Part shown: piece after piece, positions 1 to 64,000 of the stretch
Layout: every line of letters starts with the position of its first letter
Position numbering within the stretch: the first letter of the stretch is position 1
Source of the DNA: Sporopachydermia quercuum
Lineage: Eukaryota; Ascomycota; Sporopachydermiomycetes; Sporopachydermiales; Sporopachydermiaceae
NCBI GenBank assembly: GCA_001599295.1
Contig: BCGN01000010.1
Span: 1 to 64,000, forward strand
Length of the DNA: 64,000 nucleotides
Direction of reading: 5' to 3'
Notes under the pieces: generated by a model
What the model saw: the letters and a program-made list of their open reading frames with translations, nothing else
Databases searched by the model: none
Told to the model about the DNA's origin: nothing
Program-made: the position numbers and the translations under genes

Positions 1-95
1 CCCAACTACCTCCCAACTACCTCCCAACTACCTCCCAACTACCTCCCAACTACCTCCCAACTACCTCCCAACTACCTCCCAACTACCTCCCAACT
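1..95. repeat. Telomeric tandem repeat, 11-bp unit
   Basis: Eight perfect copies of CCCAACTACCT (1-88) are followed by a partial ninth copy (89-95), after which the sequence becomes non-repetitive. The C-rich strand reads 5' to 3' into the chromosome at the very start of the contig, the orientation of a left telomere; the G strand is AGGTAGTTGGG. I did not find the unit again in the window. The unit differs from the human-type TTAGGG, from the roughly 10-bp Yarrowia repeat and from the 23-bp Candida albicans type. Telomere identity is inferred from position, strand bias and perfection. Confidence 0.85.
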
Positions 96-1248
96 GCAGG
101 TTTTATTTTTTGAGCATAAGATCTAGTTTCACTGTTGTCCATTTTCATAAACACATGCAAGTGAATTAGCAATAATTGGCGATTCATTATTCAAAGGATG
201 GTAAGATAATGAGCAAGTGTGCTGTAGTCTTCTGTTGCAGCAGGACAAGAGAGGAATGACCAAATGAATATGAATTCCCAATATTCATCATTTTTTTTCT
301 CGGTATTGAAAACCAACAAGTAGCCAAATTCAGCAAAGGTATATTCCTATAATTCAAATCCCCAATAATTATGTTTGACACTTCTGATAGATAGAAATAT
401 ATCCTAACCCTATCAGTTAATAACAGTACCTTTTATTTTTTTTTGTTCAGTCATTTTAACGTTTCGCTTCATTTGTTTTTTCAACCGCGTCCCATCTCAT
501 ATCAGTCACTCCATTAGAGAAAGAGTTATCCAAATTGTTACCTGATGACGCAACAGAAACGTAGAGAGCACTTAAAGCAAGAATATGAGCTACAGAAGAG
601 ACTATAAGAAATCATCCAGCATTTAGTTCAATAGTGGGTCATAGCTGATTGGAAATAAATAGAAAGCGGTTATTAAGAAGAGTTCGGCTACTAACTGATT
701 GAAAATTTTTTAAAAATTAGACTGCTCAGTCATCGATTCCTTACATATCTTTTAAAACATATCTTACAAGAGAGGGGAAGCATCGAGTAGAAGAGATATA
801 AAAAATGGGATTAGATCCATTCCATAACAGGATTCCAATTACCAAAGAATTGTTATGTTAGATATGCGAATGAATTACCTATTGCTGTTCAAAAGTACAG
901 CGTTGGTTTGGTATAGCGATTCCCAATGACATTGGTTTAATTTAACCACTATACTCCCTAAGAGATGATTGCCGGGAATAAAAGGATTCGAACTAATATC
1001 TCAACTTAAATTAAAGTGAATACCTAATCTGAATTCAATATCTCAGAGTCCACAATTGTAATCAAAGTGACAAAACATAATATCACAAACAACTGATTCA
1101 GTAATTCGCAAACACACCTTCTGACGACTTCTTCTTATTTATCAGCTAGGACTTCTATCAATACAAGTTCTCGGATGTCTAACCAGTCCAAATGTAGATA
1201 ATGCTATGTAATCTCGGCTTCACCGCTTGCGAGATTTCTTTGCCCCAC
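96..1248. other. Subtelomeric spacer, no gene seen
   Basis: About 1.15 kb of AT-rich sequence between the terminal repeat and the first gene. No convincing open frame, no tRNA, and no X- or Y'-like repeated element is visible; the longest open stretches are about 60 codons and look random. The short distance from terminus to first gene implies a compact subtelomere at this end. Confidence 0.6.
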
Positions 1249-4092
1249 CTAGTTCATTACTTTGAAGTACAAAGAGTCGATTTTGTTCCAGAAATCATCG
1301 TCCAGGTTGAAATCCCCCGTGAGTTGAATGTCGTCGGCCAAATCGACTTCAACAGCCTGTTCGCCGAACACATCGATCCCCGCTCCGGCGGGGCCAGCTT
1401 GCGGGACAGGCGTGGCACAACGGCAAGCCGACGAAGAGGATATGTGCCTGGTAGAAGTTGTGCCAGAACCTAACTCCAAATAGTTGCAAGGGTTTACTCT
1501 AACCGGGAAAAAGAGGGGCCGGATATGCCCGTTTGCTTCGGGTTCGGGTTCGATCTCGGCCTCTGATTCGGCTCGCCGTTCAGCTTCACCCTCCTGTTCC
1601 GGGTCTAGTTCCCCTTCTGTGTGTTCTGATCTTTTCCGCATTCTCCCTGTTCCCGCTTTTTCGGCCTCTCCATTCACGAAATTCGACAGGTTCATCCGCT
1701 TATCGGATCCAGGCCGCTTCCCTGGAGTTCCTCCTCCCATTGCCTCTCCGGACCCCGCTCCCTGCCCGATCGGAATCTCCTGGTTATACAAACTCGTCTC
1801 CAGTAGCTTGTCGAACAATATCCGGAAACTGTCAGCTTTTTTCGTCCGTTCCGAGAACACATATAGAAGCATGGAACAGTGTCGGATGTAATTGTGGAAA
1901 CGCCAGTGTCCCGCCCGCCGTACTGTTCCTGTTCCTGCCCCTCCTTCACTAGTTGTCCCACTAGCTGCCTCTAGATTCACTATACAATAGGCCAGTGTCA
2001 CCCCCACCAAGAATATCGTATGCAGGGAAAACATACTAAACCCAAATATGGCATCCTTGTACAAATCCAAATAGGCTCGGCATACTCCGCCCGCCGCATC
2101 GCAGGTCATCACCAGCAGCTCGCACTTTTCCCCGGCATCGGCAAACTGCCGGTTCATCAGCCGGGTAAGCAGAAGGAGCAACTTGGCTCGATGATAGCAC
2201 AAAAGCAGGTATTCGAACGGAACTGTGTATTTCATGCCCTTATTGAACACTGCGGGGTCGGGGAGCTGCAGCTTCCACAGTTCAAGGTCCCGGATGAGCC
2301 CCGCGTACTCCTTGGCAAAGCACTTTTTACCAATAGCCATGGCGGGACCGCCGGAGCCGCTACTGGCACCGGAGGAACTGCGGGGTACAGGGGAGTGGCA
2401 TTTGCGCTCCAAATTGGTGATGTTTCCTTCAATCTCCCGAATCCGGCACAATTGGACTAAATAGGAAGTCAACGTGACCCGGTCAGGAAGAGTTACTCGG
2501 TGTGATCCGAGTTCCGCCTGTTTCCGCTGCTGCGCCAGCTGCAAATCCCGTAATTCCCCAATTGGAATATCCTCCACACACTCAATACTGAGAGGATAAG
2601 GCACATCGATCTCGGAGTCGGAGATTAACGCGGGACGACCCAAAATCAGGCACAAAAGCTTCTCAAACGCATAGACAGACCAAAATAGCCGCTTCATCAG
2701 CTCATATTCCCGAGCCGTTTTTTCTACAGGGTACTTGAACCGATGTGCTCCGATCTGCACTAGCTTGCGAATGCCGATGCCCGAAAGCTCCCATACATTA
2801 AGTGCGAACGGATTAGCTGTATCATAGCAGTAAATGAGGCACAAGGAGAGGGACATTATGAGGCGGATTTGCTGGATTGAGTCAAGCGGGGCAGGGATGC
2901 GGGACAGGTGGTGGAGGACGCGGCGAAAGTACGTTTCCGGAGCGGGACAGTTGTTGGTTTTGGACAAACGGGCGAGCCGACATCCGGTTGCTAGGACGAG
3001 AAAGGCTAGGCATTTGTCGTACTCGGACCCCCCATGCGCATGCGAGATATTGTCCCTTTCCCTTCTGGATTTCCCGCGGGAGAACTCGGGAAAAAGCCGC
3101 TTCACAGTGCTCGGCTCAATAAACTGGTACCGCTGACATATGAAATTCAAATACAGTTTCACAAACAGCGGTTCCGACATCTGCGATGCGGTTTCGACCC
3201 ATTCGGCCCCGGAGTCCAGCTTCGGCTTTTCCGCCTGTATTTGCCGGGCCGAACTTGCTGAGTTTGCCGAGTTTACCGAAGCGTCGTGGTAATTGTTGCC
3301 GAGCATCAACTGTTTAATGGCGTTTACTTTGGAGATGATGGCCGTTGATCCAATGTAGGTGTTTTCCGGGATTTTCCGGTTCAGGAGAGTCCAGATCGAT
3401 TTGAGGAAGATTTCCGTCTGGGAAGGTGAGGCAGAAGTGGGGACGGGGTTGGGTATATGGAATCGGAGGGTAGCGTTTTCCTGTTTTATCACTTCGAGCT
3501 CGGCAGTGAGCTGGGCGATCCGGGCGTTGAGGACTTCGGGAGAGTTGGATACAGAAGTGGGAGTAGGAACCGAAGAAGAGATTTCGGCAGACAGAGTGAC
3601 AGGATCTTTAATGGAATTGTCATTTCTTTTAACACCAGGGCCAGGTCCCCCGCCAAACTGTTGAAACGTCTTGTTGCTCTCAGTTGCCCCGCTCAACGGA
3701 GATTCCTGCGGGGTATGCGAAGTCTGTGGGGAATCTCCTGACGGAACAGGTACTCCCCCAACTCCGGCCGCAGCTTCGGGAACTCCTGGAACACTATAAA
3801 ACATACAGGATGAGTACACACACTTGTTTTTTGACTTGCTGCAGGTTGCACACGGAGAGCGCCCGTCGCATTTCTTCTTCCGCTTCCGACACCGGTCGCA
3901 AGCAGCAACGACCCGCTTTCGTCTTTTACTGCCCGGTAGGGGTGTGCAGCTTGCGACCAGCTCATTTGCAAGTAGCGGGGTAGAAACATGCCAGGAGTAT
4001 TCTTGGTCCGTAATCATTGATGGGGCAGAGTTGCTGACCAGCGCAAATTTAAGATTGGCGGAGAAGTTCAGAAGAAGATCGGAATGTACCAT
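1249..4092 (-). CDS. Zn2Cys6 fungal transcription factor (candidate regulator of the subtelomeric cluster)
   Basis: The open frame reaches 4221 but that codon is TTG. In-frame ATGs are at 4092 (947 aa, used here) and 4017 (922 aa); the latter leaves a 39-residue lead before the zinc cluster. The binuclear cluster is a textbook CX2CX6CX5CX2CX6C (starting ACDRC, ending NKCVY), preceded by a basic KRRKR stretch. A Ser/Pro linker and a heptad-like segment (ARIAQLTAELEVIKQEN) follow, suited to dimerisation. The middle carries the fungal transcription-factor homology region. The C-terminus is Glu-rich and ends in an acidic, aromatic stretch (DDIQLTGDFNLDDDFW) that looks like an activation domain. 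It is the gene nearest the telomere and points the same way as the three catabolic genes behind it, so a pathway-specific regulator is likely. The true target is not known from sequence. GC content is higher than in most of the window. Confidence 0.9.
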   Translation of the reverse strand: MVHSDLLLNFSANLKFALVSNSAPSMITDQEYSWHVSTPLLANELVASCTPLPGSKRRKRVVAACDRCRKRKKKCDGRSPCATCSKSKNKCVYSSCMFYSVPGVPEAAAGVGGVPVPSGDSPQTSHTPQESPLSGATESNKTFQQFGGGPGPGVKRNDNSIKDPVTLSAEISSSVPTPTSVSNSPEVLNARIAQLTAELEVIKQENATLRFHIPNPVPTSASPSQTEIFLKSIWTLLNRKIPENTYIGSTAIISKVNAIKQLMLGNNYHDASVNSANSASSARQIQAEKPKLDSGAEWVETASQMSEPLFVKLYLNFICQRYQFIEPSTVKRLFPEFSRGKSRRERDNISHAHGGSEYDKCLAFLVLATGCRLARLSKTNNCPAPETYFRRVLHHLSRIPAPLDSIQQIRLIMSLSLCLIYCYDTANPFALNVWELSGIGIRKLVQIGAHRFKYPVEKTAREYELMKRLFWSVYAFEKLLCLILGRPALISDSEIDVPYPLSIECVEDIPIGELRDLQLAQQRKQAELGSHRVTLPDRVTLTSYLVQLCRIREIEGNITNLERKCHSPVPRSSSGASSGSGGPAMAIGKKCFAKEYAGLIRDLELWKLQLPDPAVFNKGMKYTVPFEYLLLCYHRAKLLLLLTRLMNRQFADAGEKCELLVMTCDAAGGVCRAYLDLYKDAIFGFSMFSLHTIFLVGVTLAYCIVNLEAASGTTSEGGAGTGTVRRAGHWRFHNYIRHCSMLLYVFSERTKKADSFRILFDKLLETSLYNQEIPIGQGAGSGEAMGGGTPGKRPGSDKRMNLSNFVNGEAEKAGTGRMRKRSEHTEGELDPEQEGEAERRAESEAEIEPEPEANGHIRPLFFPVRVNPCNYLELGSGTTSTRHISSSSACRCATPVPQAGPAGAGIDVFGEQAVEVDLADDIQLTGDFNLDDDFWNKIDSLYFKVMN

Positions 4093-4895
4093 CAGGTATT
4101 TGTGGAACTGTGGGGTGTAAGGAGGACAAATAGAAGAAGAGCGGTGCGGAAGTTCCGTTGTACAAGTATGATGAGCGGGAAGAGAATGAGGAAAAATTGA
4201 AAATATGTTTATGGAACACAAAAATATGGAAGATAGAGATAAGGTTAAGGTTAAGCTTAGAGTTTGAGATACTTCGCTTGTTGAATGATTTACACTTTTA
4301 AATTTTTAGACCGATCTTTTATTTAAGGTTTTCGGGCTAAAACTTTAATAATATCTGCAGCGACATGCCGTATGATTAAACTGTATTCTCATAATTGGTA
4401 GTCGGTCGTTTCTTCTCTCAATCACTTGATCGCTTGCTGATAGCTCTCCATTCTCGATTGTATTACCTCATTTATTACCTGTTTTGTTAATGATTCATCA
4501 CTACTTTGAGAATGTATACCTACCCGTTTGAAGAGTAGGAAATGCTGGTTTTGAAAAGCACACGAAGCGAGCAGGAGAAGCAAATGTCGCCTGGAGGATG
4601 CTGCAAATTATACACACCTCCATGCATACGCTGGTAGCAAAGCTGCCTTAGCGTATCACAATTAGAGAGTATTACTGCATAAAAGTGACTATGAGATAAG
4701 AGCCTACTGTAATATAGAACTACGAACAAAGAATATAAAATTGCTATATTAAATAGTCAGGAAAGTGACTTGTTTAACTGGATTTCAATAGACGGTTTAG
4801 TAGAATAAGCTGATCTGATGGGAAATAAGGTGACACTCATGCACATATTTACACACATCTGCAGCCTTAAGACAGTATCTAACACGGAGCAGAAC
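4093..4895. other. Intergenic spacer/promoter of the first Zn2Cys6 gene
   Basis: About 800 bp between two minus-strand genes. It holds the 3' flank of the flavoenzyme gene and the promoter of the regulator, including the TTAAGG-type repeat at 4241-4255 and a GTCGGT half-site at 4401-4406. No open frame here looks like a gene. Confidence 0.5.
4241..4255. promoter_or_regulatory. TTAAGG-type direct repeat upstream of Zn2Cys6 gene
   Basis: AAGGTTAAGGTTAAG lies about 150 bp upstream of the ATG at 4092. It is one of four such elements in the window, each upstream of one of the four subtelomeric minus-strand genes (others at 6478-6499, 12401-12415, 16685-16703). The role is inferred from recurrence only. 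Confidence 0.35.
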
Positions 4896-6191
4896 TCAAA
4901 GCTTGGAAACCGGCATCTTAGGTAGAAACTCGGCTGTCGCCAAATCAAAATGCTCCCGAGGCAATCGAGAACTTCCTTTGCCCTTGAACTCGGGATCTTT
5001 CTTCCATCTCCATACAGCTTCCAGCTCCTTATCGAGACCCCCGTAGAGCTTTTTATAGATATGGGTCCCAATATTAGGCAGGAACTTGAAAGCATGCGAA
5101 GTGTCCCCAGTGCAAGCGTATACTCCGCTGTAACCGGCAAACGGGACCTTGTCAATCAGGAAGAAGGAATCACAAGAATCGGCAGCCCAGCAGGTTTTGC
5201 TGTCAATTAACGGATGTTTCGACAGCTCGGGGACCATCATATCTAGCACAAAACGGATGTCGGCTTCCGCCTGCATGGGAATTGTATCATGAGGAGATTC
5301 CGTTTGGTAACGAGCCACAGTAATTTCCCTTCCCGGGACGAATTTATCTTCGGTTATGGCGTATCCGTCTTTCGTAGTAGCGACAATTTTGATTCGTTTT
5401 GTTTTTGCCTCCGGCGGGAAGAAATAGCCGAATTGGGCCGAGAAAAAAATGGGCATGTCTTTGTACTTTTCAAATTCGGCATCCGAAAGCTGAATATGCG
5501 ACACAAATGAACACCAGGTCCGAGTTTGGTTGTCCAACGGAAGAAGCCGGTTTGTAGCCGCCCCGCAGGAGACTAAAATCTTCTCCGCTGTGTATTTTTT
5601 ACCGGATTTAACCTCTACGGAATGGTCCCCGAGCCCAACAGCCTGACCGTCGTTTCCGAAGGCAAACTTTACCCCGAACAGCTTGGCTTGCTCGTAAGCC
5701 TTCCGCAGTGCATTGGCGGCCAGACCGACTCCGTTGTCCCGGTTGTAGATGCTACGGAACTTCGCGGGCAATTTATTTTCGCGGAAATGCGAGAATCGGG
5801 ATTTCACGACCTCTGAGTCGGTGATAATCTCCAGTTGTTGTTTGATATTGAGCTGTTTAAGGTTTTTCAGCGAATTGACTTCGTAGATGGCCCGAGTGGA
5901 CTCGGAATCGAACGGCGACAGAGTCAGTCTCCCCGAACGGACAAAGCAATCTCGGTACAAGGGGTCGTTTTCCCACATTTGGAAGGCCTCGTAGGCCAAT
6001 TTGCAGGTAATCAGATCGCTGTATTCCACGCGGACTATCTTGTTGAGGTCGTTAGCGGCAGACCAGGGAGACGGAGGCTCGTAGGCGTCAATACATAGCA
6101 CGGAGTGGCCGAAACGACCCAATTCAATAGCAGTGGAGAGCCCGAACACACCCGCACCGACGACAATTACTTCATACTGAGTGGGCGCCAT
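4896..6191 (-). CDS. Peroxisomal FAD-dependent amine oxidase, amadoriase / sarcosine oxidase family
   Basis: 431 aa from the ATG at 6191; the frame extends to a GTG at 6248, but the ATG start puts the dinucleotide-binding motif near residue 10 as in the family. The N-terminal Rossmann motif is VVGAGVFG, followed by the ribose-binding acid (LCIDAYEP) and the family's PSPWSAANDLNKIVR segment. Near the end, a Cys at about residue 360 (VYACTGDTSHAFKFLP) sits where fungal fructosyl-amino-acid oxidases and sarcosine oxidases hold FAD covalently. The last three residues are SKL, a canonical peroxisomal PTS1 signal, which suits an H2O2-producing oxidase. Known substrates in the family include fructosyl amino acids, sarcosine, pipecolate and saccharopine; the sequence alone does not decide among them. 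It lies between the cluster's regulator and the 5-oxoprolinase-like gene. Confidence 0.9.
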   Translation of the reverse strand: MAPTQYEVIVVGAGVFGLSTAIELGRFGHSVLCIDAYEPPSPWSAANDLNKIVRVEYSDLITCKLAYEAFQMWENDPLYRDCFVRSGRLTLSPFDSESTRAIYEVNSLKNLKQLNIKQQLEIITDSEVVKSRFSHFRENKLPAKFRSIYNRDNGVGLAANALRKAYEQAKLFGVKFAFGNDGQAVGLGDHSVEVKSGKKYTAEKILVSCGAATNRLLPLDNQTRTWCSFVSHIQLSDAEFEKYKDMPIFFSAQFGYFFPPEAKTKRIKIVATTKDGYAITEDKFVPGREITVARYQTESPHDTIPMQAEADIRFVLDMMVPELSKHPLIDSKTCWAADSCDSFFLIDKVPFAGYSGVYACTGDTSHAFKFLPNIGTHIYKKLYGGLDKELEAVWRWKKDPEFKGKGSSRLPREHFDLATAEFLPKMPVSKL

Positions 6192-6429
6192 CTTGAAAGG
6201 AAATTGGTGTTCTAAAGTGTTAATGGAGGTGGAATTGGAAAATGGCACAGTTTAAGGAATAATATGGCTAATATGACTAATAAGAGCTCTGAATAGCGAG
6301 CATAAACGTGTGGTGCTAGGGAAAAGTTTTATATGAACAATTGTGCTGTGTGGATGTTGAAAACCAGTTGAACAACATGATGAGAGAACAGATTTGCAGG
6401 ATCAATTCGTAATTATGGGAAGTAAGCTT

Positions 6430-6442
6430 GTCGGAAGCTCCG
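6430..6442. promoter_or_regulatory. CGG-N5-CCG inverted repeat (Zn2Cys6-type site)
   Basis: CGG at 6432-6434 and CCG at 6440-6442 with a 5-bp spacer (AAGCT), starting in the half-site GTCGGA (6430-6435). It is about 240 bp upstream of the flavoenzyme ATG. Inverted CGG triplets with fixed spacing are the classic target of Gal4-type dimers. The same 5-bp spacing recurs upstream of the oxoprolinase-like and permease genes. Confidence 0.45.
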
Positions 6443-6477
6443 ATGCTGGTTTCAGTTCCGAGGGAAGAGATCATATC

Positions 6478-6499
6478 TAAGTTAAGGTTAAAGGTTAGG
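6478..6499. promoter_or_regulatory. TTAAGG-type repeat upstream of flavoenzyme
   Basis: Starts TAAGTTAAGG and continues TTAAAGGTTAGG, giving three imperfect GGTTA-type units roughly 290 bp upstream of the ATG at 6191. It is the least regular of the four copies of this motif in the subtelomeric island. Confidence 0.3.
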
Positions 6500-7759
6500 T
6501 TGCTTATCTCTCATCGGTTACCAAAAAAGGGGCCCGCCCGCTTATCTTGAAACCTTCCCAGTACAGAAATGTGATAGCTTTTGAGTTCAGAGGTGAGAAT
6601 CAAGAATATGCATATACGTGCAGATTGCTCACATATATTATTGATTATGTAATATTGTATTCACAAGAGCTGACATGCAATTAGTTGAACAAGTTGAATA
6701 GACCCGTACAGAGCAATAGTATCAACATACACAACCACGATTTACATGCTAGCAATGTCGCAGATATAAATAACTACGTCCGGCGTGATAGGGTACTATA
6801 TCGCACTTGAACTAGAGAATGTTATATAACGAAGTCTCTAAAACTACAGTTTTAAGTAATCATATCATTGTAAGCGGCGTATACGAGATCAGTAATATAT
6901 TGATCATTCGTGATTTTGTACTTTGACTGCTGTTCGTTCTGGAAACCATGGTCTTGATTACCTCACTCTTGAGGAACGCGATTCAGCGCAAGACTATTGC
7001 ATTATGTTTAGATCTTTGTGGTCCGTCTCGTCTTCTGGAAATACGGGGAGTGTACAAAAACATGGGCGATCCACAAGAGTATTCTTCCTGTCTGTGACAC
7101 ATTGCAAGTATCACTCAGAATATATATACAAGTTCTAATGCATATGGTACATCGTATGTGGTTGTAAGATGATTTGAAGTCCCAAAATGTAGGCCGTGAG
7201 ACCATTATTATGTCATTGGGCCACTAGTTATAACCCTTCCTTCGTAGATTATGGGTGCAAAGTGAGATGAGATGAGCTGAGTATGAAGTACATGTGGAAA
7301 CAGGAAGACTTTGGGAAAGAAAGAATGCGAAGCAATTGTATCAAAACATCATTATAAGGTTGCAAGAGTTAGTAATAAAGCGATTCAGATGTTTTATTAT
7401 CCAGTGCTATTGTCACTTGCTATTTCCTGGTCACTTACCAGGATTCTAGTCAATCGAATATGATAAATATGCAATATTCAAATCAAATAGCAATCGATAG
7501 GCACACTTCGCTGGTTTCTGCAGTTTGACGACACAGTATCCTGTGTTCTCATTGTTAAACCGTTGATCAATTGCCAAATTCATGGCCAAATGTTCAATTT
7601 CTCACCTATAACCTCTTGAATCGCCCTTGTCTACACTTCTACACTCTCCTTACGAAGGCAAACAAAACAAATAATTTTATTGTATCAACACTCAAATGAT
7701 AGCAACACCAGCTCGCGAACAAACACAGCATCAACACCAAAACCCCAATAAACACACCT

Positions 7760-10700
7760 CTACTGAGAAGTGTTGGCCAAAACTTCACGGGCGGCAAATG
7801 AACCACCCGCCAAAGGCTGAACAGCATAACACGAGTAGTTGGAGATCGTGGCGATATTGAACTCATCGTAATCATCAAACATATTCTCCTCTCTTTCCTT
7901 TCGTGCCTTTTCATCCTCACCATATCCACCTCCACCAGGAGTGGCAATACAGATCATCTCGCCTTTTTTCACCATGAATTGAGCAAACCCAGGCAAATGG
8001 ATCCATCTCACTTTGCCATTCTTCACCCGGCCTAGCTTATTTTCACCCATAGCTCCAGGTCCACCCCCATAAAGACCGTACGGACAGTTGACTCTTCGCT
8101 GGGATCTCAGCGTGATACTCAGCTCTTCATCGAACTCATACAAACGCAAGAGACCATCGCCACCGTTCCATTTGCCCTTTCCCCCAGAATTGGTCCTTAA
8201 AGAGAACTCCCGTAATAACACAGGATACCGCTTTTCCAGAACTTCCGGATCGGTGATCTTGGTGTTAGTCATATGGCACTGCACACCGGACCATCCGTGA
8301 TGACCCCTGGAAGCACCAGAACCACCACCAATGGTCTCGACCATGGCAAAACCGGGTTTCATCTTCTTAGTGATAGGATCAATCCCACCTTTACCGAACG
8401 TGATGGTATTGTTGCTTCCTGTGGAGGCAGCACAGAGACCAAATGCTTTCAAAATAGTGTCATTGAGTCTTTGGGCTGTGATGGAGTTCGCTGCTGACAC
8501 AGCAGCGTGTTCGCTGGGGTTAAGAATGCTTCCTTCCGGGACAATCACCTTTACAGGCACCAGACAACCTTCATTCAGAGGAATGTCCTGCGCGAGCATC
8601 AACCTCAACGAGTATATCACACAGGCATGAGTGATAGCTATCGGGGCATTGCAAGGAGAAAAGGCTTCGTCAGAAGAACCCTCAAAATCAAAAATGGCCT
8701 CCCCAGTTTCTTCGTCGATTTGGATGGTCACTTGGATCACTGAGCCGTCATCAAGGATTTCCCGAGCTCTCAAGGGCAGCTTCCCGCGATGCTGCTTCGC
8801 AGTATGCTTCAAGAACTTCCGCACGGCAAGCTCGGCAGTACTCTTCATGTTAGACATATAAAACAGAACAGTAGCTGTGCCGTATTCTTGGAAAAGGTCC
8901 TTAACCAAGTTCACTCCTTTTTGATTGGCGGCGATTTGAGCCTTCAGATCAGACAGGTTATCGTTAAGATTTCTTGTGCCGGAACAGCCAGGATACTGTG
9001 CCGGATCCTCGACAAAGAACTTGTTGACCCCATCGTAGTCGAAAAGACCATTAGAAACAATCTTCCAGTGCTTGAATTGGGCCCCCTCCTGGTACAACTC
9101 CGTGGCGTCAGCAGCACAGGATCCGGGGGCAGAACCACCGATTTCAGCGTGATGGGCACGCGAGGCGGTGAAAAATCTCAAATACCCGTCAATGAATACA
9201 GGAGAAATCAACGTGATATCTGGCAAATGTGTGCCACCTGCTCTGGGATGATTAGAAGCCAGAATGTCTCCAGGATGTAAATCGTGTTCCCAGTGGGCCT
9301 TGGCATACTTAATACAGTGTGACATTGAACCCAAATGTACAGGGACATGAGGGGCATTAGCAGTGAGGTTCCCGTCCCCGTCGAACAGGGCGCACGAGAA
9401 ATCTAACCGCTCCTTGATATTAGCCGAAATGGCGATCTTCTGCAGGGTAATTCCCATAGCTTCTGCAATGGCCATGAATCTGTTCTGGAACACAGCCAAT
9501 AGAATAGGATCCACTACCAGAGAGATAGAAACAGCATCCGTATTCGACAAGCTGAGGATATCTAGGGAAGATTGAGAGGACTCTGTCACGTACAAGCTTT
9601 CCGGGTCAGACGACAGGGAAGAGGTTTCGCCGGCCTCCGAAGCAGAAGCGGATATGGGTGCCGAGGCGAGGGGAAGATCCTCGGAAGTGGTTTCGCAAGT
9701 AACAATTGCCATTCCTGCTACTGTTGCCGCAGCCTCCATCGCTGTCCCGTCCAACACAATATGCCTAGGCAGAACAATCGCCTGCCAACCAGGATTCACC
9801 ACAATAGTCTGGGTACTATCAAGCAATATCGCAGGACCATCCACCTTGTCTCCCACCGCCAATGCGTCTATCTTATACACATACGTCTCACATAGCTGAC
9901 CCTTCTCGCTGCCCTTCAAAGGAAACCATACCGGCTGCACTTTCATGTCTTTAATGCCTTTCCCGACGGTTCTAATACTTACCGTCTCTAAATCCTCATA
10001 AGGCGATCGTTCTGATAGCTTCCCAGTGTTTCCAGTGACCCGTACTCGGATATCATGCACCAGCACGTCACGCTTGGGGTCAATGAAGGAAAACTCCCGT
10101 AAATGAGTCTCGTTGAAAAGATCAATGAAATCCTTCTCAACATTGCGAAGGACCATCAGCTTGGTTTCCGAACCTCGGTAGCCCATATTGAAGTAATAAT
10201 CGGCATTGATTGTATTAAGATCAACCCCTTGCAGTACGAGCTGCTGCACCAGGTTTTCCTCTTTTACAGCGCATAACTTCAAAAGCTGGTCACGGGTGGC
10301 TTCCGAGTACACCTCGTCGCAAGGGCTCATTCCCTCCTTGACAATGTCAGCAAGGCCAATTCCGTAGGCGGAAAGAATAGAAGAGTACCGGTGGATGATC
10401 ACCCGGGACATGCCCAAGATGGTGGCCACGTCAACGCAGTTTTGGCCCCCAGCCCCACCAAAACTGGCTAGATTATGCTTGCACATGTTGTATCCTTTGG
10501 CCTCGGTGATGGCTCGGATAGGTTTGGCCATGGAGTAGTTCGCAACTTTCAGGTAGCCAAGGGCAACCTCATAGCTGGTCTTGTAGTTGCCAGGGTTGTC
10601 TTTGTTGATGCGGTCAGTGAGCTCTTGGAACTTTGTATCTACAATATCGTAGTCCAGAGGCTGATCTTCGTTTTTCCCAAATATAGAAGGGAAAAACTCG

Positions 10701-11941
10701 GGCATAATCTTCCCGACATAAAGGTTAGCATCGGTGATGGTTAGTGGTCCTCCTTTACGGTAGCACGCGGGACCAGGATGGGCGGAAGCGGATTCCGGAC
10801 CCACCTTGAACACTCCGTTATCGTAGCTAAGGATTGAACCTCCCCCAGCCGCTACAGTGTTGATGTCAAGCTGGGGAACGGCAATCTCCACTCCAGCAGT
10901 AATACCGTGCAAGACGTAGTCGTAGTGTCCATCGTAACGGGAAACATCAGTAGAAGTACCACCCATATCAAAGCCAATAATTGGAGTTTTCTCCCTATGA
11001 TCATAACAGGTGCTGGCCTCGCCAACTACCCCGCCAGCTGGACCAGACAAAAGAGCCTTCAAGCCAGAAAACTCCGTCCAGGGTGCGAGCCCGCCATCAG
11101 ACTGCATGAACTCAACTCTCGTAGTTTGGTCAAATCCAGTAATGAAACCAGATCTAAATGATTCAATGTATCGTTTGATGATGGGAGTAAGATAGGCATC
11201 AACAACAACAGATTGGGCTCGGGGAATCGCCTTGATTGTAGGCATAAGCTCGTGGGAAGCAATGACAAACTCGAATCCCTGTTCCAAAGCCACTTCTTTC
11301 ACTTTTGCTTCGTGCACAGTATAATTATAACCATGAATAAGGCAGATTCCAAGCGATTCAATACCCTTAGCTTTCAAATCGGCTAGCTTAGTTCTTATAT
11401 CATCCACGTCAAGAGGAGTTATGACCCGGAACGTCTGTTTAGTATTTCCTCGTACATAACGAACTGGGTCTTTCTCGACGTAGAAATCGTAGGATATTTG
11501 ATCTGGATCCTCGCTATAGCCGGCACAAGTGACTCTTTCAATCACTTCGACCACTTCTTCGTAAATCACATCCGGTTTCACGATGTTCATGGCGAAAAGG
11601 TCCGGCCGGGTTTGATCGCCAATGGCAAGAAGATCTTTGAATCCTGCAGTCGTAAGAAGGGCACATCGGGCGCCTTTCCGTTCTAGCAAGGCGTTAGTGG
11701 CCACGGTAGTTCCCAGCCGAATGGAAGCTATGGGAGAGGTGTCTAAAAGGGAGTCTTTCGGTATTGAAGTCCTGTTTATTTTCTCCAGGACTCTTCTGAT
11801 GGCCTCAATATTGGCATCGCGATAATTACTGGGATCTACCGACAGAATCTTGAACACATAGTCCTCTTGGCCAGGAATGACCGCCAGGACATCTGTGAAT
11901 GTTCCACCTCGATCTATGGCAATAGTGACTCCAGATACCAT
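7760..11941 (-). CDS. 5-oxoprolinase / hydantoinase family, fused HyuA-HyuB protein
   Basis: 1393 aa from the ATG at 11941; the frame continues to a TTG at 11968, but this ATG places the AIDRGGTFTDV phosphate motif at about residue 8, as in yeast OXP1. The N-terminal HyuA half has the second actin-like phosphate motif (GFDMGGTSTDVSRYDG) and ITEAKGYN / SFGGAGGQN. The C-terminal HyuB half has RLDFSCALFD, NAPHVPVHLGSM, GGTHLPDITLISPVF and SRAHHAEIGG, and ends in a Gly-rich PGGGGYGED segment. The family hydrolyses 5-oxoproline or related cyclic amides (hydantoins, N-methylhydantoin) using ATP. It is about 100 residues longer than S. cerevisiae OXP1: a Ser/Glu-rich insert of about 70 residues separates the two halves (near 9515-9715), and there is a C-terminal extension of about 50 residues. 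Its neighbours suggest a catabolic role, but whether this is the housekeeping glutathione-cycle enzyme or a cluster-specific paralogue cannot be told here. Confidence 0.93.
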   Translation of the reverse strand: MVSGVTIAIDRGGTFTDVLAVIPGQEDYVFKILSVDPSNYRDANIEAIRRVLEKINRTSIPKDSLLDTSPIASIRLGTTVATNALLERKGARCALLTTAGFKDLLAIGDQTRPDLFAMNIVKPDVIYEEVVEVIERVTCAGYSEDPDQISYDFYVEKDPVRYVRGNTKQTFRVITPLDVDDIRTKLADLKAKGIESLGICLIHGYNYTVHEAKVKEVALEQGFEFVIASHELMPTIKAIPRAQSVVVDAYLTPIIKRYIESFRSGFITGFDQTTRVEFMQSDGGLAPWTEFSGLKALLSGPAGGVVGEASTCYDHREKTPIIGFDMGGTSTDVSRYDGHYDYVLHGITAGVEIAVPQLDINTVAAGGGSILSYDNGVFKVGPESASAHPGPACYRKGGPLTITDANLYVGKIMPEFFPSIFGKNEDQPLDYDIVDTKFQELTDRINKDNPGNYKTSYEVALGYLKVANYSMAKPIRAITEAKGYNMCKHNLASFGGAGGQNCVDVATILGMSRVIIHRYSSILSAYGIGLADIVKEGMSPCDEVYSEATRDQLLKLCAVKEENLVQQLVLQGVDLNTINADYYFNMGYRGSETKLMVLRNVEKDFIDLFNETHLREFSFIDPKRDVLVHDIRVRVTGNTGKLSERSPYEDLETVSIRTVGKGIKDMKVQPVWFPLKGSEKGQLCETYVYKIDALAVGDKVDGPAILLDSTQTIVVNPGWQAIVLPRHIVLDGTAMEAAATVAGMAIVTCETTSEDLPLASAPISASASEAGETSSLSSDPESLYVTESSQSSLDILSLSNTDAVSISLVVDPILLAVFQNRFMAIAEAMGITLQKIAISANIKERLDFSCALFDGDGNLTANAPHVPVHLGSMSHCIKYAKAHWEHDLHPGDILASNHPRAGGTHLPDITLISPVFIDGYLRFFTASRAHHAEIGGSAPGSCAADATELYQEGAQFKHWKIVSNGLFDYDGVNKFFVEDPAQYPGCSGTRNLNDNLSDLKAQIAANQKGVNLVKDLFQEYGTATVLFYMSNMKSTAELAVRKFLKHTAKQHRGKLPLRAREILDDGSVIQVTIQIDEETGEAIFDFEGSSDEAFSPCNAPIAITHACVIYSLRLMLAQDIPLNEGCLVPVKVIVPEGSILNPSEHAAVSAANSITAQRLNDTILKAFGLCAASTGSNNTITFGKGGIDPITKKMKPGFAMVETIGGGSGASRGHHGWSGVQCHMTNTKITDPEVLEKRYPVLLREFSLRTNSGGKGKWNGGDGLLRLYEFDEELSITLRSQRRVNCPYGLYGGGPGAMGENKLGRVKNGKVRWIHLPGFAQFMVKKGEMICIATPGGGGYGEDEKARKEREENMFDDYDEFNIATISNYSCYAVQPLAGGSFAAREVLANTSQ

Positions 11942-12291
11942 GATTTGTAACGATGAATGGAATAACAAAGCTGAGATAGAAGATACGAGCTGAGATAGTA
12001 AGCCGAATTAAACAATCCACAGTTCAACAATGAGTAAAACTGGATTCATTCTTGTCATTTTTTTCCCTTTCACTGATCATCAAAGAAAAGCGGCCATGGG
12101 ATGAGGCCTAGGGAGTCTTTTAATATCATGGGGCAACCATTGAAAACCAGATTCGATTACAAGCTTCATACATGGTTGAGATTTAGCTTGTTTGCGGATA
12201 GGAACCACAGACCGTTGTATTATTCCCACATTACTACATATAATGTTGGGGTCATTGCTTTTATGGCTTGAAGAGTCCGTTCAAGGATGGT

Positions 12292-12302
12292 CGGCCGGTC
12301 CG
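12292..12302. promoter_or_regulatory. CGG-N5-CCG inverted repeat (Zn2Cys6-type site)
   Basis: CGG 12292-12294 and CCG 12300-12302, spacer CCGGT, about 350 bp upstream of the ATG at 11941. Same geometry as the sites upstream of the flavoenzyme and the permease. Confidence 0.45.
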
Positions 12303-12363
12303 CTTGCTGGAAGCATCATTTGGGTGAAAATCAGACCAGTGGTTACATACAAAAATCAAACAT

Positions 12364-12379
12364 GTCGGGAGCATCCGAC
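12364..12379. promoter_or_regulatory. GTCGG-N6-CCGAC palindrome
   Basis: Perfect 5-bp arms around a 6-bp spacer (GAGCAT), about 420 bp upstream of the oxoprolinase-like ATG. The arm on the right, TCCGAC, is the same half-site seen upstream of the flavoenzyme and permease. The spacing is one base longer than the other sites, so it may be a weaker or different site. Confidence 0.35.
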
Positions 12380-12400
12380 AGCCTCGAAACTTCAATCTGT

Positions 12401-12415
12401 TTAAGGTTAAGGTTA
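12401..12415. promoter_or_regulatory. TTAAGG-type direct repeat upstream of oxoprolinase-like gene
   Basis: TTAAGGTTAAGGTTA, two perfect TTAAGG units plus a partial third, about 460 bp upstream of the ATG at 11941 and only 21 bp from the GTCGG palindrome. Confidence 0.35.
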
Positions 12416-14384
12416 TTTTTTAAGTGTTTATGCTGTTGTCTTACATGCGCTCTGTCAAGGACCTTCAAAGCTTATCAAGCTGCTTCAAACTCGTTGCTTA
12501 GTCTGATATCAGCAAGTAATGTTTTTATGGAATTTATTTCATGTTGGTGAAAGAGCGTTTTACCACTTGTAAAGGTGTCGGAGGCGAAACTGAAAGTGGA
12601 ACCGCTGGAAGGACAATTAGGTTGTTACTGCAAGCAGTGCATGAAGTCTCTATAGTCTGCAGAAAGGGAAAATCACTAGAACTTTGATTAGAGTCTAAGA
12701 AAGGGTATTCTGGAATGCTTCGCTAAGAGCATGGCTGTGCGTTACTTGTTTATTGACAGTTAATTGATACGAGGTTGATTCATTTATGTAAAATAGCTCA
12801 AACTAAAGTAGGATTACACTATTCGAGTATCTAATAAATAGCTTAATGTAACTCAAATCGAACAATGTAATATTAACAATGCATTGAGATTACGAGTCAG
12901 CCTTTCTGGATTAAAATTGAGTTCTACTATAAATTAAAGTTAGTAATTTAGAGAAAAACTACATAATGTAGACAGATTGAACTTCAATGATGATTCAACA
13001 ATATGAGCAACTGTTATAGTAAAGACTACGGGTTATGCTTGAATAGATTCTGATTTCAACTAGAAGCCAAGTCTAGTTTCACAGCTTAGTATTTAATGAA
13101 CCACCTTCTGCTATAAGAAAAAATAATTTCAGGTTATGTCATTCAATTCACACTATCTGATTTGAATGGGAGAATTAGGTTTCCATGCTGAGTAGAAATT
13201 CTTGAAAAAGAAGTTGCATGAACTTAATTGCATTAGCGATCAAAAGATCAAATGGTGCTTAGAAAACAACAAAAGTGGACTACCTATATGGTTGTTCTTA
13301 GATCAGTGGAAAGCCCCAGTTAAAAAAAAAAAGTAATTGGGGTTGGAATTTGGGGAATCAAACTAATAGACAGGACCGACACTTGGTAAAGAAAGAAAGA
13401 CTAATCGTCATTATTTATTAAATAGGTACTGTATATAGTAACAGTTCAATGTAATATACAAGCCTAGTATGATGATACAATCGTTATGATTTGCATCTAG
13501 TAGTCTCATTTGGAGTGTACTATGTCTTATAAACCTACATTAATTCTCTCCAACTTCTACATAGTATTGAGTATCGTTTGACACTGACTTTCAGCTACTC
13601 CTAAGTTAAACCATTGTATGCGGTACCTTATTTTGGAGGTACTGAACAGCCAAAATCATCGAAATATCATTACCCGATGATGATAATGAACTGAAGAGAT
13701 ATCCAAGCATCTCACTTGAAGTTTGGGAAAAGAATTACATCTATTTATTCAAAGGGATAATACGCTCCAAGGAGTGATAATCAAAAAGTACGATGCTCTC
13801 ATTCCTTTCTCGATCATGAATAAAGTGAGTGCATCAAAATCTGTCAAGAGCACTGCTTGTTTAACAGCTGCCCTAGGATGAGATGGAGATGCTCAGAATA
13901 CAGGGAAAAGCCTCTATGAGAATTAGCAATATGCTTATTCTCATATGGTGACACTCTACTTACACTTCAGTTGTCAATGATCTTTCTTGCCAGGGTATCG
14001 GTTCTTGCTAAAGAGTCCCAGTATAATTTGAAGAATTAACCCAGGTGGTATTAGAAGGTGATTACTCCTATTTACGAAATACAACTATTTGTGAATCATT
14101 GAAAAACCATAAGTAGTACCATATAGACGTATTTTTATACCATGCAGCGTCAAGAATACGAAATCGAAGCTTCGTCATCCTACAACAAAAGCAATGCAGA
14201 GCTCAAATAAAACGGGACACAGTCCTCCAAAAAAAATAGAATTATCGTAAACGACTATCCGAAAATCAATATCGATAAGAATAAAATAGACAAAAAGAAA
14301 TACATAAAATAGACACTAATATTTAGGTACAATACTCAAGCAGCAGCTCAGTAGCCGCTCGTTGAAGACTGGAGATTCAACAGA

Positions 14385-15962
14385 TCACCAAACATATCTG
14401 AAATCAATGTTCTGTCTGTCGGTCAGGTCGAAAAACTCAGAGTTTTCCACCTTCACATATTCTCCATTTTGTTTCATCTTCTCAACCAGGGCATCCTTCT
14501 TCTTGTTTTCCCAAATGTTGTAGAAGGTCAAACCGACCAACAAGGCCAAACATCCGCTATAGAAAACAGGTACACAGATTTTGGCCGTCTTATAACTTGG
14601 GGCTTCGGAAGTGATGAAAGTTTGTGGTCCAACCGCAGATCCCACGCAGAATCCAACTAAATACATAGCATTGCACACAACTTTCTTGGTTCGGCCTGCA
14701 ACATTAGTTGATAAACCTGCCAAAGCTGTGATCATTGTTACAGGAGAAAAGCCAATCAAATAGAAGCCAGCAAGTTGAGCGTTCTTGTTTGAAGTAGCAA
14801 AGGATAACATACAACCAGCCATCAAAGTAACACACATTCCGAAAATCGACAAAATCATAGGATGTTTGATAAGCTTGTAGTAATTAAGAACTCCTAGTAA
14901 TCCTAGTCCGCAGAACTGAACAACACCCATTGGTGCCTTCATGATCAACGCTTTACCTACGTCGTATTTGAACGTTGTGTTCAAGAGAATTGCAGCGTAA
15001 GCAGTGATTCCAGAATTAGGAATATCCACGCAAATAGCAAGCATGAAATAAAACCAAGCTCTTGGCTCCAAAATTGCTTCCTTTGCTTGTTGCCATTTCC
15101 ATTTCTTAGAACCGTATCCTTGTTGATTGTCTCTGATCCGTTCAACTGCAAGCTTCTTTTCCCGGTCAGTGTACCACCAAGCTTTACTGGGAATATCGGG
15201 AATGAAGATCACCATGAGAAGAGCAAGGAAACAGGTGGCACATCCCAGAATTAAATAAAGAGCTCTCCAAGCCTTCAAGGCAAAATTTTCTTGATTCTTG
15301 TAAATGCCGTAAGCCATGCATGAACCAATGATATTAGCCAAACCAGTGAAACAGAAGTAGAAACAGGTTCTGCTAAACTGTTCGTCCTTATGGTAGAAAT
15401 TGTTACAAATTAGAGACAACCCTGTCAATAAAGGAGCCTCGAAAATACCCAGGAAAATACGACTGGCAAGTAAACTGCCATAGTTGAAAGTGGCAGCGTG
15501 AAGAGCGAGAACTAAACCCCACATAAACACGTAGAAACTAACCATTTTTGATAGTGGAAGCTTTTGTAGAGTCCAACTTCCAGGGAAAGCCCAAACAAGA
15601 TAACCAATAAAAAACAGAGTGGTAAGCAAACTGTACATTTGACCATGCATGGGACCATCGTCTACTTGAATACCCATGATTGCGGTATAAGATAATGCTG
15701 ATTTATCGAGAAATTGGAAGCCATAAGCAGAACAAACCAAAGGCAAAACAATGAGATCACACTTATTTCTCATTTTGATATTGGTTTCAGGATCAAGAAC
15801 TTCGTGGTTATCAGAAACATACTGAATAGCCATGTCAGTACTTTTTAAGGCCAGTATAGGAATGCTCCGATCGTCTGAAGATGGGACTTCGCTGGATGAA
15901 ACTGCTTCGATGTCCTTCACCATAATTTCGACATTTTCTTTTTTTTCAGAGATAGCCGACAT
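14385..15962 (-). CDS. MFS permease, allantoate/organic-anion (Dal5-Yct1-Thi73-like) family
   Basis: 525 aa, starting at a good ATG. A soluble acidic N-terminus of about 65 residues is followed by about 12 hydrophobic segments. The first membrane segment is followed by FLDKSALSYTAIMGI, close to the 'LDK..LNYA..MGI' signature of the fungal anion:cation symporters such as Yct1, Thi73, Soa1 and relatives. The loop EREKKLAVERIRDNQQG is the usual cytosolic loop between the two six-helix bundles. The likely location is the plasma membrane and the likely substrate a small anionic nitrogen or sulfur compound or carboxylate; it cannot be specified from sequence. Codon use is AT-rich, unlike the regulator and flavoenzyme. 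Being fourth in line on the same strand, and sharing upstream motifs, it is the natural uptake system of the cluster. Confidence 0.9.
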   Translation of the reverse strand: MSAISEKKENVEIMVKDIEAVSSSEVPSSDDRSIPILALKSTDMAIQYVSDNHEVLDPETNIKMRNKCDLIVLPLVCSAYGFQFLDKSALSYTAIMGIQVDDGPMHGQMYSLLTTLFFIGYLVWAFPGSWTLQKLPLSKMVSFYVFMWGLVLALHAATFNYGSLLASRIFLGIFEAPLLTGLSLICNNFYHKDEQFSRTCFYFCFTGLANIIGSCMAYGIYKNQENFALKAWRALYLILGCATCFLALLMVIFIPDIPSKAWWYTDREKKLAVERIRDNQQGYGSKKWKWQQAKEAILEPRAWFYFMLAICVDIPNSGITAYAAILLNTTFKYDVGKALIMKAPMGVVQFCGLGLLGVLNYYKLIKHPMILSIFGMCVTLMAGCMLSFATSNKNAQLAGFYLIGFSPVTMITALAGLSTNVAGRTKKVVCNAMYLVGFCVGSAVGPQTFITSEAPSYKTAKICVPVFYSGCLALLVGLTFYNIWENKKKDALVEKMKQNGEYVKVENSEFFDLTDRQNIDFRYVW

Positions 15963-16593
15963 TGTTTCTTTCTTTTTTATTCATTACAATGTTATTATGC
16001 ACTTGGGGCGAATTGTCTTACTGCTAATGACTGACTGTGAACATGCCTATAGGTTAAAGAGAATTGTAAAATCAAACTACAACTGGACGAACACCAAGAA
16101 AAACAGGTGGATAGCTTTTCAAATAAATATGGGGAAATCAAACTAGGATTATACTTTGATGAGTCGTTGATAGAACAGAAGCAAGTTCTAGTGCTGAGTA
16201 GATTAACTAGGAATTGTATAATTCACTAGTGCAGTCAAGAGAGTGACATACAGCACAGTTAGTAGTAGTTTCCCTAGTTATTTGATTCTATCATCAAAAC
16301 GACGCTTGATAAGCATCATGTTTCTGAAGTAGGGAATGAAAGTCTGTTATCTGAGATATATGTGGAGATATTGTTTTCCTGCCGTTCTATCGGTTGAGAT
16401 TCTTTTAATCACCACTGAAGCTAACCCAGCTTTGCTGATTTTCGGGTTCAACAGTAGCAGAGAAGCGATCAGTATCGGGCTTCAGCGAAAGATATGAACT
16501 GAAACACAACATTGTTTTCAGAAATTTGTAGCTTTCAGCTATTTGAATCATTTTCGTAGGTATACATTAGAGATGAATCGTTAATCGTTGAGG

Positions 16594-16626
16594 CGGGATA
16601 TCCGACAGGAAAACGATCATGTCGGA
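16594..16626. promoter_or_regulatory. CGG-N5-CCG plus everted GTCGGA half-sites
   Basis: CGG 16594-16596 and CCG 16602-16604 with spacer GATAT form the same inverted geometry as upstream of the flavoenzyme and oxoprolinase-like genes. The right half is TCCGAC (16601-16606), and a second half-site GTCGGA follows in the opposite sense at 16621-16626. The cluster lies about 640 bp upstream of the permease ATG. Confidence 0.45.
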
Positions 16627-16684
16627 GAGATTAGATTGGATCTTATCTGGATTGGGAAGTAGGAAAAGCAGGTACAGGATTCTC

Positions 16685-16703
16685 TTTAACCTTAACCTTA
16701 ACT
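16685..16703. promoter_or_regulatory. TTAAGG-type repeat (inverted orientation) upstream of permease
   Basis: TTTAACCTTAACCTTAACT, i.e. the same repeat on the other strand, about 725 bp upstream of the permease ATG and 60 bp from the GTCGGA pair. Confidence 0.35.
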
Positions 16704-18103
16704 GTAATCATAAGTATATTGGTTTGGAAGGATTTCCAGGATATAGAGAAAGGGCTTTGATTAATATGATGTTTATTGTTTGATTGTTATACAACGTAAT
16801 ATAGTGCTAAGTGTGTAGTATTGAAGAGTGACGTATTGCAAGTTGCGATGTTAGTTCCATTTTCTGTTTAATTGATGCTTATCTTATATGGTATTGCTTT
16901 ATGGAGAATTTAACTGTCCCCAAAGATTGTATGGAAGTCCATTTATGCAGGGAAGAGAAGAGTAGGTGGTTATTTAATGAAATTGCATTAGCTGATTGGA
17001 TGAGATGAAGAAAGGAATACTGCAAGAAAATATTATGTAGTTCAGAAGCATGGCAATGATTGTTTGAAGATTAATAGTTGTAGTCTTCAAAAAAACTATT
17101 TGATTATCACTTAATCGGCTCAGTTCGTCAGTATAAGCGAACAGCTAATAACTGATTGGAAAGACGCACCATTTTCTCGTTCTACTCCTATTACCAATTA
17201 TTATTTGATATTAATTATTGGTCGTATGTTATCATATGTCAGAAGCATGTTGATTTTTGTTTCATGGTTGCGTCGTAATGACTGAATAATTGACTTCCAT
17301 ACTACCTCGTTCAATCCCAATAAACTACTAGATCTCTCTCTTTTTCTCCTATGTTCAACTATTTGCACGAAGTTTTTATTACTTACAACAACTCTACTAG
17401 ACCTTCAATTGCTCCATCACTGTGGGACATGCATACTAAGGAGTCTGAGATATAGCAACTCTTATGCTAGTGCTGATAAGGCATGGATACTGACGGTCAC
17501 CACCAACGGTCACCAGCAAAATTTGTACTTGTGAAGGTATACACTTTCTGTGGGAGGATCTTCTACATTCAGGATCTCTAGGACGACATTTGAGAGTTTC
17601 TCCATATGAGATTTCCTTCGTTTTATACCTTTCTTCACGCCTATTTGTTATCTCCCGCGGTATCGTCGAGTACGCAATCTTCATTTGCTAAGGAAATGTC
17701 AATCACGTGATAACATTGGACCTGTTTGTCCACTTACGAACTATGTCCTCCTGTGATTAAAGAATTTGTGTCACGCCCACTGAAACAAGCTCTGAAAAAA
17801 TCTCTGTGTCACTTGGACACTGTCATCTCTTCATGGCTTACTATTTAAAACCCAATACCCATACTTTTTCTCCTACTTCGTTCTTTTTCTTTTTCACAAT
17901 TAATATATAAGGAAAAATCCTTTTGATCGCTAACTGAAGAACATTGTAAAGGAGATTCTATAAGTAATAGAGCACTTCCTAGTTATATTTGACATCTACT
18001 CATCTAGACATCGCTAGCAATTGACTGCGTAGTTTAGAGTAAGTGTTAGCTTAAGGTGTCATCAAGAAAGCTCTTTAGAGAATCGACATTATCGTCACAT
18101 TTT

Positions 18104-19867
18104 ATGCAAAGTAGAGAGAAAGGAAAGTCAAACAGGAAACCAAAGCATAAACAAAGTGACTCAAATGATGAACGAGAAGCTAAGCACCACGCCAATGGTT
18201 ATGGCATCTACTACCGAGAAGTAGTCACTGGAGAATCTCCAGAGATCGCTGTTGAGAAACTGGATTTATCATTAGATGGAAAGACCTTGTTTGAGGAACT
18301 CGATTTTGGCTTATTATTGGGTGAGAAGGTTACAATTGTTGGTGAGAATGGAGCTGGTAAAACAACGTTCTTCAAGCTTTTAAGTGGAGTAGGTAATTAT
18401 CATTATTCTGGTACTATTGAGATTGAAGGAAGAATCGGATTTCTCCCTCAGCATTTCGAAGATGTTGACGGTGATGGATTGAATATCAATGTATTATTGA
18501 GGTGTATTCATGACCCTAAAATCAATGAGTTTTTAGAACGCTCTTTGGTACCATTCTCTGCAGAATGGCTGCAGGAACTGAACTCTCTTGGTGGTTATGA
18601 GATTTTCAAACAGGTGAATCTTATTGGAATGAATTATGATCTACTTAGGAAACCTTTTAAATTGTTAAGCGGAGGAGAGAAGACAAAGACGTTATTATGT
18701 GCTCTTTATATTCTTGATCCTGACATCATTTTGTTGGATGAACCTACCAATCATCTTGATTCAAAAGGAATTGAATGGTTGGAAAGCTATTTGAAGAAGT
18801 ATAACGGTGGTATTATAATGGTGACCCATGATCGAAGTCTGATTAATGCTGTTTCTAATCGTATCTCTGAGCTTTCCCCTTATACAAAAAAATTCACTCA
18901 TTTCAGGGGTGGGTATAAGAATTATCTAGAGGAAGAAGAGAAAAGGAGAAGAAGATTAGCAGAAGAACGTCAACTTCAAGAGAAAGAATTAAAGAAGTTG
19001 AAACAAAAGTCTACCGAAACGAAGAGTAAAGTCCGAGGCAGAATCATCAGATCAGGTACGGATAGAGAGAAGGCACAATATAATCTCAAAGAACAAGCAG
19101 CTCAGAAGTCTAGTTCAAGAATTATCAACCAGTTAGCTGACAAGGTAGAACAGCTGTCTGACAACTTGGTTGAAGTGATCCCTGAAAGAACTCAAATCAC
19201 ATTTGATTTCTTTGATATCCCCGTTTCTAATCTTGCTCTTCTTTCACTTGTGGTGAACAATGTCTCGAAATCGTTCAAAGAACCCTTATTCAAGAATGTT
19301 TCTTTCACATTGGGCTCAGGTGATAGACTTATAGTTCAAGGTCCAAACGGTTCTGGTAAAAGTACTTTAATGAANATCATCATGAATCGGATTGACCCAG
19401 ATGAAGGTTCGGTGGGAATGAGTAATTATGCCAGGATTGGTTATTTGGATCAAGAGCAAGAAAACTTACCTTTGGATAAATCACCAGTGGCTTTACTGCA
19501 GGAAGATCCGTTGATCAAAGCTACAAAGCAATCGGCTATCAAAAATTTACGTAACTTTGGAATTTATACTTGGCATGATTTGAAAAGTGCTATGAAGATT
19601 TTGAGTGTTGGTTGTCGTCGTAAAGCTCAGTTATGTCAAATTGTTATGCGAAAGTGTTTGATCATTCTTTTAGATGAGCCAACGAATCATATTGATTTCC
19701 CAAGTCTAGAAGCTGTTGAAGAGGCTTTGTTGAGTTTCCCTGGTATTATTATTGCAGCAACTCACGATAGATACTTTACGGAAAAAGTGGGCACAAGGGT
19801 ATTGAATCTTTCCGATTTTAAACCAGATAGCCAACACGAAGACACTGGGACTTTGTCTGATGCTTAG
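18104..19867 (+). CDS. ABC-F family ATPase of bacterial type (ribosome-associated, not a transporter)
   Basis: 587 aa from the first in-frame ATG (18104); the open frame upstream begins with GTG (18056) after a TAG. Two ABC cassettes are present with no membrane segments. First: Walker A GENGAGKTT, signature LLSGGEKTKTLL, Walker B IILLDEPTNHLD, H-loop VTHDR. A Lys/Glu-rich linker (EEEEKRRRRLAEERQLQEKE) follows. Second: Walker A GPNGSGKSTL, a signature reading LSVGCRRKAQL rather than LSGGE, Walker B IILLDEPTNHID, H-loop ATHDR. Yeast's own ABC-F proteins (Arb1, Gcn20, New1) have long N-terminal domains and different cassettes. This one reads like bacterial ABC-F ribosome-protection or EttA-like proteins with an added basic N-terminus of about 50 residues (KGKSNRKPKHKQ). 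Intronless and next to subtelomeric sequence; horizontal origin is inferred. One ambiguous base at 19375 affects one codon. Confidence 0.88.
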   Translation: MQSREKGKSNRKPKHKQSDSNDEREAKHHANGYGIYYREVVTGESPEIAVEKLDLSLDGKTLFEELDFGLLLGEKVTIVGENGAGKTTFFKLLSGVGNYHYSGTIEIEGRIGFLPQHFEDVDGDGLNINVLLRCIHDPKINEFLERSLVPFSAEWLQELNSLGGYEIFKQVNLIGMNYDLLRKPFKLLSGGEKTKTLLCALYILDPDIILLDEPTNHLDSKGIEWLESYLKKYNGGIIMVTHDRSLINAVSNRISELSPYTKKFTHFRGGYKNYLEEEEKRRRRLAEERQLQEKELKKLKQKSTETKSKVRGRIIRSGTDREKAQYNLKEQAAQKSSSRIINQLADKVEQLSDNLVEVIPERTQITFDFFDIPVSNLALLSLVVNNVSKSFKEPLFKNVSFTLGSGDRLIVQGPNGSGKSTLMXIIMNRIDPDEGSVGMSNYARIGYLDQEQENLPLDKSPVALLQEDPLIKATKQSAIKNLRNFGIYTWHDLKSAMKILSVGCRRKAQLCQIVMRKCLIILLDEPTNHIDFPSLEAVEEALLSFPGIIIAATHDRYFTEKVGTRVLNLSDFKPDSQHEDTGTLSDA

Positions 19868-22800
19868 TTGTGATTCTATGTATTTTCAACCGTACAAATA
19901 TGTCAAAGAAGTTTATATTGTTATGTATAACTGCAGATCAGAGATCCTTCTGTCTTGTTTAAATTAATTCGAATTTCAATTTCAAAATATTCGATTCATT
20001 GAAGTTGGTACTACCCCCAGCGCCAGTAGTGTTTGTTGAGTTCCCTTTCCTACCATGGCTTCCAATCATTCTATTTAACACCCGCAGGTCTTGAAAAAGC
20101 TCTATTCATTCAAGTCAAGTGTTTACCGTCAAAGCGTTTTATGTCCTTTTTATAGCATTAACTTATTGTATTATTCCTCTATTGTCAAGCGTTCCACCTA
20201 ATCGTAGTGTATGTCTACGTTAAACAAACTGGCAAACATAATGTTCAGAATCTCACTAAAGTCTTGTTCTAGTCTTCCTCATGTACCAGGAACAACTACC
20301 AGAACAGCAATCATAATGTAATATAAAAGACACTTAAAAGCTGGAACCATTGACAGAATTGCCGTTTAAATATTTAACTCTTTCATTTAACAGAATCCTT
20401 CTAAGAAGTAAACGAAAACTAATACAATTGTCAACTGACAACCCCCGAACATAAAGTAACTGTCTTAATTGCTTGCATCCTACCAACGAACACCAATACT
20501 CTCGTGCATCAAAATGCGAATTAATGAGTATTAAATACTTCACAATTAGTCGTCCACGGCAACTACATCATAAGCTTTATATTGTTATTCAGATAATGAT
20601 CGAAAAACTATCTCATCTAATCTCTTCATGCAACTCCTTTATTCCTATGTGAACGGACCAGTATCAGTCATCAAAGCAACAATCCTTCCTTCAACATTGG
20701 AATCTGAATCTAACAGATTGATCTCATCTCTTATCTCTAATTTTACCTGTAAATGCAAATATTTTTTCTTCTTCTTAGTAAGACCGATAACCAATGACAA
20801 TCCATTTTCAAAACACTGTGCTATTCCCGATTAATACTCTCATCGCCCACTCGCTATTAAACTATCGGGTTTTGATGGACTTGTTTAGGAAAACGAACTT
20901 TAAGTATAAATTAAGGAACTTTATGAACTTTAGGATAAAGTTTATTCAAGTTGATTAGGCTTTGCTTCTCTTGCAAGTAGTCTCCTGAAATGGTATTTAA
21001 ATGGGAACATGGAGAAGGAATGGGAGAAATTAACGAGAAAGAACGAATGACTAGAATATTTAGATATTGATGGGATAGAACGCTCATTTTACAATTGTTT
21101 CTATCTACTTACTTGTAATTTATAGAATAAGAGCTTTAATATGTTTCAAAACTATCTTAATTCTCTCTATTTTACTCAATTTAATAATCTGTCAATTCAT
21201 GTAATGGCATATAATTAATGATATAATTAATTACATTTAGACCGGTAAAGCTGCTGGATGAAATCTTAAATTAAAACCTTGGTCTTAGATAAAACCCAAA
21301 GCTAAACCTAAACTGCAACCAGAAACTCAAACTCAACAATTCGCTCTGTAAGCATCGTCTCCGCCATTTTCCGGTTCATTTCACTCTTTATTTATTGAAT
21401 CATACTCACAGACTCCTTGCTTGCTTGTATTTTAGATGCTTAATTTTAGAAGTACGTGTGATCTCGATTAGTTCATTTCAGAGATCGCAGCCTATGTATT
21501 TCTCGCCTCATACTATACATATCATGTCATTTCTATGTCATTGCCATGTTATAGACATATGGTCTACAATTAGGTAAGTAAGTGTATGATCTTCAAATAG
21601 ATATGTAAGCAACTCACTCTTCAGCTAACTCAACAGCCGACCTACAGCTTACTTGCCTAGCCATATATATTTATAAATGAGTACCCATCAAGAGATTGCA
21701 ACTATAAGAAGTTCTTGGAACAGTTCAACAATAACACTCACCATCATTGAGAAACCTATTATCTTCTCCCGTTTTTATCCTCTTCCTTTACTGCTTTCTC
21801 CCATTACACTTTCGGTTCATGTGGCTGCTGAAGAATGTCCTGATATCTATTGTCCTAAAACTAATGAGGTACTTGGAAACTGATAGAAATCCCTTTAAAA
21901 TAAGCCAAAACAGATACTGCAGTTAGCAACAGTCTAATTACTTGTTTCAGCGGAGCCTGAAGTAATAAGCTATTTTCACTCAAAATTTATTATTCGAGTG
22001 CTTTCATGAACGATGCCAGTGATTTAATGCTATCAAATACTATCATATGCTCTCAATGGCCGTGGCAAAAAGACAACCGATGGAGTTGTTTGAATTCAAT
22101 CTTCCCTATTAAAATAGGTAAGATCTAGTAATAGCAATGGAGAATATACTTTGAGTGGATATGATATCTAATTTTAGGTCAGCTTCAAGCAAGAATAAAC
22201 CAACCCCTAATTGTTCGTCATGGACTCTGGGAACACGGACACCGTTATCATTGCCAGTGTCGCAGTTGCATAAAAGTCTTTTCTGACTTGTTTTACAAGA
22301 ATCTGGGAAGCACCTGAGATATTCGAAAGTTGCGGGTGTTTTTTTTGGCAGAGTTGAACTATTTGGAGATTTAGCATTTAAGATTCAGTTTCTATTAACT
22401 GTTTTCCTACTATTGAACTCATTAGGGGAAGCTGCGATGAATATCAACAACTCAATTAACAGCCAGCAGTTAATTCACATTCTAAGAATTGGAGGCGCGA
22501 TAACATTGAATCAGCTATTCGATAGTTACTACCATTCTGATTATCTATTGCTGTAACAATAAGAACTAGTAACAGTGATGCTGTGAATTTAAATAGTAAT
22601 ACGATAAGATATTTAAGTCTATCGAACTGCATATTAGAGTCTGTTCATGTTTATATTCACATTGATGTTGATATTTCTATTTATATCGAAATCAATAGTA
22701 ATAAAACTAGGAGCTGATATTGATTATTCGTGGAATACAATCATTAGTATAGTGACTTCTTTCATGTTGAGTGTTGGAAAATACGAGATCTGACAACTAT

Positions 22801-23408
22801 CACTTTGAACAGAATATGAAGGAATTGAGATTCCGGAAGCTTGGAAGCTTAGAAAACTCGGGACGTTAAGATCGGAATCGGAACTGAATGGATCCTATCT
22901 GAAGAATCTGTTCCCAATTAATGAAGTTATAGCACTAAATGTACCACTACAACGATGGGATAGAGTTTCAGAACAAGTTCGGAATAAAATACATCTCTTG
23001 CTGATATTGATCAATGGAGAACCGATCAATTCCGATCTGATATCCGCTCTTATTGCATTTTTCCGAAACTTTAATTTACTGAGTCTAGCCAACTATCATT
23101 TCCGTTTCAACAAACCAGTCACGTGGCTCAGGTAGAATAAGAAAAATCATTATTTTTGTGTTATTCAATTTCATATCTTAGGATTTCAGGTATGGTCTCC
23201 GATATTTTTGTATAGTCTCCTTTTTCCTTGTCTCCAATTTTGCAATTGTTTCCGCTCCCTCTAAATCATTTCCTTTTTCTTCTCTCTTTCCTGCATTTGT
23301 TCTGCTCCTTCTATCTTCAACAAAACGACAGAAAAAGCGATAATAAACAACTAAGCCACTTTCGTTATTAATAGGGCACTGCGAAATGCTGAGATTGAGC
23401 CACAGAAA
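19868..23408. other. 3.5-kb region without recognisable genes
   Basis: AT-rich sequence with only short random open stretches (60-70 codons) on both strands. No tRNA-like folding block, no terminal repeats and no transposon-like coding was recognised. The last few hundred bases (about 23.1-23.4 kb) are pyrimidine-rich on the plus strand, as is common just upstream of yeast genes. Long promoters are usual for transcription-factor genes, but this does not explain the whole length. Confidence 0.5.
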
Positions 23409-25562
23409 ATGTCAAAAACACTACAATCGGCCTCCAGGGCTTGTCTCAATTGCCGCAATAAGCATGCCAAATGCGACGGAACTCAACCATGTAAACGGTG
23501 CCTCAGTTCGGGTATGGAATGCGTCTTTGTGAGATCCCGGCGGGGAGGCGCTCGAATCCGATTTCAGAAGAACCCGGATGCATCCGGGATGATGGTCTCG
23601 GTTCTACGGACGGCTTCTTTCCAGAGTTCTCGGCCACAATTGAGTCAGCCAAGGCAGCCACTTAGCACGGAACAAATACCAAGCCACGGGAACAATGAGT
23701 CTTACTTCCAAATAAGTCATCAGCCTGTTGAAGTGGGAAGCGTTGGCACAGTTATGAAGGATAACTCATCTACAGCTGGTTCCGAGATGGATCAATCTTC
23801 TCCGTTGACTACGGCATCTACTGGCACATCGGCTACGTCTTTGAGTTCCGGTTCCGAGCCTAGCGGGATCAGCAACGGCCGTGTTGGTGGCACAGCGCCA
23901 TTGCCTTTTATTGAGGACTGTAACAATTCCCCGAGATTTAGTTCCTCTGCTAATAATATTAATGATTCAGCCCCAGCTCCCATAGTCAACTCCCCGTATA
24001 ATGCCATATTTGATACTCAATTTAACCATCGGCAAAACCCAGTTGAGTCATTCTACGCCGCATATCGCCAAATCCATGGATACTGTTTATCTTTTCAGGC
24101 GTTTGCGGCTGTAAATAAGCCGCTGGATTCATTTCCCGATTTGTATCTAACTTTTCGCTTACTTTACCTACATAGGACAGAACAAGTTCCCAGTCAGGGC
24201 TACGATTTGTGGCTCAAGGACGAACTACGCCACTTGAAATCGGCTATTGATGCTGCGCCACAGGATTTATTCAAAATTCATAGCTGCGCTACCGCAGCTA
24301 TCATCACCCACATGTGTTTCCACTTTGATCTATCCTCCGAGTTGTTATCTCAAGCGGTAGAACTAACTCTGATGTTCCGAGAAAGCCCAGCGTTATTGTG
24401 GCAATCTTCCCTAAATAGGTTATCCTCATTTCCTCTTCAGGAACTACAGTCGTCGTTCCTAGCCACTCTTTTCCAACTGAGGCTTATTGATAGCGTTTTA
24501 AGTATGACGGCTATGCAACGGTCAAGGCTGAATGAGGGTGATAGCGCGAACGATAACATAATAAATACCGGAATTAATCTCGGAATAACCGACGAGTTAT
24601 CCGATATTACCTCCGATCGGTCTTCTGTGTCCTTGGGAATTGAAACATGTAAATTCGTTGATTTCTGTGTTTCTANTGTTCAATCCTCTTTCCCCACTTT
24701 TGACCTCACTCCCGCTAAACAATCGGAAGCGTTTGCCAAATACGCCTCAATCAAAATGCAACTAGAAGAACAGGTATTCCGGTCCGTTCGGATAAACGCC
24801 ACCACCTGTTTTTCTTTAGCTTGGGTGGCTCATAGTTTAATATTTCTCTTGCTGCCCCACAGTTCCCTTTCTAGACAACTAGCCGAGAGATCATTTAACT
24901 GCCGCAAAGTCACATCCGAATCCGAACCCTTAATCAGAAACGCTAGCTCTAATCCCGATCCCATTCCNAATTCTAACTCTAACTCTAACTCTACTGCACC
25001 ACAGGAAGATAAAACAACAAATTACATTCTAAATGCGGCAAGAACTATTCCCAAAATCCTAATTGAGACTGTGGCGCTTGGAACGCTAAACGATCTTTCC
25101 CCGCTTATGGTTTGTCCCTTAATCTCGGCCTCTTTTGTACACATAAATGTTGTTATTGCCTACTGTTTGCGGACTGTTAGCCTCGGTCCGTTGGTGATTA
25201 CCTTGGAAACTGTGCTGGATAATTTATGTTTGATGTTTAAAGTTCTCAAAATGTACGGAAGAATGTATCCGTTTGCGGGGGCAGCTGTGGCTAAGTTCGG
25301 GGGAACAATTAGCAGCTTATTGCCGGGTTTAGCGAGCCGCTTAGGCATAGACGAGGCGCAGTATTCAATGACACATTCTCTTGATTTGGGTATATCATTA
25401 CAAACGCAAGATGAACCACAGTTTTCTTATCTTCAACAGGAAACGCCGCCACAGGATCTTCCGCAAATGGGAGAAATGTTCCACGTCAATGAAACCTTAC
25501 TAGCAGCTACAGATTTAAGTTTGTTTGGATTCTTCCGTGATTTCATGCATGGCGAAGCTTAA
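23409..25562 (+). CDS. Zn2Cys6 fungal transcription factor
   Basis: 717 aa, ATG start. The zinc cluster lies at the very N-terminus: C12, C15, C22, C28, C31, C38 (CX2CX6CX5CX2CX6C), followed by the basic VRSRRGG stretch often seen in filamentous-fungal C6 proteins. Residues about 55-190 are Ser/Thr/Gln-rich and low in complexity; the rest resembles the fungal transcription-factor regulatory region, with alternating hydrophobic helices. I do not recognise a specific orthologue. Two ambiguous bases (24676, 24968) give two unknown residues; the second lies beside a run of Asn-Ser repeats (NSNSNSNS). The gene is rich in CpG-containing codons compared with the ABC-F gene before it. Confidence 0.88.
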   Translation: MSKTLQSASRACLNCRNKHAKCDGTQPCKRCLSSGMECVFVRSRRGGARIRFQKNPDASGMMVSVLRTASFQSSRPQLSQPRQPLSTEQIPSHGNNESYFQISHQPVEVGSVGTVMKDNSSTAGSEMDQSSPLTTASTGTSATSLSSGSEPSGISNGRVGGTAPLPFIEDCNNSPRFSSSANNINDSAPAPIVNSPYNAIFDTQFNHRQNPVESFYAAYRQIHGYCLSFQAFAAVNKPLDSFPDLYLTFRLLYLHRTEQVPSQGYDLWLKDELRHLKSAIDAAPQDLFKIHSCATAAIITHMCFHFDLSSELLSQAVELTLMFRESPALLWQSSLNRLSSFPLQELQSSFLATLFQLRLIDSVLSMTAMQRSRLNEGDSANDNIINTGINLGITDELSDITSDRSSVSLGIETCKFVDFCVSXVQSSFPTFDLTPAKQSEAFAKYASIKMQLEEQVFRSVRINATTCFSLAWVAHSLIFLLLPHSSLSRQLAERSFNCRKVTSESEPLIRNASSNPDPIXNSNSNSNSTAPQEDKTTNYILNAARTIPKILIETVALGTLNDLSPLMVCPLISASFVHINVVIAYCLRTVSLGPLVITLETVLDNLCLMFKVLKMYGRMYPFAGAAVAKFGGTISSLLPGLASRLGIDEAQYSMTHSLDLGISLQTQDEPQFSYLQQETPPQDLPQMGEMFHVNETLLAATDLSLFGFFRDFMHGEA

Positions 25563-25962
25563 GATGAAGTTTTAGCTGAAATGGGATATAAACTTACCCG
25601 AATAGGATTGGTGTGTTTGTCCTTTGTGTTTTGTATTGGTTTGATTTAAGTTATTACTGTTCCTATTTTAGGTTCGATCAACCATACTTAAGTCCGATAC
25701 AATTTCAGATAGTTTCAAAGTTTCAATTACTCAATTAGGTTCAAAAACTTCTTTTTATAATATAGTATAGCTAGCATATACACAAAACACAAACAAAAAA
25801 GATATCAACGTCATAATTCACATTAAGGTTATTCGTATTTTTATCCACTGTAGACATCCATCCGAGCTTATTCATCCCAACTAGGTGACAATCATGACAA
25901 TCGTGATAATAATCGGCTTTGACTACCTCGCCTATCACTCTTCAGTTACCCCTTATCTCACA
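25563..25962. other. Convergent 3' spacer
   Basis: 400 bp between the 3' ends of two converging genes. AT-rich with TATA-like runs near 25755-25775 that could serve 3'-end formation. No gene seen. Confidence 0.45.
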
Positions 25963-28900
25963 CTACCAATCATCGTCTTCATCTTCATCTTCGTCATCCG
26001 AATCTCTCCGAACTCTGGCCCGGATAGCGCTCGCTAAGCCACCAGCAAGATTTTGCTGTTCCTCTTCTTGCTTCTTCAATGCCGACGCTAATCCGTTAGC
26101 GAGATTCCCGTTAGCGACTTGGGCAGTTGTGGACGAACTTACGGTTGTGACTGCGAGTGCGGGGAGATTACTTGTCTGGGCAATAGGATTACCTAAAACT
26201 TCCTTCAAATAAGCTTCAGGAGTCCAACCTTCGGCTGATCCGTCCAATTTTTTAGCTAAAAGCCATCCATTACCGGCGTTTGAAGCCACGAAAACAATCT
26301 CGTCTTTTGTAACCGATAACTCGTTAGGTCCTCTTGCTGCAAAGTCGTACAACGCCACATATTGAGGATCTGAAGGTGGCACAGGAGGCTGCTGTTGCTG
26401 TGGTGGAGGAGGTGGTGGAGGTGGCGCAATTTTCTTGGATTGTGCATGTGATTGCTGTTGATGCTGGAACTGAGGTTGAGGGGCAGCCGGTTTAGATTTA
26501 GGCTTCGGTTGAGGCTTAGTTGTTTGTGGCGCAGGTGGTGGCGCTTTCCGTCTTAGTGGAGCTTGTGGCTGAGTTTGGGTTTGAGTTTGGGTTTGAGTTT
26601 GGCCGTTATATGCAGCCGATGCAGCTAATGCAGCTGTATTCTGTGCCTGAGACTGGGGCTGAGTGTGGGGTAATTGTTGTACTTGGGGTTGAGCCTTGGG
26701 CTGATAAGACTGCAGTGGCGCAGCTCTGGGTTGAGCNCTTGGCTGAGCCTTGGGAACTTGTCTAGCTACCCCGCCTTTTCTTCGTGGCATGGGTTTTGAG
26801 ACAGAATTGGGACTATTACCGGGCATAACACTGATAGTACCACTCTTATAAACGTCTCCATTACCAGGAATTCCTTGCCCCAATGTAAACTTAACCGAAT
26901 GCATCTTCCCCGCTTTTTTATGGTACGCAATGGTTGGTCCGATGCGGATATCCAATCCCGGGCGGATAATACTCAATCGGGTAACTAATTCCGTCTTAAG
27001 CGGACAGTTCATGAGAAAATCGGGTCCCTGGCCACTACTTACCAGCGAAAACCAGTCATCCTGAAGATTAGACAACGCAACATACGCCACGCCAGATAAG
27101 GGAATTCCCCCTTCCAGACAATAGGCTAGTTGCCGGTTAATTACAGATTCGGCTATAATGTAGAACTTTGTTTTTGTCAACACAAATATCCTTCCAACTC
27201 TTACTGAGGATCTTCCGAATTTGGCGTGCAAAATCTCACCTCTGGCCGAGAATTCTACCGTTTCGGTAATTCCAACCGAACGTTTAACAATTGCACCGAC
27301 TCCAGCGGAATCGGCGGTGGCTAAGTAATCACCCAAAAACCGACGAGAGCCCAAAAGACTGAATGTTCTCCGTTCTTTACGGAAGGCTAATACAGTTGAT
27401 CCGTAATCTCGGAGTTTGAGGAAATCGGCTGTGCCTTGAAGTTGGCGCCAAAACCGTTGAATCTTAATTGCTGCTTCCTCTCTGCGTCTGAGCCATCTGC
27501 GCCAGGCCCGTTGGATCCGAGCGGCCATATTATGCCAGTATCGGTCCCGCATATGCTCTAAAGCAAACAAGGTTTCGGGAGTCTTGATAAACACTTTTGT
27601 AACTCCCATTTGAAATTCCGAGCTCGGAATTGCCGTGGCCCTTAAAATCTCCTGGACCGCGGAGATGGAATCTCCAGTCCATATATAGTCTCCGGCATAA
27701 GATGTTTTCGGAGATAATAAGTAGAACCGTTCGACAAATTTCTCAAATGATTGTCTATATGCAAAACCGGCTCTTCGGATCCGAACGTTCTCCTGTAAAC
27801 CTAAATACTTCACTTGATGTAGAACTGCTTTTTCGTTATATTCGGTTGGCGATTTATTTTGGTTCGGCTTTATTGTTCGGATATAACTAGGCTGTGCTTG
27901 AGTTAAGGTTCCCACTAGTTCGTTGGCTGAGGATTTGATTTTATCTGAAGCCGTCGGCGGTCTCCGTTTAGAGTCTTTATCAATTTTATCAGGGAATAAG
28001 GTTCCAATGAAAGGCTGTTGAGATCCGGCTAATAGTTCTAATAAATCTTTCAACATTTGGTCCTTGTTTTTATCCGTCATACCCCGCATATCATACATGA
28101 CATCCCCTGCATAATGTTTCACAAGGAATTTACCTTGGCGGAGTTCGAAGTGCGGATTTCCCGACATAAGATTCAACCGTTGAGCAAATGATTGGTCTGC
28201 GGCGTCGGAATCGGCATGTGCGGTGGCGCAGGCATCGTTTAATGTGGCGAAGATTCCGGGGGGCCGTTTTTCCTCAATCAAATCGCACACAACCTTATTA
28301 TTGAAGTATTTAATAGGGGTCCATTTTATTTGCTCTCGTACGTATTCATCTTGTTCTGCTTTTAACGTCAATTGAATGAAGATTTGTTGCAGCTTTTCAT
28401 TGACGTAATTAATGCATAATTGTTCAAATGAGTTTGTTTCAAAGATCTCAAACCCGTAGATATCCAAAATGCCGATGGACCTAGATGCCGAGGTTTTAGA
28501 TTGTAATGACACATTTACTCTATCGACAATCCAGTCAAATAAGTTGTTGTATAATCCTTTGGCGAGGGCATCCCGAACCGCGGCGGCTTGAACGGGATTC
28601 AAAGGCACGTGATAAACGGAGCCGCGTCTTCCCCCGCGCGAGGTTTCCACTATACGTTCAGTTAAAGCACGTTGTAAGCTTGGGGCGTCAACTTGGAGGA
28701 GATAAGCGACAAACGTGGGCACGGACATGTCTGAGATTTCGGCGTTCCCTTCTGAGTTTTCCGAGAAAGAGACGTTTCCGATCCATAAAATAGCGGCAAG
28801 AACACGGAAGATATTGTCTTGTTCATGTTGATGTAATCCGATAATTTCCATAGCCTTTAAAGTTTGCTCGTAGTCATTGACATCGTCAATCGAGTTAACG

Positions 28901-29703
28901 GAAGTACAGCCGGATTTGGAGGTATAGACGTAAGATTCCGGGGGTTGAATTCCGAATAATTCCTTATAGTTCGTCCCGGCACCCCGGCATAATTGATAGA
29001 AGATGTGGAAGTTACGTTCACCGGAGATTTGCCCCACTACCCGAGCTTTCTCTAATAGGTAATTTGTGATGGTGGCTCCCACAGGTTCAAAAGCTGTATT
29101 AAATAAGATTTCCAGGTACTTCCCATGCCTAGATGAATTATCATTGCGAAGGGTTTTCGCACAACCAAAAGATTCTAAGAGAGGATTAGTGGCTAAAACC
29201 ATATCTTTGATCTTCTGAATACCCGAAGAAGCTGAGCCACCGGAAACAGCAGCCACATATTGCATGATACGTTTAGCTGCTTCTGTTTTGCCGGCTCCGG
29301 ATTCACCCGAAATAATCACCGCTTGGTTCTCATTATAAGCTTTCATGTTATAATACATCGCTTCGGCAATAGCAAATACATGCGGGGGAACCTCAAGCCG
29401 ATTCTTCCCGCGGTACGATTCCAGAATTGTTTCCGTATAAATGCCGAGATCACGGAACGGGTTGATTGAAATAAGAACGTGACCAATATAAGTATAGATA
29501 GTTCCATTTTCAAACCTTTTTTTCAGATTCTCATTGATGGCTTCCTCGGTTACTTTACTTAAAAGGGTTAGATCGGAAACTCCCACTTCTTTCTTTTTGC
29601 CATGATCAAATGTGGCTTTTTTAACCACATGACGTTTGGCTGGTTGTTGCTTAGCCACAGCTCCTGGTTGCGCCTTTCGAGCGGCACGCTTAGTAATTGC
29701 CAT
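25963..29703 (-). CDS. MYO5: Class I myosin (Myo3/Myo5 orthologue)
   Basis: 1246 aa, ATG start. Motor domain residues about 40-720 with P-loop GESGAGKT (133-140), switch I region NDNSSRHGK and switch [10 protein letters not shown]. The TEDS-rule site is Ser362 in [11 protein letters not shown], the Ste20/PAK phosphorylation site of yeast type I myosins. Two IQ motifs (about 727-755: [24 protein letters not shown]) bind calmodulin. Then come a lipid-binding TH1 domain (about 765-960), a Pro/Gln-rich TH2 region (about 975-1105), an SH3 domain (about 1112-1169, [14 protein letters not shown]) and an acidic Arp2/3-binding tail ending DEDEDDDW. Between SH3 and tail are two GLASA(L/I) repeats that resemble the central motif of Arp2/3 activators. 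It acts in cortical actin patches and endocytosis. S. cerevisiae has two paralogues, MYO3 and MYO5, so the symbol stands for the single-copy orthologue. An ambiguous base lies at 26737 in the Gln/Pro repeats. Confidence 0.96.
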
Positions 29704-31401
29704 AGTTAGAACTAACCGCTGAGCCGAAAATTGGGTAAAAACTAATAGAACGAACTAGAAAATATTCTCGGAACAGTTTTGCCTGACTAGGAATACACTT
29801 TTTCAAAAGCGGATGCAATCGTAATAGCTCAGTACTTCAAGCTTCTGTATATCAACTGCTCCTGTTTACTCTCCCAGAAAAATACCACTGATTATGTACT
29901 CAAAGTGAGCACAAGAGTGAAAAAGGATGAAAACCCGATTTTCGGATAGTGCAAATCTAATATAGAAGGTCTCGCAAAGATGGATTGACCCACTTTTCTG
30001 ATTCAATATGCTGATTACAGCTAATAATCGTTGATAATCGTGGTGTGGTTAATGTATGGTTGATAATAATAGTAGTGATAAGGAAGAATGGAGATACAAA
30101 AGAAAACTCGGCAAGGGAAGGCTGAGCTATTGAATGTTTCGATTTGTGATCTGTGTAATGGGACAAGACTAAAAGAGTCTGGGATTCTAGGAGGAGATGA
30201 GGGAGTCAATGGGAAATTAGGGTCTTAGGATGGGTTTGAATATGGTAGTACAAAGGTGGGTGGAAGCTAAGAGTTGTATATCGGGGGTTAATTTATCAAT
30301 AGAGTGTTAGAATCAAATCTAAAATAAATAGAGGTTTACGAAAAATATTCTATTATTACTATACTGTTTATTATTTTGCTTTTCTGCTTATAAATAGGAA
30401 GAAAATGTAAATCAAAGAGGGACTATTGAGTGCAGCATACTTAGAGATGTTGCTATAAGATACAATGATGGTCAATGATGATCTCCTTATCTTACCCTTC
30501 GCTGGTTGGTTTTATGGAAAAAAGTGATCTTTCAAGAACTTTCATAAGAATCTTCTCATTCCAATCATTCATATATATCGAATTATATTATAAGGAATTT
30601 TTAGTGATACACGTGATTTGCTCAGTAGAAATGCCCTGAAACTTTCGGAAATGATTAATAAGGGTCTGGAAATAGAGCACAGTGTTATCTCAGAAATCGC
30701 TCATCTTAAATTCAAGAATTGGGGAGCAAATATATGTATTACAGAGATCTATTCTTTGAACTGTGAGATAAAATAAATACTAAATACTCAATTTAATATG
30801 TTTCCCGTAAGTGTTTTTTTTTCTCAGTAAACTTCTCTGTTGTGGTACATTTATTTCTATTCCTAGTCCTAGGGGAAGCATCCTCCTATTCATTATGCTT
30901 CAACGAAGGACAAATAGGAATAAAAATAACATATAAAGCCAGACAATTGTTGGAAGACTAACCATTATATTTCAAATGTTGAATTAATTACGAATATACA
31001 TACAATTTAGTTGCTCTCGGAAGAGGTAGATAAGTGCTGATGATATGAGAGTACTAATAGTTTCCAGAAATGCTTATCGGATACCGGCTGGAAAACTAAA
31101 CCGGAAATAATAATATCTACTATATGTATGATAATGCATTATAATGCGTTAATATGTATTGTAGGCACATGATGCACGATAATGCATGCACTTTCTACAA
31201 TTATTTTTGTTCACATAATTATTAATTTGCTCACTTCACCATTTCCGTTATTTCCCTCTAATTATAGAATAGATCAACCACAATCACAAATTCTGCCGTT
31301 ACTGCTTCACAATTATATCCAAAATCATCTGCAGACACAATTTAACATTCGAAATAGCATTATTTTAATTCCCGATTTAAATATTAACCACATTTTCACA
31401 A
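29704..31401. other. Intergenic region between myosin promoter and DUN1 3' end
   Basis: 1.7 kb, AT-rich, no credible gene. Short overlapping open stretches near 29957-30209 (minus) look random. A small cluster of ATAATGC repeats lies at about 31130-31185. Confidence 0.45.
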
Positions 31402-33468
31402 CTAAAAATCTGCCATATCCACTGCCCAATCAAAATTACCCTGTGATGTACCCCAAAATGAATCATAATCCCATCTCACAGCAGCCCCAGCTTCGGATGG
31501 CCTCTCGTTCAATTCCACTTGCACCGCATGCCCATTTTCAGCCTCTATTTCCATCTCGGCATCCTCTGGAGCCTGCTGATTATCTGCTATCATAGTAATT
31601 TGCCTCATCAATTTAGGTCTCAGTCCAGCTAATCTCTGTTGCATCCAACACTCATCATCGCCGCTTTCACTTCGGGATGAGATTGTGGAGCCCATTATCA
31701 AACTAGGTAATCTCGGCTCTGGGCCATCGTTAAATTCCTCGGTGGCTTTGAACCACGGATGTTCCAATGCTTCCGACGCACTTATCCGCGCTTCGGGATC
31801 CAGAACAAGCATCCGAGATATCAAATCCAACGCATAGTCGGAAACATTATCCCAATATGGAGAATAAAATGCATATTGGGCCGAGAGAATTTGGTCCCGC
31901 ATGCTTGGCGGGGCCAACTCGTCCGAAAATGGCGGGAACCCGCATAAACATATATATAATAATACGCCGGAGCTCCAGAGATCCACAGGTTTCGAATACT
32001 TCCGGGACGGAACATTCTGGTCTCTAGGAGATAGAATCTCGGGTGCCACATAAGCGGGAGTTCCGCATAAAGTTTGAGTGAACTCGTTCTCCCCAACAAC
32101 TTTAGCTAAGCCGAAATCGGCTAATTTAACCGTCAGTTCTCCAGTCACGGAGTTCTGTTGTAGAAGAATGTTTTCCGGTTTTATATCTCGATGGACAATA
32201 AACCGGACATGTAAATAGTCTAAAGCGGAAAGGATTTGCTTGAAAATGCTAATGGTTTCTGGTTCAGATAGGTTCCGCTTTTTAACAATATAATTGAAAA
32301 GTTCTCCGCAATTACAGTACTCTAAAACTAAATGCGACTTCTCCATAGTAATAAATGACTCCTTTAAAGAAAGAAGGTTCGGGTGCTGCAAAGTCAATAG
32401 AACCGAGATTTCATTTTGAACAGAGCCGAGAATCGAGGTAATAGAGTTCCGCTCGGAGCTCCGTTCCGAGCTCTGCGCATTTCCAAAGCCGTCATACTGA
32501 TTAGGCTTCAAACTGCTGTAACTAAAGATCTTCACAGCATAAACTTGGCCCGTCGCTTTTTCTACAGCCCTCCGAACTTGTGCATAATGGCCGTTGCCGA
32601 TAACATCTCCGAGATCGTAACAATCCTGGAAAGCTCGAATGTGTCTCTCCTCTGCGGGATTGTTATTCCGGTACAGTCGAGTTCGGAGTTGCATCCGGGA
32701 TTGAGATTCAGTATTGGGTTCGGTAACTTTAAACATATAGGAAACGTTCGGAGCAATCTGGATCACATCTCCGGAAACTATAAGCATTCTGCTATTTCTG
32801 CCAATCTTAACATTATTGACAAACGTTCCATTGGAGCTTAAATCCACGATGTACGTGTAATAAGTAACAGAAGCTGAGCCACATTCGGGAGCTCCTATGG
32901 CGACATTGTTTCCGGTTTGACTGGTTTGGTGCAAAACGGGTTCAACTAGGATCAAACAATGCCTATTTGAGACATGGCTTTGCGAGATTACGTAATCGCA
33001 TTCTGAATGACGACCAATCAAAAACGCTTGCGATGTTAAGCCTCTTTTTATCAGGATGCGGTCAAGCTCTTGAGCCAGCGGAACCAACCATCCGAAATAT
33101 TCCCGATTCCATTCCCAACTCCCTTGCGAAATTTCTTCAGAGATTTCTTCCGATTGATTGCCTAACACTGGAAATAAGCCACCTTTCGTAGGAGTTATCG
33201 GAGTGGGATTCGCTGAAGATTCCCCATTAAACACACCATCAAAAGCGGATCCGCTATCACTACTGACTGCATTGCCTGCATTGTCTGCATTGCCAATAGA
33301 GCCATTATTGCTACCGCTGCTCTTATTACTGTAGTGATCTCTTGGAATTGAATTTGGATTGAATTCAAATCTGAGTCGTTTACAGCTTCTTATGCCATCG
33401 TCAAAGTTATCGACAGACCTTGGCGAGACTGGAGATGAAAGGACAGAAGCAAAAGAGTCATCTTGTAG
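31402..33468 (-). CDS. DUN1: FHA-domain checkpoint protein kinase, DUN1-type (3' exon)
   Basis: The frame stays open from 31402 to 33468 (688 codons plus stop) but has no ATG at its 5' end; the longest-frame start at 33234 is GTG and the 78 codons before it read as plausible protein (LQDDSFASVLSSPVSPR). An upstream exon is therefore needed (see 34135-34210). One FHA domain (GRHSECDYVISQSHVSNRHC ... LSSNGTFVNN) is followed by a Ser/Thr kinase domain: GNGHYAQV glycine loop, AVKIF lysine, HRDIKPEN catalytic loop, DFGLAKV, TLCGTPAYVAPE. The subdomain FPPFSDELAPPSMRDQIL and YAFYSPYWDNVS match Dun1 closely, and a single N-terminal FHA domain fits Dun1 rather than two-FHA Rad53. Known role: DNA-damage kinase below Rad53, controlling ribonucleotide reductase through Sml1 and Crt1. 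Confidence 0.9.
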   Translation of the reverse strand, partial: LQDDSFASVLSSPVSPRSVDNFDDGIRSCKRLRFEFNPNSIPRDHYSNKSSGSNNGSIGNADNAGNAVSSDSGSAFDGVFNGESSANPTPITPTKGGLFPVLGNQSEEISEEISQGSWEWNREYFGWLVPLAQELDRILIKRGLTSQAFLIGRHSECDYVISQSHVSNRHCLILVEPVLHQTSQTGNNVAIGAPECGSASVTYYTYIVDLSSNGTFVNNVKIGRNSRMLIVSGDVIQIAPNVSYMFKVTEPNTESQSRMQLRTRLYRNNNPAEERHIRAFQDCYDLGDVIGNGHYAQVRRAVEKATGQVYAVKIFSYSSLKPNQYDGFGNAQSSERSSERNSITSILGSVQNEISVLLTLQHPNLLSLKESFITMEKSHLVLEYCNCGELFNYIVKKRNLSEPETISIFKQILSALDYLHVRFIVHRDIKPENILLQQNSVTGELTVKLADFGLAKVVGENEFTQTLCGTPAYVAPEILSPRDQNVPSRKYSKPVDLWSSGVLLYICLCGFPPFSDELAPPSMRDQILSAQYAFYSPYWDNVSDYALDLISRMLVLDPEARISASEALEHPWFKATEEFNDGPEPRLPSLIMGSTISSRSESGDDECWMQQRLAGLRPKLMRQITMIADNQQAPEDAEMEIEAENGHAVQVELNERPSEAGAAVRWDYDSFWGTSQGNFDWAVDMADF

Positions 33469-34134
33469 CTAAATAAGAAGGAAGGTTAATATTTGATAGT
33501 GAAACATGAGGAAAAGAGAAGGATACTTTGGAAGAAAATCGATATAATGAAATTCTATGATATTGCTTTATGGCTGTATGATAATATTTTTATAGTATCA
33601 TAGTAGTATAAAACGTAGTATGATAAGTTATCCTACAATTGCCATACTTTCTGATAATTATTTACCATCAGAAAGTGTACTATTCCACCATCACAGCCTT
33701 TCACAAGACCTATGATGCATCATAATGATCAAAGTATCATAATCTATCATACAACAGACTAGCAATCTTGTAGATCATTAGAACCATAGAAAAGCCTTAA
33801 TTTTTATCGTGCAATTGAACTGTCAATACTATGATGATAACTCCAGCAATACCAGTAACAATAACAGCAATAACAGCAACTATCATACATAGTGGTTCTG
33901 ATGAAAAGAATTGTAGCCGTTAGATTCGTATCATTCTTTCATCAACAGCTAGCATGTTTATACAATTATTGCCAACTATAACTGATAATGAGTGAAATAA
34001 TTATTACCTCATTAAACCTTCTGGTTCATATAGTACGATAGCAAACAATGAGGTGAAGACATGAGAATATCAATTTGAAGCCATCAGTTCATCTATCAGT
34101 GTGTCATTTGAACATTTATCCTTTAAATACTTAC
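33462..34134 (-). other. Putative 5' intron of the DUN1-type gene
   Basis: A consensus donor GTAAGT (first base 34134) follows a short ATG-led frame. At the 3' end a branch-like TATTAAC (minus strand, about 33481-33487) is followed by a pyrimidine tract and TTTAG ending at 33469. Joining exon 1 to that first AG puts the frame off by one. Using the next AG (CAAG, intron end 33462) restores the frame and gives a 711-aa protein. Which acceptor, and even whether exon 1 is right, remains open. Confidence 0.4.
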
Positions 34135-34210
34135 CCTTTTCCTTGTTTCCATTGTATTTCGACCACAGAGTAGAAACTTGTTCGATAGCTTGTTTAATAG
34201 CTAGTTCCAT
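34135..34210 (-). CDS. DUN1: Candidate first coding exon of the DUN1-type gene
   Basis: ATG at 34210, 25 codons reading MELAIKQAIEQVSTLWSKYN then GNKEK, plus one base, ending exactly at a GTAAGT donor. It is the only clear ATG-plus-consensus-donor pair I found upstream of the main exon. Without splicing, the frame would run about 20 more codons and stop. Confidence 0.4.
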
Positions 34211-36284
34211 TGACTTCCTCGTTATAAATTTCCAGATTCACTAATCACTTGCGTTAATTCCGTTGTATACTATCAGCTGAAATTGTAATTCAACTCTTCT
34301 TGTGTTATTAATTAGTAAATCCACTGGACAAACAAGTCGGCTAACAACCAAACTACAACTTGATGATAGGAATTGCAGTGTAGTAGAAATACTTGATTTT
34401 TGTACAGTAACAACAATGATTAACGCCAGGAAAAAATCGTCAGCAGTTGATAAAGCAAATGGTATGAGAAAATGGTAGTATAAACAGGAAATAGTAATAA
34501 ACGATAAGAAATCGCTGTACCTGAGGATTAGCAATAGCAGCAAAGGAATTAATCTCTGAGATGGATCATCAACGAAGCTCAAAGAAAGTAAACAGAAACA
34601 AGACAAATACCTGAGACATAAGACAAATGAAAGGAAAGTGAAATGATTAGGTTATTACCTGTCTTGTACGTCAGATGACTAAGTTGATGCTGGGAGATGA
34701 GGGGATTAGAGTTTAGGAGCTAAATAGCAGGACAGTAATTAATTGGATTAGGAAATTGTTTGTTATGTTTATTTCCTAAGAAGGGAATAGTTAGTGGACG
34801 TAGGATGCAGTTTATTATGAGGAGAAGGAAATGGAACAGATAAGGAACATCAGTATCAATTGAATATCGATCCAGACCATAAAATTTACTAAATACTATA
34901 AACAGCGTGATAGTCATATTTATCTTAGCTTTATAAGTGAAATGAAGTAATCTAGCTGATTTGTTTGCTTGCTATCTACACTACAACCTAATGTCTAATT
35001 ACTGGTATTAGGGCTGAGTTGAATTGAATCGGATCATCAAAAGACAAAATGTATCTTCTCCTATATTTCAGAAATATCTTTTCCGATGTTCAATTTCAGC
35101 TCTAAGATATTCTCTCACATATGAATAAAGATAGTAGAAGATCAATGAGCTTCTAATATCAAAAGTCATTGGAAACACGATTTCAAGAAATCTTTAAGGT
35201 GATTCCAATTATAACATTCAGTATATTATATAGAAACTATTAAATAAGGGTTATTTTACTGGAAGATTACAATTAATTGGACATTCGAATATGTTGATCT
35301 TCCTCAAGTAAACCAATAGACTCAATTACTTTTACACATCGAACGGAACAATGTGTTTATTTATGGGTTCTATTGCTTGTCTTGTAATTCCCCAAGAAAA
35401 CATAAAGCACAAGGTAATCCAGTTTTATTTATCCTTCTTATCCCAGTTCCGGCAGTTCAACTATACAATTAAGAGTGATCCTTAGAATCAGGTTTCCCTT
35501 GTGAAGACCAATGAAAGTCAATATTAAGTTCAAACCCTATTTAAACTGTTCTCTTTTCACATTCCTATTTGAGATTCAAACTTTGGCCTTATTCCCCTTC
35601 TCTTTCTTCCTTCAGCTTTCGAACAATGACTGGCTGCTACTATGATCATAGAACTTAAGCTTCTGTTATTGTCCTTCCGTTGCTGCCATAGCTAATGTTA
35701 ATTTCGATGCTTTCAATTCTTAGTACCAAATTTACTTAAATATATATAGACCTTATAAATATCTTCCATACCTACAATCCATCGTCTACTGGTTATTGAG
35801 CATCTTGTTGAGATGGTTGTATGAAGTTATATTAAACTAGAACTATTATTCTATAATACTATATACTGCTATATATGGAATAAATACAACTATAACAACT
35901 ATAATAACAACATCATACATGTATGCTCCACTCCATATGCAAAAGAGGGTTTATACATAAGAACGAAATGTCATAGTACAGTTGAATTGTTATCAGTATT
36001 GGTATTATTGTTGATGATAGTGGAAAGAGACATTGTGTATTGAGATATTGATTGTTACTTGTTGCTTGTTACTTGGTGGAAGTAACCAAATGAACAAAAT
36101 GATAAATAACAAACAGCATTAATAATTGCTATAGATTTTAAGAATTAGTATAAGACCCAGTAGCAAATTCTCTTGAATCACAATATTGCCAATTCCTTTC
36201 CGCACAGTAGAGAATGAGGTTTCAACCGAATAGCTTACATTCTCACTGCATGTTAATTTTTCATTGGCATTTAACTTCAAGTAG
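34211..36284. other. Intergenic region between DUN1 and SAK1
   Basis: 2.1 kb. A 121-codon open stretch at 34241-34606 (minus, very Leu/Ile-rich) and a 65-codon one at 34720-34917 show no family features and are probably chance frames in AT-rich DNA. Nothing else seen. Confidence 0.4.
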
Positions 36285-39200
36285 TCAATTTCTGTTTTGA
36301 AGAATTCCAAGAGTAATACTATTACTTCTAATTGGTCTATTCTTATTCACATTTAAGATAAATCCTCCTAAATCACTGCTGCTTGATTCATTACTTCCCT
36401 TCACAGAATCTCCTTCATAATCATGACCAGGGTTACAATTTCTGGCATCGCAAGAAAAACAATCATCACTGCCTTTAGTACTTTGAGAATCATGATTTCC
36501 ATTACTTCCGGAATGTTGGACACTATTGCTGCCAACCATAATAGGCGCCATAGCTGTTACGGGACTCATTTCAGAAGATACAGCAGTATTTGGTGCGTTA
36601 CCGGGAATCTTATATTCATCAAAATGGGTATTATGAATAATTCGATTAGTGTTGCGGGAAAAATGATTAATGTATGGACTGTTCGTGCCGTTGTTCATAG
36701 AATTGAACTGCTGCGTCGAAGGGTTCAAAGGGCTTAACGGTGAAACTTCTTGCCTAGGAGGGAACTGTGGATACCGCAAAGGAGACGAATAAGCAGTTGT
36801 TGCAGCACTGGGAGACAGTATTTCTGGGGTAACGGTTTTTTCATATCTTCCAGTAAGAGCATCCTCACTTTCTGGTGATTGAGATAGGCCTATAACAGTG
36901 AATGCATCGTTGTTGTTGACACCTACTCTAACAGCAGTTTGATTCTTAGACACTGGTTTACTATCCGATATGCTCTTGATCCTCGGACTGTCATTGGAGT
37001 CTGCTGACTCCATATTAGCAACCAGAAGGGCCTCTGGTACAGGGATGGCTTCGTTTGTTGATGATGTAGATTTGTTTGATTGAACTGATCCTGTAGATTG
37101 CATACTGACCGAGACAGGTCTCTTTGATGGAGGAGTAGCACGAGAACCGTTAGAAGAAGTATTAGACGTAGTATTTGTATTTGTTGAACTTGTAGCGTTG
37201 CTGACAGCCCTGGTGACAGTGGTGCTGTTACGACCACTGGTACTTGCATTGCTTCTGCTTTTACCACTTTGGAGCCTGCCATTGGGTAAAGCTTTCTTCC
37301 TTACCAGAGGGTCTTTATGTTTTACAACCAATGTTAACTCACCGGCATCGGAGTCGGAGTCAGAGTTTGAATCAGAATCGGAACCCGAGCCGAGATTAGA
37401 GTATGAACCCAAACCAGACTCGCTGCCAGATCCAGCATCAAGATTGGTTGAGAACTTAGCTCTAGCCCGAACCTTGCCTTTTTTTACCCTGCGATTTCTT
37501 CCGCTATCAACACCATCATCGCCCTCCCAATTACCACTATCAACAGTGTTGGTTATGATAGGCGAAAGAGAGTCATGCGTACTGCCTTCATAGCCATCGC
37601 CTTCTCGACTTAAAGCGTCTTCCAAAACGGTCTCTGTATCTTGTTGTTGATAGTCATATAAAGAAGAGTTGCGCATGTTCATACGTGCTTGGCAGTTTGC
37701 TGTATGGTCAGGATAAGTAACAGGAACCAGAGGGATGATGGGTGAGCTGAAAACAAGATTTCTAGACGTGTCTGTTGTGGTCGCAGGATGTACCAGTGCG
37801 GAAGTTGCAGGACCACCAATTGAAGGCTCAACACAGCTGATTGAAGTTCGAAGAGTATCACTAGGTCCCGTAGGTCTTGCACCGTTACCAAGAGCATTCA
37901 AGTCTGCAGTTAATTGATATAAAGTACCTGAGCTTTCCTTCAAAGCGTTTGATTTGTTTAAATCCGTGATCGAGCTGTCGGAAATGTATCCCTCGTTATC
38001 ATCCAACGGAAGGGTATAGTTTCTGGAATTAATACCATGTTTCTCGGGACTTCCATGACTTCTGACTTGGGATCTATCATTACTGCTATTTATCTTTCCA
38101 CCAGTTATTCTCTCCGCTATACTTCTGCTGTTATTTCTTGCATTGAAAGGAGGCGATCTAGGCGGTGAGCAAAGTAAATGACTCAATGAGTCTCGGGCAG
38201 TTGCAGGTCTTGTAGAACTCGATCGTGAACGAGAAGGAGGATGACACTGGCTACTAAAACCATTTTGACTTCTTTCTGATGAGGGAACAGCTACTGAAAA
38301 CAACCCATTATTCATGAATGGGTTGACAGAGAAGGTCCCGGAGCCTGAACGGCTTCTGCCAGAAGATACTGAGTTGATATAATCGCCGGAACTTAGTTTC
38401 TCTATAGCAAACGGAGGAATGGCGCTTCCGAAAGCAGGAAAAGTATTACCGTTGTACCTATTGTTGTGGTTATTGTTGTCAGTATTGGCGATATTGTTAC
38501 CATTACTATTACTTTTAGTATTGGTATTACTACTACTGTTGTTATTGTTCATTATGTTGCTATTGTTAAAGGAAGAAATAGTAGTCCCAGACCCAGTAAC
38601 AGAACTCGAAATAGACGCTCCTATAGATCCTCTATTGCTGCCCCCACCATTTCTTGAAATGCTTATTGTTGTCGCCGATAGTGACACTTTTGGTAACACG
38701 CTATCAGCGTTCAATTGTTTCAAATCCAGTATAGACTTCTCCCCGTCTCGGTGTCTATTCCGTAACACCGTCCGTTGTAACAACTTTTCAGAATTAGACA
38801 CGGTGCCTTTATTGACACTCCTCACATCTCCAGGTGTCGCTGATCCTGGATAACCGGCCGAGGTATTTCTCCCGATGCTTTCGTCTATGCCTAAATCTAG
38901 GTCATCCGAGCCTGAAAATGAACCCGTTGTAGACCCTGATCCTGATGTTGATAAGAAGTTTAGACCACCAGAAGAATGTGTGGTGAGAAACTGCGATGTT
39001 ATGTTAGGGGAACCAGAACCAGAACCAGTTGATGGGTCTTCATTAGAAGCAAGCGAGTCAAAGAAGTCGTTCATAGTTTGAACTTGGGGAGCATCTACTG
39101 GTGAAAGAAAGTTGGAATTGGTATTTAAATGGTCAGTATCTGTCGATGATGCGAATGAAGCTGCTCTGCTGCTGTTGCTGATATTACTGGCAATCCTGTT

Positions 39201-41639
39201 ATAGAAGTTAGGGTCATTACTATTGCTATTGTTATTGTTGATGGTACAGGTGTTCGAATCATCCTGATTAGTGGTAGGATAAGACAGAGAGCTTGTTTGA
39301 TAGCTGGCTCTTCTATGATGCTGAATACTGTTACTGCTATTATGAATACTGTCTCTCCGTCGCAGGGAGGTATTTCTGGAAAGGTTTGATGGTGAAAAGT
39401 CCATTAGATTGAGAAATGGTGAATGTGCTCTGTTGATAGACGATGGAGATCCAACGGTTTTGCTACTGGTAGTATTTGTTGGGTCATTGTCTCCAGTAAC
39501 AGGGGAGTACTTTGTGCCTTCAGAAAGCACAAGAAAATCGTTGCTGGCACTTAGAGGGTCTAACGATGAAGAACTAGAAGTTGCAGACTTCAGTGAGTTG
39601 TTGCCGGTTGGACCAAGTGCATCAAATGCTTGAAGGAAAGAACCACTTTGGTACCGTGACGTATCAAGGCTTGGACTGTTTGAAGAGCTAGTCGAATGGT
39701 CAGTGAGCTGAGCCTTTGATCGTCCTTGTTGTTGTTGTTGTTGCTGCTGATGTCGCTTAGGCTTTTTGAATCCAGCCAGTTGTAGAGCTTTTCGCAACGA
39801 CTGCCGAATCTTCTTTCCAATGCCAAAAGCAACAGCAACTTCCACCTCTTCATTCGTGACTTCGATACGATCTTCTGCATATAATTTGTATGCATTAAGA
39901 AAGTCTTGTTTATCCTGCTCTGAGATGAAATGATTAATAAAGAAAGCATGGGCTTTTACTCCTGCTATATCTATTCTTTGGTCTGGGTTTTTCTTTAAAA
40001 GTCGAACAATCAAATCCTGACCTTCTAACAGGTCTTCTAAAGTGTTGTTTTCATTTATCACGCCCTTATACTCAGGAAACTCCACATTCTTCGTTGATAT
40101 TACGTTGAACAGTTCAAACTCGTTGTCCGCCATGAATGGGACCCTGCCGTAGATCAAACAGTACAACGTCACCCCTAAAGACCAAAGATCTATTTTGTTG
40201 GTGATTCTTGGTTTTGAAGGTTCAGTTATGGTATCTTCTTGCGTTTTCAAAGTACTGCTGGTCGCTGAATTATCATCGTCTGAATCTTTATCAAATAAAT
40301 CACCAGTGTAACAAAGCTCTGGAGCGAAAAATGCTGGGGTTCCTGCTGTTTTAGCAAGCTCTAAATCATCAAACTCAGAAAGGTTAGAAGCAAATGATAC
40401 ACCGAAGTCTGCTATTTTCACCACATCGTCTTTTGATAATAATAGGTTGGCTGGTTTAATATCACGATGAATAATGCCTTGATAATGTAAATACTCCAAT
40501 CCCATAACTACATTCATGAGAGTCTGCCGGGCTTTGGAAATGGTCATTACGGGAGCAATATCTGGGGCATCATTATTGTAGAAATCACCTTCTTCTTGGG
40601 TAGTCCACTTCACTTCTCCTTTTTCCACATATTCTAGTACCATAAAGATCTTGTTGGATTTTGGATAGTCCAACACTTCGCGCAGTCGAACAATGTTCGG
40701 ATGGTCACATTTCTTCATTATAGCAATCTCCCGTTTGATTTTCAATTCCTGGGACTGTTTTCCCGATAGAAAAGAGCCTTCGAATTTGCCTTTACGATCG
40801 ACAATCTTAATAGCAAAAAGCTCTCCGGAGAGAATATCTCTGGCAAGCTTCACTTTACCATGTTGGCCCCTGCCTAATTCTTTCAATATTTCATAGGTAT
40901 TCAGCACTTTCCTGCCGGAGATTGGATCGTATTCCAAGTTTATATGGTGAGTTTCTTTGATTTTTTTGCCATGGCGGAATGAATTAGTATCCCCGGCTGA
41001 AGATGCAAAAGGTGACTGTAAGGAGTTTTCCCGAGCTTTGGAAATGACCGCGCCTGGTGACAGAGACTGAGCATGGCTGTGCGAAAACGCCTGATCATGG
41101 GAATTCGTGCTGGAAATGCTGTTGGAAAGAGTACGAGTAAACCCGTGAGGAACAGCTGGTGTTAGCGAGGATGTGGAATCAGATTTTCTGAGAGCTTTCG
41201 TTGTAATGTCGACTGAATTCAAGGATGTAGAAGACAACGAAGCAGAAGATTCCCTGGCCAGTGTCTGGTTTAACACTTGAGGCTCTATATTTGATCTAGT
41301 AATAGATATCAATGATGGTTGTTTATTGGAAGCACGGAGAGGAGAATTGGTACGAGCAGTTGCTGTGGGTGCACTGCTATTGGTACTACTATTAGTCAGA
41401 GGGGTATAGATCTCGTCATAGCTGTAATGATTACTGATACTGTTGCTGTTACTAATTGTACTATTATTGTCGAGATCAACCCTGAGTTTCAATTGTTGTT
41501 TTAATAGTTTACGCTGATCGTCTTTCGCTTTNGTAGCAGACGTAGAATCAACGCTGGCATTAGCTGCACTAGCAAAACAGCTCTTGCAGCGCATGTTTTC
41601 TGAGTCCTTTGTTATCGGGGCTGCATCTTCTGTAGACAT
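36285..41639 (-). CDS. SAK1: SNF1-activating kinase, SAK1/TOS3-type (CaMKK/LKB1 family), long form
   Basis: 1784 aa, ATG start. The kinase domain is at about 249-571: glycine loop GRGQHGKV, Lys278 (AIKIVD), HRDIKPANLL (His391), DFG 411-413, and the activation-segment LAKTAGTPAFFAPELC that marks Sak1/Tos3/Elm1 and their animal relatives. An acidic insert (about 447-475) splits the kinase C-lobe. Beyond the kinase more than 1200 residues are Ser/Asn/Thr-rich and mostly disordered, with a run of eight Gln (encoded near 39728-39750), Asn runs and SD repeats. S. cerevisiae Sak1 is 1142 aa, so this is unusually long. The C-terminal end (GGFILNVNKNRPIRSNSIT) is less degenerate and may be a conserved peptide. 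It phosphorylates the Snf1 activation loop in glucose signalling. One ambiguous base lies at 41532. Codon use is AT-rich. Confidence 0.92.
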   Translation of the reverse strand: MSTEDAAPITKDSENMRCKSCFASAANASVDSTSAXKAKDDQRKLLKQQLKLRVDLDNNSTISNSNSISNHYSYDEIYTPLTNSSTNSSAPTATARTNSPLRASNKQPSLISITRSNIEPQVLNQTLARESSASLSSTSLNSVDITTKALRKSDSTSSLTPAVPHGFTRTLSNSISSTNSHDQAFSHSHAQSLSPGAVISKARENSLQSPFASSAGDTNSFRHGKKIKETHHINLEYDPISGRKVLNTYEILKELGRGQHGKVKLARDILSGELFAIKIVDRKGKFEGSFLSGKQSQELKIKREIAIMKKCDHPNIVRLREVLDYPKSNKIFMVLEYVEKGEVKWTTQEEGDFYNNDAPDIAPVMTISKARQTLMNVVMGLEYLHYQGIIHRDIKPANLLLSKDDVVKIADFGVSFASNLSEFDDLELAKTAGTPAFFAPELCYTGDLFDKDSDDDNSATSSTLKTQEDTITEPSKPRITNKIDLWSLGVTLYCLIYGRVPFMADNEFELFNVISTKNVEFPEYKGVINENNTLEDLLEGQDLIVRLLKKNPDQRIDIAGVKAHAFFINHFISEQDKQDFLNAYKLYAEDRIEVTNEEVEVAVAFGIGKKIRQSLRKALQLAGFKKPKRHQQQQQQQQGRSKAQLTDHSTSSSNSPSLDTSRYQSGSFLQAFDALGPTGNNSLKSATSSSSSLDPLSASNDFLVLSEGTKYSPVTGDNDPTNTTSSKTVGSPSSINRAHSPFLNLMDFSPSNLSRNTSLRRRDSIHNSSNSIQHHRRASYQTSSLSYPTTNQDDSNTCTINNNNSNSNDPNFYNRIASNISNSSRAASFASSTDTDHLNTNSNFLSPVDAPQVQTMNDFFDSLASNEDPSTGSGSGSPNITSQFLTTHSSGGLNFLSTSGSGSTTGSFSGSDDLDLGIDESIGRNTSAGYPGSATPGDVRSVNKGTVSNSEKLLQRTVLRNRHRDGEKSILDLKQLNADSVLPKVSLSATTISISRNGGGSNRGSIGASISSSVTGSGTTISSFNNSNIMNNNNSSSNTNTKSNSNGNNIANTDNNNHNNRYNGNTFPAFGSAIPPFAIEKLSSGDYINSVSSGRSRSGSGTFSVNPFMNNGLFSVAVPSSERSQNGFSSQCHPPSRSRSSSTRPATARDSLSHLLCSPPRSPPFNARNNSRSIAERITGGKINSSNDRSQVRSHGSPEKHGINSRNYTLPLDDNEGYISDSSITDLNKSNALKESSGTLYQLTADLNALGNGARPTGPSDTLRTSISCVEPSIGGPATSALVHPATTTDTSRNLVFSSPIIPLVPVTYPDHTANCQARMNMRNSSLYDYQQQDTETVLEDALSREGDGYEGSTHDSLSPIITNTVDSGNWEGDDGVDSGRNRRVKKGKVRARAKFSTNLDAGSGSESGLGSYSNLGSGSDSDSNSDSDSDAGELTLVVKHKDPLVRKKALPNGRLQSGKSRSNASTSGRNSTTVTRAVSNATSSTNTNTTSNTSSNGSRATPPSKRPVSVSMQSTGSVQSNKSTSSTNEAIPVPEALLVANMESADSNDSPRIKSISDSKPVSKNQTAVRVGVNNNDAFTVIGLSQSPESEDALTGRYEKTVTPEILSPSAATTAYSSPLRYPQFPPRQEVSPLSPLNPSTQQFNSMNNGTNSPYINHFSRNTNRIIHNTHFDEYKIPGNAPNTAVSSEMSPVTAMAPIMVGSNSVQHSGSNGNHDSQSTKGSDDCFSCDARNCNPGHDYEGDSVKGSNESSSSDLGGFILNVNKNRPIRSNSITLGILQNRN

Positions 41640-43549
41640 CGTGTAAACAAATATTAACGCAGCAAAGCTTCAGTTGTAAATGAGTTGTCGTTCATGCAAA
41701 TTGATGACCATACGATAAGCCAAATGGACAGGAAAACTATTGAGTTGCCCAATTCACACTCGCAATACAGTGTGGGATAACTTATATCTTGTATTAATTT
41801 TGATTTTTGTTATTTTGAAGGTATTGTAGGTGAGCAAGTGAATTTGGTAGTGCTGTACTGTATATTATCTAACAACAAACGCTTCATTCAACTCGCCGTT
41901 TTGACCCTTGGAAATGAAATTGAATAATCTGAAAAGTACGTCAGTTCATTTATTAGGGTAATAGCTTGTGGATAGCAAAATTGTAGAAAATATACTGCAA
42001 AACACTTGTTTTGATAAAGAGCCGTCGTATGCTGGGTCGTGCAGTTGTTTGCCCTGCTTTTATTGTTTCACTCGCTCAATATTCAGTCACTTGATATGGA
42101 CACAGGCAAACAGGTCAACTGTTCTCGATTCTTACTTAGTACGTGTGTGTGCTTAGCAGTAAAATGCTCTTTCTGATCAACATTCACTCACACAAGCACC
42201 TTTGTCGGTAATTATAAATAGTTTATCTAAAGAATAGTATATTGAAGTAAGTAAAGAGAACAATATCCTCAATTGTAAGGTTGTATGTCAGAATATTAGC
42301 ACAATCGCAGTTTCACAAACTTGAATAGAAAAAAGACTCACACATAACAAAGACGGTATAGCCACATGAAAGAAAAAAAATTGATTACAAAATCAAAAGT
42401 GTAAATAAAGTTATGAAAGACTGCAGATGCAGAACGCACCTTAAATGGCTTTACAACAGAAAACAGTTGGTAAAGTTTATGCACGATCAGATTTGGTATT
42501 TCTGTTTACAGGCTTTGTCTGCAAAGGATCTTTCTTGGTTTAACGTTAGACAAGACAACGGCCTTAGGAGAAGGAATACAAACAAACTGAACTTCACAAG
42601 GACTACTTAGTTTTCAAGGATATTTTTGAGAGTGAGGAAAAAAATGGACAAAACTGCCAAAAGAATTTGAGTGTGATAAAATCAGTTTACAAAAATGCAC
42701 CCTTTTAGCATAACCTTTTCACTTTTCTATGACGTATTTTGTAATTTCATACTCTCACTTGTAAGACTCCACTTAACTCATACAGCAATTAGGTACTAAA
42801 TCGTCGAAAATGTTACATCGAAAAGTTAGAGTTGTAACATAAATATGCATAATTATGCACGCATGATGAAATTACCAACTGTATTCTCAGGAACCTTTGG
42901 ATCAGTTTACGAATTAGGTGTAACTTCCCATTTAAGTTCTACCCTCAGAATGGCAATTATAAGATTAAGTAATCATTTACTAACCAAGTGGGATATAGGG
43001 GACTTGATATTATCATGTAACTAATATTACTCATTCTGTGCTACTCTCTTCTCAAAGTTTACTTTTTCCCCAAACAGGAAATCATATTAACAAACGAAAG
43101 TGGAAACTGGAGAACTCCGGCTTGTTTTTCAGTATATTGACACTTCTTCTGCTGATACCAGTTGAAATTATATGGAGAATTGCCTTTCAAAAGAATAACA
43201 CTGTAGCTAGATAATGCCAAATTCTGGATTTAGATACTACGCACAACGAATCTTCAGGGATACACAAAAAATTTAAGGTACTTGACCTGTGAAACATGAG
43301 TTATTTTCTGTACCAACGTTCTTTCTATTTATGCTGTGTGACTATTTTCTAGAAAGGTCATTCTATTTTACAACTGCTTGGTAAAACTTACGGGAGAATT
43401 CTGCTTTTATCAGAGAGTAAATTGTGTGATTCTGGTTGTATTTATTGATTTAAATTTATCGCAGTCTCAAACAACTTGGAAACTCAAGCACCAAGACCAA
43501 ATCACTGTACGATAGATCCACCAGAGTTGAGACTATCAAGAACGCAGCA
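41640..43549. other. Divergent intergenic region SAK1 / kelch-like gene
   Basis: 1.9 kb between two divergent genes. Open stretches of about 60 codons (41968-42156, starting GTG; 42413-42610) have no family signature. Presumably promoter for both genes. No RNA gene recognised. Confidence 0.45.
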
Positions 43550-45241
43550 ATGAGGCTTCTAACACCTCTAATATCATTATTGCCATGTATCTCGGCTTGG
43601 GAAACACTATATGATTTCCACAATTCGGTCACCTACCTACATCTATCTAACAATGATCTCATATCATTCCCTATAAATCCTGACATATCTTCTTCAACGC
43701 AACCGGATCAACTACCTTCACCAAAAGAGAACTCTCATTTGGTACTCAACAATCAGGGAGTTGTATACTCTTTTTATAACTCATCAAAATCTACACTTTA
43801 TGTTGAGAAATTTGATCCTTCTGGTAATCAATGGACAGCAGCACTAGAATCGACATATCCGTTCTATTCCCAATCGGTATACTTTTCTCCANCAAATTCA
43901 CCAATAATCTATATCTATGGTGGCTTGGAATCTACTGATGAGGTATCCAACAGGTTTATTGGGTTCAATACTTCTAGCAATACATTTTTCTCTCCAGGTT
44001 CCAGTTCTCTGCCTACTGCATTCTATGGTGCATCTTCTACACCTGCTTCAGGCAACTCTGTTGTCCTGATTGGTGGGAAATCAAACAACGGATGGGTAGC
44101 TATGAGTCAATTGGCAATACTTGATTATAATTCATGGAGTTTCAAAAGCATATCAGAGACTCCATCAATGGAATCTTTGATTGACTCTCGTACTGGTGCT
44201 TCATCAATACCATTGTTTGATTACTATACTAATACAGGTAAAGGTGCTTCCGGTACTAATTTGGTAGTTGATGTTACCTCAGTTCTAGTATTTGGTGGCA
44301 CAGTTGCAGGGAGAAAAGCGTATCCTGACATTATTCAACTGAATTTTAATAGTGATACTTCCACCTGGTCTTGGGGACTTCCTGATGGGTCGGTAAACGT
44401 TCCAGACCTTTCTAATATTTTTGGGGCATCCTCTATTTACAACACTGTTATCACCATACAGAATAAGGGAACTCTCAGTAGAGTGAGAAAGCTGTTTGCC
44501 AGAAATAATGAACAGAACACTGGGTCATCTGGTGTTGGGTACTCAATTAAAATGTACGATAGTTCTAACTGGAAACCTGTTGAATCAATAGCTGTTCCAG
44601 CTGTAACGGATTCTCAACAAATAGTACCATCAACTACCAAGACTTCAGTTCTCACCACAACATTAGTATCACCGGTGCCTTCAAATACAGACAATAACAA
44701 TGAAAATATATCTAACGAACACTCAGAAAACAAATCCAACAACAAATCTAGCATGGTAGCTGTTGCAACTGCTGTGCCTATTGTCACTTTTTCAATTGTG
44801 CTTATTATAATAGTTAGTTACATAATATGCAAGAAAAGAAAATTTCCAACCGTTTCGCCCTCAGTACAAGATTTTGAAACTTGGGCAAATTCTGTTCCAG
44901 GAAGGTCAAGAAAACTGCTGCTTGACGATGATATAGATTCAATAAGAAATCCAGAAATTGGATTGGATGTTTCGGCTATTCCTTATCCTGAAATGCAGGA
45001 GCAAGGACGCCGTCATGAGCATAGCAACGAAAATTTTTACTCAGAAAAGCTCGTTGAGCTTTCACCTGTGAGACCAACAAATCCTTTCGGTGATGAGAAC
45101 AGAATAAAAAGCGACAANGGCAACAGTGATGATGATAGTAAGAGTCTGATAGAAAATAAGCTTAAAGACAGGGAAGTTCTTATGATAGGCACTAGACCAC
45201 GAATGAAGCTTAGGGTTATAAATCCTGACGAAGACGATTGA
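43550..45241 (+). CDS. Single-pass membrane protein with kelch/galactose-oxidase-like ectodomain
   Basis: 563 aa, ATG start. A cleavable signal peptide is evident (MRLLTPLISLLPCISAW). Residues about 20-350 look like a beta-propeller of degenerate kelch blades (IIYIYGGLES, SVVLIGGKSNNGW, SVLVFGGTVAGRKAYPD). A Ser/Thr/Asn-rich stalk (about 355-400) is suited to O-glycosylation, followed by one membrane segment (about 402-427) and a basic stop-transfer CKKRK. The cytosolic tail of about 130 residues contains NPFGD at 511-515, matching the NPFxD signal read by the Sla1 SHD1 domain for endocytosis, and ends in acidic PDEDD. I do not recognise a named yeast orthologue; a cell-surface or endosomal sensor-like protein is inferred from topology. 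Ambiguous bases at 43892 and 45118. Confidence 0.85.
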   Translation: MRLLTPLISLLPCISAWETLYDFHNSVTYLHLSNNDLISFPINPDISSSTQPDQLPSPKENSHLVLNNQGVVYSFYNSSKSTLYVEKFDPSGNQWTAALESTYPFYSQSVYFSPXNSPIIYIYGGLESTDEVSNRFIGFNTSSNTFFSPGSSSLPTAFYGASSTPASGNSVVLIGGKSNNGWVAMSQLAILDYNSWSFKSISETPSMESLIDSRTGASSIPLFDYYTNTGKGASGTNLVVDVTSVLVFGGTVAGRKAYPDIIQLNFNSDTSTWSWGLPDGSVNVPDLSNIFGASSIYNTVITIQNKGTLSRVRKLFARNNEQNTGSSGVGYSIKMYDSSNWKPVESIAVPAVTDSQQIVPSTTKTSVLTTTLVSPVPSNTDNNNENISNEHSENKSNNKSSMVAVATAVPIVTFSIVLIIIVSYIICKKRKFPTVSPSVQDFETWANSVPGRSRKLLLDDDIDSIRNPEIGLDVSAIPYPEMQEQGRRHEHSNENFYSEKLVELSPVRPTNPFGDENRIKSDXGNSDDDSKSLIENKLKDREVLMIGTRPRMKLRVINPDEDD

Positions 45242-45510
45242 TGTTGAAAGAGCTGTTCTTTTCTTTTTATTTTTTTTATTTTTTTGTTCTAGAGGTGTAT
45301 CTATTAGTTGACATGTTATATTATTGGTGTTTGAAGAGAAATTGTGTATTTATAAATAAGTTTATAACTAAAAAGAATGGGACTTTTTGTTGTGTACTGT
45401 ACCATATTCTACTAAATGTTCTATCGACTAATATGCCACTACGCGTTATAAATATCTTATACATTTTTATTCACGGCATATCATCATACTTACTTACATA
45501 TATATTTAGT

Positions 45511-46791
45511 CTAAGCAGAAGAAACAATAGAAATAGATGCTTCTCTAGCCTTTTGAATCAATAAAGCATCAGCCAAAACTAAAGCAGCCATAGCTTCAAC
45601 AATTGGCACAGCTCTAGGAACAACATTAGGATCATGTCTACCTCTAGCAGCTAAAACACCGTCTTTACCTCCATAAGAAGCAGTTGATTGTTCTTGAGAA
45701 ATAGTTGCAGGCGGTTTGAATGCAATACTAAAATAAATATGTTCGCCATTGGAAATACCACCTTGAATACCACCCGAGTTATTAGTCTTTGTTCTTAGAC
45801 GGCCGGTTTCTTTATCAAAATAGAAAGGATCATTATGCTTGGAACCAGAAATCTTAATACCTTCAAAACCAGAGCCAATTTCGAAACCTTTAGTAGCTGG
45901 AATCGAAAGCATAGCGTGAGCTAACTTGGCTTCCAATTTATCAAAAACAGGTTCGCCAAGTCCAATTGGAACGTTTCTAATAACGCAGGTAACAACACCA
46001 CCAATAGAGTCCTTGGCTTCTTTATGTTGTTCAATTATTTTCACCATATCAACTTGAACAGCTTCAACAGGACATCTGATTGGACCCGCTGCATCAACAG
46101 TTTCTCTGGTGACTTCATTTAATAGTTTCACGAAATCAGGGTCCAAAGGATCTCTGTTAATGGAAACTGGGCCGACAGCTGAAACAAATGCAACAATCTC
46201 AACACCATTGGCAAGTTTCAAGAATTTTTCGGCAACGGCGCCAGCTGCAACTCTACCAATGGTTTCTCTGGCAGAAGATCTGCCACCACCCGAGCTAGCT
46301 TTTATACCATATTTAGATAGGTATGTATAATCGGCATGAGAAGGTCTTGGGAAAACATCAGTTTCTGAATAATCATGAGGTCTTTGATCTTCGTTCTTAA
46401 CAACCATTCCAATTGGAGTTCCTAAAGTTTTGCCATTTTCAGTACCTGATTGAATTTGCACCTGATCTTTTTCGTTTCTGGGAGTTGAGAGTTTTGATTG
46501 GCCAGGTCTTCTTCTAGTTAATTGAGGTTGCACATCTGCTTCGGTTAACTCCATTCCTGGAGGGACTCCATCGACAATGCAGCCGACTGACTTGCAGTGT
46601 GATTCGCCATAGGTGGTAACCCCTGCACATAAAAGTTAGTAATATGCTCATTTACTAGCACTGACTATAACGTTTCAAGCTAATGACATAGCTGACGATA
46701 AATCAGCAGTTGCAGATGCTCATCGACACACCCACATAATAACCTTGCCGGGCATTAAAAACTTACTGAATATTTGACCAAAGGTAGACAT
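45511..46791 (-). CDS. ARO2: Chorismate synthase (spliced)
   Basis: Exon 1 is 46791-46767 (MSTFGQIF plus one base), exon 2 is 46622-45511; together they encode 378 aa, against 376 in S. cerevisiae. The longest single frame begins at an internal Met ([12 protein letters not shown]) and would lack the first 31 residues, which include the conserved [17 protein letters not shown]. Splicing restores Arg9 across the junction (A + GG). Conserved family segments follow: [77 protein letters not shown]. The enzyme makes chorismate from EPSP, the last step of the shikimate pathway; fungal forms use their own flavin reductase activity. It is convergent with the kelch-like gene (269 bp) and divergent from SRP102. 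Confidence 0.96.
46623..46766 (-). other. ARO2 intron
   Basis: 144 nt. Donor GTAAGT at 46766-46761, perfect branch sequence TACTAAC followed 15 nt later by the acceptor TGTGCAG ending at 46623. The splice rebuilds the conserved N-terminus of chorismate synthase in frame, which makes this the best-supported intron in the window. Confidence 0.95.
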
Positions 46792-47320
46792 ATTGTTACT
46801 TTATAAGGGTTCATATACTCTATATTGAGTATATATTGTATCTGTTGGTACAATTGTATATAGCTATACAGAAGTTTGATACATAATTGTTTCGTAACAC
46901 AGTATACATCAAAGCTAGTTAATTTCATGATGATTATTCCAATGCTTACTAGACGCCTGATTTTTCACTTGCAGGCAGTTAATTTTTTCTTGACTCATAT
47001 TCTATTTTCTATGTACATGTTTTTTATGACAAAGAATATCACGTGGTCGGATAGTAGAAAGAGAATTATATGATACTGCACCCAAAGCCCATAAAAGTTT
47101 TTTGGGGAGATCAAAATCACATGATGGTAAGAGAAGATTGCATCTGTTTTGAGACATGTCAACTAAAACTAAATGCCAATTTCACTTTCAACAGACAGGC
47201 TAGGCTATCAGTGGCATTTGATATTCACAATGTAAAAGGAATTAGTGATCTGTTGATTAGCTATTTTCATCTATTGGTAAAGCCAATGATGACAATGTCC
47301 ATTTTTCAGTTAAAATTTAT
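46792..47320. other. Divergent promoter region ARO2 / SRP102
   Basis: 530 bp between two divergent starts. TATA-like runs (TATATTGAGTATATATTG near 46820-46837) lie close to the ARO2 side. Two open stretches of 65 and 101 codons run toward SRP102 (46876-47073, 47070-47375); neither shows a family signature. Confidence 0.5.
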
Positions 47321-48124
47321 ATGCGATCGTTCTGTAAAAGTAAGATGTCGCTCGTTATATTACCCTTACTTGTAGCATTGGTAGTGCTGTTCATTAGTAT
47401 AGCTCTGACATATATTAGAAAAGGAACACTAGTACCTCTAAAAACAGGGAAAAAGATTACAACACCTACATTTATTATAGCGGGACCCTCAGGATCAGGA
47501 AAAACATCATTTTATTCATATTTGGTCACAGGCAAACAGCAACCGACAGTTACATCCCAACAAGCTAATATCACTGAAAACTTCAGAATCCCACTAGGAC
47601 ATCCTGAAGTTCAATCATATGCAAGACTTATAGATAGTCCAGGCCATGTAAAACTAAGACAGCAAGTCGTTGATACTATTTTACAGAGTTCTAATATCAA
47701 GGGACTGGTTTACATGGTGGATTCAACTGTTGATCCCAAGGGAATCAACGATGCTGCGGCATTTCTTTATGATATCCTTCAAGCCAGTGAAAGAAGGGTA
47801 GGAGGTGTTGATATATTGATTGCATGCAATAAAAGCGAAAATTTCTCTGCCCGACCAGCAGCAAAAATAAAAGAACTGCTAGAAGCAGAGATCCAAGAAA
47901 TACGAGAAACTCGTACCAAAGGGTTAAGCAAAGTTGGCGAGGGAAAAGATATGGTAGATACAACTGATGAAGACGGGGGTGTCTTTGAGTATAACTCTGG
48001 TAGTAGCCATGTTGTATTTAAATTCGATCAATTAGATGGAAATGTTGAGAGCTTTTCGGGAAGCGTTTTGAAGAACAAAACAGAGCATTGGGAAGATTGG
48101 ATTGATCATAGGAGTGTTAATTAG
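47321..48124 (+). CDS. SRP102: Signal recognition particle receptor, beta subunit
   Basis: 267 aa from the first ATG; a second ATG nine codons in (47345, MSLVILP) may be the real start because the membrane anchor begins there. One N-terminal membrane segment (about 11-31) is followed by an Arf/Ras-like GTPase: G1 GPSGSGKT (55-62), G3 DSPGH (105-109) and G4 as CNKSEN. This order and the N-terminal anchor define the SR-beta family. It anchors the SRP receptor alpha subunit at the ER membrane and supports co-translational translocation. Yeast Srp102 is 244 aa, so length fits, with an acidic Gly-rich insert around 210-225. Its stop lies only 71 bp from the stop of the convergent VFA1 gene. Confidence 0.94.
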   Translation: MRSFCKSKMSLVILPLLVALVVLFISIALTYIRKGTLVPLKTGKKITTPTFIIAGPSGSGKTSFYSYLVTGKQQPTVTSQQANITENFRIPLGHPEVQSYARLIDSPGHVKLRQQVVDTILQSSNIKGLVYMVDSTVDPKGINDAAAFLYDILQASERRVGGVDILIACNKSENFSARPAAKIKELLEAEIQEIRETRTKGLSKVGEGKDMVDTTDEDGGVFEYNSGSSHVVFKFDQLDGNVESFSGSVLKNKTEHWEDWIDHRSVN

Positions 48125-48195
48125 AAAATCCCTATAACCCCCTTCTGAATAAAACTAATATAGTATGAGTAGTACACATGCATGCAAATGTAAAA

Positions 48196-48935
48196 TTATG
48201 GATCCTCTTTTGCAGAACTATCAGCAGAAGCAGGTTTAGCAGATAAATCAGTCTTCGGGACTGACGGAAAGAAACCTGGTTGTTTCAATTGTTCAGCTTG
48301 CTTTTTGGCTCTGATCTTATCATAGTACATTCTTAACCGCATTACATAGATATCTTTGTTTAAAATATATCTTCTTGGTGATTTGTTGATAATTTCTGTT
48401 AATCTATCAACTTCTTGCTGTAAGATTTGTATTACAGCTTCAGGATTCTTTGCTGCTTTCGTACTCACTGACTCATCGTTTGGTTTATCCTTTGATTCAT
48501 TTTTTGCGTTATCAGCTTCTTCTATATTTGCTTTGGAGTCTTGTTTCTTAGAGCCTAATAAGAATGACCATTTATTTTGCCGTCTACTTTCCTCTAATGC
48601 TTTTCTTTTGCTTTCAATATCTTTTTCCAGCTTCTCTTTAGTTTTCTTTGCTTCCTTCACCTCATTTTCTGTGATTCCTTGAGCAAAGGACATATCTTTC
48701 AAGTGTGATTCACACACATAGAAAAAATCAGCCTGAGAAACACATTTTTGTTAGCTTGAACGTTGGAGTTTTTATCTTTTCTTCTTACAATCTACAAGAC
48801 AATATTAATACTCACCTGTCCATCTTCTGATACCATAACACAAGATGAAGGTTTATAACAAACAAGACATGCTCTTGCTGCTCCATCTGCAACTCGACGA
48901 AGATGGTACTCGTCTTTGAAAGGTTTATCTCCCAT
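48196..48935 (-). CDS. VFA1: VPS4-associated protein 1 (spliced)
   Basis: Exon 1 48935-48816 (40 codons), exon 2 48732-48196; 218 aa in all (S. cerevisiae Vfa1 is 203). The longest single frame starts at a GTG (48717) inside exon 2. The N-terminus supplies a zinc finger split by the intron: C23 and C26 (CLVC) in exon 1, C47 and H50 (CESH) in exon 2. The order CxxC ... CxxH, followed by a Lys/Glu-rich coiled coil and a C-terminal NKDIYVMRLRMYYDK segment, fits the Vfa1 family, whose members bind the AAA ATPase Vps4 and modulate ESCRT-III disassembly at endosomes. Identity rests on the finger, architecture and recollection of the family. Confidence 0.85.
48733..48815 (-). other. VFA1 intron
   Basis: 83 nt, donor GTGAGT (48815-48810) rather than GTAAGT, branch-like GCTAAC, acceptor TTTCTCAG ending at 48733. 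Phase 0. Splicing joins SEDGQ to ADFFYVCESH and completes the zinc finger. Confidence 0.9.
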
Positions 48936-51172
48936 GGTTCATCAATATGTAACTACTCTTAGCTTGCTTCTGGAAACGTAAAAACCTGCTACTCCAATCA
49001 ACCTCTACAACAATACCAAGCCTTCAATTACGAGATCATATCAGTATCTCTATTGTTAGCACTTCCCATTTCCACTTCCCATCTCCTTCCAACTGACAAC
49101 AATCTTGATTTTAACATTTCCGTAATTATTCAAACCGTCAATGATATCTTTATATATATTCCGATTGCCATTACCTCTGACATCTATGCATTCTGAAATT
49201 AACTGAGCAAACTAATATCTAATTATAAAAAGCTCGTCCTCAAAACTTTGTTTTTCGGCTTTAATAATTCCAGGTCCGTAATCTTGAATAATATCTTTTT
49301 GCGGGACCCTTGAAGCCCCTTGAATCCGGACAATTCGACCATTTGTTTGTTGTCCATCATTGATATTATTTCTGACCTCAGCCACAGAGGCAAATTGCCT
49401 TGTGGAACATCTTTTAAAATAAAACGTAATAGTTCACGGATTTTCCATTCTTCACTCCAGTAGTCGTAATATCGACAACTTTAAGCCAAGTGTGAGTTCT
49501 TAATACTCTAAGTATTTACCTCCCTTCTTGATTCGATTTCTCTGATTCACCTGTCCAATATAAAACCTACCCTTGTCCTCGATACAGATGATTCTACTGA
49601 TTTCTTTGGGAGTTCTTTTCACCTTCTAAACTCTAATTAATGTTTCTTCTATAATACTTTTCCCTAATGAACTAAAAGGATTAAAAGAGTATTTAATCCC
49701 AAGCTCCCTGGTTACCTTTATGAGACAGATCCAAGTTCAACCCCCTGAATTGGGGATTTTCATCATTCGTGGATTTTCAGATATCGTGCACTCTCCTACA
49801 AATGATCCCAATTTGTTACCCATGTGTAAACTTACCACAGGTTTAATGCGTTTTTAGATTATTCTTTTAAGACATTTTTAGAAACTCAACTCAAAACAAT
49901 AGTTTCTCCGAGAAGATTTTCCCTGGCAGTTATGGAAATGAACCTAGGTATTGTTAGATTATTAATGAAGACTCAGGTTTTCTTCATAACTTAACATGCG
50001 ACTTGTTATACTGTCCGTTCAATCGATAATTTTTATCCCCGAAAACTTTATTTCTTAAATAATTCTCTTTATCTATACCATCACTATTCTATCAGGAGAA
50101 CAGCGTCAGCCAAGATAGAGGAATCTCTGGCAGAGTCAAAAATCATGAAAATGAAAGGAAGAAACCCTTCAGGCGGTTAATTGAAGAAATTTTATTATTG
50201 TTGCTAATTAGGAGGTGTTCCAGAGTTTCTCTTCCTCATACGATCAGCTATAGGCAGTACAATTTTTTATATACGATAGGTTTATGTACGATAGGTGCTC
50301 ACAGTAGCACTCGCAATGAATGTACTTGTTGAATCTGTTGTAAGAAATTAATAGATTCCAACATAAATTTGAAGTTGTTTGTGTTTGAGTAAATAAATAA
50401 ATAACCAGACGTTAGTTCATCATATTCGTTTTCCTCCGATCGATTCTCTACTACTTGTTGATGTCAAGTAATAGAGTATCTTGTACAAGAAATTCAGATG
50501 CTGAATAGATTTCTGGAGTGTAGTTGAGTACCTACATTAGGATCTGGTAAGATCTGCGCACTGATTAATTAGATAACAGGACGTTGTTCGAGGGTTTCGG
50601 AGTTTCTAATACTCCGGTTAATATTCACAGGGTGTCAATGTACTGACTGCAGTGATTCTAGGAATACTTCCTTATTCGAGCAAATTTATTAATATAAGGA
50701 TTAAACAAAGCTGGAGAATAGCTTTATTAAAAGTAAAATAATTTGGCACCTGTTGCAATTCAAATGAATGGTGAAAAATTATAACTTGAAAGTAGCTTCA
50801 TTTAGTTGCATTCTTTTATAGAGAACTGAGAAGGCGTGAAGAGCAAGAGAGAAAGAAAAAGATTGTAAAGCAAACGTATAATTCTAGAAAGATTGAAGAA
50901 GATAGATATTTATTTTGGTATTTCGGATTGATAAGACAATAGACGGCTAGCTGGTTGTTTTGATTCACTATTTTTTTAATCGATGGTTGCCTTTATTTGA
51001 GAAACAGTGCTAACTGAGAATATTGTATCAAACATATAGAGATAATTCAAAATCCTTTAAAGCAATTACGGCTAGATTCACTGCACGTACTTTGACATCA
51101 TTATTGACTACTGTTGCTGTTTATCACCATAGAATCACGATTAGGATTGTCAGCAAACTTCTACTTTTAATC
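48936..51172. other. Divergent intergenic region VFA1 / third Zn2Cys6 gene
   Basis: 2.2 kb with no open stretch above about 60 codons. The frame of the downstream regulator is open from 51023 (TTG), but without an ATG until 51173. Long control regions are usual for regulator genes. No RNA gene recognised. Confidence 0.5.
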
Positions 51173-53500
51173 ATGTCATGTCCAGTTAAGAGTGAAAGAT
51201 CAGGAGCAACTTCAGCTACTACTGCTCCAAAATCAAGATCAACATCTTGTGAATTATGCAAAAAACGAAAACAAAAGTGTGATCACAGATTGCCATCATG
51301 TACCAACTGTCTGAAAGCTGGCGTGCCATGTATTCAACCTGCCAAATATCGTGCTAAAGTACCTACAAAAGACGAATACACCAAACTATTAGAGAAACGA
51401 ATCGCTTTCCTGGAGAAATCTTTGACAGAAATCTCCAAGTCAAATCCTGCTTTAGCAAAGAACTCCTTGTTTTCCAATGATCGGCTAAAACTTCCATTGC
51501 CAAGTGTCCATGAATTTGAAGCTAATGGTGTCGACAATAGGAACGTGGCAACCGCAGATGGTACCACAGGATCAAATAAAGGTGATGCTGCTACATGCCC
51601 ATATTCTGGTAAAAAGACCTCTACTTCCATCGGAGGTTCATGTCCTGCAACAGGCCACGAATCTGGGTCAAAATCTTCCTACAAAACACGACTATGTTGT
51701 GTTCCAAGCGCTAACCTTGATGGTGCCTTCGAGCTATCAAAAGGGATGCTGAAAGATTGCAAATTGAATAACTTCTTGAGCTTCCCACCTGTTTATGATG
51801 TATCAATAGAAGATTCCAGCAGCTACTTGTCCAAAGTGTTCGATACTATTCAAATACGTTATCCTATTCTTGATCCTAATGAAATATATGAGTTCCACGA
51901 AGCTTATAGAAATAATAATCTAAAAGGATTCCTTAATGACGTGGATTACTTTCACTATGCTTGCTTCAGAATGTGGATGATTTATGCCATTGGTCGTAAT
52001 ATTATGAATAGCAATGGTCAAGATACTAAAGCTCCCTCTTCTGAACAATACTTTGCGACTGCTTTGCGATATTCCCGTCGTTGTGAAAAAATTTCTGTCT
52101 ATACTAAAATTGAAGCATTGTTGTTATGTGTATTATACCTTATTAGAGCTAACTATGATTCTGATTTCTTATATGACGTTATCTCACAAGCTTCTGCTTT
52201 GGCTAAACAATCTAATCTTTTCAGCAAAGAGTCCTATGAAAGCGTGCAACCAGAAATCAAATTAAGAAACATTCGTTTAGTATGGGGAATCTATCTGCTG
52301 GAAAGAATGATCACTATAGCAGTAGGTAAGCCATATACTGTCTCAGAACGAGAAATTCCTGAGGATTTTCCTTTGTTCCCACCTAGTATTTCATTGAGTA
52401 ATGAACTTGACATCAGCAAGAGAACACCATTTATTGATATGAAGTTTGCCAATCAATCTATCAAACTAAAACGAATCGAATCTCAAATGATAGAAGCATT
52501 ATACAGTGGTCCTATTACCCTTACTCAAATGCCTATTGTTCAAACATATTTGGCAAAACTTTCAACATGGAAGGAAGAATCATTTTCCATGTACAGGGAA
52601 GATAGCTCGAAGATAGATAGTCTCAGCATTTACTACTATCGTAGTGTCAGACTTGTCATTCAACCTTACCTTGACTTACTAGATCCTTCTGATAAATTAT
52701 TTAGAGAGTGTCAAACAGCTGCCGGTAAGCTTTGTCAATTGTACAAAACCAAGCTTCAAAATACCACCGCAGGCACTACTACTATCTCTATTCACACAGT
52801 TTTTCTTTCAGGATTAACCCTTATCTATTGTTTCTTCTTAGCAAGAAACAAAGCTGAAGAGCAAAGGGATAAGCAGAAATTCCAGTCTAAAATCCCCAAT
52901 ATGCCCCGCAAATCTGTTATTCCTTATTGCATGTCAATGCTAACCATACTAGATGAACTGCGTGCCTGCTCTATATGTCTCTATGTAATGGCAGACAGAA
53001 CACCTTACGCAGCTACATATAGAGATACATTTGACCGTTTATACTCTGCAACATTGAGCAACGTGCATGAAACAGGTGTATTTAATTTTGTTAAATCCAA
53101 TGGGTTTGTTCGTGATAATGTTGTTATGCGGTGTAAACAAGATATTGTTAACGAACAGGAGTCAATACAAACTCAAGTGTTTTGCGCCCTCGCCCAGGAA
53201 TCTGTTCCATGTGGAGATCATCCGGTTTCTCCTATATCTGATCAAGAATTAGAATTCGAAGCCCAAATTGCTGGTTGTAAAAGGAAACGTATGGATACTG
53301 AAAATGCACCATCGTTGAGTTTCACTAGTGGTACTGGAAGTACAAGCTCTGTTGCTAGTAGTATGAACAATATGATATCATCTATATCTTCTTGGACAGC
53401 TTCTGGTCCATCAGATGATAAAGGGAAACAAACTGGGAATATGGATGGTTGCGAATTGGCATCCATCAACGAGTCCTATTTGCAAAAAGTGAATTTGTGA
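51173..53500 (+). CDS. Zn2Cys6 fungal transcription factor with coiled-coil linker
   Basis: 775 aa from the ATG at 51173; the frame runs back to a TTG at 51023, but those 50 codons have no supporting features. Zinc cluster: C26, C29, C36, C43, C46, C53 (CX2CX6CX6CX2CX6C) in SCELCKKRKQKCD. A short linker (VPTKDEY) leads to a heptad segment (TKLLEKRIAFLEKSLTEISK), the usual dimerisation element of Gal4-type proteins. The middle homology region includes RLVWGIYLLERMITIAVGKPYTVSEREI, typical of the fungal TF domain. The C-terminal part is Ser/Thr-rich. No specific orthologue recognised. AT-rich codon use, unlike the other two Zn2Cys6 genes. Confidence 0.9.
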   Translation: MSCPVKSERSGATSATTAPKSRSTSCELCKKRKQKCDHRLPSCTNCLKAGVPCIQPAKYRAKVPTKDEYTKLLEKRIAFLEKSLTEISKSNPALAKNSLFSNDRLKLPLPSVHEFEANGVDNRNVATADGTTGSNKGDAATCPYSGKKTSTSIGGSCPATGHESGSKSSYKTRLCCVPSANLDGAFELSKGMLKDCKLNNFLSFPPVYDVSIEDSSSYLSKVFDTIQIRYPILDPNEIYEFHEAYRNNNLKGFLNDVDYFHYACFRMWMIYAIGRNIMNSNGQDTKAPSSEQYFATALRYSRRCEKISVYTKIEALLLCVLYLIRANYDSDFLYDVISQASALAKQSNLFSKESYESVQPEIKLRNIRLVWGIYLLERMITIAVGKPYTVSEREIPEDFPLFPPSISLSNELDISKRTPFIDMKFANQSIKLKRIESQMIEALYSGPITLTQMPIVQTYLAKLSTWKEESFSMYREDSSKIDSLSIYYYRSVRLVIQPYLDLLDPSDKLFRECQTAAGKLCQLYKTKLQNTTAGTTTISIHTVFLSGLTLIYCFFLARNKAEEQRDKQKFQSKIPNMPRKSVIPYCMSMLTILDELRACSICLYVMADRTPYAATYRDTFDRLYSATLSNVHETGVFNFVKSNGFVRDNVVMRCKQDIVNEQESIQTQVFCALAQESVPCGDHPVSPISDQELEFEAQIAGCKRKRMDTENAPSLSFTSGTGSTSSVASSMNNMISSISSWTASGPSDDKGKQTGNMDGCELASINESYLQKVNL

Positions 53501-54331
53501 ACATGATATAGGTTTGGGCATTGAAGTTATTAGTAGATAAAATTACTGTGAAAGGGAAACAGAACAAAAATATCAGAGTTGAGATATTGGTTACAGCTGT
53601 TTCAAGAGTAGGTCTCATTTAGAGGACTTGAAATGAGACGTGATGTATATTGGCTAGATTTGTATTATTGGAAATATGGTTTATGATTTGATATTAAGCC
53701 TGGTTTATGTTGTTGGGTTATGAATTTGCTTAGAGGGAAAGATTAATTATTTGTCATTCTGTATATTATTTTACTTTTCGTTGTTGGAAATGTTTAGTTT
53801 ATTTTTAATTTGATTATATATATATATATGTATTGCAGTGTGAAAAGTAAAGTAACTGCAAGTGCGATGCTTTTCTTCCAATAGTACTCTACATCTGCAT
53901 TGCAGGTTCCATTGTACCAATTAACTATTATAGAAGGTTAGATATATCTATAACTTTCTCAATCGGTTTTATGAAAATTTAGTTCAAAATCTGCATCCAC
54001 TTTATATCTCATAGCACTGTTGCCAACCTCGTCCCAAACTGTTATAACAACTATCTCCGAAATTTATATTACGGAAATAATCTGAAGAAAACCTCTAACA
54101 ATTATCTCCGAAGTTCCTTTTTCATCACTGAATCTTTCTTGATTTCTAAGACTTTTCCGCATTTGCGTTTTGTAACACTCATTTAAGTTATGTTGCAAAC
54201 ACAGTTCGCATATTTGTGCAATTATTCTATCAAAGAAAGCAAAACATTTAGTAGCAGCTCATTTGCATCAGCAGGTTTAGTCCTTTCCTTTCCCCACTCC
54301 ATTGTCTACATTGGTCCAATTGGGATATAGT
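53501..54331. other. Intergenic region upstream of CCA1
   Basis: 830 bp, AT-rich, with a TATATATATATATG run at about 53817-53831. No gene seen. The CCA1 frame is open from a TTG at 54302 but the first ATG is at 54332. Confidence 0.45.
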
Positions 54332-55942
54332 ATGTGGCATCCGACCAAACCTATCAGATCGTTGTGGCTCAGCATCCATCAAAAGAGAGGTATCCGTATC
54401 ATGTCTGTTTCTTCTCAACCCTCGCTGAAAGACGTTAAAATTTCTTTGACACCCTTGGAAAGTAAACTTCGCAGCTTACTGCTTGAAGTCTCAGAACAGA
54501 TCCATAAAACTGGATCGTCGCCTCAACAGCTAGTACTCAGGTTTACTGGTGGATGGGTTAGAGATAAATTGTTGGGACTACCCAGTGACGATATTGATGT
54601 AGCAATTGACCATATGACAGGAGTAGACTTTGTAAATGGACTGAATAGTTACATAAAAAGCAACGAGAACAATGTTCGTCAAAGATATGATATTGATAAA
54701 GCTGGCTGGGTTTACGTTGTAGCTAAGAATCCTGATAAAAGTAAACATCTTGAAACAGCTACCACTACTCTTTTTGGTCTTAGTTTAGATTTTGTGAATC
54801 TCCGAACGGAAGCATACGTGGAGGATAGCCGAGTTCCGACTGTGAACTTCGGGACCCCCGAGCAGGATGCCTTTAGAAGAGATGCTACTTTGAATGCCTT
54901 GTTTTATAATGTACAGTTAGATGAAGTTGAAGATTTCACAGGGAAAGGTTACTCAGATTTGCAAAACGGTATACTGCGTACACCATTAGATCCTAAAAGT
55001 ACATTTGAGGATGATCCACTTCGTGCTCTTCGCCTAATAAGGTTTGCTGCTCGGTTCAATTTCTCAGTTGATTCAGAAGCCTTATCAGTCATGAAAGAAC
55101 CAGAGGTGCACAGATTATTACTACACAAAGTAAGCAGGGAGAGAGTTCTTACTGAAGTGAAGAAAACAATTCAAAGCGATTTCACGGAAAAGGGGTTGCG
55201 TCTTATAGATGAAGTTAACTTCTATGATCTTATCTTTTGTGTCCCAGTGGAAACACTAGACAGAAATCCTGACTTCTCTCAGAAGCCAACTATCAGTGTA
55301 TCTGAGATTATAAATGCAGTATTAGCTGTTCAAAATTCCCCCGCATTAAATAAACTGATTAAGAATTTGTTTTCTGATCAGCAAAGCAAATGGATCATTT
55401 GGCTATCAAGTTTATTAGGGCCATGGAAAGGAATTTATCTTTTAGATGAAAAGCAGAAGCTACGTCCTAGTTCTTGGATTATTTTAAAAGACGGGCTAAA
55501 AACATCGAGAGCTGATGGAGATTTGGTATCAGGCGCATTGGGTGAATATGAGACAATTAGTAAGTTAGCTGTAAGACAGAAAACAGATATCAGTAGAGTT
55601 GAACTAGGTGAACAACTCAAAAGGAGTAGAGATAAATGGCCCATACATTTTGCTTACAGCATTATCGAAGATACGCTTAAGTATAAAGGTAGCATGAACG
55701 TTGCGGAAATAATTGAGAACTATCAGAAGCTTATTGATCTGATTGATGAATTCAAGCTTCATGATATATGGAATGAAAAGCCTTTACTCAATGGAAAAGA
55801 AGTAATGGTGGTAACTAACGTCAAAGGTCCAGGGTTGAAAGACATAATTGATGAAGTGTTTGAATGGCAGTTAGAAAACCCTGACAGAAATAAAGAAGAT
55901 TGTATTAGAATGTTGGAAGAAAAGTTCCCAGTTTCTCGATAA
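54332..55942 (+). CDS. CCA1: CCA tRNA nucleotidyltransferase, with alternative start codons
   Basis: 536 aa from the ATG at 54332. The first 23 residues (MWHPTKPIRSLWLSIHQKRG...) are basic and amphipathic like a mitochondrial presequence; a second in-frame ATG at 54401 (MSVSSQPSLKD) would give a 513-aa form without it. Class II nucleotidyltransferase head: FTGGWVRDKLLG with the metal-binding DxD at D87 and D89 (SDDIDVAI). Then VNFGTPEQDAFRRDATLNAL and EDPLRALRLIRFAARF, both family hallmarks. The enzyme adds or repairs the 3' CCA of tRNAs in nucleus, cytosol and mitochondria. In S. cerevisiae one CCA1 gene serves all compartments through alternative starts, and this layout suggests the same. 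Confidence 0.96.
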   Translation: MWHPTKPIRSLWLSIHQKRGIRIMSVSSQPSLKDVKISLTPLESKLRSLLLEVSEQIHKTGSSPQQLVLRFTGGWVRDKLLGLPSDDIDVAIDHMTGVDFVNGLNSYIKSNENNVRQRYDIDKAGWVYVVAKNPDKSKHLETATTTLFGLSLDFVNLRTEAYVEDSRVPTVNFGTPEQDAFRRDATLNALFYNVQLDEVEDFTGKGYSDLQNGILRTPLDPKSTFEDDPLRALRLIRFAARFNFSVDSEALSVMKEPEVHRLLLHKVSRERVLTEVKKTIQSDFTEKGLRLIDEVNFYDLIFCVPVETLDRNPDFSQKPTISVSEIINAVLAVQNSPALNKLIKNLFSDQQSKWIIWLSSLLGPWKGIYLLDEKQKLRPSSWIILKDGLKTSRADGDLVSGALGEYETISKLAVRQKTDISRVELGEQLKRSRDKWPIHFAYSIIEDTLKYKGSMNVAEIIENYQKLIDLIDEFKLHDIWNEKPLLNGKEVMVVTNVKGPGLKDIIDEVFEWQLENPDRNKEDCIRMLEEKFPVSR

Positions 55943-56971
55943 AGTTAACGTTCGGCCGACACAGGAAGATAGCTCAAGGTTTAGAACCTTAAATGTATAG
56001 TACTCAAATGTATATAAAATACACTACCAATCTTTCAGATGAGAAGATGAATTAATGGATTATTTGATTGAGCTTTTTGCGCTATTGAACAATAGACAAC
56101 TAAATGTTATATAATATTCGAAGATTAGTGAAGATTACGTCAACTTCTAATGAGCACTCAAAACCTCCGAACTAGAGAAGTTATGGAAGTAATTTCTTGC
56201 TACACTCTTGCTAGAACCTCATTCACTGTCAATAGTTTTCACCGCCCAGTATGTCACTGAAGTAACTATATCCACTGTTTGATGAGCTCTGTTATTACGT
56301 TTCATGATAGAATATTACCGCTCTTGTCGAATCCTGTATTCTTTCCCGTTACAAAGAACAGCGACCCATGTTAGAATTCTTCTATATTTAAGCTTTTTGC
56401 TTATTTTCAAATTGGGAATCTTAAAGTAAAGGCATAAACTTAAAATATATCTCAACTCTCTCTAAGACTTCCCACTTTTCTTCAGTCAGATTCCACTTTC
56501 ATTGCCAGTACCCATTCAAATTAGTATAGAAATAAAAGCCTTTCATAGAACTTTTTCTAGTTCTATTTTTCTTTTATCACTAAAGTCTTCGAAACTCTCA
56601 CACCATTTCCTCCTCTTTAAAGTTTTCCAATCGCTTTCAACTTTTCACCTCACACAGCTAAACTTTATTTCGATTTCTTTTATCACGTGATGTGACNCAT
56701 AAGGTTCGATTAGCAGTTCATTGCAAAAAACAACCAGATCCTTTCCGATGCTCAAATTGTCATTTCGAAACATTGAATGCTACTGATATTGCGATCTTTT
56801 AATCAATAGTAACCCGTTTCTTCTTATTAAATCCCTGTGAAGTCTTTCTACTGTGTGATTGTCTGTATTTATTAAGGATCAAGCTGCAGATTAGTAGCTA
56901 TTGTCGTGTCATTTATCTTGGTACCAATACATGTATTTGGTTGATAGCTATCTCACCAATCTGTCGTCATT
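55943..56971. other. Intergenic region CCA1 - FMP41
   Basis: 1.03 kb, no credible gene; one ambiguous base at 56697. A GGTTCGATTAG stretch at about 56703-56713 resembles a tRNA B box only partly and has no matching arms. CACGTGA at 56685-56691 is an E-box-type site of the kind bound by Cbf1 or Pho4. Confidence 0.4.
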
Positions 56972-57670
56972 ATGAGTTTTTCGTACACTCAAACAGCTCG
57001 CAAGATTCTTTGCATTGGCCGTAATTACGCGGCACATATTACTGAGCTCAACAATTTACCCCCTTCCCAACCATTCTTCTTCTTGAAGCCCAGCAGCAGT
57101 ATCCTATTACCAGGACAAGGACCTGTTCTAGTTCCTAGAGGAGTCGTTGTTCATCATGAAGTTGAATTAGCTGTAATCCTTAACAAGGATCTTAAAGATC
57201 TTGACGATAGCTTTTCTGAACAAGATGCTATTGGTGCCATTGAAGGTTATGCTTTAGCCATTGATATGACTGCTAGAAACGTTCAAGATGAAGCTAAAAA
57301 GAAGGGTCTTCCATGGTCAATTGGCAAAGGTTTTGATACTTTCCTACCGTTATCACCGTTTATCCCTAAATCAAAGATCAAAGATCCTTACAACGTTAAA
57401 TTGTATTTGGATGTCAATGGTGAAAACAGGCAATCAGACTCCACTTCGCTAATGATCTTCAAACTCGCAGATATCTTTAAGACTATGTCTCGTATTATGA
57501 CTTTACAAAAAGGTGATTTGATTCTAACTGGCACCCCAAAGGGTGTTGGAGGTATTCATCCTGGTGACAAGATCAATATTGGTTTGATCAATGAAGCTGG
57601 TGAGAATTTAGCACCTTTGGAATTTGATGTTATTCAAAAGCCCGGTCCATATGCCTATAAAGAAACTTAG
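56972..57670 (+). CDS. FMP41: Fumarylacetoacetate-hydrolase-fold protein, FMP41 / FAHD1 type
   Basis: 232 aa, ATG start. The protein is one FAH domain from end to end: ILCIGRNYAAHITELNN, FFFLKPSSS, metal-binding HHEVELAVIL (E63, E65) with a third acidic ligand in ALAIDMTARN (D98), KGLPWSIGKGFDTFLP, ILTGTPKGVGGIHPGDKI, and the C-terminal PGPYAYKET almost as in yeast Fmp41. The FAHD1 relatives are mitochondrial Mg2+-dependent acylpyruvases and oxaloacetate decarboxylases; the yeast protein was found in mitochondrial preparations. No clear presequence is visible. S. cerevisiae Fmp41 is 259 aa; this one lacks the insert before the metal site. Confidence 0.94.
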   Translation: MSFSYTQTARKILCIGRNYAAHITELNNLPPSQPFFFLKPSSSILLPGQGPVLVPRGVVVHHEVELAVILNKDLKDLDDSFSEQDAIGAIEGYALAIDMTARNVQDEAKKKGLPWSIGKGFDTFLPLSPFIPKSKIKDPYNVKLYLDVNGENRQSDSTSLMIFKLADIFKTMSRIMTLQKGDLILTGTPKGVGGIHPGDKINIGLINEAGENLAPLEFDVIQKPGPYAYKET

Positions 57671-58144
57671 GGAATTGTATGGAAACATAAGTGAATAAAA
57701 GTAGATAGATGACATTGGTATATGATATCCATTTGGAATATAACAATTATTAAACCTGAAATTCAATATAAATATTGATGAAACGTTGAATTAAATCATC
57801 TAAAAGCAATCGAATCTTGGCCTATATTTGTTGTTGGATCTTAAAAGAAAGCTGATAAATATTAGAACTTATTACTCAATAACGAGCTTTGAGTTGGATA
57901 AATAATGTAATTCCATCCGTAGAATAGTATAATTTTGTTACCTAATCGCGTTTCCGAAGCTTTCTTTCGAATTTCTATGCATGGAATACAAAATATACAA
58001 GTGGCTATTACAGTCTGTGACATATTCTGCTTATAATTATAATAACATCCTAGCTATATCTAGCTCCATCCATGAATTAATGCTTTTTTACTATATTCTA
58101 CCACCATTTTCTCATTACCAACTATCTAAGATCCGCATAGCAGA
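57671..58144. other. Convergent 3' spacer FMP41 / DCD1
   Basis: 474 bp of AT-rich sequence between two converging stops, with AATATAAATAT-type runs that could serve 3'-end formation. No gene seen. Confidence 0.45.
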
Positions 58145-59143
58145 CTAAAAAAAGCCTTCAACTGGAGGACTGTATCTTCTCAGTAGAACACCACCTTTTC
58201 GTAACACTTCAAAGCTTTTCTCGTCCATACTATAACCCTGAGAATAAACAACTTCGCAAATTCCACTTTGAACAATTTTAATACTACACGTCAAGCAAGG
58301 ACAAGTATTGCAATAGATTGTGGCTTGAAGTCCAATACGATCTCGACCTGCTTCTAATAATGCATTCTCTTCAGCGTGCAAACATAAGCACGTCGATAAT
58401 CCAGCACCAGAACCTTGTGCTGCATTACAACGTTCACAGCCTCCTGCATTACAGTTTTCTAATCCCCTAGGAGTTCCATTATAACCTGTTGAAATGACCC
58501 TTTTGTCTCTGACAACCACACTGCCTACTCTTCTTTTCATACAATTGGACCTTAAAGCTGCTAGATCAGCTAATCTCATAAAGTATGCATCCCATGAGGG
58601 CCTCAAACGCGTCGGGTCTTTTAAATCGACTGATGATAAATGTATATACAACTGTTCCACTGTTTCAAAATTATTAAGGATTTTAATTGTCGCTTGTCCC
58701 ATTAGTCTTACTAACTCGTTGTTATTAGTGTATAGTTGCTTATCAGCTTCAACTGCAAACTTTTCAAGAGAAGTGTGTGCATTAGTTACACTCTTGTTAG
58801 TGAACCTATTCCATCTTTTAACTAACGGAGCATCAATTGATATATGAAGATAAAAAGGTCTCTTGATAAGCGAGTTGTAATATTGCAGAGAAGTTACGTT
58901 ACTGAGAACGTAGTTTGAGTTCCAGGTTCTGGTTACGTGATCAATAAGCTCTTCAATTGATTTGAATTCCGATAGATTTTTGGAGTCAAATTTCGAGTTC
59001 AAATTTATTTCAGATACCTCAGTGATGTCTCTAGAACTATTGTTTCCGTCGGTCAGCCTAAGCTCTCGGAATCCTGCTATTTTCAAATAGCGCGTCAGTT
59101 CAGATTTCCCTGAACATAGACTACCACATATTCCGATAAGCAT
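58145..59143 (-). CDS. DCD1: dCMP deaminase with N-terminal P-loop domain
   Basis: 332 aa, ATG start (S. cerevisiae Dcd1 is 312). The C-terminal zinc deaminase domain has RPSWDAYFMRLADLAALRS, RRVGSVVVRD, TGYNGTPRGLENC, the catalytic HAEENALLEAGRD (zinc His and proton-shuttling Glu), and the zinc cysteines in CNTCPCLTC. It makes dUMP from dCMP for dTTP synthesis and is normally fed back by dCTP/dTTP. The N-terminal 150 residues look like a nucleotide-kinase fold: an intact Walker A (G7-S14, GSLCSGKS) and a segment SIDAPLVKRWNRFTNK that resembles the lid region of small P-loop kinases. In S. cerevisiae, as I recall it, the corresponding loop is degenerate. Whether the domain still binds nucleotide is not known. 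Confidence 0.95.
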   Translation of the reverse strand: MLIGICGSLCSGKSELTRYLKIAGFRELRLTDGNNSSRDITEVSEINLNSKFDSKNLSEFKSIEELIDHVTRTWNSNYVLSNVTSLQYYNSLIKRPFYLHISIDAPLVKRWNRFTNKSVTNAHTSLEKFAVEADKQLYTNNNELVRLMGQATIKILNNFETVEQLYIHLSSVDLKDPTRLRPSWDAYFMRLADLAALRSNCMKRRVGSVVVRDKRVISTGYNGTPRGLENCNAGGCERCNAAQGSGAGLSTCLCLHAEENALLEAGRDRIGLQATIYCNTCPCLTCSIKIVQSGICEVVYSQGYSMDEKSFEVLRKGGVLLRRYSPPVEGFF

Positions 59144-60051
59144 TGTGAATTACCAAAATCCTTCCAATTCCTTTCCATTCAAACGACTAACTGGTAATAG
59201 CAACAACATCACAACTGCTCTCATCATCCTCAAATCACCAATGTTCCGCTCGCGGAGTAATTATTTCACTATTCCGCTTTTCATCTCTGGTTAAATCTCA
59301 TTTCTATTTCACGTGACCTCATTAAATCAAATTTGGCGTCAGTACTTCTAAAAGGTGTTACTACTTTACGCGTAGTACTGTATAATTCCGAAGGGCGTAG
59401 TTTTCAGCACTAACTTCTTCCCAACAGTATTTGCTGATCACGTAACCAGAATCTCTTTTTCCTATTGTTTACATGTAATGTTTGGTTTTTTTTCACTTTG
59501 TCTTAGTTTGTTCGATTGACGGTACATGAATAAATTTGACCACAAATCACAATCCTTAGTTCATCACATCACATACTTCTTGCAAAACTAATCACGCGAC
59601 GGTTTCCTTTTCCTTTCCATTTCCCTTTTTGTTTGTTTCTTTCTCTTTCTTTCTTTTCTACTTATCCATCTTCGTCAAAAACCCCATCAATATTTTTTGT
59701 TTCAAATATTCTATCAATCAACTAGAATCTTGACTGTCCACTTACCGTTGGTTTTGGTTTGGTTTGGTTTGGTTTGGCTTGGTTCATCGATTCGTGTAGA
59801 CCCTTGATTGGACACTAGTTTCTCCTTGGTTGTGCATCGTCTTGTATTGTATGTTATTCTAACTAACTTATAAACATTCATTTATACATACATTTACAAC
59901 AAAGTTTGTACCCATTTCTTTCATTGTTGCACTATAAGACAGTTAGATTGTTCATACATTTGGAAGTATTTGTCCATAGAAGTTTGTGAACGTTTTGATA
60001 GCTTTTTTAAGGGTGGACGGTTCGTATTGAGATCGTGCTTTCAGTTACTAT
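59144..60051. other. Divergent promoter region DCD1 / PSD1
   Basis: 908 bp between two divergent starts. Contains a DCD1-proximal TTACTACTTTACGCG region (about 59360-59375), ACGCGT-like sequences as in MBF targets only in partial form, a strong pyrimidine tract (about 59600-59665) and a (TTTGG)n microsatellite (59747-59783). No gene seen. Confidence 0.5.
59747..59783. repeat. (TTTGG)n microsatellite
   Basis: About six slightly imperfect TTTGG pentamers, 270 bp upstream of the PSD1 ATG. Probably a slippage-prone promoter repeat. Confidence 0.8.
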
Positions 60052-62331
60052 ATGATCACTGACAGAATCTCGGAAATTATTTCTGTTATGCCGTTCCCAA
60101 ATTACGTCCGACAGGTTTCAAAACAATCTGTTAAATCCGTGTCGGGATTAAAACCGAATCCAGTTGGCGGAATAACTGCCTCAGAATTTTCCGATACCAG
60201 TCATCGTTCTGGGCCAAGAAGAAGTTTTTCAACTCCTGAATTGATATCGTTAGCTAAAGATAAATCCTATCCAGAGGTTTCTGTGACTAAGGCCACAGCC
60301 ATTTCAGTTTCGGGATTTTCTTCCGAAATCCCCAGTGTCAGTTACCGCAAATCGGTCCTATCATTGTCGTATGAACTTGATCATCAGTCATTTCCAACAG
60401 CCTCTGTCCAATTAAGTAGACAGAAATCTCGGACTTCGGGTTACCGATTTTATGTTCCGAGTTTCCGTCGGAACCTTTCAACGCTCCCATCGGGTATTAA
60501 AACCCGAGTTGCCAGTTTTGGACCTTATGTTCGCCGAGCGTCAGCTAGATTACCAAGTTTTCGTCGGAATTATACCACTCAAACTACCCTACAACGGAAC
60601 GCAATTACTGCTTCCGCGTCTTCGTCTCAAGAAACATCTTGGCTTTTAACTAGACCAAAATGGCGAACCGGAAGACCAAGATTTTTGAGGTTCCGACGAG
60701 GGAGAAGATTTTTCACCTCTAATTCCAATAACCCAGAAGCATCAAATCAAAGGAGAAACCGAAGAAAGTTTATCCGATGGTGGACAGTAACCTCTTTAGG
60801 TTTAATCTTCTACGGAGTTCTCCGAATGAACCACCAAGACCCGTTCTTTTCGGTAGAGGGGGACGAAACGTCCGATTCTGACTCCGATGCTGACTCCGAC
60901 CCCAACCACAAGAAGTTTAAACCCATCCGCCCTGCAGGGCCTTGGACAGTGTTTGCTTACTCCACATTACCCCTCAAAGCTTTATCTAGACTATGGGGTA
61001 GACTAAATAATATTGTACTTCCAGTGTGGATGAGAGCACCAGGGTACCGGCTTTATTCATATATGTTCGGAGTGAACCTTGATGAAGTAGCCGAAGATGA
61101 TCTCCGAGCGTACCGAAATCTCGGTGAATTTTTCTATCGAGAATTGAAACCAGGAACTCGACCTATTGACTCTGAAGCTCCCGTTGTTTCTCCTGCCGAT
61201 GGGAAAATCATTCATTTCGGGGTAATCCATAACCGAGAAATCGAACAAGTTAAAGGAATGACATATTCCCTTGACGCTCTTCTCGGTCCGTCCGGCAATC
61301 CTTCCGTTGCCGATTCCGTTACCAGTTCTGTATCTGGTTCAGATACTGAAGCTGAATCCAGCTCACTCCATAATCTAGCAGCACCCACCCATGAAGTAGA
61401 CTTCTCTACCGAATCAAAACATTTGGACGAACGCGAAATTTACGAACGGGACAAAGAATTTGCCCGATTAAACGGAATTCCTTACACTTTAGACGATTTA
61501 ATTGGAAATGATTCCGATAAATCCCGACATTTGATTGCCAACACTAGGTATAAACAAGACGGTGATGCAACAGCAGGTAAAACATCATCGTCAACCGTCG
61601 CCAAAGTAACGACAGACATCATTGGATCTAGACCAATCTCTAAGAGTGATAAAGATCTATTCTTTGCTGTTATTTACTTAGCACCAGGTGATTATCATCG
61701 ATTTCATTCACCAGTTAATTGGATTGTTCGCCTAAGAAGGCATTTTGTAGGAGAGCTTTACTCAGTTGCTCCATATTTCCAAAGCCATCTTTCAGGATTA
61801 TTTACATTGAATGAAAGAGTAGCATTATTGGGCCAATGGAAGTATGGATTTTTCAGTATGACCCCAGTTGGAGCGACAAATGTTGGTAGTATTTTAGTAC
61901 ATTTTGATAAGGATTTACGAACAAATACTGTATGGGAGCCACTTACCGCTTCTAGTAGGGATCCACAGAATAAGGGAAGTCCAGTAGGAAGTTCAGAAAC
62001 GGACCGATTACTTGAGAATGGCAATTCAAGTTCGGAACACGGCTCAACATCGGAAGCAGACTCAACTACAAGTTCCAGCGTAACTTCAACCTCGGCTGCG
62101 CCATCATCTAGACGTCGGATGAGGAAGAACACTTGCTATGAAGCAGTTTATCATAAAGCGTCTAAATTACTCAATGGATACCCTCTAACTAAAGGACAAC
62201 AAATGGGAGGATTCAATCTCGGCAGTACTGTTGTGTTGGTTTTTGAAGCTCCCCAGAACTTTGAGTTTACTACTAAGATAGGTCAGAAGGTTAAAGTAGG
62301 AGAAGGTTTAGGTGTTATTAAGGATGATTGA
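60052..62331 (+). CDS. PSD1: Mitochondrial phosphatidylserine decarboxylase
   Basis: 759 aa from the first ATG (a second at 60088); S. cerevisiae Psd1 is 500. The long Arg/Ser-rich N-terminus (about 1-238) fits a mitochondrial presequence and contains PSFRRN twice (136-141, 168-173). One membrane segment (about 242-257) would tether the enzyme to the inner membrane. The catalytic core begins near 295. Key residues: the Asp of SPADGK (D383), the His of YHRFHSP (H552), and the self-cleavage motif LGST at 723-726, where cleavage before Ser725 creates the pyruvoyl group and the small alpha subunit. LGST marks the mitochondrial/bacterial type rather than the GGST of Psd2. Two low-complexity Ser-rich inserts (about 413-470 and 645-685) account for much of the extra length. 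The product is phosphatidylethanolamine. Confidence 0.95.
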   Translation: MITDRISEIISVMPFPNYVRQVSKQSVKSVSGLKPNPVGGITASEFSDTSHRSGPRRSFSTPELISLAKDKSYPEVSVTKATAISVSGFSSEIPSVSYRKSVLSLSYELDHQSFPTASVQLSRQKSRTSGYRFYVPSFRRNLSTLPSGIKTRVASFGPYVRRASARLPSFRRNYTTQTTLQRNAITASASSSQETSWLLTRPKWRTGRPRFLRFRRGRRFFTSNSNNPEASNQRRNRRKFIRWWTVTSLGLIFYGVLRMNHQDPFFSVEGDETSDSDSDADSDPNHKKFKPIRPAGPWTVFAYSTLPLKALSRLWGRLNNIVLPVWMRAPGYRLYSYMFGVNLDEVAEDDLRAYRNLGEFFYRELKPGTRPIDSEAPVVSPADGKIIHFGVIHNREIEQVKGMTYSLDALLGPSGNPSVADSVTSSVSGSDTEAESSSLHNLAAPTHEVDFSTESKHLDEREIYERDKEFARLNGIPYTLDDLIGNDSDKSRHLIANTRYKQDGDATAGKTSSSTVAKVTTDIIGSRPISKSDKDLFFAVIYLAPGDYHRFHSPVNWIVRLRRHFVGELYSVAPYFQSHLSGLFTLNERVALLGQWKYGFFSMTPVGATNVGSILVHFDKDLRTNTVWEPLTASSRDPQNKGSPVGSSETDRLLENGNSSSEHGSTSEADSTTSSSVTSTSAAPSSRRRMRKNTCYEAVYHKASKLLNGYPLTKGQQMGGFNLGSTVVLVFEAPQNFEFTTKIGQKVKVGEGLGVIKDD

Positions 62332-64000
62332 GGAAATATAATTGTGGGGTAAAGTTCGAATTCGAATTTGATGTTGCTACTGCAGTAATTGGAATACCAG
62401 CATTTATTGTTGTTGGGTTCTTGCACTAATTATAGCTCTGCTACAATAGTTCATTTGATACTACAAACATTCATTTGGTTTCTTTCATATATAGACTGGT
62501 TCAAACTACTAGTGAAAAGGATCCTTTGATATTGAACACTATCATCAGCATATAGATAAAAATTATTCAATGCATATTTCATTTTAGTTGATTTCTTGCT
62601 GCATAGTAGAGTTAATACAGTTAATGTTCAGCGAAAAACAAATAATACATAATTAATATACTCAAGTTTTTATTGACGGCATTCATTGATTCTTTCATTA
62701 ATGTTATAATTAATGTTTTGGTTAATTAATATAACAGAGTTAGTATATCAAAAAACAATGATTTATGATCAATGAATATTAATGTAATTATTGCAGTAAT
62801 TGATACGTAATTTATGTAAAAGTTACCACAATCATTACTATTACATTTATAAATTAATGATTCATTAATGCATATGTAATTAATCAACCTCTTATTTACA
62901 TTTATTACATTTTTACGGCAACCAATTTTTTTTTCACAATTTCTTCTGAATAGAAAACACACAAACTGAGTATTTGTTAGTTGGCCTTGAATACAAAAGT
63001 CTTGTCAGCAGCAAATGAACAGAAATAAAGCAATCAGTAATTATTGCAATAAGTCGATCTTTCGTTTATTTTCTTGGTATAAATGAAAATAAATGCTCAT
63101 TAGAAGTACAGTAATGAACAACATACGCTTGATGTAGAGCAAATAAGCTTAAATTAAAACTGATTTTTAGAATGCACTATATTATTAGCTTAGCAATAGC
63201 ATAGAGATCATACTGAAAACGTTTCTGCTTCAGGTTAAACGTAGCCAGTTGATTATAATTTGCAGCCGTAAATTCAAGCTCAAGTTTGATATAGTCACAA
63301 GTATTATATTCATTTGTTATCAGTCATTGGTACTAAGTTTAATTCATGCTATTTATACTGTTTATTCAATTTAAGAAATTTATGCTATTAATGCAATTAA
63401 TGTTCATAGCTATAGCGTTGATGAAGATGTAATTTGAACCTTTGAGCCTTTAATGAACTTATCAATATATATATGAGCAGCTCGTTGCGCTGTGTATTTC
63501 ATTGCCGAAATGCTCATCAAAGTTCTCTTGAAGCAACATTGTGTACAGAGGAAGTGATTATTCAGAGCGAGTGACAGGTTTCCCGTTCGATATGAAATCT
63601 GAGGAATAAATGTAATGCAATTGGTGGATGAACTTTATTATGTTATTATGTTATTCTGCATAAAATCTTTGCTGTAAACAGACAGGAGTGCCGGGACGGA
63701 ACGGAGCAGAGCACGTGGAAGGCCAATAGTTGGCAGATTGTTTCCGTAGTTGTTCGCTGTTTCGGATGTTTCCGTGTCATCCCGAATAACGGAAACAATC
63801 AGAATCTCTCTTTCCAAATACCAATTAAAATCACAAACCAATTATTTTGCTGCATCGTTTACTACTACATCGATTCCGCTATTTTCTCCGTTTACTGGTC
63901 TATGTTTTCCACTATCCGTCTCAGATAGTGTCTCCGGTATCCAGAAATCACTCCCCAGGAATATTCGCCCATTTCATCATCTTTTATGCTACACATCCGA
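62332..64000. other. AT-rich region after PSD1, no gene seen
   Basis: 1.67 kb. The stretch 62690-62950 is dense in ATTAAT and TTAATT and includes an exact match to the Saccharomyces ARS core (ATTTACATTTA, 62894-62904); that consensus may not apply in this yeast. Around 63740-63796 a GTTTCCGT ... ACGGAAAC inverted pair encloses further CGG/CCG triplets, which could be the promoter of a gene beyond the window. Confidence 0.4.

Follow-up and report, generated by a model that had tools for sequence, protein, structure and literature searches.

The gene cluster at one end of contig C10 of Sporopachydermia quercuum raises the question of whether its genes are switched together through a shared inverted pair of CGG triplets five bases apart (CGG-N5-CCG, hereafter the N5 site) and, if so, which protein reads it. 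The window analysed, a stretch of 64,000 nucleotides, is the left end of this contig in a genome of 16.4 Mb. An 11-bp unit repeated 8.6 times stands at its start and, since the right end of contig C4 is closed by the identical unit on the opposite strand, the repeat is very probably a telomere. The cluster, comprising a regulator, an oxidase, an oxoprolinase and a permease, sits near a chromosome end, and these are the four recognisable genes nearest to the end of C10, all on the minus strand. The permease may resemble the yeast Dal5 group. Two zinc-cluster genes besides the regulator are present in the window, one of them encoded at 23409. The features of the locus are collected in Table 1.

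Table 1. Genes, putative regulatory sites and repeats of the cluster (positions refer to the window).
Feature	Position	Strand	Remarks
Zn2Cys6 regulator gene, 947 aa	1249..4092	-	Zn_clus 64-94, heptads from 188, Fungal_trans 313-520
FAD-dependent amine oxidase gene	4896..6191	-	Relatives: fructosyl amino acid / saccharopine / sarcosine oxidase
Oxoprolinase/hydantoinase A+B fusion gene, 1393 aa	7760..11941	-	
MFS permease gene	14385..15962	-	MFS_1 match
CGG-N5-CCG	4147..4157		55 bp upstream of regulator ATG
CGG-N5-CCG (TCGGAAGCTCCGA including flanks)	6432..6442		241 bp upstream of oxidase ATG (6191)
CGG-N5-CCG	12292..12302		351 bp upstream of oxoprolinase ATG (11941)
CGG-N5-CCG	16594..16604		632 bp upstream of permease ATG (15962)
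GTCGG-N6-CCGAC palindrome	12364..12379		Second site of oxoprolinase promoter; read from the sequence
GTCGGA half-site	16621..16626	+	Permease promoter
TTAAGG direct repeat	4239..4259	+	Regulator promoter; two overlapping one-mismatch 15-mers
TTAAGG-type repeat, one extra base	6482..6497	+	Oxidase promoter
TTAAGGTTAAGGTTA	12401..12415	+	Oxoprolinase promoter
TTAAGGTTAAGGTTA	16687..16701	-	Permease promoter; orientation opposite to the others

A sequence-only reading of this DNA had proposed N5 sites 240-640 bp upstream of the three structural genes, and all three were found where it had placed them and at such distances. Its list, correct for these three, missed a fourth site in front of the regulator as well as the palindrome at 12364, and the window as a whole holds 18 copies of the pattern. 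Each of the four cluster promoters was thus found to contain exactly one N5 site. Read on the strand of the genes with one flanking base on each side, the four sites are ACGGAACTTCCGC, TCGGAGCTTCCGA, GCGGACCGGCCGA and TCGGATATCCCGC, and CGGA is therefore the first half in all of them. The spacing of the inverted CGG pair is fixed at N5 in 4/4 promoters, with one N6 pair in addition, as the TCCGAC at 12374 proved to be one half of the full GTCGG-N6-CCGAC palindrome. A further non-coding copy at 1215 lies just past the stop codon of the regulator, and no function is claimed for it. Concerning the half-sites said to accompany the pairs, all five positions were confirmed (GTCGGA at 6430 and 16621, TCCGAC at 12374 and 16601, GTCGG at 4401). 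Single TCGGA/TCCGA half-sites are, however, not enriched, since 9 of 41 non-coding copies fall in the first 18.1 kb, where 30% of the 27,745 non-coding bases of the window lie; the respective figures for GTCGG and CCGAC are 6/9 and 3/6, partly within full sites.

Such an arrangement might be attributed to chance in a locally GC-rich contig end. The pattern was chosen after the fact, and it is common in the genome, with 669 copies in 16,393,282 bases, or one per 24.5 kb (the earlier estimate of one per 20 kb was about right), and no genome-wide excess over the reversed-pattern control (660). The 18 copies in the window compare with a shuffle mean of 3.0, but 13 of them are coding, and six coding copies belong to the three genes nearest to the contig end, whose GC content of 49-53% inflates the coding count. 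The whole-window count was consequently rejected as evidence, and only the placement of the sites in promoters is informative. The five copies in non-coding DNA of the window (1215, 4147, 6432, 12292 and 16594) all lie within positions 1-18,103, that is, five in 8,203 non-coding bases versus none in the 19,542 beyond, and every other spacing of the inverted pair from 0 to 15 is represented by 0 to 2 non-coding copies.

For comparison, a background of 237,749 bases from the same genome was assembled; a 100-codon ORF rule leaves 111,313 of these as non-coding. It consists of the window from 19,868 onwards, 43.6 kb of the C4 end, 40 kb from a later part of C10 and eleven stretches of 10 kb, and it is not random, as nine of the 10-kb stretches were picked for a match to TTAAGG and other parts around paralogues or the window. 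Its non-coding part contains a single N5 site, located inside a tRNA-Glu gene; of the 76 non-coding segments that reach 400 bp, one carries N5 and four carry N5 or N6. At this rate, the chance of all four promoters (803, 1568, 2443 and 2141 bp) having an N5 site is 4e-8, and the promoter enrichment that the sequence-only reading had offered as a check thus holds. The GC content of the promoters (36-39%) is somewhat above that of the background (33.5%), and for this reason Markov models were also built from the four promoters. The probability that each has an N5 site was 6e-7 (order 1) or 4e-7 (order 2) in these models, rising to about 1e-5 when summed over the 21 spacings from 0 to 20, and none of 4000 order-1 resamplings placed any single spacing in all four promoters.

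When all 43,680 strand-collapsed trinucleotide dyads at spacings of 0-20 were scored blind, CGG-N5-CCG came first (10^-6.7), the next dyad reaching 10^-4.2. The best dyad was at least as extreme in 3 of 1500 random non-overlapping background quadruples of the same lengths; this test replaced one with overlapping draws, in which 20 of 2000 quadruples reached the score and overlap inflates the null. No outstanding 6- to 9-base k-mer was found to be common to the four promoters, the best reaching about 10^-4 against a background partly chosen for TTAAGG. Given these composition-preserving models, and given that N5 stands out both among spacings and among all dyads, we regard chance as a most improbable explanation. 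Whole-promoter copying is also unlikely, since matches among promoter pairs at E up to 1 never exceed 16 bases, the longest exact one being the TTAAGG repeat (15 bases).

The candidate reader is the adjacent Zn2Cys6 protein. Its Zn_clus Pfam match scores 29.7 bits (cut-off 21), with cysteines at 65, 68, 75, 81, 84 and 91, and a Fungal_trans domain is also present. In the alignment to Pho7, its Lys72 falls on the motif Asn and, as Asn299 of Pho7 is equated with the CGG-contacting Lys18 of Gal4 (PMC5559640), Lys72 would occupy the CGG-contacting position. Four heptads (L-I-L-L-I-N-L-I), recognised by eye in the protein sequence, begin at residue 188 and may form a coiled coil that holds the regulator, probably a homodimer, together. 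The heptads start about 95 residues past the zinc cluster, and a rigid Gal4-like spacing rule is thus not guaranteed. Scoring of 7993 candidates from a protein collection gave no relative of the whole regulator at E 0.001, and its zinc-cluster piece, compared alone, matched the Ppr1 chain only at an E of 0.53. We infer that the protein would bind the N5 sites in front of the three structural genes and of its own gene, switching the cluster together, presumably by activation when the substrate is present, and that its action on its own gene would amount to autoregulation. A regulon that is local and autoregulated, in which the adjacent protein acts through the N5 sites that it is predicted to bind, is in our opinion the likely explanation.

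The sites could also be functional but read by another Zn2Cys6 protein, for example a general regulator of nitrogen or carbon, or the protein encoded at 23409. Other zinc-cluster genes do exist, as a search of the genome with the regulator gave 17 matches (its own among them), many of which are confined to the zinc cluster, in addition to the two more genes in the window. Moreover, a distinct N5 sequence, CGGAACATCCG, is present genome-wide in 19 copies versus 3 for its control, and another protein may thus also read N5 sites; its spacer (AACAT/ATGTT), however, matches none of the four cluster-site spacers. If a general factor were the reader, sites would be expected in other promoters too, yet the copy in the tRNA gene is the only one in the non-coding background. 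The comparison with C4 bears on the same point. This contig carries a paralogous cluster, in which the oxoprolinase is 53-57% identical to that of C10 in the aligned parts, the oxidase 43% and the permease 31%, next to a zinc-cluster protein of the Fungal_trans_2 class that matches the C10 regulator over 48 residues only (33%). The C4 cluster promoters were examined for CGG pairs and TTAAGG, and no N5 site was found in the oxoprolinase promoter or in the promoter shared by oxidase and permease; the two copies in 43.6 kb of C4 are the tRNA copy, upstream of the C4 regulator, and one inside the oxoprolinase gene. The N5 site thus goes with the C10 regulator and not with the enzyme families. Since the promoter of the C10 regulator itself has an N5 site and those of the C4 structural genes have none, the adjacent protein is favoured over a general factor, and a different reader seems unlikely to us. 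Up to the binding step, the prediction of the sequence-only reading that the adjacent protein recognises the sites is well supported by the enrichment in the promoters, its domains, Lys72, the site in its own promoter and the contrast with C4. The C4 cluster, beside a different regulator, offers a natural comparison for a joint change of regulator and site.

Repeats resembling TTAAGGTTAAGGTTA are also common to all four cluster promoters, in each case 39-98 bp from the N5 site on the side away from the gene. The exact 15-mer occurs six times in the genome, two of these in the cluster, and control could be argued to depend mainly on the repeat, with the CGG pairs in a secondary role. We find this very unlikely, as the repeat shows no genome-wide excess over its reversed control (18 vs 17, or 180 vs 275 with two mismatches) and none of the ten other TTAAGGTTAAGG loci fetched has CGG-N4..7-CCG within 300 bp. 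To our knowledge, no factor reads a repeat of this type. The repeat and the N5 site were also considered as a unique composite, which was rejected, since N5 followed by TTAAGGTT 70-100 bases on occurs eight times genome-wide, with two occurrences in the cluster and a control of 2. Returning to regulation by the adjacent protein, an extended version is conceivable, though we hold it doubtful, namely that the genome retains two old paralogous clusters of the same three enzyme and transporter types, each next to a different Zn2Cys6 class, and that C10 alone would use N5, in combination with the TTAAGG repeat, which a partner protein would recognise.

Local Zn2Cys6 regulators that act through inverted CGG pairs are a well-known kind of system. 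Inverted CGG triplets are 11 bases apart for Gal4 and 10 for Put3, UaY is grouped with Ppr1 in the CGG-N6-CCG regulon type, and AflR is a Zn2Cys6 protein. The C10 regulator resembles the Gal4/Put3 type in its zinc cluster, Fungal_trans domain, inverted CGG triplets and putative coiled coil, but differs in the spacing of five and in the length, about 95 residues, of the segment leading to the heptads. In Candida albicans, Ppr1 (CGGN6CCG) promotes the genes of purine catabolism (PMC11534201). Inverted CGG and a short spacer are shared with Ppr1, as is the N6 palindrome in the oxoprolinase promoter; N5, in contrast, is present in 4/4 promoters and CGG-N6-CCG in 1/4. The cluster regulator AflR recognises TCGN5CGA, which recurs in the promoters of its own cluster (PMC3202775). 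The C10 regulator is alike in being a cluster regulator with a recurring promoter site, but the N5 of AflR is counted from TCG/CGA, and by inspection no TCG-N5-CGA is present among the C10 sites: those flanked on both sides read TCG-N7-CGA (oxidase) and TCG-N8-CGA (the second oxoprolinase site, at 12365), and the remaining three have a TCG/CGA flank on one side or none. In the open-licence literature, searched with limited spellings of the motif, a five-base spacing was not found for a proven regulator; CGG-N5-CCG (CGGNNNNNCCG) is noted once in a promoter, among other spacings, in PMC5215518. The shared N5 site and its predicted reader make up a well-supported yet fairly ordinary control system. 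It ties a regulator without a scored relative to a defined site and a small target set, so that substrate and regulator become testable together.

Regarding the function of the cluster, the enzyme families suggest the breakdown of an N-substituted amino acid plus a lactam or hydantoin. The cluster is probably catabolic, and its substrate would be an amino acid, N-substituted or of lactam type, that serves as nitrogen source. A gene cluster of oxoprolinase and sarcosine oxidase in yeast was not found described in the open-licence literature; for fructosyl amino acid oxidase together with oxoprolinase, one Aspergillus genome paper was listed. Neighbouring locus tags, judged by their listed names, combine the same oxidase and oxoprolinase types in Priceomyces (2159/2161 and 4260/4259) and Millerozyma (001419/001420). 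Close proteins are listed for Ogataea, Priceomyces and Yamadazyma. In a comparison of 20 selected proteins, bit scores placed the C10 oxidase nearest to the first of the Priceomyces pairs and the two C4 proteins nearest to the other; the highest identity of the C10 oxoprolinase was with an Ogataea protein (67% over 727 residues). Based on the tag pairs and this comparison, the linkage of oxidase and oxoprolinase looks old, and two cluster types seem to exist.

Finally, two related patterns were counted across the genome. The stronger consensus TCGG-N5,6-CCGA was found at 203 places versus 158 for its control, a modest excess, and CGGA-N4-CCGA occurred 265 times versus 117 (124+141 vs 73+44).

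The cluster of oxoprolinase, oxidase and permease genes near the end of C10, the contig that bears the window, has a paralogous counterpart on another contig of the same assembly, C4, lying 23-36 kb from the contig end. The C4 cluster adjoins a Zn2Cys6 gene other than the C10 regulator, and beyond it are found an amino acid permease, a PhyH dioxygenase and another Fungal_trans gene. An 11-base repeat, CCCAACTACCT (other strand: AGGTAGTTGGG), is present at window positions 1-95 and at the right end of C4 (L027), and is probably the telomere repeat; the string of this repeat had no match in a limited literature search.

Third-position GC declines away from the C10 end (window 1249-19867), with the exception of the gene at 23409 (0.44); in the C4 paralogues it is 0.28-0.29. 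The pattern near the C10 end may reflect subtelomeric bias or foreign origin. As for codon reading, 7 of the 12 CTG codons in the oxidase gene (4896-6191) sit at sites most often occupied by leucine in the 40 relatives compared, a placement consistent with CTG being read as leucine.

Regarding the N5 site (CGG-N5-CCG), the putative regulator target, a version with a single fixed spacer, CGGAACATCCG, occurs 19 times genome-wide (G000), vs 3 for the reversed control (the pattern written backwards), and these copies could constitute a separate regulon. A TTAAGGTTAAGGTTA-type repeat is also common to all four C10 cluster promoters.

Locations and third-position GC of the features described
Feature	Location	Detail
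TTAAGGTTAAGGTTA-type repeat	window 4239-4259, 6482-6497, 12401-12415, 16687-16701	one locus per cluster promoter
Paralogous oxoprolinase-oxidase-permease cluster	C4:1867284-1880698 (L023-L025)	genome G000
Third-position GC by gene, in order of increasing distance from the C10 end		regulator 0.59; oxidase 0.58; oxoprolinase 0.51; permease 0.42; next gene 0.34
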